Shown: in pieces, positions 1 to 64,000 of the stretch
How the letters are laid out: every line of letters starts with the position of its first letter
Position numbering within the stretch: the first letter of the stretch is position 1
Origin: Sphingomonas sp. CCH21-G11
Lineage (GTDB): Bacteria > Pseudomonadota > Alphaproteobacteria > Sphingomonadales > Sphingomonadaceae
Length of the DNA stretch: 64,000 nt
Assembly: GCF_001555965.1 (NCBI RefSeq)
Contig: NZ_LSHX01000056.1
Location: 1 to 64,000 of the forward strand
Direction: 5' to 3'
Position numbers and translations under genes: made by a program
The notes under the pieces: generated by a model
The model's input: only the letters and a program-made list of their open reading frames with translations
Told to the model about the DNA's origin: nothing
The model's database searches: none

Positions 1-897
1 CGGCGGTTCGATGTCGTTGTGCGCCTCGATGCTGCCACCCGCGACGACTTCGACCAGCTTGGTGCGCTTCCGATCGTGCTTGAAAACGGTGTGTCCATAC
101 CCCTGCGCACGCTCGCCGATTTCCGGGTGGTCGATGGTCTGGCAGAAGTGCGCCGTGAACAAGGGCGTCGGCTCGTGATTGTATCGGCCAATGTCCGCGA
201 ACGCGATCTGGGCTCCTTCGTCGAGGAAGCGCAGGAGGGTGTGGCGGCGCAGGTCGACATGCCTCCTGCTTCTTTCATCGAATGGGGCGGCCAGTATCAG
301 AACCTGCAAGCGGCGCAGGCGCGGCTCGCTATCGTCGTGCCGGTCTGCTTCGCTTTGGTGCTGCTGCTCCTGTTCATGGCGCTCGGCGGATGGGTTCCGG
401 CTCTGGCGGTGTTCAGCGCCATTCCCATGGCTCTGGCAGGCGGGGTCTTTGCTCTGGCCTTGCGGGGGCTGCCCTTCTCGGTTTCGGCGGCGGTGGGCTT
501 CATCGCCCTTTCCGGCGTGGCGGTGCTCAACGGACTGGTGATGATGACGGCCATCCGACAGCGCCTCGACAAGGGCATGGCACTTGAGGAAGCGATCATT
601 GACGGTGCGCTGGCGCGCATCCGTCCGGTGCTGATGACTGCGCTGGTGGCATCGCTTGGCTTCGTGCCGATGGCGATCGCGACCGGGACCGGGGCCGAAG
701 TGCAGCGGCCGCTGGCGACCGTGGTCATCGGCGGCCTCATCACCGCAACGATTCTCACGCTTTTCGTTCTGCCGGCGATCGCCAAGCTTGTGCTGGGCGA
801 TTCCGACGACAAGCGCAGCTGGAGGCAAAAGTGGCGCGAACGCTTGCGCCGCAATGCCACGGAAGAGGAACAGGGCGAACTCGGTGAGGTTACCTAG
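1..897 (+). CDS. czcA: CzcA/CusA-type heavy-metal RND efflux pump, C-terminal part (5' end outside window)
   Basis: The reading frame is open from base 1, so only the last 298 residues are present. It holds the end of the periplasmic porter region and then the second membrane half: hydrophobic stretches starting LAIVVPVCFALVLLLLF and GGWVPALAVFSAIPMALAGG, the HME-RND segment GVAVLNGLVMMTAIRQ, and a charged cytosolic tail (DDKRSWRQKWRERLRR). HME-RND proteins are the inner-membrane, proton-driven part of a CBA complex that exports divalent or monovalent metal ions from periplasm or cytoplasm. The two CDF transporter genes downstream suggest Zn/Co/Cd rather than Cu, but substrate residues lie outside the window. 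Confidence 0.9.
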   Translation, partial: RRFDVVVRLDAATRDDFDQLGALPIVLENGVSIPLRTLADFRVVDGLAEVRREQGRRLVIVSANVRERDLGSFVEEAQEGVAAQVDMPPASFIEWGGQYQNLQAAQARLAIVVPVCFALVLLLLFMALGGWVPALAVFSAIPMALAGGVFALALRGLPFSVSAAVGFIALSGVAVLNGLVMMTAIRQRLDKGMALEEAIIDGALARIRPVLMTALVASLGFVPMAIATGTGAEVQRPLATVVIGGLITATILTLFVLPAIAKLVLGDSDDKRSWRQKWRERLRRNATEEEQGELGEVT

Positions 898-908
898 GGG
901 AGGTCCGG

Positions 909-955
909 CGCCAGCGCGATGTGGAATGGTAAACCACAATTCCTTCGCGCTGGCG
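909..955. terminator. Large inverted repeat after czcA
   Basis: Eleven-base perfect arms (CGCCAGCGCGA at 909-919 and TCGCGCTGGCG at 945-955) enclose a 25-base loop that has its own short TGTGG/CCACA pairing. It lies in the 110-base gap between czcA and the CDF-like gene. There is no T-run, so it may be an mRNA-stabilising or partial-attenuating hairpin rather than a strict terminator. Confidence 0.45.
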
Positions 956-1007
956 GCCATCCCGTCTGGTCAGATCAGGAAAGTTGGGGGACAAAGGAGA
1001 GATTGAG

Positions 1008-1646
1008 ATGAGCGGCGAAGGTGAACTGAAGCTCGACACAGCCGAAAAGCGGCGCACCCTGTGGATTGTGCTGTGGCTTAACGTCGCCATCGCTGTCGGC
1101 TTCTTCATTACCGGCATCGCGGGCGATTCCAACGCGCTGCTCGCTAACGGGCTGGATAATTCATCGGACGCGGTGGTCTATGCGCTGAGCCTGCTGGCCC
1201 TGTTCCGTTCGCGAACCTGGAAGCGCGGCGCGGCACGCTTTTCCGGTATTATGCTGCTCGTTTTTGCAGGCGGCGTCATCGCCGACGCCATCCGGCGCTT
1301 TGTTGAAGGATCAGAGCCAGCTGGCATCATGATGATGGCGATGGCAGCGGTGGCGGCTGTCGTGAACCTGATTTGCCTCAGAATGCTTCAGAAAATGAGC
1401 GACAAGGACGTCAACCTGCGCGCGGCGACGACCTTCAGCTTTAACGATTTCATTTCGAATGGCGGCATCATCATCGCCGCTATTATTGTGATGATCACCG
1501 GGGCGAATTGGCCCGATCTTGTGGTCGGCATCGCTGTCGCTGGGATTGCGCTCTACGGTGGCATCGACATCCTGCGGGACACCCACATGGACGTTCATGA
1601 TGAGGATGGCACAGAGCATGAGAAGGGGGATCAGTTCAAGCTATGA
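1008..1646 (+). CDS. CDF-like (cation diffusion facilitator) integral membrane protein
   Basis: A 212-residue membrane protein with about five to six hydrophobic helices, including an NGLDNSSD stretch where CDF proteins carry their metal-binding TM2 motif (usually HxxxD; here N/D) and a SFNDFISNGG stretch in the TM5 position. The cytosolic C-terminal domain of CDF pumps is missing and the tail is short and acidic. The start at 1008 was chosen because AAAGGAGA lies just upstream; an in-frame codon at 984 is possible. It is encoded between czcA and the full-length CDF gene and overlaps the latter by four bases (ATGA), so the two are probably translationally coupled. It is likely an accessory transporter for the same metals. 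Confidence 0.7.
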   Translation: MSGEGELKLDTAEKRRTLWIVLWLNVAIAVGFFITGIAGDSNALLANGLDNSSDAVVYALSLLALFRSRTWKRGAARFSGIMLLVFAGGVIADAIRRFVEGSEPAGIMMMAMAAVAAVVNLICLRMLQKMSDKDVNLRAATTFSFNDFISNGGIIIAAIIVMITGANWPDLVVGIAVAGIALYGGIDILRDTHMDVHDEDGTEHEKGDQFKL

Positions 1647-2626
1647 GCGAGGATCACGAACATTGCGGTTCTGTGGACGAAGGCCGGCGGCATGCGGGCC
1701 ATCATCACGGCGGTCATCATGGTCACAGCCATGGCGAAAAAAACCTGAGCGATCGCCACCTATTGGTGGCGGTGGCGATCAACGTCCTGCTTACTCTGGC
1801 ACAGATCATCGGCGGGATTGTCTCAGGCTCCCTGGCACTCATTGCCGATGCTCTGCATAATTTCAGTGATGCTGCCTCGCTTTTTCTTGCTTGGTTCGCC
1901 CGCGGGATCGGCAGGCGCCCGGCTGATAAGCTCATGACCTTTGGTTATGCTCAGGGTGAGGTCGTTGCAGCGCTTATCAACCTTACTACGTTGCTTATCA
2001 TCGGGTTCTACCTGATCGTCGAGGCTATCAACCGCTTCGCCGACCCGCAGCCTGTGGAAGGCTGGACGGTCATTGCCGTCGCCGGCATCGCGCTGGTGAT
2101 TGATCTGATAACGGCGCTGATTGTTTATCGCGGTACACGTGACAGTATCAATATGAAGGCCGCATTCCTGCACAATGTGTCCGATGCGCTCGCATCGGTC
2201 GGCGTGATCGTGGCCGGGGTCCTGATCATCCTTTATGACCTCTATGTCGCGGATCTTATCATCACTTTGATCATCGCGGCATATGTCATATGGCAGGGCG
2301 TCACGCTGCTTCCACGAACGGTGCGCCTGCTGATGGGCGCGGTGCCCGATGAGGTGGAGTTCGATGAGATCGGTGAGGCTCTGCGGTCACACAAGGGCAT
2401 CGATGCCCTGCATCATCTTCATATCTGGAACATCGGCGAACATCGCCGCGCGCTTGAGGCGCACGTCGTCCCTAGCGATGCCTCTTTGCATAGTTTCGAA
2501 CCGGTCAAACGCACCGCTCGCACAATGCTGGCGGCCCGGTTCGGGATAGAGCATGCAACTTTTGAAGCTTGCCTTGGCGTAGATTGTGACGACCATCTCG
2601 TGGCTCACCACCCACGGGAGGCTTAA
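1643..2626 (+). CDS. czcD: CDF-family divalent metal efflux transporter (CzcD-like)
   Basis: A 327-residue inner-membrane protein with a His-rich cytosolic N-terminus (HHHGGHHGHSHG, about residues 21-33), six transmembrane helices, and the paired metal-site motifs HNFSD in TM2 and HNVSD in TM5 that define the Zn/Co/Cd transport site. The C-terminal cytosolic domain (LHHLHIWNIGEHRRALEAHV) is the usual dimeric, copper-chaperone-like fold. CDF proteins exchange cytosolic metal for protons. It overlaps the preceding gene by four bases and probably shares the czcA transcript; a hairpin follows the stop codon. Confidence 0.9.
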   Translation: MSEDHEHCGSVDEGRRHAGHHHGGHHGHSHGEKNLSDRHLLVAVAINVLLTLAQIIGGIVSGSLALIADALHNFSDAASLFLAWFARGIGRRPADKLMTFGYAQGEVVAALINLTTLLIIGFYLIVEAINRFADPQPVEGWTVIAVAGIALVIDLITALIVYRGTRDSINMKAAFLHNVSDALASVGVIVAGVLIILYDLYVADLIITLIIAAYVIWQGVTLLPRTVRLLMGAVPDEVEFDEIGEALRSHKGIDALHHLHIWNIGEHRRALEAHVVPSDASLHSFEPVKRTARTMLAARFGIEHATFEACLGVDCDDHLVAHHPREA

Positions 2627-2638
2627 AAAAGTGGGGAT

Positions 2639-2662
2639 ACCCGCGTTGGAATGACCGCGGGT
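2639..2662 (+). terminator. Probable terminator after czcD
   Basis: Seven-base perfect arms (ACCCGCG/CGCGGGT) around a ten-base loop, followed within a few bases by the pyrimidine-rich run TTTCCTCTCTTTT. It lies 12 bases after the czcD stop. Confidence 0.5.
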
Positions 2663-2903
2663 GCCGCTTTCCTCTCTTTTGTGCCCATGCGTCTTAATCA
2701 AGACACTCCAACGCCATTTAAACTGAAAGTGTTGAATCTGCTGAAAATATTCTCCATGGCTTTAGCCAAGAGCTTTGGGGATTAGGTTAACCGACGGCGC
2801 GACAATACGAAGCATTGGCGATCGGCATTTCGAAGCCGGCGCTGTCGACAAGCCGAATCCACGTGCGGAGCAGCCTTAGTCGGACAGTTATTGCCGTTTG
2901 CCA
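2663..2903. other. Gene-free stretch between convergent genes
   Basis: Apart from the hairpin just before it, I see no supported gene here. On the minus strand a short open stretch ends in RTWIRLVDSAGFEMPIANAS before a stop near 2791; it could be the tail of a decayed gene but matches nothing I recognise. Confidence 0.4.
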
Positions 2904-3413
2904 TCAATTCGCCGTTTCCGTGCTTTGCACTGGCACAGCCGGTAAAATGGGGGCACCCGACTCAACTGGCTCCGCCTCAAGATCAGCGATCAGCCGCTTC
3001 ATTTCCGAAATTTCTCTGACCTGCGCCTTGATGATGTCATCCGCCAAAGCACGAACGCGGGGATCGCGGATATGCGCGCGCTCGCTGGTCATGATCGCGA
3101 TCGAGTGATGTGGGATCATCGCGCGCATATAGCTCACGTCATCGACCGTCTCCTGACTGCGGACGAGATAGAGCGAGCCTGCAAAAACAAGCAGTGATGC
3201 CCCGACAATTGTCAGCTTCTTGGATGTCCCATCATACATTTTCCACATGAAGCCGAGCATGATGATCGCCATGATCGCGCCCATATATACGGCCATCCAG
3301 GTGCGCGTCTGACTGTAGAAGATATGATCGAGTGCGTATGTGTTCAGATACATCAGGCCGAACATCACAACAGTCGAGGTCGCTATCATCGCGAGAAAGC
3401 GAGTGTAGGTCAT
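2904..3413 (-). CDS. DUF305-family membrane-anchored protein
   Basis: A 169-residue protein with three hydrophobic helices in the first ~85 residues followed by a short DUF305-type helical domain carrying MRAMIPHHSIAIMTSE, the His-His metal-associated motif of the family. The family is often found beside copper resistance genes, but its biochemical job is not settled. It is the last gene of the csoR operon; its ATG overlaps the stop of the small upstream ORF by four bases, so its translation is probably coupled to copper-controlled transcription. Confidence 0.75.
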   Translation of the reverse strand: MTYTRFLAMIATSTVVMFGLMYLNTYALDHIFYSQTRTWMAVYMGAIMAIIMLGFMWKMYDGTSKKLTIVGASLLVFAGSLYLVRSQETVDDVSYMRAMIPHHSIAIMTSERAHIRDPRVRALADDIIKAQVREISEMKRLIADLEAEPVESGAPILPAVPVQSTETAN

Positions 3414-3505
3414 TGCGTTTCTCCCATCGGCGCTGGCGACATCCGCAGTGTCGCCACCATGCGGTAAGCGGTTGTGGTTTTGGCTTCGGTTTGGGCTGGG
3501 GTCAT
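3410..3505 (-). CDS. 31-residue small ORF bridging csoR and the DUF305 gene
   Basis: An ORF of 31 codons whose ATG overlaps the csoR stop (ATGA, 3502-3505) and whose TGA overlaps the next gene's ATG (ATGA, 3410-3413). The product is Thr/Ala-rich with three Met in its second half (YRMVATLRMSPAPMGETQ) and no cysteine. The double four-base overlap suggests ribosomes read straight through csoR, this ORF and the DUF305 gene; it may matter only as a translation-coupling device. No homologue is recognised. Confidence 0.45.
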   Translation of the reverse strand: MTPAQTEAKTTTAYRMVATLRMSPAPMGETQ

Positions 3506-3774
3506 CGTTTGACCTTTTCGAACAAGTCGATCAGTTCGTTGAACTTCACGCGTTGTTCGGCGGCATCGCCCGATGCAATCGCCTCGGAAACGCAGGACGC
3601 TGCGTGATCTTTCAGAATTTCATTCTCTGCCTTTGAGAGGGCAGCTTTAACGGCCTGCACCTGATGCAAGACATCGATGCAATAGCGGTCGTTTGCGATC
3701 ATTTGCGAAACGCCGCGGACCTGCCCCTCAATCCGTTTTAGGCGGTTCAGAATGTCAATTTTGCTTTTGCTCAC
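3502..3774 (-). CDS. csoR: CsoR/RcnR-family metal-sensing repressor, copper type
   Basis: A 90-residue all-helical repressor. It has the conserved start RLKRIEGQVRGVSQMI and the ligand set Cys32 (YCIDVLHQ), His57 and Cys61 (HAASC), the Cys-His-Cys triad used by Cu(I)-sensing CsoR proteins; nickel and cobalt sensors use other residues. Apo-protein binds DNA and copper binding releases it. The gene is first in an operon with a 31-residue ORF and a DUF305 gene. Two G/C-tract sites lie just upstream and are probably its own operator. Confidence 0.85.
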   Translation of the reverse strand: MSKSKIDILNRLKRIEGQVRGVSQMIANDRYCIDVLHQVQAVKAALSKAENEILKDHAASCVSEAIASGDAAEQRVKFNELIDLFEKVKR

Positions 3775-3796
3775 GACTCAATGTCTCACTCAGATA

Positions 3797-3864
3797 GGTA
3801 AGGGGGGTATGGTTTCTAAATTCGCGGTGAAAGGCAACGCGCCAGTGTAGTCCCCCTACCGAGT
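3797..3864. promoter_or_regulatory. Candidate CsoR operator pair upstream of csoR
   Basis: Two inverted G-tract elements, GGTAAGGGGGGTAT (3797-3810) and GTAGTCCCCCTACC (3847-3860; its complement reads GGTAGGGGGACTAC), resemble the TA-flanked G-run operators of the CsoR/RcnR family. They lie 20-90 bases upstream of the csoR start and about 50 bases apart. Confidence 0.55.
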
Positions 3865-3968
3865 GAATTTTATCTCGGGGTTTTGCCATTTCTGATGCTG
3901 GCTATCTAACATCCCTCTTAAATGACCGCAGGGGTTGCAGGTTGTGGGTGGTTGAGAAATGAATGGAT

Positions 3969-3992
3969 CGGACGAGCTTGTGCTCGGGTCCG
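3969..3992 (-). terminator. Hairpin after the glutaredoxin-MauE gene
   Basis: Imperfect inverted repeat CGGACGAGC-TTGT-GCTCGGGTCCG 21 bases past the stop codon of the minus-strand gene ending at 4013. A GC-rich stem with a tetraloop but no clear T-run on the minus strand. Confidence 0.35.
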
Positions 3993-4012
3993 CGTATTTT
4001 CACGAAGGAGTT

Positions 4013-4771
4013 TCAGCTATGCGGCATGAATGCTATCGACGACATCCATAGGGCCATTGCGATCATCATAAGGTTTTCCGTAAGGGAGACAAAACCGAGC
4101 GGCACATTACTGTCACCGCCGACGCAGGCGCATTTGAGTTCGCGCCGCTCGATATAGACCGCCTTGAACACCGAGATTGCACCGATCGTGCCGATGAACA
4201 GCGCCACCGGTATTGAAAGCCAATGCAATTGGCCCGAAACCATCAGCACACCAGCCAGGCCCTCGGCGAAGGGATAGATGGTCGCATAAGGCACCCAGCG
4301 CTTCGCCAGCAGATCGTAATTGAGGAACATCGTTGCGAACTTGTCGACATTCTGGAGCTTGAGCAGCGCCAGCACGCACATGCTGAACGCGATAAACCAC
4401 TCCGCCACGCGAACGCTCAGAGCCGTGCCATCGACCGCGATGCCAGCTGCCATCGCCATCGCTGCGGTTATGGCGAAGAGCGCGATTATCGGGCGGTAGC
4501 TGGTCGCATTGGGATCGGGGACCTTGATTCCGAAGAAGCGCCGCAGGTCGTCATGCCCACCAATCCGCTCACCATCGATGAAGGTCTGGGGTGTGGTTGC
4601 AACGCCGTGTTCAGCCTTGAACGCATCGGTTTGTTCGCGCGTGGTGAGGTGCTGATCATCCACTTTATAGCCGCGCGTTTCGAGCAGGTGCTTGGATTTA
4701 AGGCCATAGGGGCAGGTGTGATTGGGCATGACCATGCGGTGGAGCACGGCGGTTTTTATGGGCTTGGGCAT
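4013..4771 (-). CDS. Glutaredoxin-like / MauE-type membrane fusion protein
   Basis: A 252-residue protein. Residues ~1-85 form a glutaredoxin-like domain with CPYG (NHTCPYGLKSKHLLETRG), where Cys-Pro-Tyr is kept but the second Cys is Gly, and the cis-Pro/GSH-site region TTPQTFIDGERIGGHDDL. Residues ~90-250 are four hydrophobic helices of the MauE/DoxX type ending in KCACVGG, a possible metal or redox pair. The start at 4771 has AAAGGAA upstream; longer frames to 4882 would run over the MerR-type promoter. It is divergent from the cueR-like gene and carries that regulator's promoter. A role in thiol redox or copper handling is inferred from this context. Confidence 0.75.
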   Translation of the reverse strand: MPKPIKTAVLHRMVMPNHTCPYGLKSKHLLETRGYKVDDQHLTTREQTDAFKAEHGVATTPQTFIDGERIGGHDDLRRFFGIKVPDPNATSYRPIIALFAITAAMAMAAGIAVDGTALSVRVAEWFIAFSMCVLALLKLQNVDKFATMFLNYDLLAKRWVPYATIYPFAEGLAGVLMVSGQLHWLSIPVALFIGTIGAISVFKAVYIERRELKCACVGGDSNVPLGFVSLTENLMMIAMALWMSSIAFMPHS

Positions 4772-4804
4772 TGGTGATTTCCTTTGAATCGCTACAATGC
4801 AGCC

Positions 4805-4836
4805 CATATAGGTTCCGTACCATGGTACGGGATCAA
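4805..4836 (-). promoter_or_regulatory. MerR-type promoter/operator of the glutaredoxin-MauE gene
   Basis: On the minus strand TTGATC (4831-4836) and TATATG (4805-4810) are separated by 20 bases, the over-long spacer typical of MerR-family targets. A perfect 16-base palindrome, CCGTACCATGGTACGG (4815-4830), fills the spacer. The divergent cueR-like gene starts at 4845, so the same operator probably controls it too. Confidence 0.75.
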
Positions 4837-4844
4837 GGGTAAAA

Positions 4845-5237
4845 ATGAAAATTGGTGAACTTGCCCGCGCAGGCGGGGTCAACGTCGAGACGATCCGCTA
4901 TTATCAGCGGCGCGGATTGCTGGCGCAGCCTGCGCGGCATGAGGGGCCACGCCGCTACACGCGCAGCGATCTTGGCCGTTTGCAATCGATCCGCTCGGCG
5001 CAGACCGCCGGGTTCACGCTTGACGAGATTGCTACGCTGCTCGCTCTGGATGCTGGCGACCGGACAGCTGCGCAGGATCTGGCGCGCGTTCGGATCGCGG
5101 CGCTTGATGCCAAAATCGCCACGTTGCAAACCATGCGGGGAGCCCTCGTGAGGCTCGCCAATGACTGCGCGTCCGACCAATCCGGACCCTGTCCCATCAT
5201 CGATGCTTTCAGCTTTGAGCAGGAAAACGCAGGATAG
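4845..5237 (+). CDS. MerR-family regulator, CueR-like monovalent-metal type
   Basis: A 130-residue activator with an N-terminal winged helix (MKIGELARAGGVNVETIRYY, RRYTRSDLGRLQSIR), a dimerisation helix and a C-terminal metal loop with Cys108 and Cys116 spaced C-x7-C (CASDQSGPCPIID), the spacing of CueR. The third Cys found in divalent sensors (Cys82 of mercuric MerR) is replaced by a Thr/Ala stretch (GDRTAAQD), which favours a Cu(I)/Ag(I)/Au(I) sensor. It should twist the 20-base spacer of the adjacent divergent promoter. It is upstream of, and possibly co-transcribed with, the CnrYXH-like genes. Confidence 0.8.
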   Translation: MKIGELARAGGVNVETIRYYQRRGLLAQPARHEGPRRYTRSDLGRLQSIRSAQTAGFTLDEIATLLALDAGDRTAAQDLARVRIAALDAKIATLQTMRGALVRLANDCASDQSGPCPIIDAFSFEQENAG

Positions 5238-5248
5238 TAGGAGGCAAC

Positions 5249-5299
5249 ATGAGGGGTTTTTGCAGCGCCTGCGTATGTAACCTCGAAGGAGCTGCATGA
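5249..5299 (+). CDS. 16-residue Cys-rich upstream peptide (candidate metal-sensing leader)
   Basis: ATG at 5249 is preceded by a perfect AGGAGG with a four-base gap. The product is MRGFCSACVCNLEGAA, with a CxxCxC cluster able in principle to bind Cu(I). Its stop overlaps the start of the next gene (ATGA, 5296-5299) and the next gene's Shine-Dalgarno lies inside it, so translation of the two is coupled. Copper-responsive upstream ORFs with Cys motifs are known elsewhere (CruR in Bordetella); assigning that role here is inference. Confidence 0.5.
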   Translation: MRGFCSACVCNLEGAA

Positions 5300-5556
5300 T
5301 GGACCTTGACGAGAACCTCGCACGACTGGCCAGACTTCCGGTGCCGGATCTTTCCGGTATTGATGGCGGGAGGCTGGCGCTACGCGCGCAAGGCGAGGTC
5401 AGGCAGACGCGGGCTGTGCTCGGACTAGGGCTCGTGGTGTCGCTCGGGATGGGTGTCGTGAGCGGGCTTCAGGTTCCGGCGCGCGCGGAAGTGCCCCTTG
5501 CAGCCTTCGGACCGTCGGCCTCGCTTACTCCTCTGATTGCATTGGGCCAGGAATGA
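5296..5556 (+). CDS. CnrY-like single-pass anti-sigma factor candidate
   Basis: An 86-residue protein: a hydrophilic N-terminal ~40 residues, one transmembrane helix (AVLGLGLVVSLGMGVVSGL, about 40-58), and a short periplasmic tail. This is the layout and size of CnrY, which holds the ECF factor CnrH at the membrane through its N-terminal peptide. Sequence identity is not recognisable to me; the assignment rests on size, topology and the exact Y-X-H gene order with four-base overlaps downstream. Confidence 0.6.
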   Translation: MMDLDENLARLARLPVPDLSGIDGGRLALRAQGEVRQTRAVLGLGLVVSLGMGVVSGLQVPARAEVPLAAFGPSASLTPLIALGQE

Positions 5557-5990
5557 ATCTTCGTCGAATCGCCCTGGCAGCGGCGCTGATCATTGCGCTT
5601 GCGCTGGTCGGGGTATGGCTCGGACGCATGCTTCAACCTGCGCCGCAGCATGGTGGGGCTGAACTGCACGCCCTGATCCATGGCGAGCTCGAACTCGACC
5701 CAGCTCAGGAACAGGAATTGACTGCGTTGGAGCGCCAGTTTGCTGCGCGGCGCGAGGCCCTCGAAGACCGGCTCCGGCGCAGCAATGCACTGCTCGGCGA
5801 CGCCATCGCCGCCGAACATGAATTTGGTCCCCGCGTTTCCGCAGCCGTGGACGACACGCATGATGCGATGGGGGATCTCCAGAAGGCAACGCTCGAACAT
5901 GTTTTTGCGATGCGGGCCATTCTCCGCCCCGATCAACAGGCGCGGTTCGATGCGGTGGTCAGTAAGAGCCTCGCTGCTCAGCCGCAGTGA
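5553..5990 (+). CDS. CnrX-like periplasmic heavy-metal sensor
   Basis: A 145-residue protein with an N-terminal signal anchor (LAAALIIALALVGVWLGRML) and a periplasmic all-helical domain of the CnrX/CpxP-like kind. Candidate ligands include the HGGAELHALIHGELELD stretch near residue 35-50 and DDTHDAM and LEHVFAM later; in CnrX, His/Glu residues and a Met ligand bind the metal. Metal binding would be passed to the CnrY-like partner and release the sigma factor. It overlaps both neighbours by four bases. Confidence 0.7.
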   Translation: MNLRRIALAAALIIALALVGVWLGRMLQPAPQHGGAELHALIHGELELDPAQEQELTALERQFAARREALEDRLRRSNALLGDAIAAEHEFGPRVSAAVDDTHDAMGDLQKATLEHVFAMRAILRPDQQARFDAVVSKSLAAQPQ

Positions 5991-6559
5991 CCCCTGACAA
6001 TCTGGATGCGGCGCTCATACGCGGAGCACGGGCTGGCGATAGCGGCGCGCAACGTGCGCTGGTCGAACGCTACCGTGAGACCGTATACCGTCTTGCGCGA
6101 ACAGCAACGGGCGATTCCGAGGAAGCCTTCGACATTGCGCAGGAAGCGTTCGTCGCCGCGTTTGGCGCGCTGAGCCGCTACGACCCCGAGCGATCGTTCA
6201 AGGCCTGGATCAGCGCCATCACGCTCAATAAATGCCGCGACTGGGCTCGTCGTCGCGCCGTCAGGCGGTTCATCGGCCTGCCGATGCCAGAACAGGCCGC
6301 AGACTGGATTGCCGATGATGCGCCTTCAGCGGAAACACTTGCCGCTGACCGTGCTGAGCTCGCCGCGGCCGCCCGCGCGATCGCCAAGCTACCGGCCAGC
6401 CTGAAAGACGTTTTGATCCTGTGCACGATCGAGGATCTGAGTCAGCAGGAGACCGCAATGACGCTGGGCATTAGCCTCAAGGCGGTCGAGACGCGGCTTT
6501 ACCGTGCGCGTCAAAAATTGATGGTTATTTTGAGGGGTGACACCGACCCGCGCGTATAG
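5987..6559 (+). CDS. ECF sigma factor (CnrH-like), probable activator of cop genes
   Basis: A 190-residue group-4 sigma factor starting at GTG (GTGA overlap with the sensor gene). Region 2 carries EEAFDIAQEAFVAAFGAL and FKAWISAITLNKCRDWAR; region 4 carries LPASLKDVLILCTIEDLSQQ and the helix-turn-helix ISLKAVETRLYRARQKL. The linker is Ala/Asp-rich. Six bases after its stop the copABCD genes begin, so they are the likely targets or co-transcribed partners. The Y-X-H order matches cnrYXH of Cupriavidus, where periplasmic metal releases the sigma factor. Confidence 0.85.
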   Translation: MTPDNLDAALIRGARAGDSGAQRALVERYRETVYRLARTATGDSEEAFDIAQEAFVAAFGALSRYDPERSFKAWISAITLNKCRDWARRRAVRRFIGLPMPEQAADWIADDAPSAETLAADRAELAAAARAIAKLPASLKDVLILCTIEDLSQQETAMTLGISLKAVETRLYRARQKLMVILRGDTDPRV

Positions 6560-6565
6560 AGGTGT

Positions 6566-8431
6566 ATGAACAGTCCTCACCTTACTCGACGTCACCTCAT
6601 AGCCGCGCTCGGCGCGGGATCCGCCTTCGCTGCCATGCCGGCCTGGGCGCAGGGTCACAGCGTCCACCGCAGTGGCAGCCATGGGCGCGGCGGCCCGCGT
6701 ATCCCAGCGGGCTTTGGCGAGCTATCAGGCGATGTCATCGACCTGACCGTCGGCAGCGGCCATCGTATTGTCGAAGGCCGCCGCGGCCCAGGTATCGCGG
6801 TGAACGGCAGTGTGCCCGGACCGCTGATCCGGCTGCGCGAAGGGCAGAATGTCCGCCTCAATGTCACCAATAACCTGGAGACCGACACATCGGTCCACTG
6901 GCACGGCTTCCTGTTGCCGTTTCACATGGATGGGGTGCCCGGCATCAGCTTTCCCGGTATCAAACCGGGCCAGACCTTCACCTATGAATTCCCCATCCGC
7001 CAGTCGGGGACCTATTGGTATCACAGCCATTCGGGTCTGCAGGAGCAATCGGGCCATTACGGCCCGATGATCATTGATCCCGCCGGTGCAGAACCGGTGC
7101 AGTTTGATCGCGATTACATCCTGCTGTTGAGCGATTTCACCGTGCTTGACCCGCATTTCATCATGAGCCGGCTGCGCACGGGCGAGGCCTATTTCAACCG
7201 GCAGGTCAGCACCTGGACCGATCAATATCCGATGTCGGGTGAAGAGCGGCGGATGTGGGCCGAAATGCGGATGATGCCGACCGACATCATGGATATCGGC
7301 GCGCCGACCTACACCTTCCTTGCCAACGGACGCGGTCCCACCGAGGGGATGGAATATCTGTTCCGCGCCGGAGAACGCGTGCGGCTGCGCATCATCAATG
7401 GATCGGCGCAGAGCTTCTTCAATGTTCGCATCCCTGGCCTGCCAATGACGGTCATCGCTGCCGATGGCCAGAACGTGCGGCCGGTCGAGGTTGATGAGTT
7501 CCAGATCGGCACTGCCGAGATCTACGACGTGATCGTTACGCCGGGCAGAGACGAAGCCTATGCCATCGTGGCTGAGTCCATGGATCGTTCCGGCATGGCG
7601 TTGGCGATGCTGGCGAGTCGGCCTGGTGCGCGCGCTACGGTTCCGGCCTTGCGCGATCCGCCGCTGCTGACGATGGGCGACATGGGCATGAACCACGGCT
7701 CTGATGGCATGGATCACACTATGATGGATCATGGCGGCGGCGCCGCAGATGCTACGGCGGGCGAGATGGATCACGCAGCCATGGGCCATGGCGATCCGGC
7801 CGCGACTGCTGACGCCGCCGATGGTGCGATAGCGGGCATGGCGATGGACGGCATGAGCATGGACGGCATGATGATGCGCGACACCACGCTGCTACCGCCT
7901 GACGTTGCGATCGGTCCGGGGATCGACATGGTGTCGATGGCACCGACCGACAAAATGGGCGATCCCGGCCTCGGCCTGCGCGATATGCCGCACCGGGTGC
8001 TCAACTATCGGATGCTCACCGCGCTTGAGCCCAATCGGGACACGCGCGAGCCATCGCGATTGCTCGAACTGCACCTCACCGGCAACATGGAACGCTACAT
8101 GTGGTCGTTCGACGGGCGGATGTATTCGGCCGTCAGCGATGTGCCGATCCGCTTTGCCTGGAACGAGCGGGTGCGGGTGAAGCTCATCAACAACACGATG
8201 ATGGCGCACCCCATCCATCTTCACGGCATGTTCTTCGAACTGGTCAACGGGGAAAGCGCTGCGCATCAGCCGCGCAAGAACGTCGTGATCGTGCAGCCCG
8301 GCGCCAGCGCGCAATTTGATCTCACCGCCAACGAGCCCGGCGACTGGGCATTCCACTGCCACCTGATGTATCACATGCATGGCGGAATGATGCAGACGGT
8401 GACCGTGGTCGGTCCGGGCGGCGGGGCATGA
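6566..8431 (+). CDS. copA: Periplasmic multicopper oxidase, copper resistance protein A
   Basis: A 621-residue protein with a Tat signal (TRRHLIAALGAGSAFA), three cupredoxin domains and all copper-site motifs: HWHGFLLPFHMDG, WYHSHSGLQEQ, HPIHLHGMFFEL and the C-terminal HCHLMYHMHGGM. Between domains 2 and 3 lies a Met/His-rich insertion (repeats such as MDHTMMDHGG and MAMDGMSMDGMMM, about residues 370-435) that probably gathers copper. CopA/PcoA oxidises or sequesters Cu(I) in the periplasm. AGAGGTG precedes the ATG. copB overlaps its stop by four bases. Confidence 0.95.
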   Translation: MNSPHLTRRHLIAALGAGSAFAAMPAWAQGHSVHRSGSHGRGGPRIPAGFGELSGDVIDLTVGSGHRIVEGRRGPGIAVNGSVPGPLIRLREGQNVRLNVTNNLETDTSVHWHGFLLPFHMDGVPGISFPGIKPGQTFTYEFPIRQSGTYWYHSHSGLQEQSGHYGPMIIDPAGAEPVQFDRDYILLLSDFTVLDPHFIMSRLRTGEAYFNRQVSTWTDQYPMSGEERRMWAEMRMMPTDIMDIGAPTYTFLANGRGPTEGMEYLFRAGERVRLRIINGSAQSFFNVRIPGLPMTVIAADGQNVRPVEVDEFQIGTAEIYDVIVTPGRDEAYAIVAESMDRSGMALAMLASRPGARATVPALRDPPLLTMGDMGMNHGSDGMDHTMMDHGGGAADATAGEMDHAAMGHGDPAATADAADGAIAGMAMDGMSMDGMMMRDTTLLPPDVAIGPGIDMVSMAPTDKMGDPGLGLRDMPHRVLNYRMLTALEPNRDTREPSRLLELHLTGNMERYMWSFDGRMYSAVSDVPIRFAWNERVRVKLINNTMMAHPIHLHGMFFELVNGESAAHQPRKNVVIVQPGASAQFDLTANEPGDWAFHCHLMYHMHGGMMQTVTVVGPGGGA

Positions 8432-9546
8432 GCGTGCGCCCGATCCTGTCAGCGGCCCTGCTCGGGAGCGCATTGATCTCCGTTCCAGCCTTCGCGCAGC
8501 ATCAAGGGCATGCAGTGCCTGCGCCAGCGCCAGAGCCGACACCTGCTCAAGCGCCCGTCGATCCCCATGCCGGGCACGGCATGCCGGCGGCGCCGACCAC
8601 GCCCGCGCCTGATCCTGCCGATCCGCACGCGGGGCACGTCATGCCTGAACAGCCTGCGACCGCTGAGCCAATCGACCCTCACGCAGGCCATGACATGACG
8701 GGTGAGGCGGCTGCACCTGCCGATCCGATGACTGGCATGGACCACAGCACCATGGATCATGGCGCGATGGACGACGCAGCGTCGGCATCGCCTGGACCTG
8801 GCATGGAAACCCCGCCGCCACCTGAGGCCGGAAGCGGTCCACCGCGCGCTGCGGATGCGATTTGGGGCGCCGACGCGATGCGGGCCTCGCGCGAGGATTT
8901 GCAACGCACCCATGGCGATTTCCCGGTCTTCTGGTTTCAGGGCGATCGTTTCGAAACGCAGGTGCGTGACGGTCGCGAGGGCTATCTGTGGGATCTTCAG
9001 GGCTACTATGGTGGCCCGACGAGCCGGCTCTGGTTCAAGAGCGAAGGTGAAGGCACATTTGGCGAACCGATTGAACAAGCCGAGGTTCAGGCACTCTACG
9101 CGCGTGCTATTGCGCCCTTTTGGGATCTGCAAGCGGGCGTGCGGCAAGACCTCGGTGGACCTGACACCACGCATGCAGTGATCGGCGTGCAAGGGCTTTC
9201 GCCCTATCAGTTCGAAGTCGACGGCGCCTTATTCCTGTCGCAGCGCGGCGATCTGACCGCGCGGATTGAGGGCGAGGTCGACCAGCGGATCACGCAGCGT
9301 CTGATCTTGCAACCGCGCGCCGAGGTGAACTTGTCGGCGCAGGACATTCCGCGCCTCGGCATCGGTTCAGGGATCGACTCGGTCGAGGTCGGCGTGCGGC
9401 TGCGCTACGAATTCATCCGCGAGTTTGCCCCCTATATCGGCATCGAACAAAGCTGGCGCCTCGGCGGCAGCGCCGATTATGCCCGCGCGCGCGGCGAGGA
9501 TTCCAGCGTTACCAACTATCTTGTCGGCATCCGTTTCTGGTTTTGA
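8428..9546 (+). CDS. copB: Outer-membrane copper resistance protein B
   Basis: A 372-residue protein with a Sec signal peptide ending near AFA, an N-terminal copper-binding region of repeated DPHAGHxM units (three clear copies, about residues 45-90) plus MDHSTMDHGAMD, and a C-terminal ~220-residue CopB beta-barrel ending in an aromatic residue (GIRFWF), the usual outer-membrane assembly signal. It is thought to store or export copper at the outer membrane together with CopA. Confidence 0.93.
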   Translation: MSVRPILSAALLGSALISVPAFAQHQGHAVPAPAPEPTPAQAPVDPHAGHGMPAAPTTPAPDPADPHAGHVMPEQPATAEPIDPHAGHDMTGEAAAPADPMTGMDHSTMDHGAMDDAASASPGPGMETPPPPEAGSGPPRAADAIWGADAMRASREDLQRTHGDFPVFWFQGDRFETQVRDGREGYLWDLQGYYGGPTSRLWFKSEGEGTFGEPIEQAEVQALYARAIAPFWDLQAGVRQDLGGPDTTHAVIGVQGLSPYQFEVDGALFLSQRGDLTARIEGEVDQRITQRLILQPRAEVNLSAQDIPRLGIGSGIDSVEVGVRLRYEFIREFAPYIGIEQSWRLGGSADYARARGEDSSVTNYLVGIRFWF

Positions 9547-9562
9547 AGCAAAGGAATACCCC

Positions 9563-9952
9563 ATGAAATTCGCATCTCTCCTCGCCGCAATTGCCATGAT
9601 CGCTGCGCCGCTTGCGGCCCCGTCGATCGCGCTCGCCCATACGCGCGTCGTCGCCTCGACTCCTGCTGAGGGCGCAACCGTTGCGCGCCCGCGGGCGGTG
9701 ACCCTCACATTCAGCGAAGCCTTGTTGCCGCCGACCGCCGCCGCCAGCATCGTCATGACCGCGATGCCCGGGATGGCGAACCACGGCGAGATGGTGATCC
9801 GCAATTTCACGACGGCCTGGAGCAATGGCAACAAGACCATGACGCTCACCCTACGACAGCCGCTGCGCGCCGGAACCTATGAGGTGCGCTGGCAGGCCGC
9901 GGGAGCCGATGGGCATCGCATGAACGGCACCGTCAACTTCATCGTCAGCTGA
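9563..9952 (+). CDS. copC: Periplasmic copper-binding protein CopC
   Basis: A 129-residue protein. The signal peptide is predicted to be cut at ALA-HTRVV, leaving His1 at the mature N-terminus as needed for the histidine-brace Cu(II) site; the partner residues lie in GADGHRMNG. A Met-containing loop (MTAMPGMANHGEM) may bind Cu(I). The start at 9563 is backed by AAGGAATAC upstream. CopC passes copper to CopD in the inner membrane. Confidence 0.93.
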   Translation: MKFASLLAAIAMIAAPLAAPSIALAHTRVVASTPAEGATVARPRAVTLTFSEALLPPTAAASIVMTAMPGMANHGEMVIRNFTTAWSNGNKTMTLTLRQPLRAGTYEVRWQAAGADGHRMNGTVNFIVS

Positions 9953-9959
9953 CAACAGC

Positions 9960-10883
9960 GTGGGGGGGCTGGCCGAACCGGGGTTGCGATTTGCGCATTA
10001 TGGCGCGCTGCTTTGCCTGTTCGGTTGGACGGCGTTCCGGTCGCTGAAGCTGCGCCACCTCGAGTGGGTGTCGCAGGATGAGGGCAGGGCTGCTTTGACC
10101 CTCGTCGCCGTTTCTGCGCCGCTGTCGTCAATCGCGCTGATGCTGGTGTCGATTGCAGCAATGATGGGCGCGCCGATTGCTTCGCTCGACTGGCCGATGA
10201 TCGAGGCGATGATCATCGGCACCGAAATGGGCATGGCTTTTCTGATACGCCTTGCGCTGCTGATCGCCGGCCTTTGCGCGATACTTGCAAGCCGAGCAGG
10301 AAGGGAAGCCACGCTGATTGCGGCCATGTGCTTCGCTGGCGCATTGCTGACGCTTGGCTGGAGCGGCCATGCGGCTGCGACTGAAGCCGGATTGGGCCTG
10401 TTCCACCGCTTGAACAATGGCGTCCATCTGTTGGCGACCAGCCTGTGGCTGAGCGCAATATGTTGGTTCCTCATGCTTACGGTCAAAGCCCACCGGCAGC
10501 CCGATCTCATCCCTGCCTTGCCGCTGCTTCGCGTGATGCACGGGTTCGCGCCGCTAGGCGTCGGCCTGGTCGCTGCAGCTGCACTGACGGGCGTGATCAA
10601 CGCGCAGTTGATCTTTGGACTGGAGAACAGCGTGGCGGTTTTGGCCACGCCTTATGGCATCTTGCTGATCGCCAAGGTCCTGTTGGTTGGCACCATGCTG
10701 GCGTTCGGCGCGCACAACGCCGCGATCGGACGCAGCGAGGTTTTCGACCAACGCCGCGAGAATGCGGTGCCCTTTAACGCATTGTCGCGCCTTCGCAAAA
10801 GCCTGGCAGGCGAGCTGCTGCTGGCCGGCGGTGTGATAGGTCTGGTTGCGGTGCTGGGCACGATGTCGCCAATGATGATGTAA
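9960..10883 (+). CDS. copD: Inner-membrane copper resistance protein CopD
   Basis: A 307-residue polytopic membrane protein with about eight helices and the CopD signature RFAHYGALLCLFGWTAF near the N-terminus; further His/Met-rich spots (MVSIAAMMGAP, SGHAAATEAGLGLFHRLNNGVHLLA) are typical. It starts at GTG 9960, seven bases after copC. CopC/CopD together bring copper across the inner membrane, probably for loading of cuproproteins such as CopA. Confidence 0.9.
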   Translation: MGGLAEPGLRFAHYGALLCLFGWTAFRSLKLRHLEWVSQDEGRAALTLVAVSAPLSSIALMLVSIAAMMGAPIASLDWPMIEAMIIGTEMGMAFLIRLALLIAGLCAILASRAGREATLIAAMCFAGALLTLGWSGHAAATEAGLGLFHRLNNGVHLLATSLWLSAICWFLMLTVKAHRQPDLIPALPLLRVMHGFAPLGVGLVAAAALTGVINAQLIFGLENSVAVLATPYGILLIAKVLLVGTMLAFGAHNAAIGRSEVFDQRRENAVPFNALSRLRKSLAGELLLAGGVIGLVAVLGTMSPMMM

Positions 10884-10914
10884 ATGCAAACGGGACACAG
10901 GAAGGAACAGGGTC

Positions 10915-11442
10915 ATGTTCAAGGGTGAAGTGGGAGAATTGGCTGGGCGCCGCGCGGCGCGTCTCGCTGCTATGGTAGCGATCGGGCTAAGTCTGACGGC
11001 TGCGCATCCCGGGGCGCACGATGCGCCGCGAATCCCGGTCTCGGGAGCGCCGAGCGCCACTATCGACGCGGCAACACCGGTCGGAACTGTGATGGCCTTC
11101 CACGCTGCACTTGCCAGCGGCGATACGGACGCGGCGCTGATGCATCTCGCTGAAGACGTCGTCATTTTCGAATCTGGCGGCGTTGAAAACAGCCGCGCCG
11201 AATATGCCAGCCATCATCTGGAAGCCGATGCTGCCTTCAGCGCCGCAGTGCCGCGAACAATGGTCAGCCGCACGCATGGTATGCAAGGCGATATGGCCTG
11301 GGTCATGAGTGTCGAAACGGTAACCGGAACGTACCGCACGCGTGCGATCAACAGCCGATCGGTCGAGACGATGATGCTCCGGCAAGTGAATGGGCAATGG
11401 CGGATCGTACACATTCACTGGTCGTCGGCCGATATATCCTGA
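10915..11442 (+). CDS. Exported SnoaL/DUF4440-like (NTF2 fold) protein
   Basis: A 175-residue protein with a twin-Arg/hydrophobic N-terminus (GRRAARLAAMVAIGLSLTAA) and an NTF2-like domain: GTVMAFHAALASGDTDAALMHLAEDVVIFESGG and WRIVHIHWS are typical of this fold. No catalytic residues can be assigned. It follows copD by 31 bases with a GGAAGGAACAGGG ribosome site and is probably the last gene of the cop operon. Confidence 0.7.
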   Translation: MFKGEVGELAGRRAARLAAMVAIGLSLTAAHPGAHDAPRIPVSGAPSATIDAATPVGTVMAFHAALASGDTDAALMHLAEDVVIFESGGVENSRAEYASHHLEADAAFSAAVPRTMVSRTHGMQGDMAWVMSVETVTGTYRTRAINSRSVETMMLRQVNGQWRIVHIHWSSADIS

Positions 11443-11650
11443 ACTGACCTTCGTTTCACATCGGGCAGGAAATCTGAGGTCTCGAGCGAGATGACCCATA
11501 GTGAATGAATGGGTGCGGAGAGCACGAATACGTGCTTGTAGCGGCAGCAATCTTGCCCGCTGGTTATTGAAGACATTGGAAAAATTTGGGTGATCCTGAT
11601 TATTGGTGATAATACGGCCGGGGAGAAGATGATAAAGGTCGCAAAGGCTT

Positions 11651-12544
11651 ATGATCGAAGTGCGTCAGCTCAGATTTGCTGTTGCGACAGCCGATGCCCA
11701 GAATTTCTCACGCGCCGCCGAAGCATTGCGGATCAAGCAATCGACCTTGAGCAGACGCATAGCAGCCTTGGAAGCCCGCCTCGGGATCAAGCTCTTTGAA
11801 CGCAGCACGCGCGGTGCGATACCGACCGAACAGGGCAAGGCATTCCTGAGCGTTGCCCGGCGCATCCTCACCGATATCGACAATCTTCAGACGACAGCCC
11901 GCGCCGTCAGCTATGGCGAGGAAGGTAGGATCGCGGTCGGCTTTTCTGCATCCCTGATGGCCGGCAATATGCGCGCGACGATTGGCGAATATATGCGGCG
12001 TCACCCCGACATTCAGTTTGACGGGATCGAAGCCGATCCCGAGCAGATGCTCAGCGATCTGAAGGCCCGGATCATAGACGTCGCGCTAATGCCGTCGGAT
12101 GCGCATGACGCTGGCATCTCGCGGCGCTCGGCATGGTCGGAGCGATTGCTAGTCGCCTTGCCGAAAGACCATCAGCTGGCCAAGTCAGACCGGCTTCACT
12201 GGAGTGATTTTCGCCGACAGGTCTTTGTATTGCCCAGCCAAGGTGTGGGCACTGCGATGGCCCGAATTCTGCAACGGCGCTTATCGGATCAGGGCTATCG
12301 TGCGAACTTGATTATGCAAGACACGAGTCTGGAAAGTGTTTTGAGCACGGTCCCGTTCGGGCGATACATCACGCTGGCCACTGAAGCGTCGATCGGTGTG
12401 CATTGGCCAGAACTGACCTTCGCGGAAATTATCGATCAAGGCGGTGCTGCGCGCCTCGATTATGCTTTCTACTGGCGCGAGGATAACGAAAACCCTGCGC
12501 TGAAGCGCTTCTTCGAACTGATCAGCGAACGCTACCCGGCCTGA
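11651..12544 (+). CDS. LysR-family transcriptional regulator
   Basis: A 297-residue protein with an N-terminal winged helix (LRFAVATADAQNFSRAAEAL, KQSTLSRRIAALEARLG) and a periplasmic-binding-like effector domain from about residue 90. LysR genes commonly sit at this end of trb modules beside DUF2274. It converges on the DUF2274 gene with a 13-base overlap of coding regions. Target and inducer are unknown; the nearest candidates are the trb operon or the cop cargo. Confidence 0.85.
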   Translation: MIEVRQLRFAVATADAQNFSRAAEALRIKQSTLSRRIAALEARLGIKLFERSTRGAIPTEQGKAFLSVARRILTDIDNLQTTARAVSYGEEGRIAVGFSASLMAGNMRATIGEYMRRHPDIQFDGIEADPEQMLSDLKARIIDVALMPSDAHDAGISRRSAWSERLLVALPKDHQLAKSDRLHWSDFRRQVFVLPSQGVGTAMARILQRRLSDQGYRANLIMQDTSLESVLSTVPFGRYITLATEASIGVHWPELTFAEIIDQGGAARLDYAFYWREDNENPALKRFFELISERYPA

Positions 12545-12759
12545 CCCGACCGCCGCAATTTGGCGAAGGACCGGTCGGTCGCGATGAAGCGCTCGATCAT
12601 CGGCGGGATCAGTCGTTCGGGTGAGGGAACATCTTTGGTATCGCCGCCGTTGATCGCCAAGCCATAGGCGAGCAGTTCGCGGTGGAGGCGCGACGAGAGC
12701 TCGATGGTGACCTTCACCGGCTTTTCATCGGCAAGATCGGCCAGTTTCAATCGGGTCAC
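12532..12759 (-). CDS. DUF2274-family protein, end of trb operon
   Basis: A 75-residue protein starting MTRLKLADLADEKPVKVTIELSSRLHRELLAYG, the DUF2274 pattern that regularly follows trbI. The fold looks ribbon-helix-helix-like at the start, so DNA binding is possible but unproven. Its ATG overlaps the trbI stop by four bases. Confidence 0.8.
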   Translation of the reverse strand: MTRLKLADLADEKPVKVTIELSSRLHRELLAYGLAINGGDTKDVPSPERLIPPMIERFIATDRSFAKLRRSGQAG

Positions 12760-13928
12760 GATCCGCCTCCCAATATCAGATCACGGGTCACCAGCACGCG
12801 CACCGGAAAACCCGGACGGATGGTCAGGGTCGGTCGGACATCAAGCTCGCGGCTGACCACCTGTTCGCCCGCGCGGCCGATGCTGTCTTGCGAGCCGCGC
12901 CGCAGCGCGCGGGTGAGATTATCGTCATTGCCAGCACCAAGTTCGCCGCCAACACCCAGCAAGGTCGAGACCAGTGCCGCGCGCAGAACGCCGCCCCAAT
13001 GGAAGTCCACGCCGTCTTGCAGCCCGGCAAAGCCGGATGGGTCCCCGCCGGGTTGGCGTTCCAGCACAATCGACCGGCCATCGGGCAAGATCAGGCGGCT
13101 CCATGCGAGTTGGACCCGGCGCTGGCCGAAGGACACGTCGGCATTATAGTCGCCGATCAGTCGCGATCCCTGGGGGATGAGCAGGATGCGGCCGGTGACG
13201 CTGTCATAGACAGGTTCGGTGACCTGCGCGGTGACCTGACCCGGAAGATCGGAGCGGATCCCAGTGATGAGGGCAGCAGGAATGATGCTGCCAGCCTGCA
13301 AGACATGGGTGCCCGCCGGTGGCTCGATCCGGCTCGCTGATACCGTCCGGCGCTCGGCGGGGCGGTCGGCAAAGGCGGGACGCTGAGCCTCTGCTGCAAG
13401 CTGCGGCGCCGGCGGTCCACCGCTGGAATCGGCAACTTCCGATCCGTTACCGACAGCAGCTGCCCCCGCACCGCCACCAAAGAACAGGCGGCTTTCGCGA
13501 GCGGCGCTGCGTTCCTGCACAAGCCGCTGGCGTTCCGTCTCGGCTGCCGTTTGCGCGGGCGTTGGTGCAGGGCCAGTGGGCGGCGCAGCGCCGATCGGCG
13601 GAAGCGCGGCAACATCGCCGCGCTGTTGTGCCGCCAGGATCGGCGCGCCAAGATCACCGGGCAGGGGCGGGCCCAGCTTGGGGACATCACCATAGTCGCG
13701 GGGGGCATCGGCCAATGCATCGGGCCGCGCCGCGCCTTCGGTGTTGAGCAGCTCCTCGCGCTCGGCCTGGCTTGCGGGCTGCAGGGCATAGATCAGCGCA
13801 CCGCCTACGAGGGCAAAGCCGCAGGCCGAAGCAATACCGATGGCCTTGCGCGACAGCCGCATAACGCGCGGTGGATCGCCGCGCAGCTTGACCGCCTCTT
13901 CTGGCGTTTGAGCAGCTTCGTCGCTCAT
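12756..13928 (-). CDS. trbI: Conjugal transfer protein TrbI (VirB10-like)
   Basis: A 390-residue protein: short cytosolic N-terminus, one transmembrane helix (GIASACGFALVGGALIYAL), a long Pro/Ala-rich periplasmic linker (about 60-200), and the C-terminal beta-barrel domain (GSIIPAALITGIRSDLPGQV, IPQGSRLIGDYNADVSFGQ). VirB10 proteins span both membranes and form the core channel with TrbG and the TrbH/VirB7 class lipoprotein, which I do not see here. Overlaps trbG by four bases. Confidence 0.93.
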   Translation of the reverse strand: MSDEAAQTPEEAVKLRGDPPRVMRLSRKAIGIASACGFALVGGALIYALQPASQAEREELLNTEGAARPDALADAPRDYGDVPKLGPPLPGDLGAPILAAQQRGDVAALPPIGAAPPTGPAPTPAQTAAETERQRLVQERSAARESRLFFGGGAGAAAVGNGSEVADSSGGPPAPQLAAEAQRPAFADRPAERRTVSASRIEPPAGTHVLQAGSIIPAALITGIRSDLPGQVTAQVTEPVYDSVTGRILLIPQGSRLIGDYNADVSFGQRRVQLAWSRLILPDGRSIVLERQPGGDPSGFAGLQDGVDFHWGGVLRAALVSTLLGVGGELGAGNDDNLTRALRRGSQDSIGRAGEQVVSRELDVRPTLTIRPGFPVRVLVTRDLILGGGS

Positions 13929-14902
13929 GACGGCGTCCTCCGGCGTTCCTTGCGGATCTCGACGCGCTGCTGCGAACGGCGGTCGCCAAGGCGCAGTTCG
14001 GCGCGCTCGAGCAGCCGGTCGACGATCATGAAGCGGCCTGACACGCGGTAGTTGAGGAGCTCGGCCTGATTGCCTTCGCCAAGCCCGAACAGCGGCGGCA
14101 TCTGACCTTGCGCAACGCTTTCGGGAAATTCGATAAAGGTCTGCCGCCCGTCATCGAACACGCGCACCGGTCGCCACGAGGGCCTATCGCCAGAGAGGCG
14201 GTAGGCAAAATTGAGCGCCTCGACCGGAATATTGGCAGCAATTGGTGCCGCGCGCGCCTCGGCTTCCTGCGCCTGCTGCAAGGCGATCAGCTCGTCTTGG
14301 GGATAGGTCCAGGAGACCGACGCCATGTAGATCGACGGATTGGCGCGCAGCTCGATATGATAGGTGCGCCGGTCGGTGTTGATGACGAGGTTTGTGGTAA
14401 TGTCGGAGCGGACCGGCTTGACCAGAATGTGGACCCGCGCAGTGGCCCCGCGCCCGCTCACGGTGTCGCCGATCAGCCAGCGCACGGTATCACCGGCAGC
14501 GACAGGTCCGGCGCCAACGAGCTGCTCGCCTTCCTGCAGCGTAATGTCGGTCACCTGTCCCGGCGCGGCATAGACCTGATAGAGCGCGCCGGGCGCCCAG
14601 GCATAGTTCTGGATCGCGTTGATGAACTGCTCGCCCTCGGGCTGCACGCGCGCGGCGGCGTTTGCCGCTCCCACCCGATCGCGCGGTCCAGATTGCTGGG
14701 CGGATGGCTGGGAGCGGCGCGCGGCGGGGGAGGGGGCTCGCCGCGGTTCGGATTGCGTCTGCATTGTCGCAGTGGTCCCCGCATCGGCGACCACTGGCGC
14801 CGGTTCTGATGCCACCACTTGGGCTGAAGCCGGACAGGCGGTTGTTCCAAGCAGGGCGGGCAGGAGGGTCACCGCAAGGCGACCGGGAATGGGCGAGATC
14901 AT
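13925..14902 (-). CDS. trbG: Conjugal transfer protein TrbG (VirB9-like)
   Basis: A 325-residue periplasmic/outer-membrane core-complex protein. A signal peptide (LAVTLLPALLGTTACPASA) is followed by a low-complexity region to about residue 85 and then the VirB9 fold (YAWAPGALYQVYAAPGQVTDI, TNLVINTDRRTYHIELRA, WRPVRVFDDGRQTFIEFP). The Cys in the signal region (TACPAS) could be a lipobox-like site, which might replace a separate VirB7. Four-base overlaps link it to trbF and trbI. Confidence 0.93.
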   Translation of the reverse strand: MISPIPGRLAVTLLPALLGTTACPASAQVVASEPAPVVADAGTTATMQTQSEPRRAPSPAARRSQPSAQQSGPRDRVGAANAAARVQPEGEQFINAIQNYAWAPGALYQVYAAPGQVTDITLQEGEQLVGAGPVAAGDTVRWLIGDTVSGRGATARVHILVKPVRSDITTNLVINTDRRTYHIELRANPSIYMASVSWTYPQDELIALQQAQEAEARAAPIAANIPVEALNFAYRLSGDRPSWRPVRVFDDGRQTFIEFPESVAQGQMPPLFGLGEGNQAELLNYRVSGRFMIVDRLLERAELRLGDRRSQQRVEIRKERRRTPS

Positions 14903-15582
14903 GAGCCAAGTTCCTTTGACCAGTTGATGGCATTGACGAAAATGCCGAGCGGGTTCTTGCGCAGGGCATCGGGGGTGCGCGGGGTTTGGACGGTGATCGT
15001 CAGGATCGCGGTCCAGCGACTGGTCTCGGCAAGGCTCCCATCGCGGTAGCGGCGTTCGACCCAGGCAACGCGGAAGCTGGTCGGCGAGGCGCGGATGACG
15101 CTGGTGACATCGATCCCGACCTGTTCGCGGCCAATTAGCGCGAAGGGATCATTGGTCCGCGCATAGTCGTTGAGCACGAGCGCGCCGCGGTCGGTGACAA
15201 AGTCATAGGCGCGCAGCCAGTTCTGGCGAACGATGATCGGATCGTCGGGAATGCTGCGCACCTGCTCGATAAACCGCGCGAGGTGGAATGCGATCTGCGG
15301 GTCGCTCGGGTCGAAGTCGCTGACCGCAGGGGCGACGGCCTGGGCTTCGCCGAGCTTGTCGACCTGCACCACCCAGGGAATGATCGAGCCTTGCGAACCC
15401 TGCCAGACGATCCCGGCGGTGAGGCAGGCGGACAGGCCGAGCGCGCCGAAAAAGGCATAGCGCCAGCTGCGCGCCTGGACCCGTGCCGAGCCGATGCGCT
15501 CGTCCCAGACCTGGGCCGCGCGTTGGTAGGGCGTTTCGGGCTCGGGGGTCTTGCCGTAGCGGATCGAGGGTCGTCGGAACAT
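14899..15582 (-). CDS. trbF: Conjugal transfer protein TrbF (VirB8-like)
   Basis: A 227-residue bitopic inner-membrane protein: cytosolic N-terminus, one helix (YAFFGALGLSACLTAGIVW, ~38-56) and a periplasmic NTF2-like VirB8 domain (VRQNWLRAYDFVTDRGALVL, VAWVERRYRDGSLAETSRW). The ATG at 15582 has AAAGGAC upstream; a longer frame to 15711 would run into trbL. It nucleates assembly of the secretion channel. Confidence 0.92.
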   Translation of the reverse strand: MFRRPSIRYGKTPEPETPYQRAAQVWDERIGSARVQARSWRYAFFGALGLSACLTAGIVWQGSQGSIIPWVVQVDKLGEAQAVAPAVSDFDPSDPQIAFHLARFIEQVRSIPDDPIIVRQNWLRAYDFVTDRGALVLNDYARTNDPFALIGREQVGIDVTSVIRASPTSFRVAWVERRYRDGSLAETSRWTAILTITVQTPRTPDALRKNPLGIFVNAINWSKELGS

Positions 15583-15587
15583 GTGTG

Positions 15588-16907
15588 TCAGTCCTTTTCT
15601 GAGGTGTCGACTGAGGCGCCGCCGCCATGGCTGTCGCCCGATTTGAGCGTGTGCGCGGCGATGCTCGCGCCGTGGGAAATCGTTTGCCGGTCCTTCATCG
15701 CCTTGGCCCATGCGGGCTGGCCCTGATCAGCAGCTGCAGACGGCGATGACGGCGGCGTATTGGGACCGGGCGCTATGCTGCCGCCTGTTTTGGTGATGGC
15801 GTCGCGGCTGCCTTCGCGGAACGATTGCTTCACGCCGTCACCAGCCTTCCTCAGCGGCGATGTCGCGGCGCTGGCGGCATATTCGCCGACGGCACGCGCG
15901 CCGCCTGCCACTGCTGCGCCGCCCGACTTGCCGGCTGAGCCGAGGGCGTAAGCCATGGTTGCGCCGCCTGCGGCCCGCGACGTCCCTTGCGCGACATTGG
16001 AGGCAGCACTGGCCACTGCGCCGCCCGCCAGTTTTGCTCCGGCGACGGCACTTGCGGCAGCGCCGCCAGCGAGCAGCGCGGTGCCGGCTGCGGCGCCTGC
16101 GCCAAGCTGCGGTCCGCCCGACACGATGCCATTGGCGATCCCGGGACCGAAGATGCCGAGGCCGAGCAGCGCCAGGCTCGCCAGCACGATCGACAGCGCG
16201 TCTTCAATCGTGGGTTCGCCCGCAATCGCGGTTGTGAACTCGGAAAAGATCGTCGAGCCGATGCCGACGATCACCGCGAGCACCAGCACCTTGATGCCTG
16301 ACGAGACGACATGGCCAAGCACGCGCTCGGCCATGAAGGCGGTCTTGCCGAACAGGCCGAACGGGATCAGCACGAAGCCGCAGAGCGTTGCCAGCTTGAA
16401 CTCGATTAGGGTGATGAACAGTTGGATCGACAGAATGAAGAAGGCGATGATGACGATCGCCCAAGCGACAAGCAGGATCACGATCTGCAGGAAATTCTCG
16501 AAGAAGCTGACAAAGCCGAGGAGGTCGGAGATCGATTCCAGCAAGGGATAGGCGGCATCGAGCCCGACCTGCGCGACCCTGCCCGGCTGCAGCAGTTCGG
16601 CCGCTGTAAACCCGGTGCCACTGGCCTTGAGGCCAAGCCCGGCAAAGCTTTCGAAGACGATGCGGGCGAGGCTGTTCCAGTTGCCGATGATGTAGGCGAA
16701 GATGCCGACAAAGAGCGTCTTCTTGACCAGGCGGGCAAGAATGTCGTCCTGCTCGCCCCATGACCAGAACAGCGCTGCCAGCGTGACGTCGATGACGATC
16801 AGCGTGGTCGCGATGAAGGCGACCTCGCCGCCCAGCAGACCGAACCCGCTGTCGATGTAGCGCGAGAAGATGTCGAGGAAGCGGTCGACGACGCCGGTGC
16901 CACCCAT
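15588..16907 (-). CDS. trbL: Conjugal transfer protein TrbL (VirB6-like)
   Basis: A 439-residue polytopic inner-membrane protein starting MGGTGVVDRFLDIFSRYIDSG. About six helices between residues 25 and 275 (for example VEITLLVAW-type segments and LVLAVIVGIGSTIF) are followed by an Ala/Gly-rich tail (~280-390) and a hydrophilic C-terminus. The start at 16907 is the conserved TrbL start and sits two bases before the trbK stop; longer frames overlap trbK. VirB6-class proteins line the channel. Confidence 0.9.
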   Translation of the reverse strand: MGGTGVVDRFLDIFSRYIDSGFGLLGGEVAFIATTLIVIDVTLAALFWSWGEQDDILARLVKKTLFVGIFAYIIGNWNSLARIVFESFAGLGLKASGTGFTAAELLQPGRVAQVGLDAAYPLLESISDLLGFVSFFENFLQIVILLVAWAIVIIAFFILSIQLFITLIEFKLATLCGFVLIPFGLFGKTAFMAERVLGHVVSSGIKVLVLAVIVGIGSTIFSEFTTAIAGEPTIEDALSIVLASLALLGLGIFGPGIANGIVSGGPQLGAGAAAGTALLAGGAAASAVAGAKLAGGAVASAASNVAQGTSRAAGGATMAYALGSAGKSGGAAVAGGARAVGEYAASAATSPLRKAGDGVKQSFREGSRDAITKTGGSIAPGPNTPPSSPSAAADQGQPAWAKAMKDRQTISHGASIAAHTLKSGDSHGGGASVDTSEKD

Positions 16908-16908
16908 G

Positions 16909-17235
16909 TCAGCGATCCCCCGGCATATCGAAGGCTGGATCACCGCTGTTGTCAGCCACAGGGGGCACGTCCGCCGCATCACGCTCGGTTTGCCCCAGGA
17001 ACCGGCGGCGTTCCGCTGCCCAGGCTGCGGTGCAGATATCGACCGATGCCGCCTCAAGGCCCAGTCTTGAGCAATAGCCAAGGGTGGTCTTTGCACCGTC
17101 TCCGGAACCATCCGCCGCAGCTATCGCAGAGCTAGGCGGCGGTGCAGGCTCTTCGCGCAATTCGAGCGCGGCCATGGTGATGGCAATGGCGACGAAGGCG
17201 CCGGCCCCAATCCGCGCAAAGAGCTTGCTGTCCAT
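16909..17235 (-). CDS. trbK: TrbK-alt family putative entry-exclusion protein
   Basis: A 108-residue protein with an N-terminal signal anchor (LFARIGAGAFVAIAITMAAL), two cysteines (GYCSRLG, DICTAAWAAERRRFLG) in the pattern of the alternative TrbK family, and a disordered C-terminus. Position between trbJ and trbL is standard. TrbK proteins reduce redundant transfer into cells that already hold the element. Confidence 0.8.
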   Translation of the reverse strand: MDSKLFARIGAGAFVAIAITMAALELREEPAPPPSSAIAAADGSGDGAKTTLGYCSRLGLEAASVDICTAAWAAERRRFLGQTERDAADVPPVADNSGDPAFDMPGDR

Positions 17236-17239
17236 CGCC

Positions 17240-17998
17240 TCAGTTCCCGAACAGCCGGGCATTGCCCGGGACGTAAGGCCGGCGATCGCCAAGGAAACGG
17301 CGAAGCTGCTCGCGGGCCTGCGCCTTGGCAGCCGCTTGCGCTGCCGCATCGAGCGATTGCGCCCGCGCGAGCGAGGCGACCGTGGCGGTGAGGTCGGCGA
17401 GTTGCTGTGCCTGCACGGCCAGCAGCTGATTGCCAGCCTGGGCGGCCTGAAGCGCGCCGGTTGCCGACTGGCTTGAGCCAACGAGGCTGTCGATGGCGCC
17501 GCGCGTGCCGTCGATATTGCCAACCACGCCGGCCTGAACCCGCAAGGCATCCTCGAACGCGCCGACGCTGTTCTGCCACCGGGCTTCGGCGCCCTGGACC
17601 AGCATGCGCTGCGGCCCCGTCATCGCGCCCGCGCGATAGTTGTTCTGGAACTCGCGTTCGATCTGACGGACGTCGTAAGCCACGCGCTGCGCCTGCCCGA
17701 GCAAGGCCTGCGTCTGCCGGATCTGCGCCTGCAGCGGTTCGAGCACGGTCAGTGGCAGCGATTGCAGGTTGCGCGCTTCGTTGACGAGCGAGGTCGCCTG
17801 GTTCTGAAGCTGCCGGATCTGGTTGTTGATCTGCTCAAGCGTGCGCGCAGCGGTCAGGATGTTCTGGGCATAGTTGCGCGGGTCGAACACCACGCCGCCG
17901 ATCTGGGCGCTGGCAGCGGTCGGCAGCATGGCGCCGACGCTGACCGAAAGGACTGCGGCACCGGCAGCAAGCGTCGAGACGAGTTTGCGGGCTTTCAT
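17240..17998 (-). CDS. trbJ: Conjugal transfer protein TrbJ (VirB5-like)
   Basis: A 252-residue exported protein with a signal peptide cut near ASA-QIGG and a long helical body (NILTAARTLEQINNQIRQLQ, with coiled-coil heptads). The family contributes to the pilus tip. The ATG at 17998 with AGGAGTAG upstream is preferred over the GTG at 18004. It begins five bases after trbE ends. Confidence 0.9.
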   Translation of the reverse strand: MKARKLVSTLAAGAAVLSVSVGAMLPTAASAQIGGVVFDPRNYAQNILTAARTLEQINNQIRQLQNQATSLVNEARNLQSLPLTVLEPLQAQIRQTQALLGQAQRVAYDVRQIEREFQNNYRAGAMTGPQRMLVQGAEARWQNSVGAFEDALRVQAGVVGNIDGTRGAIDSLVGSSQSATGALQAAQAGNQLLAVQAQQLADLTATVASLARAQSLDAAAQAAAKAQAREQLRRFLGDRRPYVPGNARLFGN

Positions 17999-18003
17999 GG
18001 GCA

Positions 18004-20466
18004 CTACTCCTGGGATGGGTCCGAGCGCGGACCGGGCTGGGGAAGGGGAGACGGAGCGGGCAGCAGCTCGGCTGCCCAGGCAAGACCGCGATGGCGCAGC
18101 CAGCGCGCCGCAAAGTCAGCGCTGCCGTGCGCGCCCGTGATCGCATCGATGGCGAGCTGGTCAGTCTTTGATGATGTGGCGGTGAAGGCGAGCGCGACTT
18201 CGCCGAGGCCAAGTTCGAACAATCGGTTACCGCGCGCCGACTGACAGTAATAATCGCGTTTGGGCGTAGCCCGCGCGATGATCTCGATCTGCCGGTCATT
18301 GAGGCCGAAGCGGCGATAGATCGCCAATATCTGCGGTTCGACCGCGCGTTCGTTGGGGAGGAAGATGCGGGTGGGGCAGCTTTCGATGATCGCAGGCGCA
18401 ATCGCGCTGGTCTCGATGTCGGCGAGGCTTTGCGTTGCGAAAACCACGCTCGCATTCTTCTTGCGCAGCGTCTTGAGCCATTCGCGCAGTTGTGCGGCAA
18501 AGGCCGGGCTGTCGAGGACAAGCCAGCCCTCGTCGATGATGATCATGGTTGGCGAGCCATCGAGCCGGCCTTCGATGCGGTGGAACAGATAGGACAGCAC
18601 GGCAGGGGCTGCGGCCGAGCCCGTCAGTCCTTCGGTCTCGAAGGCCTGAAAGCTAGCCTCGCCCAGATGTTCGCACTCGGCATCAAGCAGCCGCCCGAAC
18701 GGCCCGCCGATGCAATAGGGTGCCAGCGCCTGCTTCAAGGCCTGCGACTGGAGGAGCACAGCGAGCCCGGTGAGCGTGCGCTCGGCCATGGGTGCGGTGG
18801 CGAGCGAGGTCAGCGCCGACCAGAGATGCTCCTTGGTTGCTGGATCAACCGTTACGCCTTCAGCAGTGAGGATCGCCTGGAGCCATTCGGCCGCCCAATT
18901 GCGCTCCGCCGGTACGTCGATCCGCGCCAGCGGTTGCAACAGCACCGCGCCAGCGCTGTCGTCCGAAAGGCTCGTTCCTAAATCCTGCCAGTCCCCACCG
19001 CAGGCCAGCGCCGCTGCCCGGATCGATCCGCCGAAGTCGAAGGCAAAGACCTGGGCTTGGGTATACCGCTGAAACTGCAGCGCCATCAGCGCCAGCAGCA
19101 CCGACTTGCCCGCCCCCGTTGGCCCGACGATCAGCGTATGGCCGACATCGCCGACATGGAGAGAGAACCGGAACGGGGTCGAACCTTCGGTCCGCGCATA
19201 GAATAAGGGGGCGGCTTTGAAGTGATCGTCCCGTTCCGGCCCGGCCCACACGGCAGACAGGGGGATCATGTGGGCAAGGTTCAATGTGGAGATCGGGGGT
19301 GTCCGGACATTGGCGTAGACATGGCCGGGAAGCGATCCGAGCCATGCTTCGACCGCGTTCATGCCTTCGACGATCACGGTAAAGTCGCGGCCCTGGATGA
19401 CCTTCTCGACCAGACGCAGCTTCTCCGCAGCCAGCGCAGGATCCTCGTCCCACACCGTCACCGTCGCGGTGACATAGGCCTGGCCGACAAAATCCGATCC
19501 GAGCTCCTGCAGCGCGGCATCGGCATCGGCGGCCTTGTTCGAGGCGTCGCTGTCGAGCAGCGTCGAAGCCTCGTTGGTCATCACCTCCTTGAGGATGCTT
19601 GCGACCGATTTGCGCTTGGCGAACCACTGCCGCCGGATTTTGGCGGTCAGCTTGGTGGCATCGGTCTTGTCGAGCATCACGGCGCGGGTCGACCAGCGAT
19701 ACGCGAAGGCGAGCCGGTTGAGTTCGTCGAGCAGACCCGGGAAGGTGCTGCTGGGAAAGCCGACCACGGTCAGCGTGCGCAGATGCGCGCGGCCAAGCCG
19801 CGGTTCGAGGCCGCCGGTCAGCGGCTCATCGGCTAGCAGCGCGTCGAGATGCATCGGGGCTTCGGGAACGCGGACACGGTGACTGCGGGTGGAAACGCAG
19901 ATGTGCAGATAGGTCAGCGTCTCGCCGTCGTCGAGCCATGCCACCTCGGGCACAAAGCCATCGATCAGACGCAGCAGGCGCTCGGTGCGGTCGATGAAGA
20001 GGTCGAGCAGTTCTTTGGGATTGATGCCCTTTTCGGCCTTGCCCTCGTAGAGCCAGCTTTCGGCGCGGGCGGCGTCTTCGGCGGGCGGCATCCACAGGAG
20101 GGTCAGGAAATAGCGGCTTTCGAAATGGGCGCCTTCTTCGGCAAACTGCGCGGCGCGCTCGCGCTCGACCAGCGCCGAGGCCGGATCGGGAAAGTCGCTG
20201 TCGGGGTAATCCAGCGCCGGGCGGCGCACCGCCTCAACGAAGATCGCCCAGCCTGAACCCAGTCGCCGCAGCGCGCTGTTCAGGCGCGCGGTCGTCGCAA
20301 TCAGCTCGGCGGGCGTCGCGCTGTCGAGATCGGGACCGCGAAAGCGGGCCGAGCGCTGGAAGCTGCCGTCCTTGTTGAGCACCACGCCGGGTGCGACCAG
20401 CGCTGCCCAGGGCAGGAAGTCAGCAAGCCGGTCGGCCTTGTTGCGATATTCGCGAAGCGAAAGCAT
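18004..20466 (-). CDS. trbE: Conjugal transfer ATPase TrbE (VirB4-like)
   Basis: An 820-residue cytosolic/inner-membrane ATPase. The N-terminal CagE/TrbE domain (MLSLREYRNKADRLADFLPW) is followed by the motor domain with Walker A VGPTGAGKS at about residue 446, Walker B MIIIDEGWLVL near 640 and ATQSLADIE. It powers pilus assembly and substrate transfer and is the largest trb gene. Confidence 0.95.
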   Translation of the reverse strand: MLSLREYRNKADRLADFLPWAALVAPGVVLNKDGSFQRSARFRGPDLDSATPAELIATTARLNSALRRLGSGWAIFVEAVRRPALDYPDSDFPDPASALVERERAAQFAEEGAHFESRYFLTLLWMPPAEDAARAESWLYEGKAEKGINPKELLDLFIDRTERLLRLIDGFVPEVAWLDDGETLTYLHICVSTRSHRVRVPEAPMHLDALLADEPLTGGLEPRLGRAHLRTLTVVGFPSSTFPGLLDELNRLAFAYRWSTRAVMLDKTDATKLTAKIRRQWFAKRKSVASILKEVMTNEASTLLDSDASNKAADADAALQELGSDFVGQAYVTATVTVWDEDPALAAEKLRLVEKVIQGRDFTVIVEGMNAVEAWLGSLPGHVYANVRTPPISTLNLAHMIPLSAVWAGPERDDHFKAAPLFYARTEGSTPFRFSLHVGDVGHTLIVGPTGAGKSVLLALMALQFQRYTQAQVFAFDFGGSIRAAALACGGDWQDLGTSLSDDSAGAVLLQPLARIDVPAERNWAAEWLQAILTAEGVTVDPATKEHLWSALTSLATAPMAERTLTGLAVLLQSQALKQALAPYCIGGPFGRLLDAECEHLGEASFQAFETEGLTGSAAAPAVLSYLFHRIEGRLDGSPTMIIIDEGWLVLDSPAFAAQLREWLKTLRKKNASVVFATQSLADIETSAIAPAIIESCPTRIFLPNERAVEPQILAIYRRFGLNDRQIEIIARATPKRDYYCQSARGNRLFELGLGEVALAFTATSSKTDQLAIDAITGAHGSADFAARWLRHRGLAWAAELLPAPSPLPQPGPRSDPSQE

Positions 20467-20470
20467 GGGC

Positions 20471-20758
20471 TTAGACCCTCAGGAAAGTGGGGAAGCGCAG
20501 ATGCCGCCGCGCGACATCGACAAATTGCGGATCGCGCCGCGCCGCCCAGACGGAGACCATGTGGCCCAGCGCGAAGATCACCACCCCGGCGATCCACAGC
20601 CGGAGGCCAAGCCCGATCGCGGCCGCCAGCGTCGCATTGGCGATCGCCAGCCCGCGCGGCGCGCCGCCAAGCAGGATATGCTCGGTCAGCGCGCGGTGAA
20701 CCGGAACGACAAAGCCCGGCACAGCTTCGGGCGCCGCGGTCTCCATCAGACCCCCCAT
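20471..20758 (-). CDS. trbD: Conjugal transfer protein TrbD (VirB3-like)
   Basis: A 95-residue inner-membrane protein with two hydrophobic helices (LAIANATLAAAIGLGLRLW, VVIFALGHMVSVWAARR) and the family start VPVHRALTEHILLGGAPRG. Its ATG at 20758 overlaps the trbC stop; an internal ATG at 20746 is also possible. It works with TrbE at the base of the channel. Confidence 0.9.
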   Translation of the reverse strand: MGGLMETAAPEAVPGFVVPVHRALTEHILLGGAPRGLAIANATLAAAIGLGLRLWIAGVVIFALGHMVSVWAARRDPQFVDVARRHLRFPTFLRV

Positions 20759-21090
20759 CACACCAAGGCCCCGCCGCCGAACGAGAAGAACGACAGGAAG
20801 AAGGAGGAGGCGGCAAACGCGATCGACAGGCCGAACACGATCTGGATCATCCGCCGCGCGCCGCCCGAGGTGTCGCCGAACGCGAGCGCGAGCCCGGTGG
20901 CGATGATGATCATCACCGCAACGATCTTGGCGACCGGTCCCTGGATGGATTCGAGGATCGACTGGAGCGGCGCCTCCCACGGCATCGATGAGCCCGCCGC
21001 ATGGGCAGGGTTGGCGATCGCAAGAGCAACGAAGCCGCCGAGCATGGCAGCGGAGAGGCGGGCACGGGCGCGCGATAGGGTCTGGATCAC
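20758..21090 (-). CDS. trbC: Conjugal transfer pilin TrbC (VirB2-like)
   Basis: A 110-residue prepilin: signal peptide (LGGFVALAIANPAHAAGS), then two hydrophobic helices (IVAVMIIIATGLALAFG and IVFGLSIAFAASSFFLSFF) joined by a short basic loop (GGARR). In RP4 the homologue is trimmed and cyclised by TraF; a TraF-type peptidase is encoded at 45,001. Four-base overlap with trbB. Confidence 0.92.
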   Translation of the reverse strand: MIQTLSRARARLSAAMLGGFVALAIANPAHAAGSSMPWEAPLQSILESIQGPVAKIVAVMIIIATGLALAFGDTSGGARRMIQIVFGLSIAFAASSFFLSFFSFGGGALV

Positions 21091-22070
21091 GATGAAACTC
21101 CTGTGGCTGGGGGTGTGATGGGGCGGAGGGTGTAGTCGCCATGGGCATCGAGCCCAGTGACCTCGGCGAGTTCGGTAAGGCGCCGTCCGGTCCCGTCGCG
21201 GACCAAGACGGCGATCACATCAATGGTCTCGGCGATCAGCGCGCGCGGCACGGTGACCACGCTTTCCTGAATGAGCTGCTCCATGCGCCGCAGGACCCCA
21301 AGCGCCGTTCCCGCGTGGATCGTGCCGACGCCGCCGGGATGGCCGGTGCCCCAAGCCTTCAAGAGGTCGAGCGCTTCCGCCCCGCGCACCTCGCCGATCG
21401 GGATGCGGTCGGGCCGTAGGCGCAGGGCCGAGCGGACCAGGTCGGAGAGCGTGGCAACGCCGTCCTTGGTGCGCAGCGACACGAGGTTGGGCGCTGCGCA
21501 TTGCAGCTCGCGCGTATCCTCGATCAAAACGACACGGTCATCGGTCTTGGCAACTTCGGCCAGGAGCGCGTTGGTGAGGGTGGTCTTTCCGGTCGACGTG
21601 CCGCCAGCGACCAGGATGTTCTTGCGGTCCGCAACGGCGCGAACCAGCGCCTCAGCCTGCCATGCAGACATGATCTTCGCTGCAACATAATCATCGAGCG
21701 TGAACACCGCGACAGCGGGCTTGCGGATCGCGAAGCTCGGCGCAGCGACCACTGGCGGGAGCAGACCTTCGAAGCGCTCGCCCGTATCGGGAAGCTCGGC
21801 CGACACGCGCGGCGCCCTGGCATGAACCTCGGCTCCGACATGATGCGCCACCAAACGTATAATCCGCTCGCCATCGGCAGCGCACATCCCGCTCCCCGTA
21901 TCGGCGATCCCGGCCCCGAGCCGATCGATCCACAGCCGCCCATCGGGATTGAGCATGACCTCGATGACCGAGGCATCTTCAAGCCAGGCGGCAATCTCCG
22001 GCCCGAGCGCGGTGCGCAGCATGCGCGCTCCGCGCGACGATGCCTGCGACTGGATGGGGATGACGCTCAT
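21087..22070 (-). CDS. trbB: Conjugal transfer ATPase TrbB (VirB11-like)
   Basis: A 327-residue hexameric traffic ATPase. Walker [17 protein letters not shown] (~150), Asp box EDTRELQC, Walker B-like [19 protein letters not shown] and the His box [14 protein letters not shown] are all present. The start MSVIPIQ at 22070 is preferred over 22103. The Shine-Dalgarno of this start lies inside the 3' arm of a perfect hairpin, see 22074-22095. Confidence 0.94.
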
Positions 22071-22073
22071 GAA

Positions 22074-22095
22074 TTGCCTCGTATCGGCGAGGCAA
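22074..22095 (-). promoter_or_regulatory. Hairpin/operator overlapping the trbB ribosome-binding site
   Basis: Perfect 8-base arms TTGCCTCG (22074-22081) and CGAGGCAA (22088-22095) around six bases. On the mRNA the GAGG Shine-Dalgarno is within the arm next to the start codon (three bases away). It could hide the ribosome site of the first trb gene or be a repressor dyad. Confidence 0.55.
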
Positions 22096-22220
22096 CCGAT
22101 CATCGGCTGCGCTCGTGAGGCAGATCAAAGAGACATTGGAATGCTTAGACGCAATAGCTTGTTGCAGTCATGGTAGCCTAGCGAAAAGGCAGAAATCGTG
22201 GCGCAGATGGATGATGCCCC

Positions 22221-22679
22221 CTACGCCTCGGCTGCGTCTATCGCATCGATCGCGACGCCCGTGCGAGCAAGGATTTTGCCGACTGGAGCTGCTCTACCAG
22301 GCATGGCCACTAGCGTGCTCAGATTCATCGACCGGAGTATCGTCGAACGGTTTTGAACGGCGATGTTCGCCTCAAGCAACTTTTCCTTGTGGGCACCGCT
22401 AACATCTAGGTCGCTCTATAACTCAGATAATTGAACGACGTTGTTATTTGCATAGGCGGCGTTCAAAGAACGGGTTTCGCTGAGCCAGGCAATCGCTTCG
22501 GCGGAGAAGGCGATCCGGTTCGATCGGACCAAATCAGGAGGGTTCTGAGACGAGAGACGCGTTGCCCGGCTACGTCTATCTATCAGACACTTACGCTCCT
22601 TCTGCTTCGGCTCGGCTTGAAGCCCCGGCACATTTCTGCGCCCTCTTGGCTTCGACACCCGTCGGTCACAATGAGCCAA
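22221..22679 (-). pseudogene. Unrecognised decayed reading frame
   Basis: One frame stays open on both sides of a single TAG at 22416-22418: before it ends SNRIAFSAEAIAWLSETRSL...VVQLSEL, after it runs 64 further codons (KEKLLEANIAVQNRSTILRS, LVAMPGRAAPVGKILARTG) to a TAG at 22221. Composition after the stop looks protein-like, but no family is recognised. It may be the remains of a gene cut by the insertion of the island. Confidence 0.3.
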
Positions 22680-22715
22680 GCTGAAGACAGGAATCGTTGG
22701 TTCATATCGCGGCGC

Positions 22716-23203
22716 TCACGCGCTAGAACCTACGAGAAATTGAAACTGGATGGCGGGCACGGCGGAATCGTGGTCAAGGCACTCGGTACGCGTACCTCCG
22801 ATCACCTTCTCAGCGATGTGGAGCGACACGATGTTCTCGCGTCGACCACCGCCTCGAAATACAGCTTCGGAATCCCGTTCCTGCGAAGCCCGCGACATAT
22901 CTCGTTGATCGCCGCCTTCGACACGCTGCGCGCGCCCCCCCACCTCGCCGAGATTCCATCACCGCGTAGCCAAGCTGGAAAGTCGGCACGCCCTCGATCG
23001 GCTCATTCAGTGCCAAGAGCGCGACTGCGGTGACATCGCCGTCTTCAACCAGCGCATAGGAATATCTCGGTGCGCCGGCCGGCTGATCGACATGCACGAA
23101 GATGCCAGGGATGGAAGTCTGCTGGCTGAACGCGAATCTCCCGTTGTGCGATCGCCCTGCGGAATTCGAGCAGCGCGTCCATCGGATCGGTCATGGCCGG
23201 CAT
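22716..23203 (-). pseudogene. GNAT acetyltransferase pseudogene with three frameshifts
   Basis: Joining pieces of three frames gives a GNAT-like protein: MPAMTDPMDALLEFRRAIAQ, then after a shift near 23,121-23,128 YSYALVEDGDVTAVALLALN and FQLGYAVMESRRGGG, after a shift at the C7 run 22,935-22,941 SVSKAAINEICRGLRRNGIP-KLYFEAVVDA, and after a third near 22,833-22,845 ENIVSLHIAEKVIGG (the N-x-x-S...E-K-x-G acetyl-CoA end of the fold) to a TGA at 22,716. The gene is dead unless these are sequencing errors; the homopolymer shift could be one, three cannot easily be. Confidence 0.6.
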
Positions 23204-23246
23204 GCTATTTCCTTCCATTGCGATCCCGAGCAACAAGGCCAGCGCC

Positions 23247-26200
23247 TCATGAAGGCAGCTCGAACAAGATTCCGACCACCTCCATCAACGCTGTCAATTT
23301 CGGCAGCCCCTGTTCCCCACCGAAACTCAGCAACTCAGCTGGCGTCATTCCATCCGGGTTGAGGCTCTCGAGAATAACAAGCTGGCCGTGCGGTCGGAAC
23401 CGCTTGAGGTACCGGGCGCCAGCATCGTCCACAGCGATCACCAGGCGCCCCTCCAATTGCGCAATTGCCGCGCTCGTCATCGAGACCGGATGAGTGATGA
23501 TGTATTGGCCATCCAGCGCGACGGGTTCAGCACTGCGTCCTTCAACTTGAAACAGCTTGGCGTTCTGGAGCATCGCATGGATCGCCGCGAAATCGGCAAG
23601 CGGTAGGAACTCCACATTGTTTGACTTTGGCGGCGTCGGCAGTCGGTGTTTTGCAAAGAGGGTGCCGACTATCTTGCGCATGTCAATCTGCTCTTTTGGA
23701 GCGATCACGGGTTGGGCGAGCGATGTCGGATCGGTGGCTTGGCCCGTCAGCACGGCGATATGCGGGTGGACTTCGGTTTCGTTGTATCGACGTGCGAGCA
23801 GCTGGTCCTGAAACGTGGTGACGACGAGATTGCGTTCATGCACTTTTGCATAGTTACTCACGATGATCACGTCGCCGATATCAGCCACCGGATCGAGCGT
23901 CCCTGCGGCAAGCTGAAAGGCGGCGTGGTTGTAGAGCGTTACCTGCTGCACTTCCGACAGGTCCGCCATCGTGATCAGGCCGTCGCCCGCGCGCCCATCG
24001 GTCTTCGCTGCCGCAGCGATGCCGGTATGGAAAAACGGGACGGCTTTGAGGTCGGAGGGATCGGTTGCCGGGAACTCCACCACATTGTCCATCCAGGCGA
24101 ACAAGCGCGGCTCGCCCACATGGGCCTCGAATTCGGCAAAGATCTTGAAGCAGGTGTGAAGCCGTGATTCGACCTTTTCTTCCCAGAACTTTCTAACATC
24201 GATCGCCTGCGCGACACCGATCGTGCCGTCGAAATGATGATGCGCCTCATTGATATGCTCCATTGCCTTACCGCCACCGCCGCCCGCGATGTATTCGAGC
24301 AGCTTGTTGAAGGACGGATTGGTGAATGGGGGCACGCTCGCAGTGCGCCGCGCCTTCATCAGCGTGGCGAGCTCGTCTAGGGTCTTGTTGACGATGTTCG
24401 GATCCTCGGCGCGAAGCATGATCTTGAGCAGATCTTCCAGGTAGATGCGGACCTTCTGGACATAGGCGTGCCCCTTCTGGTCGTCGTTCGTGGCCAGTGC
24501 GTCGGCGAAGGCGCTGGCGAGAGAATCTCCGAAAATGATCGTCGCTACCTTTGAAGCGTTGCACAGGCGCACGACCAGGCCCTGCTGACCGGGCAGCTTC
24601 TCCGAGTTGACCAGGATCTGAAAAAATTGGCGCTCATGCGTGATCATGAGGATCTGCGCGCCCGCGATGTCGATCGGATCGGCTTTGCCCAGTCTGGCGA
24701 TCTCCTCTGCCCATTTGCGCTTGTTGCGCGGATCGAAGGTAACCTGAGGATCGTCTAGCAACATCAAAGGAAATGGATTGGCGCCAGCATCGACGATCGC
24801 CTGCTCGCGCACGGCGAGGACGAAGGCCCAAAGGATTGCCCGCAACCAGGAGCTGTTGGCAACCAGGGACGCATCGACGCGTACACCGGGATCGAAGCTG
24901 CCCGCGATGAGGACCGCCTTCTTCTCCAGGGCGGCATCCTCAAACGACAATCGTTCCTTGAAATGGATCCGGTCGAGGATTGCCTTCATGCGCTCGGAGA
25001 GCGCCGAAATCGATCCCGCGGTCTGTGCGGCGACGAGCAGACGCAGATCCTTCAGAGGTATCAGCGCCGTCGCTATAGATTCCCGGACGCGTTGTTGTTC
25101 GTGGATCGGAAGCCATAAATCCGCTTCCTTCGCGGCCGTTCCCAGGTCCTTGGCGAGTTGATCGAGTGGGGCAGCGCGCTCGAGGGCCGCCTCAAGCGCC
25201 TGGACCTTCCCCTCTATGGAGAAGGCCGGATATGTTCCGTCCTCTGCCGCGCTGCCCACCATCTCGCGCCAGGCGGACGCGAACTGGGGTCGATGCGCCT
25301 GCCACCACCCGGCCAAGGCCATCACACGCTCTACTTTGGCGATATAGCTCAGCAGCCCAAATGCCGCCGGTGGCGAGGCCGAATCCGGCACCGTCATGGT
25401 GTGCACGAAGACGGGAAGCTTCTGCGCTATGATGTCAACGGCATCTGACGCGAACGCTGCTACGCCGGTCAGGACAGTCGAGAACGGTGCCCCTTGGACG
25501 AACACCTGCTTGGCAGCCTCTGAAAAGGCTTCGCGCGGCTGCATCGCCCACAAGGTGTCAAAGTGGGCATCAACAGGCTGCGGCACAGAATCGCGGATCG
25601 ACTTCTCGAGCTCCGTACAAACATCGGCCAGCATCCGCTCTGCGACGGATGCTGCCTGCTTGAGGTTGGCAAGCTCATCGGCGAGCGCTGCGCGCTTCTC
25701 GCCGGTCAGCTTTCCCTCGCACAAAGGGCAATCGGCACTTCCGTGAGAATGGAGCGCCGGCTCGTAGAATCGGGATGCTAGCGCCTTCAGCCGCAGCTTC
25801 TGATCCTCGGCCTGTCGCTTGTCCCAAAGGATTGCTTCGGCAAGCCGGGCCCTTGCTTCGGCAAGCAAATTCGGCAACGCCTGAAATTGTGCGTCTCCTG
25901 GAGCATTCGCGAGCGCCTTCCAAGCAGAGAACACATCGACGCCTTTAGAACTGTCGCCCAGTATCGCCCGCGCCGAATTGACCGCAGCCTTGATCGTGCC
26001 ACGATCGTCCGCATTCGCCGTGTCAAGTGTCGATGCGATCTCCGAGGTCAGCACGGCGAGGTGTGCGGCGGCCTGATCCGAAGCCGTCTTCGCGGCGTCG
26101 CGGAGCTCCTGAGCGTAGCCCTTTTCCTCGCGCTTGCCCGCGACTTTCAGGTTGAAGTCGATCGTGACCGCTGTTTGGGCCGCGCGTTCAAAAGCGGCTT

Positions 26201-27119
26201 CGAGGCGCGCCGCAATGGTTTCACCCCCCTTGTCCAGCGCGTATTTGAGAAAACGCTTGGACCGGTGGGTGAAATTGGCCGCGCCATCGGCAATGGCGGC
26301 CAGCTGATCGAGCCCAGTCAGGAGTTTGACCGCATCGTAGATCGACTGGCTGCGCTCGCCAAAGCCGATCCGGGCGAGGCGAGCGGGCATGAGAAGGCCG
26401 ACCTCCAGCAACTGGGGAGCCATCAGGAGATCAGCTGAGATATCGACTTCGATCACAGGCTGGACGCCTGGTGCAGCCAGCAGTCTGCGGTATGCATGGG
26501 CGGTGTTGCCGGCCGGATCTTGGAAGGTCAGCCGCACCCAGGTCTCGGCGGTGCCCGCCAACGCGATAGCGCTGGCGGGATAGGACACGATAGAAGGCCA
26601 GTCTCCCATCGCGGAGCCAGCACCATTCTCGACGGGAGTTCGGATGCCGGTCTCGAGATGCAGGCCGTCTTGGTCTCGGCACCGATAGCCGGTCATCGCC
26701 CATATGATCGCGCTGGCTAGCGACGTCTTGCCCGATCCGTTCTGACCTTCGAGGCACCAGTTTGCCCCGTCGAAAGGTACGGAAAAGACGGGTCCCCCGA
26801 CCTGGTTCAATCCCCCGAAGCCGCTGGTTTCAAGTCTGGCCAGACGCCAGGGGCCGGCATTCGTTGGCGCCCCGCTTTTTTCCGTCTCGGTCGCGGGATC
26901 GAAGGTCTCAAGCTCCCATGCTGCAATCAGATCGTCGAAAAGGCTTTCGTGCGCGTCGGCCACTTTGGATTGCTCGCAGGTGAGCAGGAAGTGGAATAGG
27001 CGCCGCGCGCCGGCGGAGGCGAGGTGCACCGAGCCCGCCTTGTGGTCCCCGAACTTCGCCCAAGTAAGGGGCTGACCAGAAAGAAGCCGTTGTTTTGCTT
27101 CGTAGAATGATAGAGCCAT
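23247..27119 (-). CDS. SMC/Rad50-like ATPase with C-terminal tandem LexA/S24-like domains
   Basis: A 1,290-residue protein, start set at 27119 because GGAGGGG precedes that ATG (the 27146 frame begins at GTG without a site). A ~115-residue N-terminal domain is followed by Walker A GQNGSGKTS (~125), long helical arms, a Rad50-like zinc-hook motif DCPLCEGKL (Cys464/467), Walker B LMLLDDPQVTFD (~785) and the H-loop ITHER (~826). The last ~230 residues I read as two S24-like beta domains: ~1060-1156 (degenerate: AGTLDP, LARRY) and ~1187-1288, keeping a nucleophile-type Ser1196 (VEGRSAEP) and Lys1239 (YLKRF) as in LexA/UmuD. A DNA-end or structure sensor with a protease switch is an inference. It follows the GHKL gene in the same direction with a 268-base gap. 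Confidence 0.7.
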   Translation of the reverse strand: MALSFYEAKQRLLSGQPLTWAKFGDHKAGSVHLASAGARRLFHFLLTCEQSKVADAHESLFDDLIAAWELETFDPATETEKSGAPTNAGPWRLARLETSGFGGLNQVGGPVFSVPFDGANWCLEGQNGSGKTSLASAIIWAMTGYRCRDQDGLHLETGIRTPVENGAGSAMGDWPSIVSYPASAIALAGTAETWVRLTFQDPAGNTAHAYRRLLAAPGVQPVIEVDISADLLMAPQLLEVGLLMPARLARIGFGERSQSIYDAVKLLTGLDQLAAIADGAANFTHRSKRFLKYALDKGGETIAARLEAAFERAAQTAVTIDFNLKVAGKREEKGYAQELRDAAKTASDQAAAHLAVLTSEIASTLDTANADDRGTIKAAVNSARAILGDSSKGVDVFSAWKALANAPGDAQFQALPNLLAEARARLAEAILWDKRQAEDQKLRLKALASRFYEPALHSHGSADCPLCEGKLTGEKRAALADELANLKQAASVAERMLADVCTELEKSIRDSVPQPVDAHFDTLWAMQPREAFSEAAKQVFVQGAPFSTVLTGVAAFASDAVDIIAQKLPVFVHTMTVPDSASPPAAFGLLSYIAKVERVMALAGWWQAHRPQFASAWREMVGSAAEDGTYPAFSIEGKVQALEAALERAAPLDQLAKDLGTAAKEADLWLPIHEQQRVRESIATALIPLKDLRLLVAAQTAGSISALSERMKAILDRIHFKERLSFEDAALEKKAVLIAGSFDPGVRVDASLVANSSWLRAILWAFVLAVREQAIVDAGANPFPLMLLDDPQVTFDPRNKRKWAEEIARLGKADPIDIAGAQILMITHERQFFQILVNSEKLPGQQGLVVRLCNASKVATIIFGDSLASAFADALATNDDQKGHAYVQKVRIYLEDLLKIMLRAEDPNIVNKTLDELATLMKARRTASVPPFTNPSFNKLLEYIAGGGGGKAMEHINEAHHHFDGTIGVAQAIDVRKFWEEKVESRLHTCFKIFAEFEAHVGEPRLFAWMDNVVEFPATDPSDLKAVPFFHTGIAAAAKTDGRAGDGLITMADLSEVQQVTLYNHAAFQLAAGTLDPVADIGDVIIVSNYAKVHERNLVVTTFQDQLLARRYNETEVHPHIAVLTGQATDPTSLAQPVIAPKEQIDMRKIVGTLFAKHRLPTPPKSNNVEFLPLADFAAIHAMLQNAKLFQVEGRSAEPVALDGQYIITHPVSMTSAAIAQLEGRLVIAVDDAGARYLKRFRPHGQLVILESLNPDGMTPAELLSFGGEQGLPKLTALMEVVGILFELPS

Positions 27120-27387
27120 GTCCCCTCCATGGAGGAAGTATAGCACCGCAACCGATTATCGATCCAGAGCGATAACATCTTCAAATTGGATCGATTTCGT
27201 CAGTCAGTAAACTTTGTCGATGGCAGCTTCCATGATGATGCACAGACCATCTCAACGACCGAAATTGGTGCGCACACGTCAGCTTAGGATATGGTTCATT
27301 TCCGCTGGCTCCGCACATGAGTCCAAGATGATCTCCACATTCTCCTTCTGCTTGGATCAAATCCAGCCTTGTGGTCTCGCGACCTGC
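27120..27387 (-). promoter_or_regulatory. Intergenic region with dyads upstream of the SMC/S24 gene
   Basis: No gene is seen. Two overlapping inverted repeats lie 35-75 bases upstream of the start: ATCGATCC (27158-27165) with GGATCGAT (27188-27195), and TTATCG (27156-27161) with CGATAA (27170-27175). They suggest a separate promoter or operator for this gene in addition to read-through from the GHKL gene. Confidence 0.4.
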
Positions 27388-28836
27388 TCAAGCTCGGCTG
27401 AAGAGGCTGGTGAAGAGCGACTTCGGTTCCCGCGCTGGCTTTAGCGCTGCGGCGGCCGTCTGACCGATCACATCTGTAAGCGCGTTCTCGAAATCTCGCG
27501 TGACATCGTCGAACCCGGTCCGCGCGTGGACTATCTCGTGAAGAAGTGTGCCCGCAAAACTCGAAACCGACGAGAGTTGGTCGCGGCGGATCACGATCGA
27601 CTTGGTGGAACCATCCCATAGCCCTAAGGCATCGCTACCGGTTGCAAGTTCCACCCGCATCGTATTGCTCACCCGAATGGACTGCACATGATCGGGCAGT
27701 CCGCCCACAAGAGCGGCGATGGCTTCCACCATGTCGAACACCGAGCGCTCTGCGGTCGAAAGGGAGCCCGGCTCCAAGAAATCGAAGACGAAGCTATCGT
27801 TCCACTCTGTCTGATATTGGCCGAGGTCACGGATCGGCTCACCGCTGAGATCCGTCATGCCGACAACGTCTCTCTGGATGCTATCGGGTATCGTGATGAT
27901 CTTGATCCCGTCGTTCCGTGCGTGGTCTACCGAGGACGAATTCGTCATCAATTGGTCCGCAGTCACAAACAGATATTTGCCGCTGCCGCTAAGGATGCGA
28001 ACAGCGTGAACCGCTACCTCTTTCCAGCGAACTTCGTCGCTGCCAAGGCCAGATTGCAACGCCTGCAGCTGGTCAGCGAGCTCCGAACCGATTTCCGCTT
28101 TCGTTGCGTTAAGAAGCATTTGCTTCACGCGATCAGAATAGGCGGTGCGGCCGACGTTGGTACGCTCACGATTGAGTGCCTTGCGCATCGGCTCGGTGAG
28201 GGCCGTGATGTTGTAGGAGAACGCGAAATTCTCCTCCTCGGCGACCAAAAGGCCAGCCACATAGATCCGCGCGGACACATCCGGCTTTCGTCGGAGGATC
28301 TCGCCGATGCGCGTCGACTCGAGCACTTCCTCCTCTGAGAATCGAAGGAAGAAACTCTTTGCCTTCTCCATCTGCTCATCGCTCAGACCACGCAGAATGA
28401 TAGTCGTGCCGACCATCGACGGATCAGGTGATGGCTGAACCGCAGCATGGAGCGTCACAACATCATCGAAGTCGCGCTTGGCTATCTGAGCAAGGGTGAT
28501 CTCGCCGTGTGCGGATCGAATATTCACGGCGACACCATTGCGATGGAGGGTTGCCATCGCATCTTTCAGGCCAACCCCAAACTTGCCAATGACCTTCCCG
28601 GCATTCCGGAGCTTCTCGGCGTTTTCGTTCTGCGTGAAGTGCTCGTATCGGAGCCCGCGTCCGAAATCGCGGATAGTCCAGTCGCCATCTTCGGTCTTGA
28701 CGACCTCGATGTCGGGGGTGTCGGTCAATTCTTGTTCGTCGATCGCATTGGCAATGAGTTCACGGACCGCATGCGCGCTCTCCCAAGCTTCGAGGATCTT
28801 CTCGATGTTTAGATCGAACAGTCGCGCTGTGGTCAT
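27388..28836 (-). CDS. GHKL-type ATPase with C-terminal HExxH metallopeptidase motif
   Basis: A 482-residue protein. The N-terminal ~200 residues are a GHKL (Hsp90/MutL/histidine-kinase) ATP-binding fold: N-box AVRELIANAIDEQE, G1 box IRDFGRGL, G2 box GKFGVGLKDAM. The middle ~200 residues are unassigned. Near the end lies GTLLHEIVHARTG with HEIVH at 433-437 and a possible third zinc ligand Glu450 in TRDFENAL. Start 28836 (AGGGGC upstream); 28857 with GAGGA upstream is an equal alternative. A nucleotide-switched protease is inferred. It begins about 60 bases after sbcC in the same direction. Confidence 0.75.
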   Translation of the reverse strand: MTTARLFDLNIEKILEAWESAHAVRELIANAIDEQELTDTPDIEVVKTEDGDWTIRDFGRGLRYEHFTQNENAEKLRNAGKVIGKFGVGLKDAMATLHRNGVAVNIRSAHGEITLAQIAKRDFDDVVTLHAAVQPSPDPSMVGTTIILRGLSDEQMEKAKSFFLRFSEEEVLESTRIGEILRRKPDVSARIYVAGLLVAEEENFAFSYNITALTEPMRKALNRERTNVGRTAYSDRVKQMLLNATKAEIGSELADQLQALQSGLGSDEVRWKEVAVHAVRILSGSGKYLFVTADQLMTNSSSVDHARNDGIKIITIPDSIQRDVVGMTDLSGEPIRDLGQYQTEWNDSFVFDFLEPGSLSTAERSVFDMVEAIAALVGGLPDHVQSIRVSNTMRVELATGSDALGLWDGSTKSIVIRRDQLSSVSSFAGTLLHEIVHARTGFDDVTRDFENALTDVIGQTAAAALKPAREPKSLFTSLFSRA

Positions 28837-28896
28837 ACTTGCCCCTGCTTGTTCCATGTATTGTCCTCGAAGTGAGCAAGGTCTCACGTTGCGGCT

Positions 28897-31800
28897 TCAT
28901 GCCGACCTTACTTCGATCTGGCTTCCATTGGCACCCTTGTGCACTGTAAATCCATTGGGAACAGCCTGTTGCACCAACGGCACATGCGAGATGAGGCCCA
29001 CGGCGCGCCGTTCGCCCACGATATTCTGAAGCACCTGCAGAACCTGATCGAGCGTTCCAGCGTCGTTATCGGTGTCTAGGCTGCCGAAGCCTTCATCGAT
29101 GAAAATGGTGTCGAGCCTGATGGCACCGTTTGTCATCTCGACGATGTCGGACAGCCCGAGTGCCAGGGACAAGGCCGCGATGAAAGTTTCGCCGCCGGAA
29201 AGCGTGATAATTTCGCGGGCACGGCCCGTCTCGATATCATGAACTCGGACGTCCAGTCCTCGCTTTGAGCGACCCCCGATGCTCTCGGTGTCGCGCTCAA
29301 ACCGATATCGACCGATGGTCATCGGATCGAGGCGCAGGTTCGCTGCTTCGAGAACCTGATCGAACATCGCACCGATAGCGAATGTTTCGAGACTGGTCCG
29401 CATCTCGTTCTGACCGTCGAAGGCTTCTGCAATTCCTCGCAGCGCGCCCGAGGAATGCTCAAGGGCTTGAAGGTTCCCAAGCTGATCTTTCAGACTGATC
29501 TGCAGATCGACAAGCGATTGGTGCTTCTGCTGAGCAGCAGCGCTATGCTGAACCGCCTCGTCTGCCCCCGCCTGTGCTTGAACGCAGCTCAGACGATAGG
29601 GCTCAAGGCTTTGCCGCTGCGCGTTGCCGACCGCGTTTCTTGCCATCGTTTCTCGTGCGCGGGCTTCAACAAGGGCAGTGTCAAAGCCCGCGATAGCCTT
29701 CTCCAGTGCGGGAATTTCGGCAATATCGGGGATCGCCGCGCGATATTCTGCCTCGGCCATCCCAAGCTCGGTAAGGCGGGCTTCAAATGCTGTTTGCTTT
29801 GCGGCGAGGTCGATCTCGGTGTCGCTGACCGCAGTCGCAGCGCTCTGCAGTGCGGCTGCTGCTTTGATAGCAATGGCATCTAGCTCGCGCTGCTTCGCAT
29901 CGGCATCAGCAAGGGCCTGCTTCCGGCCGCTCAAGTTTCCGGTGGCGGCATCGATTGCGGCCTGCAGACCGTCTTGCTGGCGCAGATTTTCGGGGACTGA
30001 TGCAATCTTCTCGTCGTAAGCTTGTCGGGCCAATGCCTCTGCAGTCGTGGCACCCCCGAACGCGTCGCGAGCCTTTTGGAGGGTCTCTGTCGCTGCCAGC
30101 TTGCGCTTGCGTGCGTCATCCAGTTCCTGGGTGAGAAGGCCGATGTCGACGTGTGCGCCCAAAGCATCGATCTGATCAAGAATAAGCTGCAACTCGCCAT
30201 CGATGTCGCTCGCGCTGCGCTTCGGCTCCGCAAGTCCGTCCAGGACTGCACGCTTTGCGTCGAGTGTGGCACCGGCCGAACTGGCGGCCGCTTGGGCCTC
30301 ACGATCGGCCTTGGCCGCGGCTTGGGCTCCGCCCTGAGCATCGCGCCACGCCTTTTCGAGTGCACCGGCATCGCCTGAACCATGCGCCGGTTCGGGGTGG
30401 TCGCTGGCGCCGCAAACCGGGCAGGGGTGCCCGTTCTGCAATCGCTGGGCAAGGACGCTGGCCTGGGCCGAAAGAAAGGCGCGCTCGTGTGTCTCGGCGA
30501 CAGCGACTGCTTCGATATGGCGAGCCTGCGCGTTGCGGGCAATGGTCGATGCCTTGTCGCAGGCCTCCTGCGACAATTCCACATCTTGCGTCGCCTTTGC
30601 GGAGGCCTGCGCTGCATCGAGCTCGCTCTTCAAACCATCGCGAGTTCCGTTCAGCTTCTGTCGCTCAAGACCATTCGCTTGGGCTGCCGCGAGCGCCGTC
30701 TCCTTCTCTTCGCAGAGATCAGCAGCCTTTGCCTCAGCGTCGGCGGCTTGGGAGTGAGCCTGTTTTGCTCGTTCCAGCCCCGCCTCGGCGGCTTCAAGGT
30801 CAGCCAGACGCTCGGCGGCATCCACCAGAACTTGCTTGTGGCGGTTCAGCTGGTCGATCTTGCGCGCAAAGTCTTCGATCTCATGTTCGCGGGAGCGAAG
30901 ATCGAGCAGCATCGCGCTCGCTGCCGAAAGAGAAGCGCTTGCTTCACTGGCGGCCATTTCAGCGTTGGAGTGTGCTTCAATCGCTGCCCTGTAGCGCCTC
31001 TGGGCATCGGCAACGGTGGCGTCGAGATCCGATATGCGCCGCGCCAGCTCCGCCCGGGATTTGCGGGTTCGCATCGCCTCAAAAGTCAGGCCCTGCCCTT
31101 CGAGCTGCTTGAGTGCAGCGGATGCGGCCTCGACCTCGACAAACCGTTTTTCCTGCTCTTCGGCGGCCGCGTATGCCTTGTTTGCCACTGTGAGCACGGT
31201 CGCCGTCTCGGAAACCGCCAATTGGGCAAACTCATATCGCTCGAGTGCCAAGGCAATGCCGTCATTGAGCTCGTCCGAGCTGTTAAAGCCCTCGGTCTGA
31301 AGGCGGCTCCCGTGAAGGCGATAGCCATCTTCGATCTCGCGCCTGACGTTTGCGGCATCGGCTTTGAGCTTTTCGGTGAGCCGGCGGTAGAGAGAGACGT
31401 CGAACAGCTCCCGCAGAATTTCGAGGCGGTCCTTGCTGTTCGACACCAGGAAACGCTCGAACCTGCCTTGCGGCAACAGGACAATCTGGCGGAACTGCTG
31501 TGCGCCATAGCCGAGAAGACCTTCGACATGGCTGAGGACGGCGCCGACCTTGCGTTCTGCCAGCGGGGTCCCGCAGCAATCCGGACCGACATCATCGATG
31601 GCGATATCAGACACGTCAAAGAGCCAGGCAGCGTGCGACTGCGCGGTAAATCCCTCGCCCTTTGTCTTGGGACGCATCTGGTCAGGTATACGCCTGACAT
31701 AATAGCGCTTTGTCCCCAATTCGAATTGCAGGCTGACTTCAGTGAGGAGGTCGTCAGGCGCGAAATCAGACCTCATGGTCCCTATGCCCTGCTCTTCCTT

Positions 31801-31971
31801 TGCGCCCTCGCCAAACAGGGCAAAGGCAATCGCGCTGAAGATCGACGACTTGCCCGAGCCCGTAGGGCCGTAGATCCCGAAGAGGCCGGCATCCGTTGCC
31901 TCGCGAAAATCGACGGTCTCAGTCCCCCCATAAGGGCCGAAAGCGCTCAGGGTCAGCTTGATCGGCCTCAT
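28897..31971 (-). CDS. sbcC: SbcC-like exonuclease subunit (Rad50 homologue)
   Basis: A 1,024-residue SMC-type ATPase close in size to E. coli SbcC. Walker A YGPTGSGKSS at ~34-43, long coiled-coil arms, the zinc hook CPVCGASDH near 517, the ABC signature LSGGETFIAALSLALGLSD near 925 and Walker B FIDEGFGSLD near 953. With SbcD it forms the Mre11-Rad50 type nuclease that opens hairpins and blocked DNA ends. It overlaps sbcD by four bases. Cargo copies of SbcCD next to defence genes suggest a role in attack on phage DNA rather than housekeeping. Confidence 0.93.
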   Translation of the reverse strand: MRPIKLTLSAFGPYGGTETVDFREATDAGLFGIYGPTGSGKSSIFSAIAFALFGEGAKEEQGIGTMRSDFAPDDLLTEVSLQFELGTKRYYVRRIPDQMRPKTKGEGFTAQSHAAWLFDVSDIAIDDVGPDCCGTPLAERKVGAVLSHVEGLLGYGAQQFRQIVLLPQGRFERFLVSNSKDRLEILRELFDVSLYRRLTEKLKADAANVRREIEDGYRLHGSRLQTEGFNSSDELNDGIALALERYEFAQLAVSETATVLTVANKAYAAAEEQEKRFVEVEAASAALKQLEGQGLTFEAMRTRKSRAELARRISDLDATVADAQRRYRAAIEAHSNAEMAASEASASLSAASAMLLDLRSREHEIEDFARKIDQLNRHKQVLVDAAERLADLEAAEAGLERAKQAHSQAADAEAKAADLCEEKETALAAAQANGLERQKLNGTRDGLKSELDAAQASAKATQDVELSQEACDKASTIARNAQARHIEAVAVAETHERAFLSAQASVLAQRLQNGHPCPVCGASDHPEPAHGSGDAGALEKAWRDAQGGAQAAAKADREAQAAASSAGATLDAKRAVLDGLAEPKRSASDIDGELQLILDQIDALGAHVDIGLLTQELDDARKRKLAATETLQKARDAFGGATTAEALARQAYDEKIASVPENLRQQDGLQAAIDAATGNLSGRKQALADADAKQRELDAIAIKAAAALQSAATAVSDTEIDLAAKQTAFEARLTELGMAEAEYRAAIPDIAEIPALEKAIAGFDTALVEARARETMARNAVGNAQRQSLEPYRLSCVQAQAGADEAVQHSAAAQQKHQSLVDLQISLKDQLGNLQALEHSSGALRGIAEAFDGQNEMRTSLETFAIGAMFDQVLEAANLRLDPMTIGRYRFERDTESIGGRSKRGLDVRVHDIETGRAREIITLSGGETFIAALSLALGLSDIVEMTNGAIRLDTIFIDEGFGSLDTDNDAGTLDQVLQVLQNIVGERRAVGLISHVPLVQQAVPNGFTVHKGANGSQIEVRSA

Positions 31972-33113
31972 TGGTCATCCTCCGTTGTCTCGAACGCTCG
32001 AAGTGCGGAGGCGACAATCTGTCCTTCTGCCTCGGTCAGCAGCTCGCCGCGGATGAAATTGAGGAACGTGGAAGAGAGGGCATGTGGGTCATCGATCGCC
32101 GCGCGCTGTTCCTCGAGGCGCTGCACGACGGGCCGCTCGCTGCGTTCGTAAGCGAGCTGGACCGCATTGGGGTACACGGCCCGGATCCTCTTCATGGGAT
32201 CAATCTGCGGCGTTTCGTCGGTTAGAACGACGCGAACGATATCGTTGGAGACTTCGCTGGCAGCAAGGAGCTCAAGCAGTTTGCCCCGAATGGTTCTGAC
32301 CTGACGCAGCGGCCGTAGCGGCACTTCGGTCACCGTGGCAGAGCCGTCGGCTGCAAGATCGATCAGGCTGACTGACTTCTGCTGCCCCTCTTCATCGAAG
32401 CCGAATGCCATAGGCGCGCCGGAATAACGGATGTGATCCTGTCCGACCGGTTGCGGGCGGTGTAGGTGCCCTAGCGCCACATAGTGCGCGCCCTCGAAGG
32501 CCGCCGCCGACACGGTCTCAATCCCGCCGACCATGCGCGTCAAGGGGCGCTCGCTTTCGCTGGTGGCCGCGCCGTCGACAAAGGCGTGTGCGACGACAAC
32601 CCAACGCATTCCCTCGGCCACGTGCTTGCGAGCGCTGGCAAGCTGGGCCCGGATGACGTCCGCAGGGCAGGCGATAGCGTTGTCTTCGAAACACAGACGC
32701 GCGGCATATTCGAAGGCAAAGGGCAGGGCGGAAATGGCCACCGGCCCATCGGCATCGGAAATCACGAGGGGCCGCTCATCTTCATCCAGTGGTCCGCGCA
32801 CAATCGCTGCGCCGCCATCTGCAAGAACGCCCATTGCACCGATCTGCGCAGCGGAATCGTGGTTGCCCGCGATCATAACGATCGCTGCATCGGATGCTGC
32901 CCGCACCGTTGTGAGGAACTGCGAGAGGCGGGTGATCGCGCTTTGGGGCGGGTTTGCCCGATCAAAAATGTCGCCGGCGATGATCACGACATCGGGACGC
33001 TCATCATCGATCATTGCGAGGATCTGGACGAGGATGTGCTCGTGGTCATCATCGAGAGACATGCCATGGAACTGTCGGCCCAGATGCCAGTCGCTGGTGT
33101 GCAGAATGCGCAT
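31968..33113 (-). CDS. sbcD: SbcD-like nuclease subunit (Mre11 homologue)
   Basis: A 381-residue metallophosphoesterase with all catalytic motifs: TSDWHLG (residues 7-13), AGDIFDRANPP (~46-56), IAGNHDSA (~80-87), VVAHAF and ALGHLHRPQ. The C-terminal capping region follows. It gives the Mn-dependent exo/endonuclease activity of SbcCD. GAGGACAGATTA precedes the ATG. It is the first gene of the minus-strand island operon, divergent from the WYL regulator. Confidence 0.93.
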   Translation of the reverse strand: MRILHTSDWHLGRQFHGMSLDDDHEHILVQILAMIDDERPDVVIIAGDIFDRANPPQSAITRLSQFLTTVRAASDAAIVMIAGNHDSAAQIGAMGVLADGGAAIVRGPLDEDERPLVISDADGPVAISALPFAFEYAARLCFEDNAIACPADVIRAQLASARKHVAEGMRWVVVAHAFVDGAATSESERPLTRMVGGIETVSAAAFEGAHYVALGHLHRPQPVGQDHIRYSGAPMAFGFDEEGQQKSVSLIDLAADGSATVTEVPLRPLRQVRTIRGKLLELLAASEVSNDIVRVVLTDETPQIDPMKRIRAVYPNAVQLAYERSERPVVQRLEEQRAAIDDPHALSSTFLNFIRGELLTEAEGQIVASALRAFETTEDDQ

Positions 33114-33137
33114 TAATCTGTCCTCGAATCCAAGTGC

Positions 33138-33152
33138 ATATAAATTTTATAT
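33138..33152. promoter_or_regulatory. AT-rich dyad between sbcD and the WYL gene
   Basis: ATATAAA-T-TTTATAT, a perfect 7-base inverted repeat in an AT-rich patch of an otherwise GC-rich region, lies in the 73-base divergent intergenic space. It is a good place for the shared promoter and the operator of the WYL protein. Confidence 0.5.
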
Positions 33153-33186
33153 AGACGTGTGATGGTGCGTCAAGTAGGGTTCGGAC

Positions 33187-33960
33187 ATGGACGATCCCGC
33201 ACTCAAGCCAGCAATGCTTGCCCGCCTGGTCTATCTCGACCGGTGCCTGACATGGCGAGGACAGGTGAATCGCAAGGACCTCATCGAGCGTTTCGGGATC
33301 TCGTCTCCGCAGGCAGCAATCGATCTGAGGGAATATCTCGAGCGGGTTGCAGAGCCGAAGCCTCGCTATGACACGGTCCGAAAGTGTTATGTTGCCGACC
33401 CCCACCATCGCGGCCTGCCTTTTGTGGAGGATGCAGGCTCACCGGATGAGTTTGTCGGCCATCCCACATTGAGCGGGCTGTCTGTTCTGCCTTCTCCGGC
33501 CCGGCAATGCCCGCCATTTGTAATGCGGCGTCTGTGGCAGGCGATCGAGCAGCGGCAGAAGATCGAAATCGGCTATGTGTCGATGTCTAGTGGACTGCGC
33601 CAGAACCAATGGATCGCGCCGGCGCATTTTGCCTCCGACGGCGAGCGCCTGCACGTTCGGGCCTGGAGTTTCCACCACCGCGAATGGCGCGATTATGTTC
33701 CGGTCCGGGTCCATCCTGACAGCACTTTCGACGTGACGCCGGTCGGCGAAGACCTTCCGCGCGATGCTGACTGGGACGATCTCATCGAAATCAGGCTTCG
33801 GCCGCTGAGCAGCCTTACAGAAGAGCAGCAGGCGGCTGTCCGGCTAGAATTTGGGTTCACGCAGGAGGTCCTGAGCTTCGAGGTCCGCAGGTCGCTCGAA
33901 TTCTATGTCGAACGACGCTGGGGGCTCAAACAAACGGGGTCGCGACTGGAACGCTATTAG
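33187..33960 (+). CDS. WYL-domain transcriptional regulator (BrxR/CapW-like)
   Basis: A 257-residue protein: an N-terminal winged helix (LARLVYLDRCLTWRGQVNRK, DLIERFGISSPQAAIDLREY), a WYL domain (~110-185; IEIGYVSMSSGLRQNQWIAP, ERLHVRAWSFHHREWRDYVP) and a C-terminal extension. This layout matches the WYL repressors that control BREX, CBASS and other defence loci. It is divergent from sbcD, with an AT-rich dyad between them, and heads the plus-strand genes. Confidence 0.82.
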   Translation: MDDPALKPAMLARLVYLDRCLTWRGQVNRKDLIERFGISSPQAAIDLREYLERVAEPKPRYDTVRKCYVADPHHRGLPFVEDAGSPDEFVGHPTLSGLSVLPSPARQCPPFVMRRLWQAIEQRQKIEIGYVSMSSGLRQNQWIAPAHFASDGERLHVRAWSFHHREWRDYVPVRVHPDSTFDVTPVGEDLPRDADWDDLIEIRLRPLSSLTEEQQAAVRLEFGFTQEVLSFEVRRSLEFYVERRWGLKQTGSRLERY

Positions 33961-34001
33961 CTTCGCCGCGCGAGGTATGTCTGCTGCCTCAAGGAAAGGA
34001 C

Positions 34002-35474
34002 ATGACCATGGTTGGAAACACGACAGTCGATCCGCTGGCATGGGCATCGGCGGTTACAAGGCCGGAGATTGACGCGGTCAGGAACCCGCGAACTGGCCAT
34101 GTGCTAAATGTCCGCCGGTTGATCCGGGCATTCCGGTATGAACGCGCAATCCTGCTGCGCCAGAGACTCAAGGCGCTCGTCAAACGTGACGAAGCACGCT
34201 TGGTCTGCGCGACCTGCGGTGTTCCGGTCTATCTGGCTTGCAGTACGACCAAGCGGTTCTTCTTCCGGCATCGCCATGAAGATGGCTCGTGCCCCGCTGT
34301 CACTCGAACGGAGCTGAGCGAAGCCGATATCAGGGCAATGAAGTACCGCGGCGCTCAGGAGAGCGGGGGGCACAAGCAGGTCAAGGCACTTCTTCTGCGG
34401 AGCCTCACGGCCGACCCACGGTTCAAGGACGTTGCGTCAGAAAGGACTTGGAGAGCGGGCGAAGGTCTGACCGGACTGCGTCGGCCTGACGTTTCGGCGC
34501 GGACGGACACCGACAGACTAGCCTTTGAAGTGCAGCTGAGCACCACGTTCATGGACGTCGTGCTGAGCCGGAAGGAGTTCTATCGGGCCGAAGGGGCGGC
34601 GCTCGTCTGGGTCTTGCCGTACTTCCATCCGAGCTATCGTCGCATGACGGATGACGACATCCTTTTCGGCAACAACTCCAACGTTTTCGTGGTCGATGAA
34701 AGAAGTGCTGTGGCGTCCGAAGCGGCAGGAAGCTTCATCATGACATGCTGGTACCGCAAGCCGATCATTCAGGGCGATGAGATCGTCGATGAGTGGGTCG
34801 AGCGCCTGGTCTGCTGGGATGAGGTCACGGTCGATGTGGACCGCCAGACCATTATCGCGTTCGACTATGGGCAGGAGGCGGCAAGACTCCGCGAAGAACT
34901 CAGAGCGGCCCGCATGGAAAGGATCGCCGCTGCCGAGGCGGCTGAAAGGCAAGCCCGGGAGGACCGGGAGAATGAGCTGCGCGAGCAAGTGCTTTATTTC
35001 GTTCTCGATGCCTCGCGTGATGACGTCTACCTGCCACGGCACAAGGCATGGCTGCTTCTTAACGATCGCCTTCGTTCCATAGGCTTCGGCCTCGAAGGGG
35101 AATACCCTGATCTGCAGACAGCCACGCGCATCGTCCATCTGATCGAGAGTGCGAGGGCAGGGAAGCCGGTGGGGTTCCGATACAAGAGCTTCGCCGAGCT
35201 AGGCCATCATCTCATTCATCAGCACCCGGAATTGCTGCTCGCCTTTGGCCATATGCTTCGCAGGTTTGGGACGAGGGACGCCTTGTATAGCGACGATAGG
35301 ACGGGAAAGCTGAGGGCTAAGCTTGACGCCATACGGTCTGACCTCACCCAAGAACCGAAATACAGGATGGCAAAGGATGAGGAGCGCTTGTGCGCGTTTC
35401 TTTCCATGGGAGCATCTCGAAAGGCACAACCCGACAACGACAATCGCGATCAGCAAGGCCGCGAGGCGGCGTAA
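34002..35474 (+). CDS. CoiA-like / DUF6035-type nuclease protein
   Basis: A 490-residue protein. Residues 68-97 carry a CoiA-like zinc or structural motif (CATC at 69-72, RHRH near 90, Cys97). Residues ~120-210 look like a PD-(D/E)xK nuclease: RRPDVSA (Asp163) and LAFEVQLSTT (Glu176, Gln178), the form typical of competence protein CoiA. A charged coiled coil (about 290-330) and an unassigned C-terminal domain follow. AGGAAAGG precedes the ATG. It comes 42 bases after the WYL gene, so a shared transcript is likely. Nucleolytic action on foreign DNA is inferred. Confidence 0.65.
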   Translation: MTMVGNTTVDPLAWASAVTRPEIDAVRNPRTGHVLNVRRLIRAFRYERAILLRQRLKALVKRDEARLVCATCGVPVYLACSTTKRFFFRHRHEDGSCPAVTRTELSEADIRAMKYRGAQESGGHKQVKALLLRSLTADPRFKDVASERTWRAGEGLTGLRRPDVSARTDTDRLAFEVQLSTTFMDVVLSRKEFYRAEGAALVWVLPYFHPSYRRMTDDDILFGNNSNVFVVDERSAVASEAAGSFIMTCWYRKPIIQGDEIVDEWVERLVCWDEVTVDVDRQTIIAFDYGQEAARLREELRAARMERIAAAEAAERQAREDRENELREQVLYFVLDASRDDVYLPRHKAWLLLNDRLRSIGFGLEGEYPDLQTATRIVHLIESARAGKPVGFRYKSFAELGHHLIHQHPELLLAFGHMLRRFGTRDALYSDDRTGKLRAKLDAIRSDLTQEPKYRMAKDEERLCAFLSMGASRKAQPDNDNRDQQGREAA

Positions 35475-35504
35475 GCTGACCATTGCGAACACAGGACACG
35501 ACCA

Positions 35505-35888
35505 ATGGGAATTCTGGCGCTCGCCTCGGCTGCAACTTTTGCCTGCACACCCGTTGCCGTCTGGGATGGGGACGGCCCTATCTGGTGCAAAGAGGGGCCA
35601 AAGATCCGCATCGCCGGTATTGCAGCTCGCGAAATGGACGAGACTTGCTCTCGGGGACACCCATGCCCAGCGGCCTCCGCAGTTGCGGCAAGGGATGCAT
35701 TGGTCCGGCTACTCGGCGGGCTGAAGGGCCAGCGCGACACCGGTCATATCATCGTGCGCGCACCGGCAATGCGGTGTTCGGCAGATGGGCAGAGCTACGG
35801 CCGCGTCGTTGCCAGTTGCAGGCTTTCAGATGGTCGAGATCTCGCCAAAGCCATGCTCGCGACAAGAACCGTTAAGCCTTGGAGATGA
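35505..35888 (+). CDS. SNase-like (thermonuclease-family) protein
   Basis: A 127-residue protein with a hydrophobic N-terminus (LALASAATFA, probably a signal peptide) and an SNc-like fold: VWDGDGPIWC, KIRIAGIAAREMDETC, SYGRVVASCRLSDGRDLAKAML. The Arg and Glu of the active-site strand are kept, but the second Asp of DTPE is Ala (IAAREMDE), so catalysis is uncertain. Four cysteines may form disulphides, fitting an exported protein. It lies 30 bases after the CoiA-like gene. Confidence 0.7.
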   Translation: MGILALASAATFACTPVAVWDGDGPIWCKEGPKIRIAGIAAREMDETCSRGHPCPAASAVAARDALVRLLGGLKGQRDTGHIIVRAPAMRCSADGQSYGRVVASCRLSDGRDLAKAMLATRTVKPWR

Positions 35889-35941
35889 CGCAAGCGTGAT
35901 GGGATGGAGCGCTGGAGAAGCGAAGCCGAGCTAGGTTGAGT

Positions 35942-36808
35942 CTAGTCTTCGCCCTTGGGTGCAGCGGCGGGGTCGTGGCGATCGAGGCGGTCTTCTCGCT
36001 TGATGTTATCGACGAATGCCTGAAGCACCGCGTTTCTGTCCCGGAACACCGTCGCGGACCGGAAATGGTCGCGCACTTTCGCCTCGATCTCGGCGACCGT
36101 CTGATTTTCGGGGCTCCCAGCGGCCCACTTGCGTCCGGGATGGACCGTATCGAAGGGTGACTTGTTGTTGGCTCGCGTGGTGGCGTCATCACCGTGCTTT
36201 CCGAGCCCGTAGAGAATCCCTGTCTCGTTGTTCCAGATCGGCCGGAACATCCGGATCAGGTGACTTTCGGCCGCCGCCTGATAGCCTGTCTGAACAGCGA
36301 GCGCCCTGCATTCGAAGTCTTCAAGCTCGATGCCAGAGACCTTCTCGATGTTTCGGCGATGCTCGTTGAGGCGGTCTGCAAGCTTCGTCCCCTGATCGAT
36401 CGCTGTCTTGGGATTCCCCTTCGGATCCGCCTTACCGACATAAATCGGCGTCTCGGTTCCGCTGATCGGCGCGTAAAGCGGATTGGGACCTGTGTAATAG
36501 ATCGCGTAGACGCCGGACCCGTAAAAGCGGGTCAGGCTACCGAGCGGCTTGCGGTCCTGTGCCACCATCGCAAGCGCCACGAAATTTCCGATGAGACTGG
36601 GCTCCGCCGGGTCAAAGAAAGCGTCGGGCAACTCGTTGGGATCGATCTTGCGCGTGAGTCGCTCAAGACGATCCCGCATCGCGTCCACGCTGCTGACCAG
36701 CTTCTTGCGCGCCGGGGTTGTCAGTTCCGCGCTCTCGGTGGCGGCAAGCAGCGCCTCGATCTCGGCGAGGATCTTGCTCGCCTTCGTTAGTGAAGGATCC
36801 CGCGACAT
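35942..36808 (-). CDS. Eco29kI-family GIY-YIG restriction endonuclease
   Basis: A 288-residue enzyme with the GIY-YIG core: GVYAIYYTG (~97), PIYVGKADPKG (~120), the catalytic Arg in KLADRLNEHRRNIE, Glu in AAESHLIRMFRPIWN and the Asn of that motif. N-terminal helices (about 1-60) are typical of the Eco29kI group, whose characterised members cut CCGCGG. The gene starts two bases after its methylase stops. Confidence 0.88.
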   Translation of the reverse strand: MSRDPSLTKASKILAEIEALLAATESAELTTPARKKLVSSVDAMRDRLERLTRKIDPNELPDAFFDPAEPSLIGNFVALAMVAQDRKPLGSLTRFYGSGVYAIYYTGPNPLYAPISGTETPIYVGKADPKGNPKTAIDQGTKLADRLNEHRRNIEKVSGIELEDFECRALAVQTGYQAAAESHLIRMFRPIWNNETGILYGLGKHGDDATTRANNKSPFDTVHPGRKWAAGSPENQTVAEIEAKVRDHFRSATVFRDRNAVLQAFVDNIKREDRLDRHDPAAAPKGED

Positions 36809-36810
36809 GC

Positions 36811-37992
36811 CTATTGCTTGGTGCTTTCCGCGCTCTTCAGGGCAAGGGCGACACTGCGCGCCACGCGTTCGGCGAGGGTAACCGGCACCGCGTTGCCAAG
36901 CTGCCGCATCGCCTCGGACCAGACGCCCTCAATCCGATAAGTGTCGGGGAAGGTCTGAAGTCGAGCACTTTCCCTGACCGTGAAATAACGAACTGATCCA
37001 TCGGGCCGAGCGAGCATGTTTTCTCCCCCTGGGACGCCGTGAACGCCGGCCTTCAATGCCTTCGCGGCGTCATCCAATGGGCTGCCGGTGTGGCCGGGAT
37101 AGCTGCGGGCGCCAGGTTGAAACCTGTGACCGGAAATGCCGGAGATTTCGGCGGGGTTGTGCTCGGGGTCGGGTAAGGTCGCCAGGGCATCGCGTACGGT
37201 CAGCCAAGGCAACTCCGCAGGTCTTTCGATCAGCCGATCCGCTCGGGCCCTCATGCGCTCTGCGTTCGACCACCGCTCCGCCTTGGGCACGCGATGTCGT
37301 TCGAAGTAATCCCCGTGCGCCTGCTCCCACAAAAGGGCTTCCTGCGAGTGCGAAGCTTCGGGGAAAGACCATTCGATTCCCTGATCCTTCCGGAAGCCCA
37401 CGAAGAACACCCGATGCCGTTTCTGGGGCACGCCATAGTCGGCCGCGTTTAATACCTCCGCAACGAGCCGGTATTCCAATCCGCGTTCCGCCCGCGAACT
37501 CGTGTGATGCCGTTCGAGCCTGCGCAGATGCGTCGACCAGTCCTCGTCGTCCATTGCGACGAGCTCGGGGTACTGCATCTGCAGCTTGATGTATTCGTAA
37601 TAGGAACTGAAGCTGGCCCGGGTCAGGCCTCGGACATTCTCGAAAATGAAGGCTCGCGGTTTGGCCTCCCGCACCGCGCGAACCGCCTCCGGAAACATGT
37701 CGCGCCGGTCCGCTTGTGCGCGGTGTCGGCCACCAACGGAGAAAGGCTGGCAGGGGGGGCCGCCGGATACCAGCTCGATCTTGCCCTCGTGCGCCGTGAA
37801 GTCGGCGTCGCGAACGTCACGCTCGATTTCGAGCGGCCAACGTTTCGCGTCCGATTGACTAGCATGCCGATTGGCAAGAAGGGTACGCTGGCAATTCGGC
37901 TCCCATTCGACAATGCGCTCAGGCTTGAAACCCGCCCTACTTATCCCGATGCCGAGACCGCCAGCCCCTGCGAACAGTTCGATCGCCTTCAT
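36811..37992 (-). CDS. DNA (cytosine-5) methyltransferase of the Eco29kI-type R-M pair
   Basis: A 393-residue C5-methylase with motif I ELFAGAGGLGIGISRAGF, motif IV GGPPCQPFSVGGRHR (catalytic Cys near 77), motif VI ENVRGLTR, motif VIII QKRHRVFFVGFR, and motif X QLGNAVPVTLAERVARSVA. It protects the sites cut by the adjacent enzyme, predicted CCGCGG by analogy. Its ATG overlaps the end of a decayed vsr frame by four bases. Confidence 0.92.
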   Translation of the reverse strand: MKAIELFAGAGGLGIGISRAGFKPERIVEWEPNCQRTLLANRHASQSDAKRWPLEIERDVRDADFTAHEGKIELVSGGPPCQPFSVGGRHRAQADRRDMFPEAVRAVREAKPRAFIFENVRGLTRASFSSYYEYIKLQMQYPELVAMDDEDWSTHLRRLERHHTSSRAERGLEYRLVAEVLNAADYGVPQKRHRVFFVGFRKDQGIEWSFPEASHSQEALLWEQAHGDYFERHRVPKAERWSNAERMRARADRLIERPAELPWLTVRDALATLPDPEHNPAEISGISGHRFQPGARSYPGHTGSPLDDAAKALKAGVHGVPGGENMLARPDGSVRYFTVRESARLQTFPDTYRIEGVWSEAMRQLGNAVPVTLAERVARSVALALKSAESTKQ

Positions 37993-38144
37993 TGCGCATC
38001 ATCCATAAATTGCGAGAAAGTCTGCCTCATTTCATCCTCTTTCCTAGTCCCGCACGCCCATATGACCAAGGCCTTTCAGCCCTGTTTCCGCAGTTCAATC
38101 GCTGCGAGGTCTTCACGAGCATTGTTGTGCTGAAGCGTGGATAG
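37989..38144 (-). pseudogene. vsr: vsr (very-short-patch repair endonuclease) C-terminal remnant
   Basis: A frame ending in ATGA overlap with the methylase start reads NNAREDLAAIELRKQG, stop, KALVIWACGTRKEDEMRQ. It lines up without gaps with the end of Vsr (N-x-x-R-D...LGW-RVLIVWEC-ALR). The in-frame TGA at 38076-38078 falls exactly where Vsr has the invariant Trp, so a TGG-to-TGA change is likely. The N-terminal two thirds, including the catalytic Asp and zinc site, are gone. vsr genes normally sit beside C5-methylase genes to repair T:G mismatches. Confidence 0.6.
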
Positions 38145-38276
38145 CTAGCAGGTAGGAAAGGCGCCCATGACGCGCCCCTTATTGTGCTGTAGCGCCATCG
38201 TGCCGAGCGCACGCTGGGATGGCTATTCCATCAGGTGGGTGTCGAATGTACATCTTGTTGGCGAATGCCGCCCTTT

Positions 38277-38666
38277 CTAAATTCGAAAATCGCTCAATCG
38301 GGATCGTCCCTCCAATCGGCGCGCAAGTGCCTCGACAAACCCCTCATACCGCTCCTTGCCCTGCGCTTGCGCTGCGGCAAGGCCACTATCCGGCAGTGGC
38401 GGATTGGCGGTAAGCCAGAACCGTACGAACAATGCCAAGGCTTCGGTGGTTATCTCGGTCTGCTGATCGAGTTGTCCAAGCCGCCGGTCGATGCGGTCGA
38501 GGCGGCGGCTGAGCGCTGCTTCGAGCTGCTCAGGATTGTCGGGCGACATGAAAGACCGCAGAGCGGCCTCCACGACATCGGGCTGGCCGACGCGCCTGCG
38601 CATTGCGAACTCGGCAAGTTGGTCGATCACGTCGGGTGGCAGCCGAAACGTACGCTTCAGCTTCAC
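38277..38666 (-). CDS. Ribbon-helix-helix (CopG-like) protein of the tra region
   Basis: A 129-residue protein starting MKLKRTFRLPPDVIDQLAEF, an RHH DNA-binding start, followed by a helical region (LDRIDRRLGQLDQQTEITTE, coiled-coil-like) and a C-terminal helix. It overlaps the traG stop by four bases and normally would precede trbB. It may regulate transfer genes or assist TraG. Confidence 0.8.
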   Translation of the reverse strand: MKLKRTFRLPPDVIDQLAEFAMRRRVGQPDVVEAALRSFMSPDNPEQLEAALSRRLDRIDRRLGQLDQQTEITTEALALFVRFWLTANPPLPDSGLAAAQAQGKERYEGFVEALARRLEGRSRLSDFRI

Positions 38667-40651
38667 AGTTCGATCCCGTCGCCGAGGTCGAGCGAGGCCT
38701 GCCGTGCGCCGCGCTCCATAGTGCGCCGGATGCGTTCACCGTTTGCGGCTGATTGGTCAGGGTCTGCGCCGTCAGCCTCAGCAAAGTCGAATTCCGCTGC
38801 AGGAGACTTGGGCCGCGCAACCACTTCGACATGTTCGGGGAGGTCAGGCTCGCGCCGCAAGCCGCCATTGGCAGGATCGATCCTGCGGCCTGCCTCTTTG
38901 GATGATTTGGGGTCTGGCTCAATCGGGGGCAGAGCGCTCCAATCGTCGGTGGCCCGCGCGTCTGCGCGTTGGCCGCAGCTCCCGGGGGCGGGCAACACTC
39001 GAGACTGCAGTCGAGGGTCGGCGTAATAGCGTGCCTTCTTCGCCTTGACCGGGGGCGCCCCAGATAGGAGCACAACCTCGTCGGTCTGCGGCAGTTGCAG
39101 AATTTCGCCGGGCGTGAGGAGTGCGCGCGCCGTTTCGGAGCGCGAGATCATCAAGTGGCCAAGCCAGGGTGACAGCCGGTGCCCGGCATAATTCTTCATC
39201 GACCGCTGTTCGGTGGTTGTGCCCAGCGCTTCGGAGACCCGCTTGGCCGTGCGCTCATCGTTGGTCGCAAAGGCCACGCGAACATGGCAATTGTCGAGGA
39301 TGGCATTGTTTTGCCCGTAGGCGCGCTCAATCTGGTTCAGGGACTGTGCAATTAGGAACGCCTTGAGGCCGTAGCCCGCCATGAAGGCGAGGGCGCTCTC
39401 GAAGAAATCGAGCCGGCCGAGCGCGGGGAACTCATCCAGCATAAGCAGCACGCGCTGGCGCTTGGTAGCAGGATCGAACTCTTCTGTGAGGCGGCGGCCA
39501 ATCTGGTTGAGGATAAGGCGGATCAGGGGCTTGGTGCGGCTGATGTCGGATGGCGGCACGACCAGATAGAGCGAAGTCGGCCGGCCGCTGACGAGATCGG
39601 CGATCCGCCAATCCGAATGGCTGGTGACCTTGGCGATCACCGGATCGCGATAAAGGCCCAGAAAGGACATTGCGGTCGACAGCACGCCTGACCGCTCGTT
39701 GTCAGACTTGTTGAGCAGTTCGCGCGCTGCGCTGGCAACGACCGGGTGCGGGCCCGATTCACCGAGATGCGGGGTGTCCATCATCGCATAAAGCGTGTTC
39801 TCAATGGTCTCGTCGGGATTGGAGAGGAAAGCCGCGACGCCAGCGAGCGATTTGTCGGCACCGGCGTAAAGGACATGAAGGATTGCGCCGACCAGCAGCG
39901 CGTGGCTGGTCTTTTCCCAGTGATTGCGCTTCTCGAGACTGCCTTCCGGATCGACCAGGATATCAGCGATGTTCTGCACGTCGCGCACCTCATTGAGGCC
40001 GCGGCGCACTTCGAGGAGCGGGTTGTAAGCGGACGATTCAAGGCTGGTCGGATCGAAACGCAGGGTTCGGCTGAACGTGCTGCGAAAACCGGCAGTGACA
40101 TCCCAGTTCTCGCCCTTGATGTCATGCACGATCGCCGAGCCCGACCAGGTCAGCAGGGTCGGGATTACCAGGCCGACGCCTTTGCCGGAGCGTGTCGGAG
40201 CAAAGCACAGGACATGTTCAGCCCCGTCGTGGCGAAGGTAGTTGTTCTGAAACTGGCCAAGCACTACCCCGGTGTCTGCCAGTAATCCGGCCTTGCGGAT
40301 GTCATCGCGGGTTGCCCAGCGTGCGGTTCCGTAGGTGTTGGCGTTGCGGTTCTCGCGGCCGCGCCAAACGGACATCGCGATGGCGACCACGATTGCCACG
40401 AACCCGCCCGAGGTGGCGATCATCCCCCCGGTATCGAAAATCTGCGGAGCGTAGGCGTCGAACGAGAACCACCACCAGAACAGGTCATAGGGGCGATAGA
40501 CCGGATGGCCGAACAAGTGGAACCAGGGCACGCCGAGGTCTGGCTGGAAACCGAGCGCCGAGGCTGTCCACTGGGTTGCGGACCAAACGCTCGCAACAAT
40601 GATGATCAGCACCGCGACGATTTGACCCCACAGGATTTTGGCAGCCGACAT
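38663..40651 (-). CDS. traG: Type IV coupling protein TraG (VirD4-like)
   Basis: A 662-residue inner-membrane ATPase with two N-terminal helices (GQIVAVLIIIVASVWSATQW and GGFVAIVVAIAMSVW), Walker A FAPTRSGKGVGLVIPTLL (~150), Walker B LLMLDEFPALG (~400) and IAQSLNQIERAYGQ. The C-terminal ~120 residues are disordered and acidic/Arg-rich. It brings the relaxase-DNA complex to the Trb channel. Confidence 0.95.
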   Translation of the reverse strand: MSAAKILWGQIVAVLIIIVASVWSATQWTASALGFQPDLGVPWFHLFGHPVYRPYDLFWWWFSFDAYAPQIFDTGGMIATSGGFVAIVVAIAMSVWRGRENRNANTYGTARWATRDDIRKAGLLADTGVVLGQFQNNYLRHDGAEHVLCFAPTRSGKGVGLVIPTLLTWSGSAIVHDIKGENWDVTAGFRSTFSRTLRFDPTSLESSAYNPLLEVRRGLNEVRDVQNIADILVDPEGSLEKRNHWEKTSHALLVGAILHVLYAGADKSLAGVAAFLSNPDETIENTLYAMMDTPHLGESGPHPVVASAARELLNKSDNERSGVLSTAMSFLGLYRDPVIAKVTSHSDWRIADLVSGRPTSLYLVVPPSDISRTKPLIRLILNQIGRRLTEEFDPATKRQRVLLMLDEFPALGRLDFFESALAFMAGYGLKAFLIAQSLNQIERAYGQNNAILDNCHVRVAFATNDERTAKRVSEALGTTTEQRSMKNYAGHRLSPWLGHLMISRSETARALLTPGEILQLPQTDEVVLLSGAPPVKAKKARYYADPRLQSRVLPAPGSCGQRADARATDDWSALPPIEPDPKSSKEAGRRIDPANGGLRREPDLPEHVEVVARPKSPAAEFDFAEADGADPDQSAANGERIRRTMERGARQASLDLGDGIEL

Positions 40652-40763
40652 GGCGCAACTCCGCTTCGTTTACGCTTAGGTCGGTGAGCTTCGGAGAGGT
40701 TGGCAAGCGGGGAGTTGGGGCGTGCAGGCCTTGGCGAAGAGACGGACAGCCTGGCGCAGATCG

Positions 40764-41465
40764 TTAGATCGGCTCCCACGCATAATCCGGTGTGCCCGAC
40801 CAAGTCAGCCGAACCATTGCGCCTTGCACCACCGACTGCACGACGTTTGGCCAGAGCGCAGCGATGCAGGTGCCGCCTGCGTGGCGGACCGAGGCGTAGA
40901 TGATGCCGTTGTGGCCCTCGACGCGTGCCTGCGCGGCTAGAACATTGCCAGCGGCATATCCGGTCGCGGGGTCGGCATCGAGCGCGGGATGACCCGCTGC
41001 CTCGCGCAGGTCAACGAATACGCCGGCCATGCTCGCCAGCATTTCGCCATATTCGACAACCGCGTTGAAGTCGCCTGCGTCAGCGAGTGCCTTGGTCAGG
41101 TGGTGCCCCACTTCGGCAATGCAGGTTTCAACCGCCAGCGCCGCATACCATGCACCGCGGTCTGCAGGGTTGAAGCGCATCGGCTCGCGCGGTTTGGCAT
41201 AGGCGAAGCTGGCGTTGATGAAGCGAGCATGTGGCACGCCATGAACCAGTTCTTCGGGGCTGAGCGCGCCAAGCCCGCGTTCCTCGGCAACCAACCGCCC
41301 GCTGGTCGCGCCTTCGATCTCGGCAAGCAGCGCCAACTCGTCGGGATCGTCGGCCAGCGGCGCGAGCACGGCTTCGCGCAGCCGCGCGCTGGCCACAAGC
41401 CTGATGGTGCGCGGGAATGCTTCACGCACCAGCGGCAGTGCGGATTGCGGCTCAGAGCCCGCCAC
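40764..41465 (-). CDS. RES-domain toxin
   Basis: About 233 residues of RES fold: TIRLVASARLREAVLAPLAD, PHARFINASFAYAKPREPMR (Arg), WYAALAVETCIAEVGHHLTK (Glu/His) and GHNGIIYASVRH (Ser), the four conserved regions of NAD-depleting RES toxins. The start is uncertain: GTG at 41465 overlaps the antitoxin stop by 14 bases; GTG 41429 is another choice. It pairs with the upstream Xre/DUF2384 antitoxin and probably acts in post-segregational stability of the element. Confidence 0.8.
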   Translation of the reverse strand: MAGSEPQSALPLVREAFPRTIRLVASARLREAVLAPLADDPDELALLAEIEGATSGRLVAEERGLGALSPEELVHGVPHARFINASFAYAKPREPMRFNPADRGAWYAALAVETCIAEVGHHLTKALADAGDFNAVVEYGEMLASMAGVFVDLREAAGHPALDADPATGYAAGNVLAAQARVEGHNGIIYASVRHAGGTCIAALWPNVVQSVVQGAMVRLTWSGTPDYAWEPI

Positions 41466-41889
41466 GCAGCGCGTCGATATACTGCCGGGTTTCGAGCATA
41501 CGGGGAATGCCGCCTTCAATCATCGCCTCGACCGGCGACTTTGCGCCGAAGACGGGCGCCCGGTTGGGCAAGCGCGGCCAGCGGTCGGCCATTCCGTCTG
41601 CGAACAGCAGGTGCAGTCCCTTGAAGACACCGATCAGGGCCGAGGCGCGGGTCAGTTGGTCCTGGCTCAGGGTGCCGTCCCATTTGCCAGCCTTGATCCG
41701 GTCCCATGTGCTCTCGGATACGCCGAGCAGCGCGGCGCCTTCGGCATTGCTGCCACCCCAGGCATCGACGAGCCGCAGCACGGCCTTGACCGCCGCGCCG
41801 GTCAGACGCTTGCGGTCGCCGTCGCTCGAAAAGGTCTGCAGGCCTGCTGCTGCCGGGGCCGCATGATGGGTGAATGCTGCGCTTGCCAT
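41452..41889 (-). CDS. Xre/MbcA/ParS-type antitoxin (DUF2384)
   Basis: A 145-residue protein: helix-turn-helix (GAALLGVSESTWDRIKAGKW) and C-terminal DUF2384 helices (LFADGMADRWPRLPNRAPVFG, PVEAMIEGGIPRMLETRQYI) that plug the RES active site. AGGAGA with a seven-base gap fixes the start at 41889. It is the first gene of the pair and sits behind a strong promoter carrying an inverted repeat, which suggests autorepression. Confidence 0.85.
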   Translation of the reverse strand: MASAAFTHHAAPAAAGLQTFSSDGDRKRLTGAAVKAVLRLVDAWGGSNAEGAALLGVSESTWDRIKAGKWDGTLSQDQLTRASALIGVFKGLHLLFADGMADRWPRLPNRAPVFGAKSPVEAMIEGGIPRMLETRQYIDALRGGL

Positions 41890-41908
41890 GGTCGTTTCTC
41901 CTGACGCG

Positions 41909-41938
41909 AATATACGCATCACATGGTGCGTTTGTCAA
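41909..41938 (-). promoter_or_regulatory. Promoter with operator for the Xre-RES pair
   Basis: On the minus strand TTGACA (41933-41938) and TATATT (41909-41914) are 18 bases apart. The spacer and edge of the -10 hold ACGCA/TGCGT inverted arms (41914-41918 and 41927-41931), placed well for repression by the antitoxin. Confidence 0.65.
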
Positions 41939-41968
41939 GATTGGGCTGATACCGGTCAGCTTGCCACA

Positions 41969-43714
41969 TCATATCTCGATCGACCTGCTTCGGCCGAGTG
42001 TCCATTCGATGCCACCACCTGACCGCGGCTGGCCGCTCACATATTGCCCGAGCTGCCGGTCGAGCTGCTTTGACCAAGGGACAAGCGAAAACCCAAGGCC
42101 ATCGTCGATCATCGCAAACCGGCCCGAAGCAAGTTGGATGCGCTGGCGATAGACGCCTGATACCTCACCGGATGATCGGCTTTGGCGATAGGGCAAGCCA
42201 TGTTCACGCGAAAGTGAGGCGCCGGCGTCGGCGAGGTCGCGCTCGCGCAAGGTGCCAAGCAGGTTGCGGGACAGGGCGAAGCGGTCACCGCGCCGTTGGG
42301 CAAGACCTTCGCTTTCCAGATATTCGAGCCGGCGCGTTTTCGCTGCCTCGACTTCGCTGCCAAAACCTGGACCGAGCGGCAGAGGCTCCGATGCAATCAA
42401 TTGCTTGTCGAGCCAGGTGGCTCCGCCGCTGCGCTCCTGGGTAGCAAGATCGAGATCAGAATGTGTCAGGAGCGAGGATTGCTCGCGGCCGCGCCGATCA
42501 GTCCAGACGCGCAGCTCGACGATTGCGCCTGGCGCAGCATCGCCGGTCAGGTCGATGTCGGAGAATTTGCAATGATGGACCCGGCCATCCACGCCGTCGA
42601 CTACGGCATAGGCCTGACCGGTCAACTCATTGTGCAGGCCGCGCTCGACCAGTCGCCCGAGGACAGGCTCGATCGCCCTTTCATTATGAAGGGCAAATCG
42701 ACCCGCTTCAGCGGCAAGGCCGTGCCCGGTCATGGCGCGGTGCATCGTTTTGATGATATCGCCTCTGGTGCCAAGTTCCCGCAAGGCCTGCTCCAGTGCT
42801 GGCTTCAACCGCCAGCAAGCTGGCGCAATCCTGTCTGCCAGTCCCATCCGCTCGAGCTTCGTGGCGCGGCCGATGAGATGCTGATTGGCCGGATTGCCGA
42901 TCCGTTGCGGATCGGGGCGAAGATCGACCACGCCGCCGAGGCCGTCACCAAGCGTTTGCAGCTGGCGATCAAGACCGGTCCAGCGATCGGCCTGCACCTC
43001 GCGGGCCAGGCTTCGATCAATGTCCTGCTGGGTCCGTGCGCCCAGTTCCATGGTCACCAGCTGCGCGGCGCGAGCCCGCATGCCCTCGCTGATGTAGCTG
43101 CGGTCGATAACCAGGTCGCGGCCATCCTCGGCCTTGCCGCGTACCAGAATGTGGATGTGGGGATTTTCGGTGTTCCAATGGTCAACGGCGACCCAGTCGA
43201 TACCGGTGCCAAGATCCTTTTCCATCTGCGTCAGCAGGTCTCGGGTAAAGCTCCGCACATCGGTCAGTTCGGCCGTGTCTTCGGGCGAAACAATGAAACG
43301 GAAATGGTGGCGGTCATCGGCGCAGCGCTCGGCGAAGGCTCCGCCGTCGACGGTATCATCGCCGCTGCCGAACAGCGCCGCATCCTTTCCGTCGCGGGTC
43401 ACGCCATCGCGCTTGAGATAGGTCAGGTGCTTTGCCAGCGGCGCGGCAGTGAAGCGAGCCCCGCGATGCCGCACAATCCGCGCCTTGACGATCACACGGC
43501 GCTGACTTGCGCGTGAGCTTGCCTGCAGGCTTGCGATCCTTCCCCGGGCAAGCCGGCCGGTGCTGCGTCGCGACCCGGAACCACCAGCTCGGCCGCCATG
43601 TCCTGACCGGTTGGCAAGCGCCCGCAGTTGGGCTTTGAGTGTGCGCGCCTTGCCTTGGCCGGAACTGCGATCTCGGATGCGCCCGGGCCTGATTTCCAGA
43701 TCGTCATCACTCAT
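41969..43714 (-). CDS. Relaxase (mobilisation nuclease, DUF3363-containing)
   Basis: A 581-residue protein. A basic N-terminal tail (1-90) precedes the relaxase domain with the candidate catalytic Tyr in HLTYLKRDG (~96) and the metal-binding His motif DHWNTENPHIHILVRG (~183). The C-terminal half is the DUF3363 region (IELASGRFAMID-type strands, VPWSKQLDRQLGQYVSG). It would nick oriT and lead the strand through TraG. The likely oriT lies just upstream of its start. Confidence 0.9.
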   Translation of the reverse strand: MSDDDLEIRPGRIRDRSSGQGKARTLKAQLRALANRSGHGGRAGGSGSRRSTGRLARGRIASLQASSRASQRRVIVKARIVRHRGARFTAAPLAKHLTYLKRDGVTRDGKDAALFGSGDDTVDGGAFAERCADDRHHFRFIVSPEDTAELTDVRSFTRDLLTQMEKDLGTGIDWVAVDHWNTENPHIHILVRGKAEDGRDLVIDRSYISEGMRARAAQLVTMELGARTQQDIDRSLAREVQADRWTGLDRQLQTLGDGLGGVVDLRPDPQRIGNPANQHLIGRATKLERMGLADRIAPACWRLKPALEQALRELGTRGDIIKTMHRAMTGHGLAAEAGRFALHNERAIEPVLGRLVERGLHNELTGQAYAVVDGVDGRVHHCKFSDIDLTGDAAPGAIVELRVWTDRRGREQSSLLTHSDLDLATQERSGGATWLDKQLIASEPLPLGPGFGSEVEAAKTRRLEYLESEGLAQRRGDRFALSRNLLGTLRERDLADAGASLSREHGLPYRQSRSSGEVSGVYRQRIQLASGRFAMIDDGLGFSLVPWSKQLDRQLGQYVSGQPRSGGGIEWTLGRSRSIEI

Positions 43715-43729
43715 GAGGTCAAGCGATGC

Positions 43730-43870
43730 AATGCAGCGGCTGGCTCATTGAACGGCGGAATTGCGACAATTATCGAGACTGGAGCCAGCCATGGGGCAGG
43801 GCGGCTGGCTGTGAAAATCCCGCAATTCTGCGGCCCCACACCCCGGCGGCTGGCTCCGCTTTCATCTTGC
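43730..43870. other. oriT: Candidate oriT region
   Basis: The 247-base gap between relaxase and transglycosylase genes holds a 10-base inverted repeat GGAGCCAGCC (43781-43790) / GGCTGGCTCC (43848-43857), three direct copies of GCGGCTGGCT (43736-43745, 43801-43810, 43846-43855), and smaller dyads AATTG-CGA-CAATT and CCGCA-ATTC-TGCGG. Such clusters next to the relaxase gene are typical of oriT; the nic site cannot be named from sequence alone. Confidence 0.5.
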
Positions 43871-43961
43871 CATCCTCCTGATCCATCCTTTCCTGCAACC
43901 CCGCTTCCGCACAATTTTGCGCTAGTCCACGCCATGACGCGCCAGATAGGGAGGGGGCCAG

Positions 43962-44663
43962 TCACTGGTCGCGGTTCCCCGAGACAGGGACGAACAGGCC
44001 GCCGTGCGGACGCAGCGAAGCAGGTGGCGCAGCCGCCGTTGCTTCGCCGATGTATCCGCTGGGCGCTGCCTTAGTTGCGGCAGTTCGCGCCGCGAACAGC
44101 TCGCTTTGCGTCCACGCAATGCGCACTTGCTGCACAGGCGACGTGCTGGCCACGACAGTGGCCGTGCTGTCCGATTGCAGCATCGGTGCGATCTTTGCGA
44201 CATAGGCACGGGTTTCGACAGGAAGCGGGCGACCGCGATCGCGCCACTCCTGATAGCGCCCGGGGCCTGCATTATAGGCAGCCAGCATGCCATAGGCACC
44301 GTAACTGTCGTACATTTCGCGGAGATAGCTGGTTCCAGCCAAGATGTTGTCGCGCGGGTCGAACGGGTCGCTGCCGAGACGGAAACGGGCGCGCTGGCGC
44401 GCCCAGGTTCCGGGCATGAGCTGCATCAGCCCCATCGCTCCGGCCGACGATACCGCGCCGATCCGGCCAGCGCTCTCGGCCCGCATAACCGCATAGATCC
44501 ATCGCTCCGGGATACCGAAACGCAGCGATGCCTCAGCAACGTGCGCTGCAATGTCGACGGTGCGCGGCGCTAATGGTTCGGCAGTGTCCTGCCCAAAGGC
44601 AGGCGCGGCACCGAACATAGCGAGCGTAGCCAAAGCGGCGAAGCCCAAGCGGCGGAGCTGCAT
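43962..44663 (-). CDS. Lytic transglycosylase of the conjugation system (VirB1-like)
   Basis: A 233-residue exported protein with a signal peptide (LGFAALATLAMFGAAPAFG) and an SLT domain: catalytic Glu in YAVMRAESAGRIGAVSSAGA, then GLMQLMPGTWARQR and LAAYNAGPGRYQEW. It locally opens peptidoglycan for channel assembly. The Thr/Ala-rich C-terminal ~70 residues are unstructured. It is followed by the oriT-like region and the relaxase gene. Confidence 0.92.
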   Translation of the reverse strand: MQLRRLGFAALATLAMFGAAPAFGQDTAEPLAPRTVDIAAHVAEASLRFGIPERWIYAVMRAESAGRIGAVSSAGAMGLMQLMPGTWARQRARFRLGSDPFDPRDNILAGTSYLREMYDSYGAYGMLAAYNAGPGRYQEWRDRGRPLPVETRAYVAKIAPMLQSDSTATVVASTSPVQQVRIAWTQSELFAARTAATKAAPSGYIGEATAAAPPASLRPHGGLFVPVSGNRDQ

Positions 44664-44666
44664 AGC

Positions 44667-44996
44667 TCAGTTCGCCTTTTCGCGCCGCGACGGACGCGAC
44701 CAAACCAAAACATGGCCGTTGTCATCGCCCTTGAACAGGTTGGCGCGTAGCGGCTGCACGAATGAGGGATCATCGATCTGCACGCTGACATAGTCGCCCG
44801 CCTTCTCCCCGACATGCTTCCAGCCTGCGCCAATTTCGCGCGCGTCATCATCTTCGCCAGCAACCACACGGAAGTCCGGAGCGTTCTCACTGTCCGATGG
44901 GTCTGCCGGGACGAGTGAGATCTCAATGCTGAGCGACAGCGTCTGCAGTTGCCCGCTGTAGCCGCCGTCGGCGGCACGAAAAGTTCCGATACGCAT
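44667..44996 (-). CDS. DUF736-family protein (first copy)
   Basis: A 109-residue protein starting MRIGTFRAADGGYSGQLQTL with the family end YVSVQIDDPSFVQPLRANLF. DUF736 proteins are common on conjugative elements but have no assigned role. The 44996 start follows AAGGAGATTGAACCC. Three bases separate it from the transglycosylase gene. A second copy is at 49,259. Confidence 0.85.
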   Translation of the reverse strand: MRIGTFRAADGGYSGQLQTLSLSIEISLVPADPSDSENAPDFRVVAGEDDDAREIGAGWKHVGEKAGDYVSVQIDDPSFVQPLRANLFKGDDNGHVLVWSRPSRREKAN

Positions 44997-45000
44997 GGGT

Positions 45001-45579
45001 TCAATCTCCTTGGGTTGAGGGTAAGGAAGTGTCGGAGGCGCGCGGGTCGGCGAACCAGACATGGTCGCCATTGCCCGCTTCATCGGTCCAGACTGGGGTT
45101 GCGCGACCAATGACATGGGTCAGACGCAGCATGCCGAAATAGCGCCCATCGAAACTGTCGAGCGCTGCCGGGTTCATCACGAATAGCTCGCCGGTGCGCA
45201 GCACATGGCAGCCGGCCCAGGTCGGCAGTAGGCGCCCCAGACTGTCCGACGGACGCGCCGCGCCGACATATTGGCCGTCGATCGTGATGCTCAATGCATC
45301 TCGGCAGACGCGCTGGCCGCGTACAGCCGCGACGCGCTTCAGCAGCGGGACGCCTGTCGGGAGGTAACGCCGCTCGGCGAGCAGTCGGCGCAGTTCGGGC
45401 GGCGGCTCAATGGCGATCCGCTCGCCAACATGCAGGCTCGCCTTGCCACGGATGGCATAGAGTCCGGTGGGGACCGAGGCGGTCGCATTCCACACCGCGA
45501 AGCGCGCGACTGGCACGGCCAACGTCGTGAGCGTTGCGCAACCGACGATGGCTGCAAATATCATGCTGCGCCGCTTCAT
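45001..45579 (-). CDS. traF: TraF-type S26 signal peptidase (pilin maturation)
   Basis: A 192-residue membrane-anchored peptidase: N-terminal helix (MIFAAIVGCATLTTLAVPVA), catalytic Ser35 in ASVPTGLYAI and general-base Lys81 in VPLLKRVAA, then the S26 substrate-binding regions (ELFVMNPAALDSFDGRYFG). In RP4, TraF cyclises the TrbC pilin. Its start at 45579 overlaps the DUF2840 stop by four bases. Confidence 0.92.
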   Translation of the reverse strand: MKRRSMIFAAIVGCATLTTLAVPVARFAVWNATASVPTGLYAIRGKASLHVGERIAIEPPPELRRLLAERRYLPTGVPLLKRVAAVRGQRVCRDALSITIDGQYVGAARPSDSLGRLLPTWAGCHVLRTGELFVMNPAALDSFDGRYFGMLRLTHVIGRATPVWTDEAGNGDHVWFADPRASDTSLPSTQGD

Positions 45580-46049
45580 GGCAGAAGTGCCTTGCGCTGG
45601 AGCCAGGCTTGGTGCCGCGCGGGCGTGTATTCCCGCGGGGTAAGTCGGCCCGCCATCCTGTTGTGGATGTGTCGCCAATGTTCCGGAGCAACTTCGCAGG
45701 GGTCTATGCCTGACGCTTCGATGGCATCGATAAGCCGGAAGACTTGCGCGACCTTGGGCCAGCCATGAACCGAAAGCAGCAGCTCTCCGCCAGGGTCGAC
45801 CTGCGGCACAGTTGCGCAATGATCGCCTAAGCTGACAGCTTGCACGATGTCCAAGGTTGAGCGGACGGTGCCAAAATCGTTGGACGCCCAGCGGACCAAG
45901 GCGAACACTTGGCCTGCCATATAGCTCTCGATCCGCTCGCTACGGCTTACGATCCGTTCGGCAACGGGCCTGCCGAATTTGATCCAATCCTCATGCTGGC
46001 CTTCGCGCCAGACCAGCGTCACATGGGTCAGCTGCGGGTCATCACCCAT
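45576..46049 (-). CDS. DUF2840-family protein
   Basis: A 157-residue protein starting MGDDPQLTHVTLVWREGQHE, with the typical family body (WASNDFGTVRSTLDIVQAVS, PEHWRHIHNRMAGRLTPREY). It regularly precedes traF in these elements; function unknown. GAGG is immediately next to the ATG, an unusually short spacing, so the true start may differ. Confidence 0.8.
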   Translation of the reverse strand: MGDDPQLTHVTLVWREGQHEDWIKFGRPVAERIVSRSERIESYMAGQVFALVRWASNDFGTVRSTLDIVQAVSLGDHCATVPQVDPGGELLLSVHGWPKVAQVFRLIDAIEASGIDPCEVAPEHWRHIHNRMAGRLTPREYTPARHQAWLQRKALLP

Positions 46050-46087
46050 CCTCGCACCGGCAGGCCTTTCGGGGGCCGCCCCGCTTT

Positions 46088-46277
46088 TTGTCCACAGGCT
46101 CGCAGCCGTTAGCAAGAATCCGAAGGATTCTTTGTTAGGATAGTTAAGGGCAAAAATTGCCGATGTTTCTCCGTGATTTGGCCGGCGTTTCGGTTCCCGA
46201 TAGTCCGAACTTCCGGTTCCTGATGGTCCGAGCGGGGCGGTTCCTGATAGTCCGTGCTGCATCATGAAATATCCACA
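46088..46277. other. oriV: Candidate replication origin next to repA
   Basis: Between DUF2840 and repA lie three 17-base direct repeats (46191-46254), a perfect stem AAGAATCC-GAA-GGATTCTT (46114-46132), the dyad GGCAA-AAA-TTGCC (46149-46161) in an AT-richer patch, and DnaA-box-like 9-mers at both edges, TTGTCCACA (46088-46096) and ATATCCACA (46269-46277), each one base off TTATCCACA. This is the usual make-up of an iteron origin. Confidence 0.55.
46191..46254 (+). repeat. Three iteron-like direct repeats
   Basis: CGGTTCCcGATaGTCCG at 46191-46207, CGGTTCCtGATgGTCCG at 46214-46230 and CGGTTCCtGATaGTCCG at 46238-46254. The spacing is 23 and 24 bases, a little over two helical turns, so a protein could bind all three on about the same face. 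Confidence 0.75.
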
Positions 46278-47155
46278 GGGTGATGGTTGCTAGAGCGCAG
46301 TCCGAGACGGCGCATTGCGGCGTCAAACGGGTCGGGCCGGACAGCGACAAAGTTCAACCGTTCGCGGCCGAGCGCATGTTCGATGGTAAGCCTGTATCCC
46401 GGCAGCGCTTGGCGGCGGACAATGTCGCGCAGCTCGAATGCGAAGCGTTTGGGCGGCGAGAGCGCGCCGGACTTCAAATGGAGGTGCTGGAAGTCGAAGC
46501 TCCAGCCACCGCGCTGTTTGCCCCCATGCTTGCGCACGAGGCGATAAAGCCAGCGCTCCAGACCACCAGTCAGTGCGAAGTAATCGGCATCGATGGTGAG
46601 GACGAGGGCCTGATCGATCACGCCCTCGTAGAACCAGTCGGGGATGATCATCTCGATCCCGAGCGCGCGTCCGGAATGGTCGAGACGCTCCTTCCATTCA
46701 TTGATCCAGGAAAAGCGGTGCCGCCGCCGCGCGTCATGCTGGCGGATAGAGGTCGCGATGGTGGTGGATTGCAGGCGATCCAGCCCGGCCTTCAGCCGCT
46801 CATAGCTGGCTTTGCCTGTGCCCCGCCGGGTGAAGGCAAGGATCTCGTGCGGGGTCGCGGCGATCAATCGCGAGGTAGGTCGACCGGCATCGCGCGCTTC
46901 GACGATCTGGCTCGCCACCCAAATGAGGACGTCAGCGTCCCAGATCGTTGCCATGCCATGTTCGGCAGTTGCTTCGACGAGGATCGAAACCTCGCCCATT
47001 CGGAAATCGATCGGACGGACCCGTTTTGATTTGGCGAGGCTGAAGAACGGCCAGGCCATAAGGTCCTGCGCGTCGCGCGCGGCAATGTCGCCGCCATGGG
47101 ACACGAACAGGTCAAGCTGAGCAGGCTTGGCTTGGAAGGCGGACAGGCGTCGCAT
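46262..47155 (-). CDS. repA: Replication initiator RepA-like protein
   Basis: A 297-residue protein starting MRRLSAFQAKPAQLDLFVS, with the RepA/RPA body: FFSLAKSKRVRPIDFRMGEV, TPHEILAFTRRGTGKASYERLKAGLDRL is read as helix-turn-helix region, IPDWFYEGVIDQALVLTIDA, and YRLTIEHALGRERLNF. Such initiators bind iterons; three repeats begin eight bases after its stop. Carried on an ICE it would allow extrachromosomal replication after excision. Confidence 0.85.
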   Translation of the reverse strand: MRRLSAFQAKPAQLDLFVSHGGDIAARDAQDLMAWPFFSLAKSKRVRPIDFRMGEVSILVEATAEHGMATIWDADVLIWVASQIVEARDAGRPTSRLIAATPHEILAFTRRGTGKASYERLKAGLDRLQSTTIATSIRQHDARRRHRFSWINEWKERLDHSGRALGIEMIIPDWFYEGVIDQALVLTIDADYFALTGGLERWLYRLVRKHGGKQRGGWSFDFQHLHLKSGALSPPKRFAFELRDIVRRQALPGYRLTIEHALGRERLNFVAVRPDPFDAAMRRLGLRSSNHHPVDIS

Positions 47156-47163
47156 CGCGTGCG

Positions 47164-47436
47164 TCAGCGCCGGACCGGCGGAGTGTAGCCATCGAGCCGC
47201 TTGGCTGGGTGGACAATGCCCTTGCCGGGATCGCTGGTGGACCGCCGCAGCCCTTGCTCTGCCCATGCGTCGAGATCTGTCACCGCATAGACGATCCGGC
47301 CACCGAGCTTGCGATAGACCGGCCCCGTCCCGAAACAACGGTGCTTTTCGAGTGTGCGGGCCGAAAGCCCGAGGTGCACTGCAGCATCAGGCGTCCGCAA
47401 AAATCGTGCAGTCACGGGGGTGGGTCTGGCATCCAT
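47164..47436 (-). CDS. AlpA-like helix-turn-helix protein
   Basis: A 90-residue protein with the AlpA/excisionase-type winged helix: FLRTPDAAVHLGLSARTLEK, GTGPVYRKLGGRIVYAVTDL. Such proteins activate integrase genes or act as excisionase-like factors in ICEs. It starts eight bases upstream of repA on the same strand and probably shares its transcript. Confidence 0.85.
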   Translation of the reverse strand: MDARPTPVTARFLRTPDAAVHLGLSARTLEKHRCFGTGPVYRKLGGRIVYAVTDLDAWAEQGLRRSTSDPGKGIVHPAKRLDGYTPPVRR

Positions 47437-47566
47437 GGCAAGGCTCCGGCGAAGGTTGGCAGCAGCAGCGGGCTGTCGCTGGGGTTCGCGAGCTTTGGCG
47501 GAGGATTGGCATGGGCAGGGAGTGACCGGATGCAGGTGACGCATTATGTCACCCCGAATGTCTCGG

Positions 47567-48341
47567 TCAGCGGTGTAAAAGAATATCGCGATATCCGCCG
47601 GAGACGAGGCTGCGCGCTTGGGCGATCAGCCGAAGAACCTGCCGCCGCTCACTCGAGGCTTTCCAAGTCGCTCCGACAAGAGGACGGTGGTTGGGGAAGA
47701 TCAGGCCGTAGGCGAGGTCACGAGAAGACGCACCCGCCACGAGCGCATCGTGAATAGCAAGGAAGCGGGTCAACCGCAGCCGTTGATTGTGTGTGATGAC
47801 GTGAGCGCCTTGGGATGTGAAGCTGGAGGCGCGCGTTATCAGGTGCATCCGCGTGACAGCTGCGATGCGCAGTTCATAGGTCTCACCGCACGGTATCGAG
47901 ACGGCGGGAACGGGCAGGGCGGCGCGGTATCGAACGCAAAATCGCAGTCTACAGCTGCCTCTCGTATAAACGAGATGTTTGCCGACTGGAGTCGATACCT
48001 CTGCCAGCGCCTTGCAGCTCGACAGCCACATCAGCGGTAGGTCCGGGTTAGCAGTTTCGACGATGATCACGTCGGGCGATGCGCTGGGCGACCAATGGGC
48101 CGGGCTCTGGCGCGGATTTGCTTGCGGATCGGTGGGGAAAGCTCAGGCCCCATCGCCGGGACAGGCCCTCCTTTTCATGGTATTCGACCGATGGGAAGCG
48201 AGCAATGCGCTCTTTAGTTTCGGCATAATCGCGGCGGTAATCAGCATTACGGTGCAGGAATTCCTGCGCGAAGTCCGCATAGTCGTGATCGCGATATTGA
48301 TACGCGGTCGATGGTGACCGCCATGACGAACCACCGGGCAT
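47567..48341 (-). pseudogene. DUF6499/DUF2285 regulator gene split by one-base frameshift
   Basis: The first piece starts at 48341 (MPGGSSWRSPSTAYQYRDHD, HRNADYRRDYAETKERIARF) and runs to WGLSFP. The second, in a shifted frame, continues from T-D-P through VIIVETANPDLPLMWLSS to the DUF2285 end (RLTRFLAIHDALVAGASSRD, LVSGGYRDILLHR, stop 47567). Removing one base of the four-G run 48134-48137 (plus strand) restores a single ~257-residue protein. Either the gene is dead, the shift is programmed, or the assembly has a homopolymer error. Confidence 0.65.
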
Positions 48342-48498
48342 AAAGACCCCTGCAAAGCACAGGCAAAAAGGCCAAGCATCAAGTCTTTGTTAACCAACGG
48401 TAAGCCGCAAGTATCAAAATCTGGGGATGCTTATGCCCGGAGGCGCAGAAATTCTGACGGAGCGTTTAGGGCAAGGGGGCCGATCTGTGTCCGAGAAT

Positions 48499-48765
48499 TC
48501 AGCCTTTTTGTTCTTTCTCAAGCAGATGTCGGTAGCCGTGGGACGTCATCCAGCGTGCTCGGTCGAGGTGGGTCTCATGGACCTGATGCGCCCGGACCGG
48601 TTCCAGGGCAGGATCGATCCCAAAGACGATCTGCACAACTTCAGTCCATTCCGCGCCTTCGTCGGCGGCGTCAAGCAGCCGTAAATACGTGACAAAATGG
48701 CGTTCGTCATACGGCGTTACCGTATCCAAGAGGGGCGGGCTGTTTTCGAAAGAAGCAATCGTCAT
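48499..48765 (-). CDS. Small DUF2285-like DNA-binding protein
   Basis: An 88-residue protein: HFVTYLRLLDAADEGAEWTE, VVQIVFGIDPALEPVRAHQV, HLDRARWMTSHGYRHLL fit the DUF2285 helix-turn-helix family that is usual next to AlpA and repA in these elements. The start is set at MTIASFENSPP; the ribosome site is weak. It is divergent from the Xre gene. Confidence 0.7.
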   Translation of the reverse strand: MTIASFENSPPLLDTVTPYDERHFVTYLRLLDAADEGAEWTEVVQIVFGIDPALEPVRAHQVHETHLDRARWMTSHGYRHLLEKEQKG

Positions 48766-48936
48766 GGTCCGAGCCTTTGGTTCCGACTCGTTTCTGCATC
48801 CACGGTCTCTTAGCACCAAGACACACCAAAATGGGGAAAACTTGGCTTGTTCGACAACGGGCAGAGAATTGTACCTTTTCGCGGATAACCCGTGCGCCTT
48901 GCAAGCCTGCTGAACTCAGCCGAATTCCAGTCGTGA

Positions 48937-48963
48937 AGAGTATACTCCGTGGTTAAATACTCT
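48937..48963. promoter_or_regulatory. Operator-like dyads upstream of the Xre gene
   Basis: GAGTATACTC (48938-48947) is a perfect palindrome and its left half pairs again with ATACTCT (48957-48963), giving three GAGTAT half-sites 23-50 bases ahead of the Xre start and in the divergent promoter region. Confidence 0.5.
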
Positions 48964-48985
48964 GCAACGGTGGTGAGTTCGTGCA

Positions 48986-49210
48986 ATGAAATTGCGCGAG
49001 GTCCTGGCTGCGAATCTGAAACGCTATCGGTTGGCTGCTGGCCTGTCGCAAGAAGAGCTTGCACATCGGGCACATCTCGATCGAACCTATGTCAGCAGCC
49101 TTGAGCGTGGACGCTACAGTGCCTCGGTCGACAAGCTTGAGCATCTATCCACTGCGCTCGGGATTGAAGCGTCAGAACTCCTTGTGAGAGTGACGTCAGC
49201 AAACGAATGA
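48986..49210 (+). CDS. Xre-family regulator
   Basis: A 74-residue single-domain helix-turn-helix protein (AANLKRYRLAAGLSQEELAH, HLDRTYVSSLERGRYSASVD, KLEHLSTALGIEASELL). It resembles ICE and phage master regulators and C-proteins. It is divergent from the DUF2285 and repA-side genes and probably controls its own operator just upstream. Confidence 0.85.
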   Translation: MKLREVLAANLKRYRLAAGLSQEELAHRAHLDRTYVSSLERGRYSASVDKLEHLSTALGIEASELLVRVTSANE

Positions 49211-49220
49211 GAATGCCGGA

Positions 49221-49250
49221 AGCCCCGCCCGGCAGGTGCCGGGCGGGGCT
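49221..49250. terminator. Strong bidirectional hairpin between xre and DUF736
   Basis: Perfect 14-base arms AGCCCCGCCCGGCA/TGCCGGGCGGGGCT with a two-base loop lie between two convergent genes. There is no T-run. A near copy is at 50146-50175. Confidence 0.7.
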
Positions 49251-49258
49251 GGCTGTGG

Positions 49259-49579
49259 TCAGTCGCCGTTGGTGCGGCGGGCGCGCGACCAGATCAGATT
49301 GAAGCTCTTGCCGTCTTCGTCATCAAAGAGGTTGGCAAAGATGGGAGCGGTGAAGCTGGGATCGTCGAGCTTGACCGAGAGATACTCGCGGCCTTCGTTG
49401 GAGGTCTTGGTCCAGGCGGCGCCGATTTCCGCGCGGCCAACGAAGACCCGGTGCGACGGCGCATTTTCGTTATCGCTGGCTTCGGGGACGATGCGGACGT
49501 TCTTCTGCTGCACCGACATGGTGACGATCTCGCCCTTGTATTCGTTGCCGGTCTTGGTGAAAGTTCCGATGTTGGCCAT
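49259..49579 (-). CDS. DUF736-family protein (second copy)
   Basis: A 106-residue protein starting MANIGTFTKTGNEYKGEIVT and ending YLSVKLDDPSFTAPIFANLF plus a basic tail. It is clearly a paralogue of the 44,667 copy but quite diverged. AAGGAATGCATC precedes the ATG. It is alone in its transcript, unlike the first copy, which suggests a separate use. Confidence 0.87.
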   Translation of the reverse strand: MANIGTFTKTGNEYKGEIVTMSVQQKNVRIVPEASDNENAPSHRVFVGRAEIGAAWTKTSNEGREYLSVKLDDPSFTAPIFANLFDDEDGKSFNLIWSRARRTNGD

Positions 49580-50145
49580 GATGCATTCCTTCAAGTTGGT
49601 CGAACCCGCGCCCATCGCGGCCTCGATGGCTGGTTGAAGGCAGGGGCTTGCGCCCGCTGCACCGGAACGGCCGAAACGCAGTGGAGGACGACGGCCAGAC
49701 GGCTTTCTTGCCTCGCGAGGAATGGGCGGCACGCCCAGGGGAAGAAAGTTGGCGCAGACGGCGTTGCAGCAAGGGATCAAGCGGCGAAGCCATCCCCTGC
49801 CAACCACGGCCATTGACGAGGCAGCAGTGGGCCCGGGTCACACTTGACCGGGAGAAATGGCACTTCCCGGACTTCCAAGACCGAAATGCGATGAGAAAGG
49901 TGTCGTCACCGGTGTGCTGCCTAGTGGTCACCGCAATCGCAGATATCGGCAACGGCCATGCGCCAATCCGGGCCTGATTGAGATCAGCGCAATCGGTCCG
50001 CCACTGGCCAGCTCAAAACCGGCTGCGAATTCTCGGCCTCGCTCCGACCGCGCAAACGCCCAGACCAAGCTGACCCAGGAAGAGGGACGCAGAAACTGCC
50101 ACTCGAACAAAACGCCTGCCTCGTACTGGCTGATTTGGCCGTACG
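49580..50145. other. Gene-free 566-base stretch
   Basis: No supported gene on either strand; open frames here are short and lack ribosome sites. It must hold the promoter of the DUF736 gene at its left end and stops at the hairpin at 50146. Confidence 0.5.
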
Positions 50146-50175
50146 AGCCCCGCCGGGCACCTGCCGGGCGGGGCT
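50146..50175. repeat. Second copy of the 30-base hairpin
   Basis: AGCCCCGCCGGGCA/TGCCGGGCGGGGCT with a two-base loop and one mismatch, matching the element at 49221-49250 in length and nearly in sequence. It lies 17 bases past the stop of the membrane-protein gene and may end that transcript. Confidence 0.7.
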
Positions 50176-50191
50176 TGGAAAAATGGCAAAG

Positions 50192-50596
50192 CTAGGGACG
50201 GGCGCGGTTCCATTGAGTCCAGGATGCAGCCGCGATTATCGCAGCGCCAAGCAATGACAAGGCGTGTTGCCATGCGCTTGGCGGCATGGTCGCCGCAGCA
50301 ATGCCGTGGACTGCGTGATAGCCCGCAATGGCTGCGGGCGCGGCAAAGGCGAAGCCGACCGCAGCACGTGTCAGGTCGGACTTAGCGAACGCCAGTGTTA
50401 ATTGGGCTGCAGCAAGCAGAATGATCGCGGATATGGCTGCCGCGGCGAGCGCAGCGAGAATGCCGCTATCGGTGCGGTAAGTCGCCGAACCCGCAAGAAA
50501 CGCGACGAACAGCGGTAGGGCGTAAATCGAAAGGCGGAATAGAAGCGCGCAGCACAGGAATACTGCGACGATTATCAGGGCAAAGCCGATCAGCAT
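50192..50596 (-). CDS. Four-helix membrane protein of unknown function
   Basis: A 134-residue protein with hydrophobic helices LIGFALIIVAVFLCCALLF, IYALPLFVAFLAGSATY, ILAALAAAAISAIILLAAAQ, AVGFAFAAPAAIAGYHAV and LSLLGAAIIAAASWTQW. GGAGGACGCC precedes the ATG at 50596. No family is recognised; proteins of this kind recur in ICE accessory regions. Confidence 0.6.
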   Translation of the reverse strand: MLIGFALIIVAVFLCCALLFRLSIYALPLFVAFLAGSATYRTDSGILAALAAAAISAIILLAAAQLTLAFAKSDLTRAAVGFAFAAPAAIAGYHAVHGIAAATMPPSAWQHALSLLGAAIIAAASWTQWNRARP

Positions 50597-50740
50597 GGCG
50601 TCCTCCTTGGAACCAAGGGCAAGGGACGCGCTCTCCACCTCCACCGCAGCGCAATGTGCGTGGAATGCATAGCAGAAATGCGCATCGGCTGGAATACCCG
50701 ATGGGCATCCAGCCATGCGCCGCAACGCAATCTGACGCGG

Positions 50741-50905
50741 TCAGGGATTGAACGGGTCATATTCATGGATGACGCTGTCGGCATCGCCATCGAATTCGGC
50801 GGTGGGAACGGCGGCATAGCCATTACCGGCTTGGAACAGGGTAACGCAGACCATTAGTGTGCGGGCGAGGCTCCAGGCGTGACGCTGTGCGACGGTGAGT
50901 GACAT
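50741..50905 (-). CDS. 54-residue exported small protein
   Basis: Starts MSLTVAQRHAWSLARTLMVC, hydrophobic to VTLFQAGNGYA, then an acidic mature tail ending VIHEYDPFNP. A Sec signal cut near GYA-AVP would leave about 22 residues. CAGGAG lies ten bases before the ATG. Function unknown. Confidence 0.5.
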   Translation of the reverse strand: MSLTVAQRHAWSLARTLMVCVTLFQAGNGYAAVPTAEFDGDADSVIHEYDPFNP

Positions 50906-51284
50906 GTTCGAGCTCCTGTCTCGGAGCAGGGACCATCCCCGCTCGACAGGCCCCGGACAGACGGCGCAAAGCCGCAATCACCACGAAGGTGCAGCCGCAG
51001 TGGCCGCACGCAGAGCGTAGCGGACCCTTTACGGGTTGATTGAAGGAGGCTTGGGGTCGGCCAACGGATTGGCCTCAAAGAGCGGGGTGGATGTTGCGTT
51101 AAGGTAGTCGGCGAAATCACTGCGTCGCGAAAATGCGGAATATGCGGTGCTTAATCAGCGGTTAGACGTATGCCGAATTGCCGAGGCCACTTGGGTATGC
51201 GTTTGCATAGGCAACGAAGTGATGATCGTGCTAGCGTAGCCTATAGAATCAATGCTTTCGGCTCGCTGTTGACTGGGTATTTAT
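50906..51284. other. Intergenic region between divergent genes
   Basis: No gene seen. The right half (about 51,120-51,284) is visibly richer in A+T than the flanks and marks the start of a plus-strand insert of two genes. Confidence 0.4.
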
Positions 51285-51545
51285 ATGAGGCGTGTTAAGA
51301 CAGGTTGGGTGGCGCAACGCGCGAATGGCCAGAATTGGGCCACCGACCAAGGCACAGCGGACGGCATTTATGTTGTTGGAACAGCAGCACGAGCCATTTT
51401 TCACTTGGCAGGGTCTGTCGATGCAGAAGCAGGTCCGCTCTTCGATATCCCCACTGATCCGGTCTTGCTGCGCGAGCTAGCCACTTCTCTCAATGAACTC
51501 GCAGCTTGGAAAGAGCGCGGCGCGTGGGGCAAACTCCATTCCTAG
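51285..51545 (+). CDS. Hypothetical 86-residue protein
   Basis: Contains VLLRELATSLNELAAWKERG as a likely C-terminal helix and a basic N-terminus. No Shine-Dalgarno is evident. It is encoded seven bases before the metallopeptidase-like gene, on the strand opposite to all neighbours and with lower GC. No family recognised. Confidence 0.45.
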   Translation: MRRVKTGWVAQRANGQNWATDQGTADGIYVVGTAARAIFHLAGSVDAEAGPLFDIPTDPVLLRELATSLNELAAWKERGAWGKLHS

Positions 51546-51551
51546 ATCGAG

Positions 51552-52064
51552 GTGGGTAACTGGTTGGATATCAAAAAAGAGGCGGCCTTTCATGAGGCTG
51601 GGCACGCAGTTATGGCATATCTTGCGACGTACCATGGTTTGGTCGCCGGGATCGATCTTAAGGATTATGGTGCTGGCGAAATCTATGTCGGTCTACTTAA
51701 GAGCAAATGCGTCTCTGCAGGAGTGCCCGCGACGGCAGAAACGGCGAAACTGCCCGAAGTCGCGATAGATCTCGGGCGTGTTTTGGTCGCAGGCCTTTTG
51801 GCCGAATTAATTGCTGCCGAAAGAGACGAGTCGCTCACCCCAGACCCTACTTGTGCGCGGCCTGACCACGACCTTATGCGTCAACAATTGATGAATGCCG
51901 GTCTTTCGAAAAAGTTCGATCGTTTGGAATTAGCAACGCGTAGTACTCTTGAAGAAAACTGGTCGGCGGTGGATGAACTTGCTGAATTCCTATTGATCCA
52001 TAAGTCCGCCGACATATCACAAATTGAAGCAATCATTGGCCCCAAGCTGTCCTGCAATAGTTGA
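51552..52064 (+). CDS. Small stand-alone FtsH-like (M41-type) metallopeptidase candidate
   Basis: A 170-residue protein with EAAFHEAGHAVMAYLATYHG near the N-terminus, the HEAGH zinc motif in the form used by FtsH peptidase domains, and a later acidic stretch (ARPDHDLMRQQL) that could give the third ligand. No ATPase domain is attached. The start is GTG with weak signals. It forms a two-gene, AT-richer unit with the preceding ORF. Confidence 0.6.
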   Translation: MGNWLDIKKEAAFHEAGHAVMAYLATYHGLVAGIDLKDYGAGEIYVGLLKSKCVSAGVPATAETAKLPEVAIDLGRVLVAGLLAELIAAERDESLTPDPTCARPDHDLMRQQLMNAGLSKKFDRLELATRSTLEENWSAVDELAEFLLIHKSADISQIEAIIGPKLSCNS

Positions 52065-52118
52065 TCGTTCATTCAACAATTAGCCGATAATTCAGCTTCC
52101 TGCAGGAACGGAAGGGCC

Positions 52119-53036
52119 TTACTCAATCGCCCATACCAAAACCCCCATCTTGCGCGCCTTGTCGACCAAATTGGCATTGATGCCATTGCCCGGGCAGGCG
52201 ACCACGGCCTTGGGCAGCGCTTCTAGCATCTGATCGTTGCGCCGGAATGGTGCCGCCTTCTTGAACCGATTCCAGTCTGGCCGGAACGCGACATGTGTGA
52301 TCTTGCGATTGCGCGCCCATAGCGAAGCGATGTGTTCGCCGCCGGTGGGATTGCCGCCGTGGAACAGGACCATGTCTGGATATTTGGCGAGCACCTTGTC
52401 CAGGACGGCCCATATCCGGTTGTGGTTCTGATAGTCAGGACCGGACGTAAACGCGATGCGCGTGCCCACCGGAAGCAGCGGCTCAGTCTCTGAACGACGC
52501 TTCGCAGCGAGAAAATCCCGGCTGTCGATCATGGCGGCTGTCATAGTGCGATGATTTACGAGTGACCCGGTGCGCGGGGTCCAGGCCTTGCGGAAATGCA
52601 ATTCGAACTGGTGTCCGGCGGCATCACGCATAAATTCCATCGCATTGCGGCGTTCGATCAGACCGATGCCTTCGCGAAGCAGGCGCTCAAGTTCGACCGA
52701 TTTGACTTCCGAACCATCCTGCTCGCGCTGGCTGCGCTTCTGGGCATCTTCGTTGTCGTCGAGTTCGCGCTGGATCCGACCCTCGGCGCGGTGGAAGAGG
52801 TTGGCGAGTGACCAGCACAGGTCTTCCAGATCGGGTTCGAGCCTGGTGTCGATCATGGTGGCTATGAGAGCATCGAACATGTCCGCGACGGCGCCAGCGG
52901 CGATGCGCTCTTCGGGGAGCGGTCGCGGGTCGGCTTCGTCGGAGAAGGGGCGATAGCCGTAGAGGGCGATTTCATCGAGGAGATGGGCGGTGGCTGAGGT
53001 TTCGTGTTCGGGTTCTGAATCGGGCGTGATGGTCAT
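52119..53036 (-). CDS. DUF2493 / YspA-type SLOG-domain protein
   Basis: A 305-residue protein: helical N-terminal region (1-175) and a C-terminal SLOG-like Rossmann domain with GTRIAFTSGPDYQNHNRIWA, MVLFHGGNPTGGEHIASLWA, HVAFRPDWNRF and VVACPGNGINANLVDKARKM. SLOG proteins bind nucleotides or nucleotide-derived ligands. The 53036 start has AAGGAC upstream. It is a regular member of this helicase-ParB-DUF932 cluster. Confidence 0.8.
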   Translation of the reverse strand: MTITPDSEPEHETSATAHLLDEIALYGYRPFSDEADPRPLPEERIAAGAVADMFDALIATMIDTRLEPDLEDLCWSLANLFHRAEGRIQRELDDNEDAQKRSQREQDGSEVKSVELERLLREGIGLIERRNAMEFMRDAAGHQFELHFRKAWTPRTGSLVNHRTMTAAMIDSRDFLAAKRRSETEPLLPVGTRIAFTSGPDYQNHNRIWAVLDKVLAKYPDMVLFHGGNPTGGEHIASLWARNRKITHVAFRPDWNRFKKAAPFRRNDQMLEALPKAVVACPGNGINANLVDKARKMGVLVWAIE

Positions 53037-53157
53037 TGCGTCGGTCCTTGGGGCCATGGGACCGGGCACCTTGCCCGGCCTTCATGGGCGTCCCTCTGAC
53101 CGGCTGCTGCGAGGCTGCATCCGCATGGACCGAAGCGCAGCGCAGGATGGCGGACGG

Positions 53158-53213
53158 GCGGCTATTTTGGTTCGCGATGGAAAGGCGCGGATGCGCCGCC
53201 GGAAAATAGCCGC
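53158..53213. other. Nested hairpin upstream of the DUF2493 gene
   Basis: Outer 11-base perfect arms GCGGCTATTTT (53158-53168) / AAAATAGCCGC (53203-53213) enclose a second stem GGCGC-GGAT-GCGCC (53184-53197). It lies in the ~300-base gap (53037-53340) and would be in the 5' leader of the DUF2493 mRNA or the 3' end of the primase-like gene. The A/T-rich half-stem on each side would also give a T-rich end for termination. Confidence 0.6.
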
Positions 53214-53340
53214 ATGACCGCCATTGCGGCCTCGCAGCAGCCGGTCTCTCGGACGCCGCTCGAAGAAGGCCGGGCTGGGCCAGGTCTTGGCTCAAGTCCT
53301 ATGCACGCCGCCATCGCCCATCGTTCAACCCCGTATCGGC

Positions 53341-54399
53341 TCAGCCAATGTCGACGGAAAAGCGTGTCTGATCCTGCTCTCGGAGATGATGGCGGACCCG
53401 TTCCGCCAGTGCAGCAACGCCATGCTGGCGGAGGTCGTCATTGAGGTCAGCGAGGTCAGGCATAAGTGATACGAGTTGGATCCCTGCTGCCTGGGTGCGC
53501 TCAGCGAGGACACCAAACGCTGCGTCGCCTGCAGCATCGCGGTCGCGCGCGACATAGAGTCGCCGGAGTTTCTGCGGGAACAAGATCGCTGCGAGGTGGG
53601 CTGACGATGTTGCGGCGACCATCGGCATTGTTGGCAGAACCTCGCGCAACGACAGCATGGTTTCGATGCCTTCGCCTGCGATCATGACATCACCCGCAGT
53701 TCCGAACCTTACGGCGTTGCCGAGGATGTTGCCCATCGCCCTCCGCGGCGATGCGACTTTGGCCTTCGCGCTGCCGAATGGATCGAGCCAGGTTCGATGG
53801 GTGCCGGTCTGCACGCCGTCGTTGTCGGTTACTGCTGCAATCAGTGCCGGGAAAGCGCTTGGTGTTGCTGGATCATCGTCCTCGTTCGGTTTGTAGTAGC
53901 ATCGCGGATGAAAGCGCAGGGCTGGCAGGTCAGATACGCGTGTGATGCCACGTGATCGCAGGTAGGTGCTCGCCATTGATCCAGTCAGTGGTTTCGAGGC
54001 GGCAAACAGGCGTATGGCAGCGGTCGTGGATCCTGCGCGCGCCGGCTTGGCGAATGACGCGGCACTGCGCTGATCGTCCGAAGTCGAGGGCGGCAGGCTG
54101 AGGAAGCGTTCGGCTTCCTCAATGGTTTCGGACAGACGCCCATGCCGCTGGTTGAGCCGGATGAGATCAACGAGATCGCCATGCTCACCGGTTGCGGCAT
54201 CGACCCAATTTCCAATCGCGCCGCGTTCGGTTTCGAAGAGGCGAACGTAGAGACTGCGCCCGGGCGTTCCCGCGACATCGCCAACCATCCAGTAGCGGCC
54301 TTCGCGCCTGCCTGCGGGCAGATAATGGCGGCAGACGGCCTGCACGTTCTGCGCAAGGTGCTCGGACAATTCTGCCGCACGCGTGGAGAGCTTTGCCAT
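53341..54399 (-). CDS. Toprim-domain, primase-like protein
   Basis: A 352-residue protein. The N-terminal part (RYWMVGDVAGTPGRSLYVRL, ATGEHGDLVDLIRLN) resembles the CHC2-lacking DUF7146 region; the C-terminal toprim domain has DVMIAGEGIETMLSL (Glu) and RRLYVARDRDAAGDAAFGVL (DxD). Such P4-like toprim proteins act with helicases in element replication. It begins two bases after the strawberry-notch gene ends. Confidence 0.82.
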   Translation of the reverse strand: MAKLSTRAAELSEHLAQNVQAVCRHYLPAGRREGRYWMVGDVAGTPGRSLYVRLFETERGAIGNWVDAATGEHGDLVDLIRLNQRHGRLSETIEEAERFLSLPPSTSDDQRSAASFAKPARAGSTTAAIRLFAASKPLTGSMASTYLRSRGITRVSDLPALRFHPRCYYKPNEDDDPATPSAFPALIAAVTDNDGVQTGTHRTWLDPFGSAKAKVASPRRAMGNILGNAVRFGTAGDVMIAGEGIETMLSLREVLPTMPMVAATSSAHLAAILFPQKLRRLYVARDRDAAGDAAFGVLAERTQAAGIQLVSLMPDLADLNDDLRQHGVAALAERVRHHLREQDQTRFSVDIG

Positions 54400-54400
54400 C

Positions 54401-57400
54401 TCAGGCAGCCTTTCGATCAAGAATTCGGGCCAAGGGGTGCCGTTCAAACAGCCGCTCGAGCACAGCCGACCCTGTCACCACGTCGTCAGGCACGAACAGA
54501 CGCAGTTTCCAGCTGATGATCTCGGAAAACAGCCCCATGGCTTTGAGCCGGTCGACCGCCGAGGATCCGAACCCGGTGAGTTCGATCCGGTTCACCTGCA
54601 TCAGCCGCGACCGGCGCAGTTGCAGCCCATCGGCAAGGTCGAGCATGGCTTGGCCTTCACGAAGCAATGCTAGTGCCTGTGGTGGCGAAAGCAAGGGTGC
54701 TTCGGGCTTGGCCGTCGTACCCGCTGCCCATGCTGCGGACACCCTGCGCCCGACAATGCGGGTGCCATCATCGGCCTGGAGCCGGTAGACACGGGTCGAT
54801 TCCTCGGGAAGCTGTTTCCAGATGGGGAGCAACAGGCCGGTGACGATGTGCAGTTCGCTTGTCGTGAACTCATCGACTTGTGCCAGCTCGTCCTGCCAGA
54901 CTGCCCCGAATGTCCGCTCGTCCACCTCCTCCCAGTGGGTCTCGGGAAGGTGGGTCAGGGCGAAGTTCAGCCGCTCCATCGGCCGGATCAGCCGGATGCG
55001 GCGCTCAACCTCGCCATCGTCGAGCATGAGGCTGCGAGCCGGCAGCTGGACTGCAGCGCGCCGCGAGCGGGCATTGACCAACAGCCGCGCGGCGGGTTCA
55101 CGCCGCAGTTCGAGCGCCCGCTCGAGCGAGACCGGCTGGTTGCGCTCCTTCATTGAAATCGTCAGCAACCGGGTCTCTGCGCCCGTGGCCGGATGGACGT
55201 ACATTGGCTCACTGGCTGTGACGGTGAAGCTGTCGGCGGTCAGGGTTTCCAGCCCGAGATCGTAACTGCCCGCCGTGATTGCGCTTTCGACCTTGGCGCT
55301 GAGGATCTGCTCGAACACCGCGAACAGCACGTTCTGCATGTCGATGGTGAGTGCCAGCAGCCGGTTCAGAAAGGTCGTGATCGGCGGCAACTCGTCCTTG
55401 AGGCACCCGCTGCCGTCGGTCAGCGACAGGCCGGTCATGCTTTCGAAGGTCGCGAGCGAGCATCGCTCGACCTTGCCGGCATAGATCAACACATAGAGCT
55501 GGCGCAGCGCATCGCGGGCATAGGGGCTTTCGAGATTGTCTTCGGGGCGGAACAGCCCCTGACCACCGGTCTGCCGCTGTCCGCGCGTGATCGCACCCAG
55601 AGTGTCGAGCCGCCGCGCGATTGTTGAGAGGAAGCGTTTCTCGGCCTGGACATTGGTGGCCACCGGCCGGAACAGCGGCGGCTGCGCCTGATTGGTGCGG
55701 TTGGTGCGGCCCAGGCCCTGGATCGCGGCATCGGCCTTCCAGCCTGCTTCCAGCAGATAGTGATGGCGGAGCCGCTGGTTCCTCGCGCCCAGATCGGCAT
55801 GGTAGCTGCGTCCAGTGCCCCCGGCATCGGAGAATACGAGGATTTGCTTGCGATCCTCCATGAATGCCTGCGTTTCGGCGAGGTTGGCATTGGCTGGCCG
55901 GTTCTCGACCGCGAGCCGGTCGCCATTTGCATCGACCTTGCGGACGATCCTGCGCGATCGGCCAGTCACCTCGGCCACCATATCTGTCCCGAACCGCTGC
56001 ACGATCTGGTCGAGTGCGCCTTGTACCGGTTCCATCGATGCCAATTGCTCGATCAGCCGGTTACGTCGTTCGAGCGCCTCGCGGCACTGCACGACATTGC
56101 CATCCTCGTCATAGGCTGGCCTTGACGCGAGATTGCCGTCGCCGTCGGTGAAGCTCTCATGAAGCTGGGTCGGGAAGCTGTGGAGGAGGTAATCCAGAAC
56201 ATATTCGCGTGGCGTGATATCGACCTGAATGTCGTTCCACTCGCCCGGATCGATATCGGCAAGGCGGCGCGACAGCAGCGCTTCCCCCGTCGAGACGATC
56301 TGCACCACAGCGGCGTGGCCATCGGCGAGGCCCTGCTCGATCGCGGCGATCAGCGTTGGCGTCTTCATCGCCGTAATGAGATGATTGAAGAAGCGCTGCT
56401 TGGCGGATTCAAACGCCGAGCGGGCCGCAGACTTGGCCTGTACGTTGAGCGTGCCCTCGCTGCTCGTGACGTTGGCGGCCTCCAGCGCTGCGTCCAAGTT
56501 GTTGTGGATGACCTGAAACGCCCCGGCATAGGCATCGTAGATGCGAACCTGGTCAGCGGTGAGCTGGTGCTCGAGCAGCTCATATTCGACGCCTTCATAG
56601 GACAGCGAACGGGCGGCATAGAGACCGAGGGCTTTCAGGTCGCGGGCGAGCACCTCCATCGCTGCGACCCCGCCCGCTTCGATGGCCGCGACAAAATCGG
56701 TGCGTTTGTCGAAGGGAAAGTCAGCGCCGCCCCACAGGCCGAGCCGCTGAGCATAGGCAAGATTCTCGACCGTGGTCGCCCCGGTTGCAGAGACATAGAC
56801 AATCCGGGCATTGGGCAGCGCATGCTGCAGGCGCAGTCCGGCCCGTCCCTGCTGCGAAGGGGCGCAATCGCCCCTTTCGGATTTGCCGCCACCGGCATTC
56901 TGCATGGCATGGCTCTCGTCGAAGACAATGACCCCGTCGAAGTCGGTCCCCAGCCAATCGACAATCTGCTGGACCCGGGAAACCCGGTTTTCGCGCGCGT
57001 CGGAGCGTAGCGTGGCATAGGTCGTAAAAAGGATGCCTTGCTCGAGCCGGATCGGCGTACCCTGACGGAAGCGGGCGAGCGGCGTGACCAGCAAGGGCTC
57101 TTGCCCCAGAGCCTTCCAGTCGCGCTGCGCATCTTCGAGCAGCTTGTCGGATTTCGAAATCCAGACTGCGCGCGTTCTGCCCTTCAGCCAGTTGTCGAGC
57201 ACAATCCCGGCAACCTGCCGCCCTTTGCCAGCGCCGGTGCCATCGCCCAGGAACCAGCCTTTGCGGAACCGGACTGCCGTGTCGCAGTCATCGGGCGCAG
57301 CTTCGATCCTGTCCCAGGTCGCATCGACGGACCAGCTGCCGGCGAGATGGTCGGCATGGGCTTCGCCCGCATATACTACCGATTCCAGCTGGGCATCGGA

Positions 57401-58744
57401 CAGCAGACCCTGTTCGACGAGGCCAGCGGGCAGATGCGGGCGATAGCTCGGCTTGGTCGGCGCGACCGAGGACATTGCGGCTGATTGCACCAGACGCGTC
57501 GGGTGCGGCTGAGCGCCAGCGATGCGGATCGATTGGAGCGTGTAGGGCTCATAGAGCGTTTCGGAGAGCTTGCCGTCGGTCGGAGGACACCAGTCGATCA
57601 CATCATAGCGGAGCGGCACACCGGATGTCGCAGGGATCGGGGCTGTAGCCAGTCTAGGCCTTGGGCTGGCTTTGATCGCTTGTGAATTACGCGCGCCGAC
57701 CAGTGGCTGAAGGGCTGATGCGGCGATGGGCTGACGTGGCGGGAGGCTGTCGGCCAACCAGCGCAACAAGGTCGCAAGATCGGGAGCAATGCCTGGCGAC
57801 GCCGGAAATTGCGCCGCATCGTCTGCGGGAACCTTGTCGATCACGGTCAGCCGGGTTTCGACCGTAGTGCCGTGCGGTGCGAACACGCTGCCCACAATGC
57901 TCGCGCTGAACACGACCCGGGCGTTGTCCTGCATCCGGACGAAACCATCGCGCCATGCCTTGTGATCCGCCGCACAGTTGGCTCCTGTGATCGCGACGAG
58001 CCGTCCACCGTCGGCAAGCCGCGCCACTGCCGATAACAGATGCTGGATGGCTGCGTCGGCCACACGGGCTTCGACATTCAGCGCTGCCGAAAACGGCGGG
58101 TTCATGATGATGCAGCTCGGCACGAGGCTGGCATCGAGCCGGTCGTGGATTTGCGAGGCGTCGTGCATCGACACGCGCGAGCCTGCAAACAGGCTGCCAA
58201 GCAGGGCGGCACGCACTTCGGCAACCTCGTTCACGGCCAATCTGCATCCTGCCAGTTCAGCCTGGATGGCCAGCAGCCCAGTGCCCGCAGAGGGCTCGAG
58301 CACCAGCTCGCCTGGGCGGAAGCTTGCAGCAAATCCGGCCGCCCACGCCAGTGCAAGCGGGGTTGAGAACTGCTGATAGACCTGCATTTCCTCGCTGCGC
58401 CGGGTTTGCGTCGGTGCGAGCCGGGCAATCCGTTCGACCAGTTTCACGCGTTCGAACGGATCGGCGGTCCTGGCGTGGATCGCCGGGCCGTAGCGGCGCA
58501 TGAACAACAATTGCGCGACCTCGACGGCTTCGTAGGCGGTCTTCCAGCTCCAGGCTCCGGTCGCATCGCTTGCGCCAAAGGCGGACTGCATCGCGGTGCG
58601 AATGGCGGGCGTGTCGATCCGGCGACCGGCGGCAAGGTGGCCGAGCAGGTCATCGGCTGCGGTGATGATCGCGGTAGCGGTTTGCTGCGGGCAAGCAGCG
58701 GTAAGCGGACGCGCGGAGGCCCCCGCCAAATGCGAGTTGGTCAT
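54401..58744 (-). CDS. Strawberry-notch family helicase fused to a DNA methylase domain
   Basis: A 1,447-residue protein. N-terminal SAM-dependent methylase: LEPSAGTGLLAIQAEL (~145) and NPPF (~211). SF2 helicase core: Walker A GDGTGAGKGRQVAG (~497), DESH box VIVFDESHAMQNAGG (~604), and the strawberry-notch C-terminal domain with FSDAGGTGRSYHADLGARNQ and IQGLGRTNRTNQAQ. Present in many plasmids and ICEs; it may modify and unwind element DNA or counter host restriction. It is the largest gene in the window. Confidence 0.9.
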   Translation of the reverse strand: MTNSHLAGASARPLTAACPQQTATAIITAADDLLGHLAAGRRIDTPAIRTAMQSAFGASDATGAWSWKTAYEAVEVAQLLFMRRYGPAIHARTADPFERVKLVERIARLAPTQTRRSEEMQVYQQFSTPLALAWAAGFAASFRPGELVLEPSAGTGLLAIQAELAGCRLAVNEVAEVRAALLGSLFAGSRVSMHDASQIHDRLDASLVPSCIIMNPPFSAALNVEARVADAAIQHLLSAVARLADGGRLVAITGANCAADHKAWRDGFVRMQDNARVVFSASIVGSVFAPHGTTVETRLTVIDKVPADDAAQFPASPGIAPDLATLLRWLADSLPPRQPIAASALQPLVGARNSQAIKASPRPRLATAPIPATSGVPLRYDVIDWCPPTDGKLSETLYEPYTLQSIRIAGAQPHPTRLVQSAAMSSVAPTKPSYRPHLPAGLVEQGLLSDAQLESVVYAGEAHADHLAGSWSVDATWDRIEAAPDDCDTAVRFRKGWFLGDGTGAGKGRQVAGIVLDNWLKGRTRAVWISKSDKLLEDAQRDWKALGQEPLLVTPLARFRQGTPIRLEQGILFTTYATLRSDARENRVSRVQQIVDWLGTDFDGVIVFDESHAMQNAGGGKSERGDCAPSQQGRAGLRLQHALPNARIVYVSATGATTVENLAYAQRLGLWGGADFPFDKRTDFVAAIEAGGVAAMEVLARDLKALGLYAARSLSYEGVEYELLEHQLTADQVRIYDAYAGAFQVIHNNLDAALEAANVTSSEGTLNVQAKSAARSAFESAKQRFFNHLITAMKTPTLIAAIEQGLADGHAAVVQIVSTGEALLSRRLADIDPGEWNDIQVDITPREYVLDYLLHSFPTQLHESFTDGDGNLASRPAYDEDGNVVQCREALERRNRLIEQLASMEPVQGALDQIVQRFGTDMVAEVTGRSRRIVRKVDANGDRLAVENRPANANLAETQAFMEDRKQILVFSDAGGTGRSYHADLGARNQRLRHHYLLEAGWKADAAIQGLGRTNRTNQAQPPLFRPVATNVQAEKRFLSTIARRLDTLGAITRGQRQTGGQGLFRPEDNLESPYARDALRQLYVLIYAGKVERCSLATFESMTGLSLTDGSGCLKDELPPITTFLNRLLALTIDMQNVLFAVFEQILSAKVESAITAGSYDLGLETLTADSFTVTASEPMYVHPATGAETRLLTISMKERNQPVSLERALELRREPAARLLVNARSRRAAVQLPARSLMLDDGEVERRIRLIRPMERLNFALTHLPETHWEEVDERTFGAVWQDELAQVDEFTTSELHIVTGLLLPIWKQLPEESTRVYRLQADDGTRIVGRRVSAAWAAGTTAKPEAPLLSPPQALALLREGQAMLDLADGLQLRRSRLMQVNRIELTGFGSSAVDRLKAMGLFSEIISWKLRLFVPDDVVTGSAVLERLFERHPLARILDRKAA

Positions 58745-58785
58745 GTCGGAAATCCTTCAATGAAGTTGGGAAAGTGCAGGCCGGA

Positions 58786-59001
58786 TCAGGCAGGCGGAAT
58801 ATAGGCCTCGTAGGGATTACCCGGCGCGAGGTGCCCGAACGGTGTCATCACATAGTCGCCGTCGTCGCGGCCAACGGCGCAAAGAACGTAGCGGGTTTCG
58901 CCGCTGGCAACCTCGGTACATTCCATCAGCGCGAGATCGCCTGCTTGTGCTGCTTGCAGCAGCGTCTCGAAATTGACGCGGGCATGGTCAGGAATTGCCA
59001 T
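58786..59001 (-). CDS. DUF6117-type small protein
   Basis: A 71-residue protein starting MAIPDHARVNFETLLQAAQA and ending YVMTPFGHLAPGNPYEAYIP, a pattern repeatedly found between ParB and the helicase in such clusters. Function unknown. It has a GAAGGAGCC ribosome site. Confidence 0.8.
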   Translation of the reverse strand: MAIPDHARVNFETLLQAAQAGDLALMECTEVASGETRYVLCAVGRDDGDYVMTPFGHLAPGNPYEAYIPPA

Positions 59002-59072
59002 GGCAAGGCTCCTTCATCGGTGAGGGGGGCAAGACGCGCGGGACGACCGGGGCCGCCCCGCGCGAGCGAAGT

Positions 59073-61145
59073 TCATTCTGCAGCGATTGCGAAGGCGTCG
59101 TCGGCGTCCGCCTGTTCGGCATCATCCGCGAGGAAATCGGGCAGGTCCGTAAGGTCAGCTTCATTTGCTTCGATGACCGGCAACCGCAGGGGTTCCGGCA
59201 ACCAACCGGTGCCGCTCAGCAGCCGTTCGGCCTCGCGTGCCATGTCACCCTTCTTGAGATGTTCGATCAGGGCTGCGGTCGAATCGCCCTTGGCTTCGCG
59301 GACCGCTTCAATGATCCGGGGTTTGGTCACCCGCCCGAGGTAGTTGTCGACCGTTGGCGTCCAGCCAGCCTCGGCCATGTCGAGCCCGACGACTGCTGCC
59401 AGGGCATCGGCGGCGGCAATGCGCTGCGCCACGCCATGCGCCGAGATGCGTCCGTCATAGCCCTTGCTCGGCTCAAACAGTGCGTTGACGCCGTGGCTGA
59501 CACAGTGGGCGAGCAGTGCCATCTGCTCATCCTGCGGCATAGCGGCGAGGGCGTCCCACAGCGCCTGTGGTTCATCCGGCAGCCTTTCACCCCAATGTTC
59601 GTGCCGCGCCTGGATCGACTGGCTCCAGACACTCTCGCGCAAGTTCGGTGCGACATTGCCGAGCCAGGCCTGGGTGACGCCGATCTGCACACAACCATGA
59701 GTCCCGTGGGGACGGAACACCGACAGGACGAGGGCATGGAGAAGGGCGAGGAAAGCCGCCTGCGGAGCGTTGGCCAGTGCATCGCGCAGAGCGAGCGTGC
59801 GTTCAGCAGTGAGTTCGGAAACGAGCCTGTCAGGTAGCGGTTTGATCGCCTCGTCTTCGTCGTCGTCACCGCCGGTCTGCGCCGCTTGCCCTGCGACGGT
59901 GACAGTCGGGCCATCGGACACGTCTGCGTTGGCATCGTGCGCACTGTCATTCTGGCCATCAGCGAGGGGTTCATCTTCAGGACGGACATAGCCGCGGTCG
60001 ATCCGCAGGCGACCATCATGGGTCAGCGAAATGAACACGCCGGCGCGCGCCATGTCGTCTGGATCGTAAACCGTGGGACGACTGTTCAGGGCGGTCAGTT
60101 CGGCATCGATTGCGGTCAGCCGCGCATCGACTTCGCCGGGAAGGTCGCTGCCATCGCCGTATTCGTCGCCAATGCGGTCATATTCCTCGACCAGCACATC
60201 GCGCCGTGCCTGCTCGTCGTCGGTCAACGGAACGGTCGTGCCGACGATCCGGCGTTTGCCGCGCTCGCATCCATAGGGCAGGTCTATGGCGGCCTCGACC
60301 CATTTCCAGCCTTCGGCACCGATTTCCTGTGCGAGTTCCGAGAGCTTTTCGCTCACCAGCAATTCGACCAATGCGGGATCCTGCAACCATCCATCCTCGT
60401 CCGACGAAAACAGATCGCGCATCACATAGCCGCCAGCCTCGGTGTAGGCGTCAATGCCGATGAACCGGACGCGGCGGTCGCTTGCGGAGATCGCGTCTTC
60501 GGTCAGCAAGCGGCGGATGTGGTAAGCCGGCACATGGTGCCCCTGATTGACCTGTTCCCAGACCTGCTCCTGGCGCGCGTGGTTGTCGGTGACCGAGAAG
60601 GCCATGAGCTGTTCGAGCGTAATGCCGTCCTCACCATAGATTTCGAGCAGGGTGGGCGAGACCGAGGCAAGCCGTAGGCGCTGGCGTACAGTCGACACCG
60701 ATACAAAGAACCGCGCGGCGATGTCTTCCTCGGACAGGCCCGCTTCGATCAGCGCGCTGAAGGCACGGAACTGATCGAGCGGATGCAGCGCAACGCGCAT
60801 GACGTTTTCGGCGAGCGAGTCCTCTTCGGCGATCCCGGCTTCGCGCACGACGCAAGGGACCGGTTGATCCTTTGCCATCCGCTTGGTCTTCACCAGCAGT
60901 TCGAGGGCCCGGAAACGGCGGCCACCGGCCGGCACCTCGAACATGCCGGTTTCCTTGCCGTCGGCATCGAGCACGGGGCGGACGTTGATGCTCTGGAGCA
61001 GGGTCCGGCGGTAAATGTCCTCGGCCAGATCCTCGATCGAAAGGCCGGCCTTTACGCGGCGGACATTCTTCTGGCTCAGCACCAGCTGCGAAAACGGGAT
61101 GTCGCGCGAGGCGCTAAGCACGAGCTTGGGCAATGTCTTGGTCAT
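59073..61145 (-). CDS. parB: ParB/RepB/Spo0J-type protein
   Basis: A 690-residue protein. The N-terminal ParB domain has IPFSQLVLSQKNVRRVKAGL, VPAGGRRFRALELLVKTKRM and SLAENVMRVALHPLDQ, followed by the helix-turn-helix LSEEDIAARFFVSVSTVRQR. The long C-terminal part (300-690) is specific to this ICE/plasmid group. No ParA is nearby, so a role other than classic partition is possible. The start at 61145 is preceded by GGAG and a structured leader shared with the DUF932 gene. Confidence 0.88.
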   Translation of the reverse strand: MTKTLPKLVLSASRDIPFSQLVLSQKNVRRVKAGLSIEDLAEDIYRRTLLQSINVRPVLDADGKETGMFEVPAGGRRFRALELLVKTKRMAKDQPVPCVVREAGIAEEDSLAENVMRVALHPLDQFRAFSALIEAGLSEEDIAARFFVSVSTVRQRLRLASVSPTLLEIYGEDGITLEQLMAFSVTDNHARQEQVWEQVNQGHHVPAYHIRRLLTEDAISASDRRVRFIGIDAYTEAGGYVMRDLFSSDEDGWLQDPALVELLVSEKLSELAQEIGAEGWKWVEAAIDLPYGCERGKRRIVGTTVPLTDDEQARRDVLVEEYDRIGDEYGDGSDLPGEVDARLTAIDAELTALNSRPTVYDPDDMARAGVFISLTHDGRLRIDRGYVRPEDEPLADGQNDSAHDANADVSDGPTVTVAGQAAQTGGDDDEDEAIKPLPDRLVSELTAERTLALRDALANAPQAAFLALLHALVLSVFRPHGTHGCVQIGVTQAWLGNVAPNLRESVWSQSIQARHEHWGERLPDEPQALWDALAAMPQDEQMALLAHCVSHGVNALFEPSKGYDGRISAHGVAQRIAAADALAAVVGLDMAEAGWTPTVDNYLGRVTKPRIIEAVREAKGDSTAALIEHLKKGDMAREAERLLSGTGWLPEPLRLPVIEANEADLTDLPDFLADDAEQADADDAFAIAAE

Positions 61146-61236
61146 GGGGTTTCTCCATGACGGGCTGCCCGAAAGACTCTCTCTCAGGCTCGAACCCGTC
61201 ACGAAGCGAAGCGCCGCCCTCTCGCTTTCGAGAAGG
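61143..61236 (-). promoter_or_regulatory. Structured 5' leader of the parB-like gene
   Basis: The 58 bases before the ATG carry TGACGGG (61158-61164, as read on plus) pairing with CCCGTCA (61195-61201), a loop with GAGAGAG, and GGAG immediately after the stem. A second stem TCTCG-CTTT-CGAGA is at 61220-61233. The same layout precedes the DUF932 gene. Confidence 0.6.
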
Positions 61237-61275
61237 CAGCGCAACGCAAGAGTAACACGCTGGGCCCGGGGAGGC

Positions 61276-62481
61276 TTAGTGCACCCGGTCGAGCAACTTC
61301 TTGGCCTTGCCCTCCATGTCGAGCCGGGCGTCCTGATGGGCCTTGGACCGCGCCAATGCGGTGATGCCCTGCACGAAATCGAAGATCGATTCCGGCGGGC
61401 GGCCTTCCTCGGCGAGGACGGTATCGATGATCCGGCCGGTTTCAGCCTTGGAGAATCCGCGCGCCCGGAGGAAATCCTGCCGGTCTTCGTCGCTACGGGC
61501 GACAATTCGCTCCCGGGCGGTCTTGATGCCGTTGATGAACGGCTGCGGCGAGGAATTGGCAAAGTTCAGCAGCGCCGGTTCGGCTTCATGGGCAAAGCGG
61601 TTCGCGGCATATTTGCTGTGGCGGATGCTGATCTCCTCGAAGTCCTCCACGCCCCACAGGTTCCGGTTCTGGCAGACCGCGCGCAGGTAGAAGCTTGCCA
61701 TGCCGAGCGTCTTGGCGCCGACCTCGGAGTTCCAGCAATAGAACCCGCGGAAGTAGAGATCGGGCGATCCGTCGGGCAGCCGCCCGGCTTCGATCGGGTT
61801 GAGATCATCGACGAGAAACAGGAAAACGTCACGATCTGACGCATAGAGCGTGGTCGTATCCTTCGAGATGTCGACGTTAGGGTTGTAGACCCCGGTCGAC
61901 CAGTCGAGCACGCCCGGAACCTTCCAGCGTGTGTCGCCGGTGCCGTTGCCAGCGATCTTCTGCACCGCTTCGACGAGCTCATGGTCGTAGATCCGGCCGT
62001 AGTCAGGGCCCGTCACGGCGCGCAGTTCGAGGCGGCCCCCGGAAACCGGATCGTCGGTTTCGAGCGTCTTGATCTGCTCGGCTCGGTGGGAGGTCAGTCC
62101 GTATTGCAGATTGATCGCGGCGAGCGGCGCCGGAAGTTGGCGCAGATAGGCAGCAGGAGCGCCTACCTGGCTGGCCAGTTGCCCAAAGCTCCAGTGGGTT
62201 GGCGTCACCGGTGCCTCGGCACCCGGCAACATGAGAGCCAGGCGTTCCGGATCATTGCGGTTCGCTTCGACATGGATCAGCGCCGTCTCGACCACGCGCG
62301 TCCGGCTCCGGTCAGACCGACCGCGCACTGATCGGGCCAGATCGCCAAGTGACAGAAACCGCTCATCATCTGGGCGCGAGAACCACTCCGACGACACCCG
62401 ACCCACGCGCGAGCCGCGCGAGGCATCCACCTTGTAACCGCCGCTTGAGTCGCGGCGCGTATCGAGAACCTGCATATCCAT
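61276..62481 (-). CDS. DUF932-family protein
   Basis: A 401-residue protein with the DUF932 core (HWSFGQLASQVGAPAAYLRQ, LTSHRAEQIKTL, FRGFYCWNSEVGAKTLGMAS, FVQGITALARSK). The family is common on phages and plasmids, with no settled role. The 62481 start has GGAG seven bases upstream, within the shared structured leader. It is the last gene before the element's right end. Confidence 0.88.
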   Translation of the reverse strand: MDMQVLDTRRDSSGGYKVDASRGSRVGRVSSEWFSRPDDERFLSLGDLARSVRGRSDRSRTRVVETALIHVEANRNDPERLALMLPGAEAPVTPTHWSFGQLASQVGAPAAYLRQLPAPLAAINLQYGLTSHRAEQIKTLETDDPVSGGRLELRAVTGPDYGRIYDHELVEAVQKIAGNGTGDTRWKVPGVLDWSTGVYNPNVDISKDTTTLYASDRDVFLFLVDDLNPIEAGRLPDGSPDLYFRGFYCWNSEVGAKTLGMASFYLRAVCQNRNLWGVEDFEEISIRHSKYAANRFAHEAEPALLNFANSSPQPFINGIKTARERIVARSDEDRQDFLRARGFSKAETGRIIDTVLAEEGRPPESIFDFVQGITALARSKAHQDARLDMEGKAKKLLDRVH

Positions 62482-62540
62482 GGGAAATCTCCATGACGGC
62501 TGGCCGGGAGCCTCTCTCTCGACCCTCATCCCGTCACGGC
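62479..62540 (-). promoter_or_regulatory. Structured 5' leader of the DUF932 gene
   Basis: TGACGG (62494-62499, plus) pairs with CCGTCA (62531-62536); the loop holds the same GAGAGAG element and GGAG follows the stem, as in the parB leader. About 35 of 58 positions agree by eye between the two leaders, far more than in random intergenic DNA. Confidence 0.6.
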
Positions 62541-63023
62541 GAAGCCCGCCAGACTCTCACTCTCCCCCCTCAACGCTTACAACCGCGCGAGCGGCCAGCG
62601 AGATCGCCAAAGCAAGAAACTGCACCCTGAACGAGGCGGAGCAAAGCGTCATCGCCCGCGCAGGCGGAAAGGCGGGGCCTGTCGGCTTTCCCAGCCTGCG
62701 CTTCGTTTCATGTCCGCCGGTTCAGAGTGCGTGCGGGGCCCTTGTGGTGAAACGCCTCGCCCGCAGGAGTGCGCCGGAACGGCGCACGGGACCGAGCGCG
62801 TCCCTAGCCCCGCTCCTCGTTTCGGGGCGTTGCGGGGTGTCCCCGCTGAGGTGGGTGTGAAGAAGACGCACAGCGGCTTCGACCAGGGAGGAAACCTCCT
62901 CCCGCACATCGAAAATCAAGCCTCTACGCCAGGCTACGAAACACGTTGATTACGTGGCGATTAAGTGGCGCTCGACAGCCCCTTGGAAGGGGTGTATATT
63001 CGCACCTAAGTCGTTGAGAAGTT
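62541..63023. other. Gene-free right end of the element with a hairpin cluster
   Basis: No supported gene. Four GC-rich hairpins follow each other: TGCGCCG-GAA-CGGCGCA (62770-62786), GCCCCG-N10-CGGGGC (62807-62828), GCGGGG-TGT-CCCCGC (62832-62846) and GGAGG-AAA-CCTCC (62887-62899). They could be recombinase or accessory-factor sites, a single-strand origin, or terminators. Confidence 0.5.
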
Positions 63024-63099
<76 letters not shown>

Positions 63100-63214
63100 A
63101 TGCCGGGGTCGGGGGCGGCGGATGCCGCTTCCGTCGTCGGAAGGCGGGCCGTTAGCATTGCGTGATCGGCAATGCAACGCCCGAAATCAGATTATCGTGC
63201 CGGCCTCGGGCGAC

Positions 63215-64000
63215 CTACCAGCGCGGGGTGCGCGCCAGGCGGTTTTCGCGATCGATCGACATGAGGATACCCAGGCAGATCAGGACCGTCATCTGCGCCG
63301 ATCCGCCCCAGCTGACCAGCGGAAGCGGAATGCCGACGACCGGTGCCAGACCCATCACCATCGCCATGTTGATCGCCATGTAGAAGAAGATCGTCGTCGC
63401 CAGCCCGGCCGCGGTCAGCCGCATGAATCGGGTCGAGGCCTGAATCCCCACGCCGACGCCCCAGCGGATCAGGAGGAGGAACGCGACGATCAGGAACAGC
63501 CCGCCCATCAGCCCCCATTCCTCCGCCATGGTGGCGAAGACGAAATCGGTGTGTCCTTCGGGCAGATAGTCGAGATGGCTCTGCGTCCCGTTGAGGAAGC
63601 CCTTGCCGAACAACCCGCCCGATCCGATCGCGATCTTCGACTGGCTGATGTGATAGCCGGTGCCGAGCGGATCATTCTCTGGATTGAGGAAGGTCAGCAC
63701 ACGCTTGCGCTGATAATCGTGGAGCAGGAAATTGACCGCCAGCGGCACCGCCAGCGCCAGCCCGAGTGCCCCGCCGATGAAAAGCCGCAGCGGCACGCCG
63801 GCCAGGAACATGACCGTCAGCCCGCCGGCCACGATCATCAGCGCGGTGCCGAGGTCGGGCTGGAGCATCACCAGCGCGGCCGGAAACCCGATCATCGCGC
63901 CCGCGGCCAGGATCGGCGTGAGCTTGCGCGCCTCGCCGGGTGGCTGAAGATCGAAGAACTTGGCGAGCGCCAGGACGATGCCGAGCTTCATCAGCTCGGA
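63215..64000 (-). CDS. rodA: Rod-shape-determining protein RodA (FtsW/RodA/SpoVE family), 5' end outside window
   Basis: The last 261 residues of a SEDS-family peptidoglycan glycosyltransferase: SELMKLGIVLALAKFF at the window edge, FPAALVMLQPDLGTALMIVA, IAIGSGGLFGKGFLNGTQSH, DYLPEGHTDFVFATMAEEWG and VVGIPLPLVSWGGSA are family signatures. It works with PBP2 in cell elongation. The frame is open past 64000 on the minus strand. It is a core chromosomal gene and marks DNA outside the element. Confidence 0.95.
   Translation of the reverse strand, partial: SELMKLGIVLALAKFFDLQPPGEARKLTPILAAGAMIGFPAALVMLQPDLGTALMIVAGGLTVMFLAGVPLRLFIGGALGLALAVPLAVNFLLHDYQRKRVLTFLNPENDPLGTGYHISQSKIAIGSGGLFGKGFLNGTQSHLDYLPEGHTDFVFATMAEEWGLMGGLFLIVAFLLLIRWGVGVGIQASTRFMRLTAAGLATTIFFYMAINMAMVMGLAPVVGIPLPLVSWGGSAQMTVLICLGILMSIDRENRLARTPRW

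Follow-up and report, generated by a model that had tools for sequence, protein, structure and literature searches.

The locus raises the question of whether four neighbouring genes in the cargo slot of an ICE, namely sbcD, sbcC, a gene for a GHKL ATPase with an HExxH motif (GHKL-HExxH) and a gene for an SMC-like ATPase with S24 domains (SMC-S24), form a single defence system, as a preliminary description had proposed. The window, the whole stretch of DNA that was analysed (64,000 nucleotides of Sphingomonas sp. CCH21-G11, contig NZ_LSHX01000056.1), does hold the four genes on the minus strand with the domains named for them, in an ICE cargo slot near a WYL regulator, a CoiA-like nuclease and an R-M pair as described, together with TraG, a VirB4-like gene, copper genes and a tRNA-Lys (63024-63099). 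The sbcD gene, encoding an Mre11-like nuclease, is at 31968..33113 (-) and sbcC, encoding a Rad50-like protein, at 28897..31971 (-). Divergent from sbcD is the gene for the WYL regulator (33187..33960, +), followed by that for a CoiA-like/DUF6035 protein (34002..35474, +), with the next cassette comprising an Eco29kI-type restriction enzyme (35942-36808, -) and a C5 methylase (36811-37992, -). The GHKL ATPase with its C-terminal HEIVH motif is encoded at 27388..28836 (-), homologues placing the start of the frame first drawn (27388-28887, -) at about 28836. Likewise SMC-S24, first drawn at 23247-27146 (-), occupies 23247..27119 (-; 1290 aa), its start having been moved to 27119 by homologues. 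The DNA upstream (27120..27273, -) travels with SMC-S24, while downstream is the frameshifted remnant (22719..23194, -) of an ORF of 159-170 aa, which two other loci (L001 and L006) have intact downstream of their SMC-S24, the remnant giving no Pfam match. Neither promoter-like sites (4 found vs 2.6 expected, one of them at 27184-27155 upstream of SMC-S24) nor terminator-like sites (2 found vs 8.8 expected) were above chance. Elsewhere in the ICE, a Strawberry-notch-type helicase of 1447 aa is encoded at 54401-58744 (-).

Genes that lie side by side in one direction in a mobile element can still belong to separate cassettes, as is revealed by the limits of the blocks that are shared with other replicons. 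A near-identity search of window positions 23000-36000 against 72,556 plasmids matched three records, each sharing one block. In alignments of the whole window, a Sphingomonas parapaucimobilis plasmid shares 22720-27273 at 91%, comprising SMC-S24, about 150 bp upstream, ending at the block limit given above, and the small downstream ORF; its 34-kb stretch carries no GHKL or sbcCD genes and the whole plasmid no GHKL gene. With Gluconobacter the parts in common are 23247-27128 (84%) and 22743-23218 (81%). Sphingopyxis and Novosphingobium plasmids share 28909-35707 at 84-87%, corresponding to CoiA-WYL-sbcD-sbcC and stopping at the sbcC stop, with neither SMC-S24 nor GHKL genes in the stretches read, and the GHKL gene recurs in Croceicoccus as a block of its own (27455-28846, 75%). 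Because the blocks match plasmids separately, the GHKL gene seems to have been inserted singly between two cassettes. The stretch is therefore very probably a stack of independent ICE cargo cassettes, namely SMC-S24, GHKL-HExxH, CoiA-WYL-sbcD-sbcC and the Eco29kI R-M pair. Its sbcCD and R-M parts belong to known kinds and are ordinary examples of them.

The new piece of the locus is SMC-S24, which is undescribed as far as the open-access literature, where a search found no description joining S24 with SMC or Rad50 in defence, and the PADLOC models of 2023 extend. These models, applied to nine window proteins as had been suggested, did not name SMC-S24 as a known system and gave partial matches only, the best being to mad3 over 55 residues, followed by fragments of LmuB. 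The matches of SMC-S24 to SMC_N, AAA_23, Rad50_zn_hook and Peptidase_S24 are all under the Pfam cut-offs (21.6 bits vs 23.3 for S24) and are upheld here because key residues are conserved in homologues, with K131, C464, C467, D789-Q792, S1196 and K1239 invariant in 23/23 aligned sequences. In a set of 26 relatives (28 at the outset, with L142 and L145 dropped, and leaving out the broken, cut or near-duplicate L002, L018, L020, L150, L152, L153 and L157) the Walker A motif, the CxxC hook and a Walker B motif with DDPQ are invariant (26/26), as in Rad50/SMC-like ATPases, as is a Ser1196/Lys1239 dyad of the S24 type (26/26); the Ser1196 singled out in the preliminary description is correct in the 1290-aa numbering. 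The predicted fold of the C-terminal part (residues 868-1290 modelled) matches LexA, while a PDB sequence search with SMC-S24 gave nothing at E ≤ 1.

Judged from its sequence, SMC-S24 is an unusual protein in which a predicted zinc-hook Rad50-like ATPase is followed by two tandem LexA-type domains, a degenerate first copy, D1 (residues ~1029-1160), and a second, D2 (residues ~1176-1290), which carries the dyad. It has the ATPase head and zinc hook of SbcCD/Mre11-Rad50, but lacks a dedicated nuclease subunit and has the LexA-type domains in addition. With LexA, UmuD and phage CI it shares the LexA fold, the spacing of 43 residues between serine and lysine, and in D1 a cleavage-region-like stretch with an Ala1037 that is invariant in 26/26 relatives. 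It differs from them in the tandem arrangement and the fusion to a Rad50-like ATPase, in that no DNA-binding repressor domain was found, and in that the P1' Gly after the cleaved Ala is not kept, the next residue being Ala in 15 relatives and Gly in 0. Lamassu (LmuA-LmuB) similarly couples a Rad50-like sensor ATPase to an effector, in keeping with the partial LmuB matches, whereas SMC-S24 is one chain with a protease-type rather than a nuclease-type effector, and among the nine window proteins PADLOC detected neither LmuC nor the LmuA that Lamassu has beside LmuB. An SMC-like ATPase in mobile defence loci is also common to Wadjet, with no match to JetABCD in the same nine proteins, in which the mad1-mad8 set of MADS was represented by the mad3 match to SMC-S24 and weak ATPase-type matches to mad8, with no other mad protein.

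Taken together, SMC-S24 is most likely a self-contained sensor-protease, and the reading of separate cassettes with such a protein among them is given a probability of roughly 0.65 as a whole, leaving aside the gating by DNA and any role against phages or plasmids. The S24 domain is probably an active protease, a role against phages or plasmids is slightly favoured, and a DNA-gated mechanism is put forward tentatively. In such a mechanism the Rad50-like head and zinc-hook coils would engage DNA ends or hairpin-like structures, as kinship with Rad50 would suggest (PMC10586767). ATP-driven closure would then free D2 as a latent LexA/CI-type Ser-Lys protease, for which the dyad and fold speak, and the freed D2 might cut either a loop in D1, its degenerate twin, or a different protein, and so trigger a defence or stress outcome. 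Mre11/Rad50-like pairs beside relatives, by their proximity, may provide or trim the DNA ends to be sensed. It is a rather doubtful extension of this that SMC-S24 is a one-protein immune checkpoint, in which the Rad50-like part would sense DNA ends or hairpins and, by ATP-driven closure, unlock the built-in LexA-type protease, with the dead LexA twin presenting a substrate-like loop and an interchangeable Mre11/Rad50 pair as partner in many islands. The SOS response routes DNA-structure sensing to regulated proteolysis via RecA filaments; if the proposal is true, a Rad50-like sensor and a LexA-type protease in one chain would couple the two directly, and the live and dead LexA twins offer a clean test by changes of single residues.

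The S24 proteins whose function is known are for the most part LexA, UmuD and phage repressors, and several SMC-S24 loci lie among ordinary metabolic genes, which would suit a DNA-damage or SOS-type regulator or a repair factor of mobile elements rather than an immune protein. Such a role is nevertheless rather unlikely given the patchy presence of SMC-S24, with close forms in 0 and distant forms in 5 of 381 Sphingomonadales genomes, and given that recombinase or integrase genes adjoin it at some loci and defence genes at others. The defence genes at SMC-S24 loci include a PDC-S37/Hhe-like gene at one locus (L148) and a Shedu-family gene at another (L151), and Shango-like genes, by annotation, adjoin a further relative (L155). 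No SMC-S24 match was found in viral contigs and none in phage records searched with the Croceicoccus SMC-S24. Serine recombinase or tyrosine integrase genes lie near lone SMC-S24 genes at three loci (L001, 12831-14453; L008, 7514-9133 and 14190-15440; L017, 8135-9409), which fits transfer as single-gene cargo.

The preliminary description had also joined the SMC ATPase to a DNA-end nuclease, which did not hold for the window type of sbcCD but was supported in a looser form. A complete or broken Mre11-like and Rad50-like pair was found with ten query proteins, some of which came from the loci themselves, at 10/34 SMC-S24-superfamily loci outside the window, mostly of other types, as against 0/45 control loci (855 kb; 40 other WYL and 5 GHKL loci, which are not matched defence islands). 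The pairs are YhaO/YhaN-like at six loci (L002, L009, L011, L018, L019 and L148), SbcDC-WYL at two (L004 and L136), an SbcD with a 1261-aa SbcC at L149 and broken at L157; L014 was set aside because it duplicates L002, and a self-match of a query at L155 was not counted. Including L150, which has sbcD only and is outside the count of ten, the difference from the controls gives a Fisher P of 3.2e-5 (11/34), with 5.9e-5 for 10/32 (without L150 and L153) and 3.5e-4 for 8/30, when the broken L157 and L009, whose YhaO/YhaN pair is shared with L002, are removed as well. Likewise, among 19 TIGR00619 matches (4 over the cut-off) in the 14 genomes that carry SMC-S24 (~69 Mb), matches lie by coordinates within 4/14 SMC-S24 loci vs 0.08 expected (P ~1.5e-6).

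That a variable pair of this kind is the obligate effector of a two-part system, present in cis or supplied by the host in trans, would be consistent with the three kinds of pair and with eight of the ten being adjacent to SMC-S24 or one small ORF apart, in three arrangements (those of L148 and L136 are ~6.8 kb away), as well as with some SbcD-like match in 12/14 SMC-S24 genomes. It is quite unlikely, however, since TIGR00619 is over its cut-off in only 4/14 of these genomes, SbcD-like genes are common anyway (13/14 control genomes), and 24/34 loci are without a complete pair within ~10 kb, 23/34 lacking even a remnant, so that the partner of the sensor-protease is optional at best. Mobile islands gather Mre11/Rad50-like genes anyway. 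The Phyllobacterium loci L002 and L009 have YhaO/YhaN pairs that are 91-94% alike beside SMC-S24 proteins that are only 51% alike, a pattern suggestive of a swap of one partner, which a two-part system would also accommodate.

The companions seen in the window are uncommon at other SMC-S24 loci. None of the 15 loci from the genome collection (flanks of ≤10 kb, less on some short contigs) had a match to the GHKL, WYL, CoiA, SbcC or SbcD proteins of the window, and the full GHKL-HExxH gene was found in 0/14 whole genomes with SMC-S24, one genome giving a 43-position match (E 9.7e-4). At the 34 superfamily loci, GHKL was near 1, WYL near 2, window-type SbcC near 2 and SbcD near 4, and 22 plasmid records carried SMC-S24 as against 10 with GHKL, Croceicoccus alone having both. 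GHKL and SMC-S24 are thus mostly apart from each other and from this sbcCD type, the very outcome that the preliminary description had named as speaking against its proposal. One four-gene defence system of SbcCD, GHKL-HExxH and SMC-S24 with ATP-gated proteolysis is highly improbable and was rejected, in spite of the shared direction of the genes in the window and of a Croceicoccus plasmid (L004) where GHKL, CoiA, WYL, sbcD and sbcC, differently ordered and oriented, share ~13 kb with a distant (24%) SMC-S24 relative, since the parts move as separate blocks, keep apart in genomes and loci as counted above, and GHKL lies beside unrelated defence genes elsewhere. In L004, and in genome G571 (L136), where a distant SMC-S24 relative is near sbcCD-WYL, there may be a loose association of the set.

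The GHKL-HExxH protein belongs to a family of its own that is far larger than that of SMC-S24 (4829/7998 vs 421/7995 scored candidates at E ≤ 1e-3). Its HATPase_c_3 match is below the Pfam cut-off and is upheld because the GHKL motifs are conserved in homologues, with E28, N32, D59, G61, G86, F88 and G89 invariant in 34/34 aligned sequences (numbering from 28842), as are H435, E436 and H439 of HExxH, and the predicted structure resembles the GHKL folds of Hsp90, MORC2 and GyrB. Of the two candidate proteases originally proposed, that of SMC-S24 gained an invariant dyad and a predicted LexA fold, while the HExxH part is, by its motif, a candidate zincin metalloprotease. A precedent for a GHKL-gated effector is VcSduA, a Shedu protein with a GHKL domain, in which the effector is a PD-(D/E)xK nuclease (PMC12137116); in both proteins the GHKL ATPase precedes the candidate effector domain, the HExxH motif taking the place of the nuclease in the window gene. 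PADLOC (2023) gave no match to the GHKL protein, and two GHKL loci were found in viral contigs. The GHKL profile recovered 3/3 known carrier plasmids and found GHKL-HExxH in 0 of 381 Sphingomonadales genomes at E ≤ 1e-20. Matches in 50 of 385 Alphaproteobacteria genomes at E ≤ 1e-3, those listed covering ≤128/481 positions, were not counted as family because they are short within longer frames and GyrB/ParE/Hsp90-like by reading. GHKL-HExxH appears as a promiscuous candidate defence gene, lying on three plasmids beside DprA (L028), beside a Piwi/Argonaute gene (L029) and inside a type I R-M cluster (L030).

The sbcD and sbcC genes of the window are an ordinary adjacent Mre11-like and Rad50-like pair, SbcD matching TIGR00619 with 161 bits (cut-off 77.65) and SbcD_C over its cut-off, and SbcC matching AAA_23 and SbcC_Walker_B over theirs, and NF041751 over residues 1-1005 below its cut-off. 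What sets them apart from other SbcCD is that they are a mobile copy tied to the WYL regulator and the CoiA-like gene, the steady neighbours of this sbcCD type (the latter in sphingomonads), which the preliminary description had left outside its system. The close WYL form, present in 5 of 381 Sphingomonadales genomes, adjoins sbcD at 16/16 loci outside the window, of which only the ten genome loci found via WYL, two with only an sbcD fragment, test the link freely, because the other six are plasmid loci found through sbcC. No sbcD was found in the 3-4 kb stretches around the weaker WYL matches examined. In sphingomonads the CoiA-like gene adjoins WYL at 8/9 loci outside the window, at one of them weakly, L141 being without it. 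In the mobile DNA of sphingomonads, CoiA-like/DUF6035-WYL-sbcD-sbcC is a divergent module that is conserved (window 28897-35474; L004, L023, L024, L027 and L136-L140), in which the CoiA-like gene has two varying forms. A dense defence island on a Phaeobacter plasmid (L026, 3657-18532) has WYL-sbcCD flanked by a SIR2-HerA pair on one side and by Shango genes, SngA/SngB according to PADLOC, on the other.
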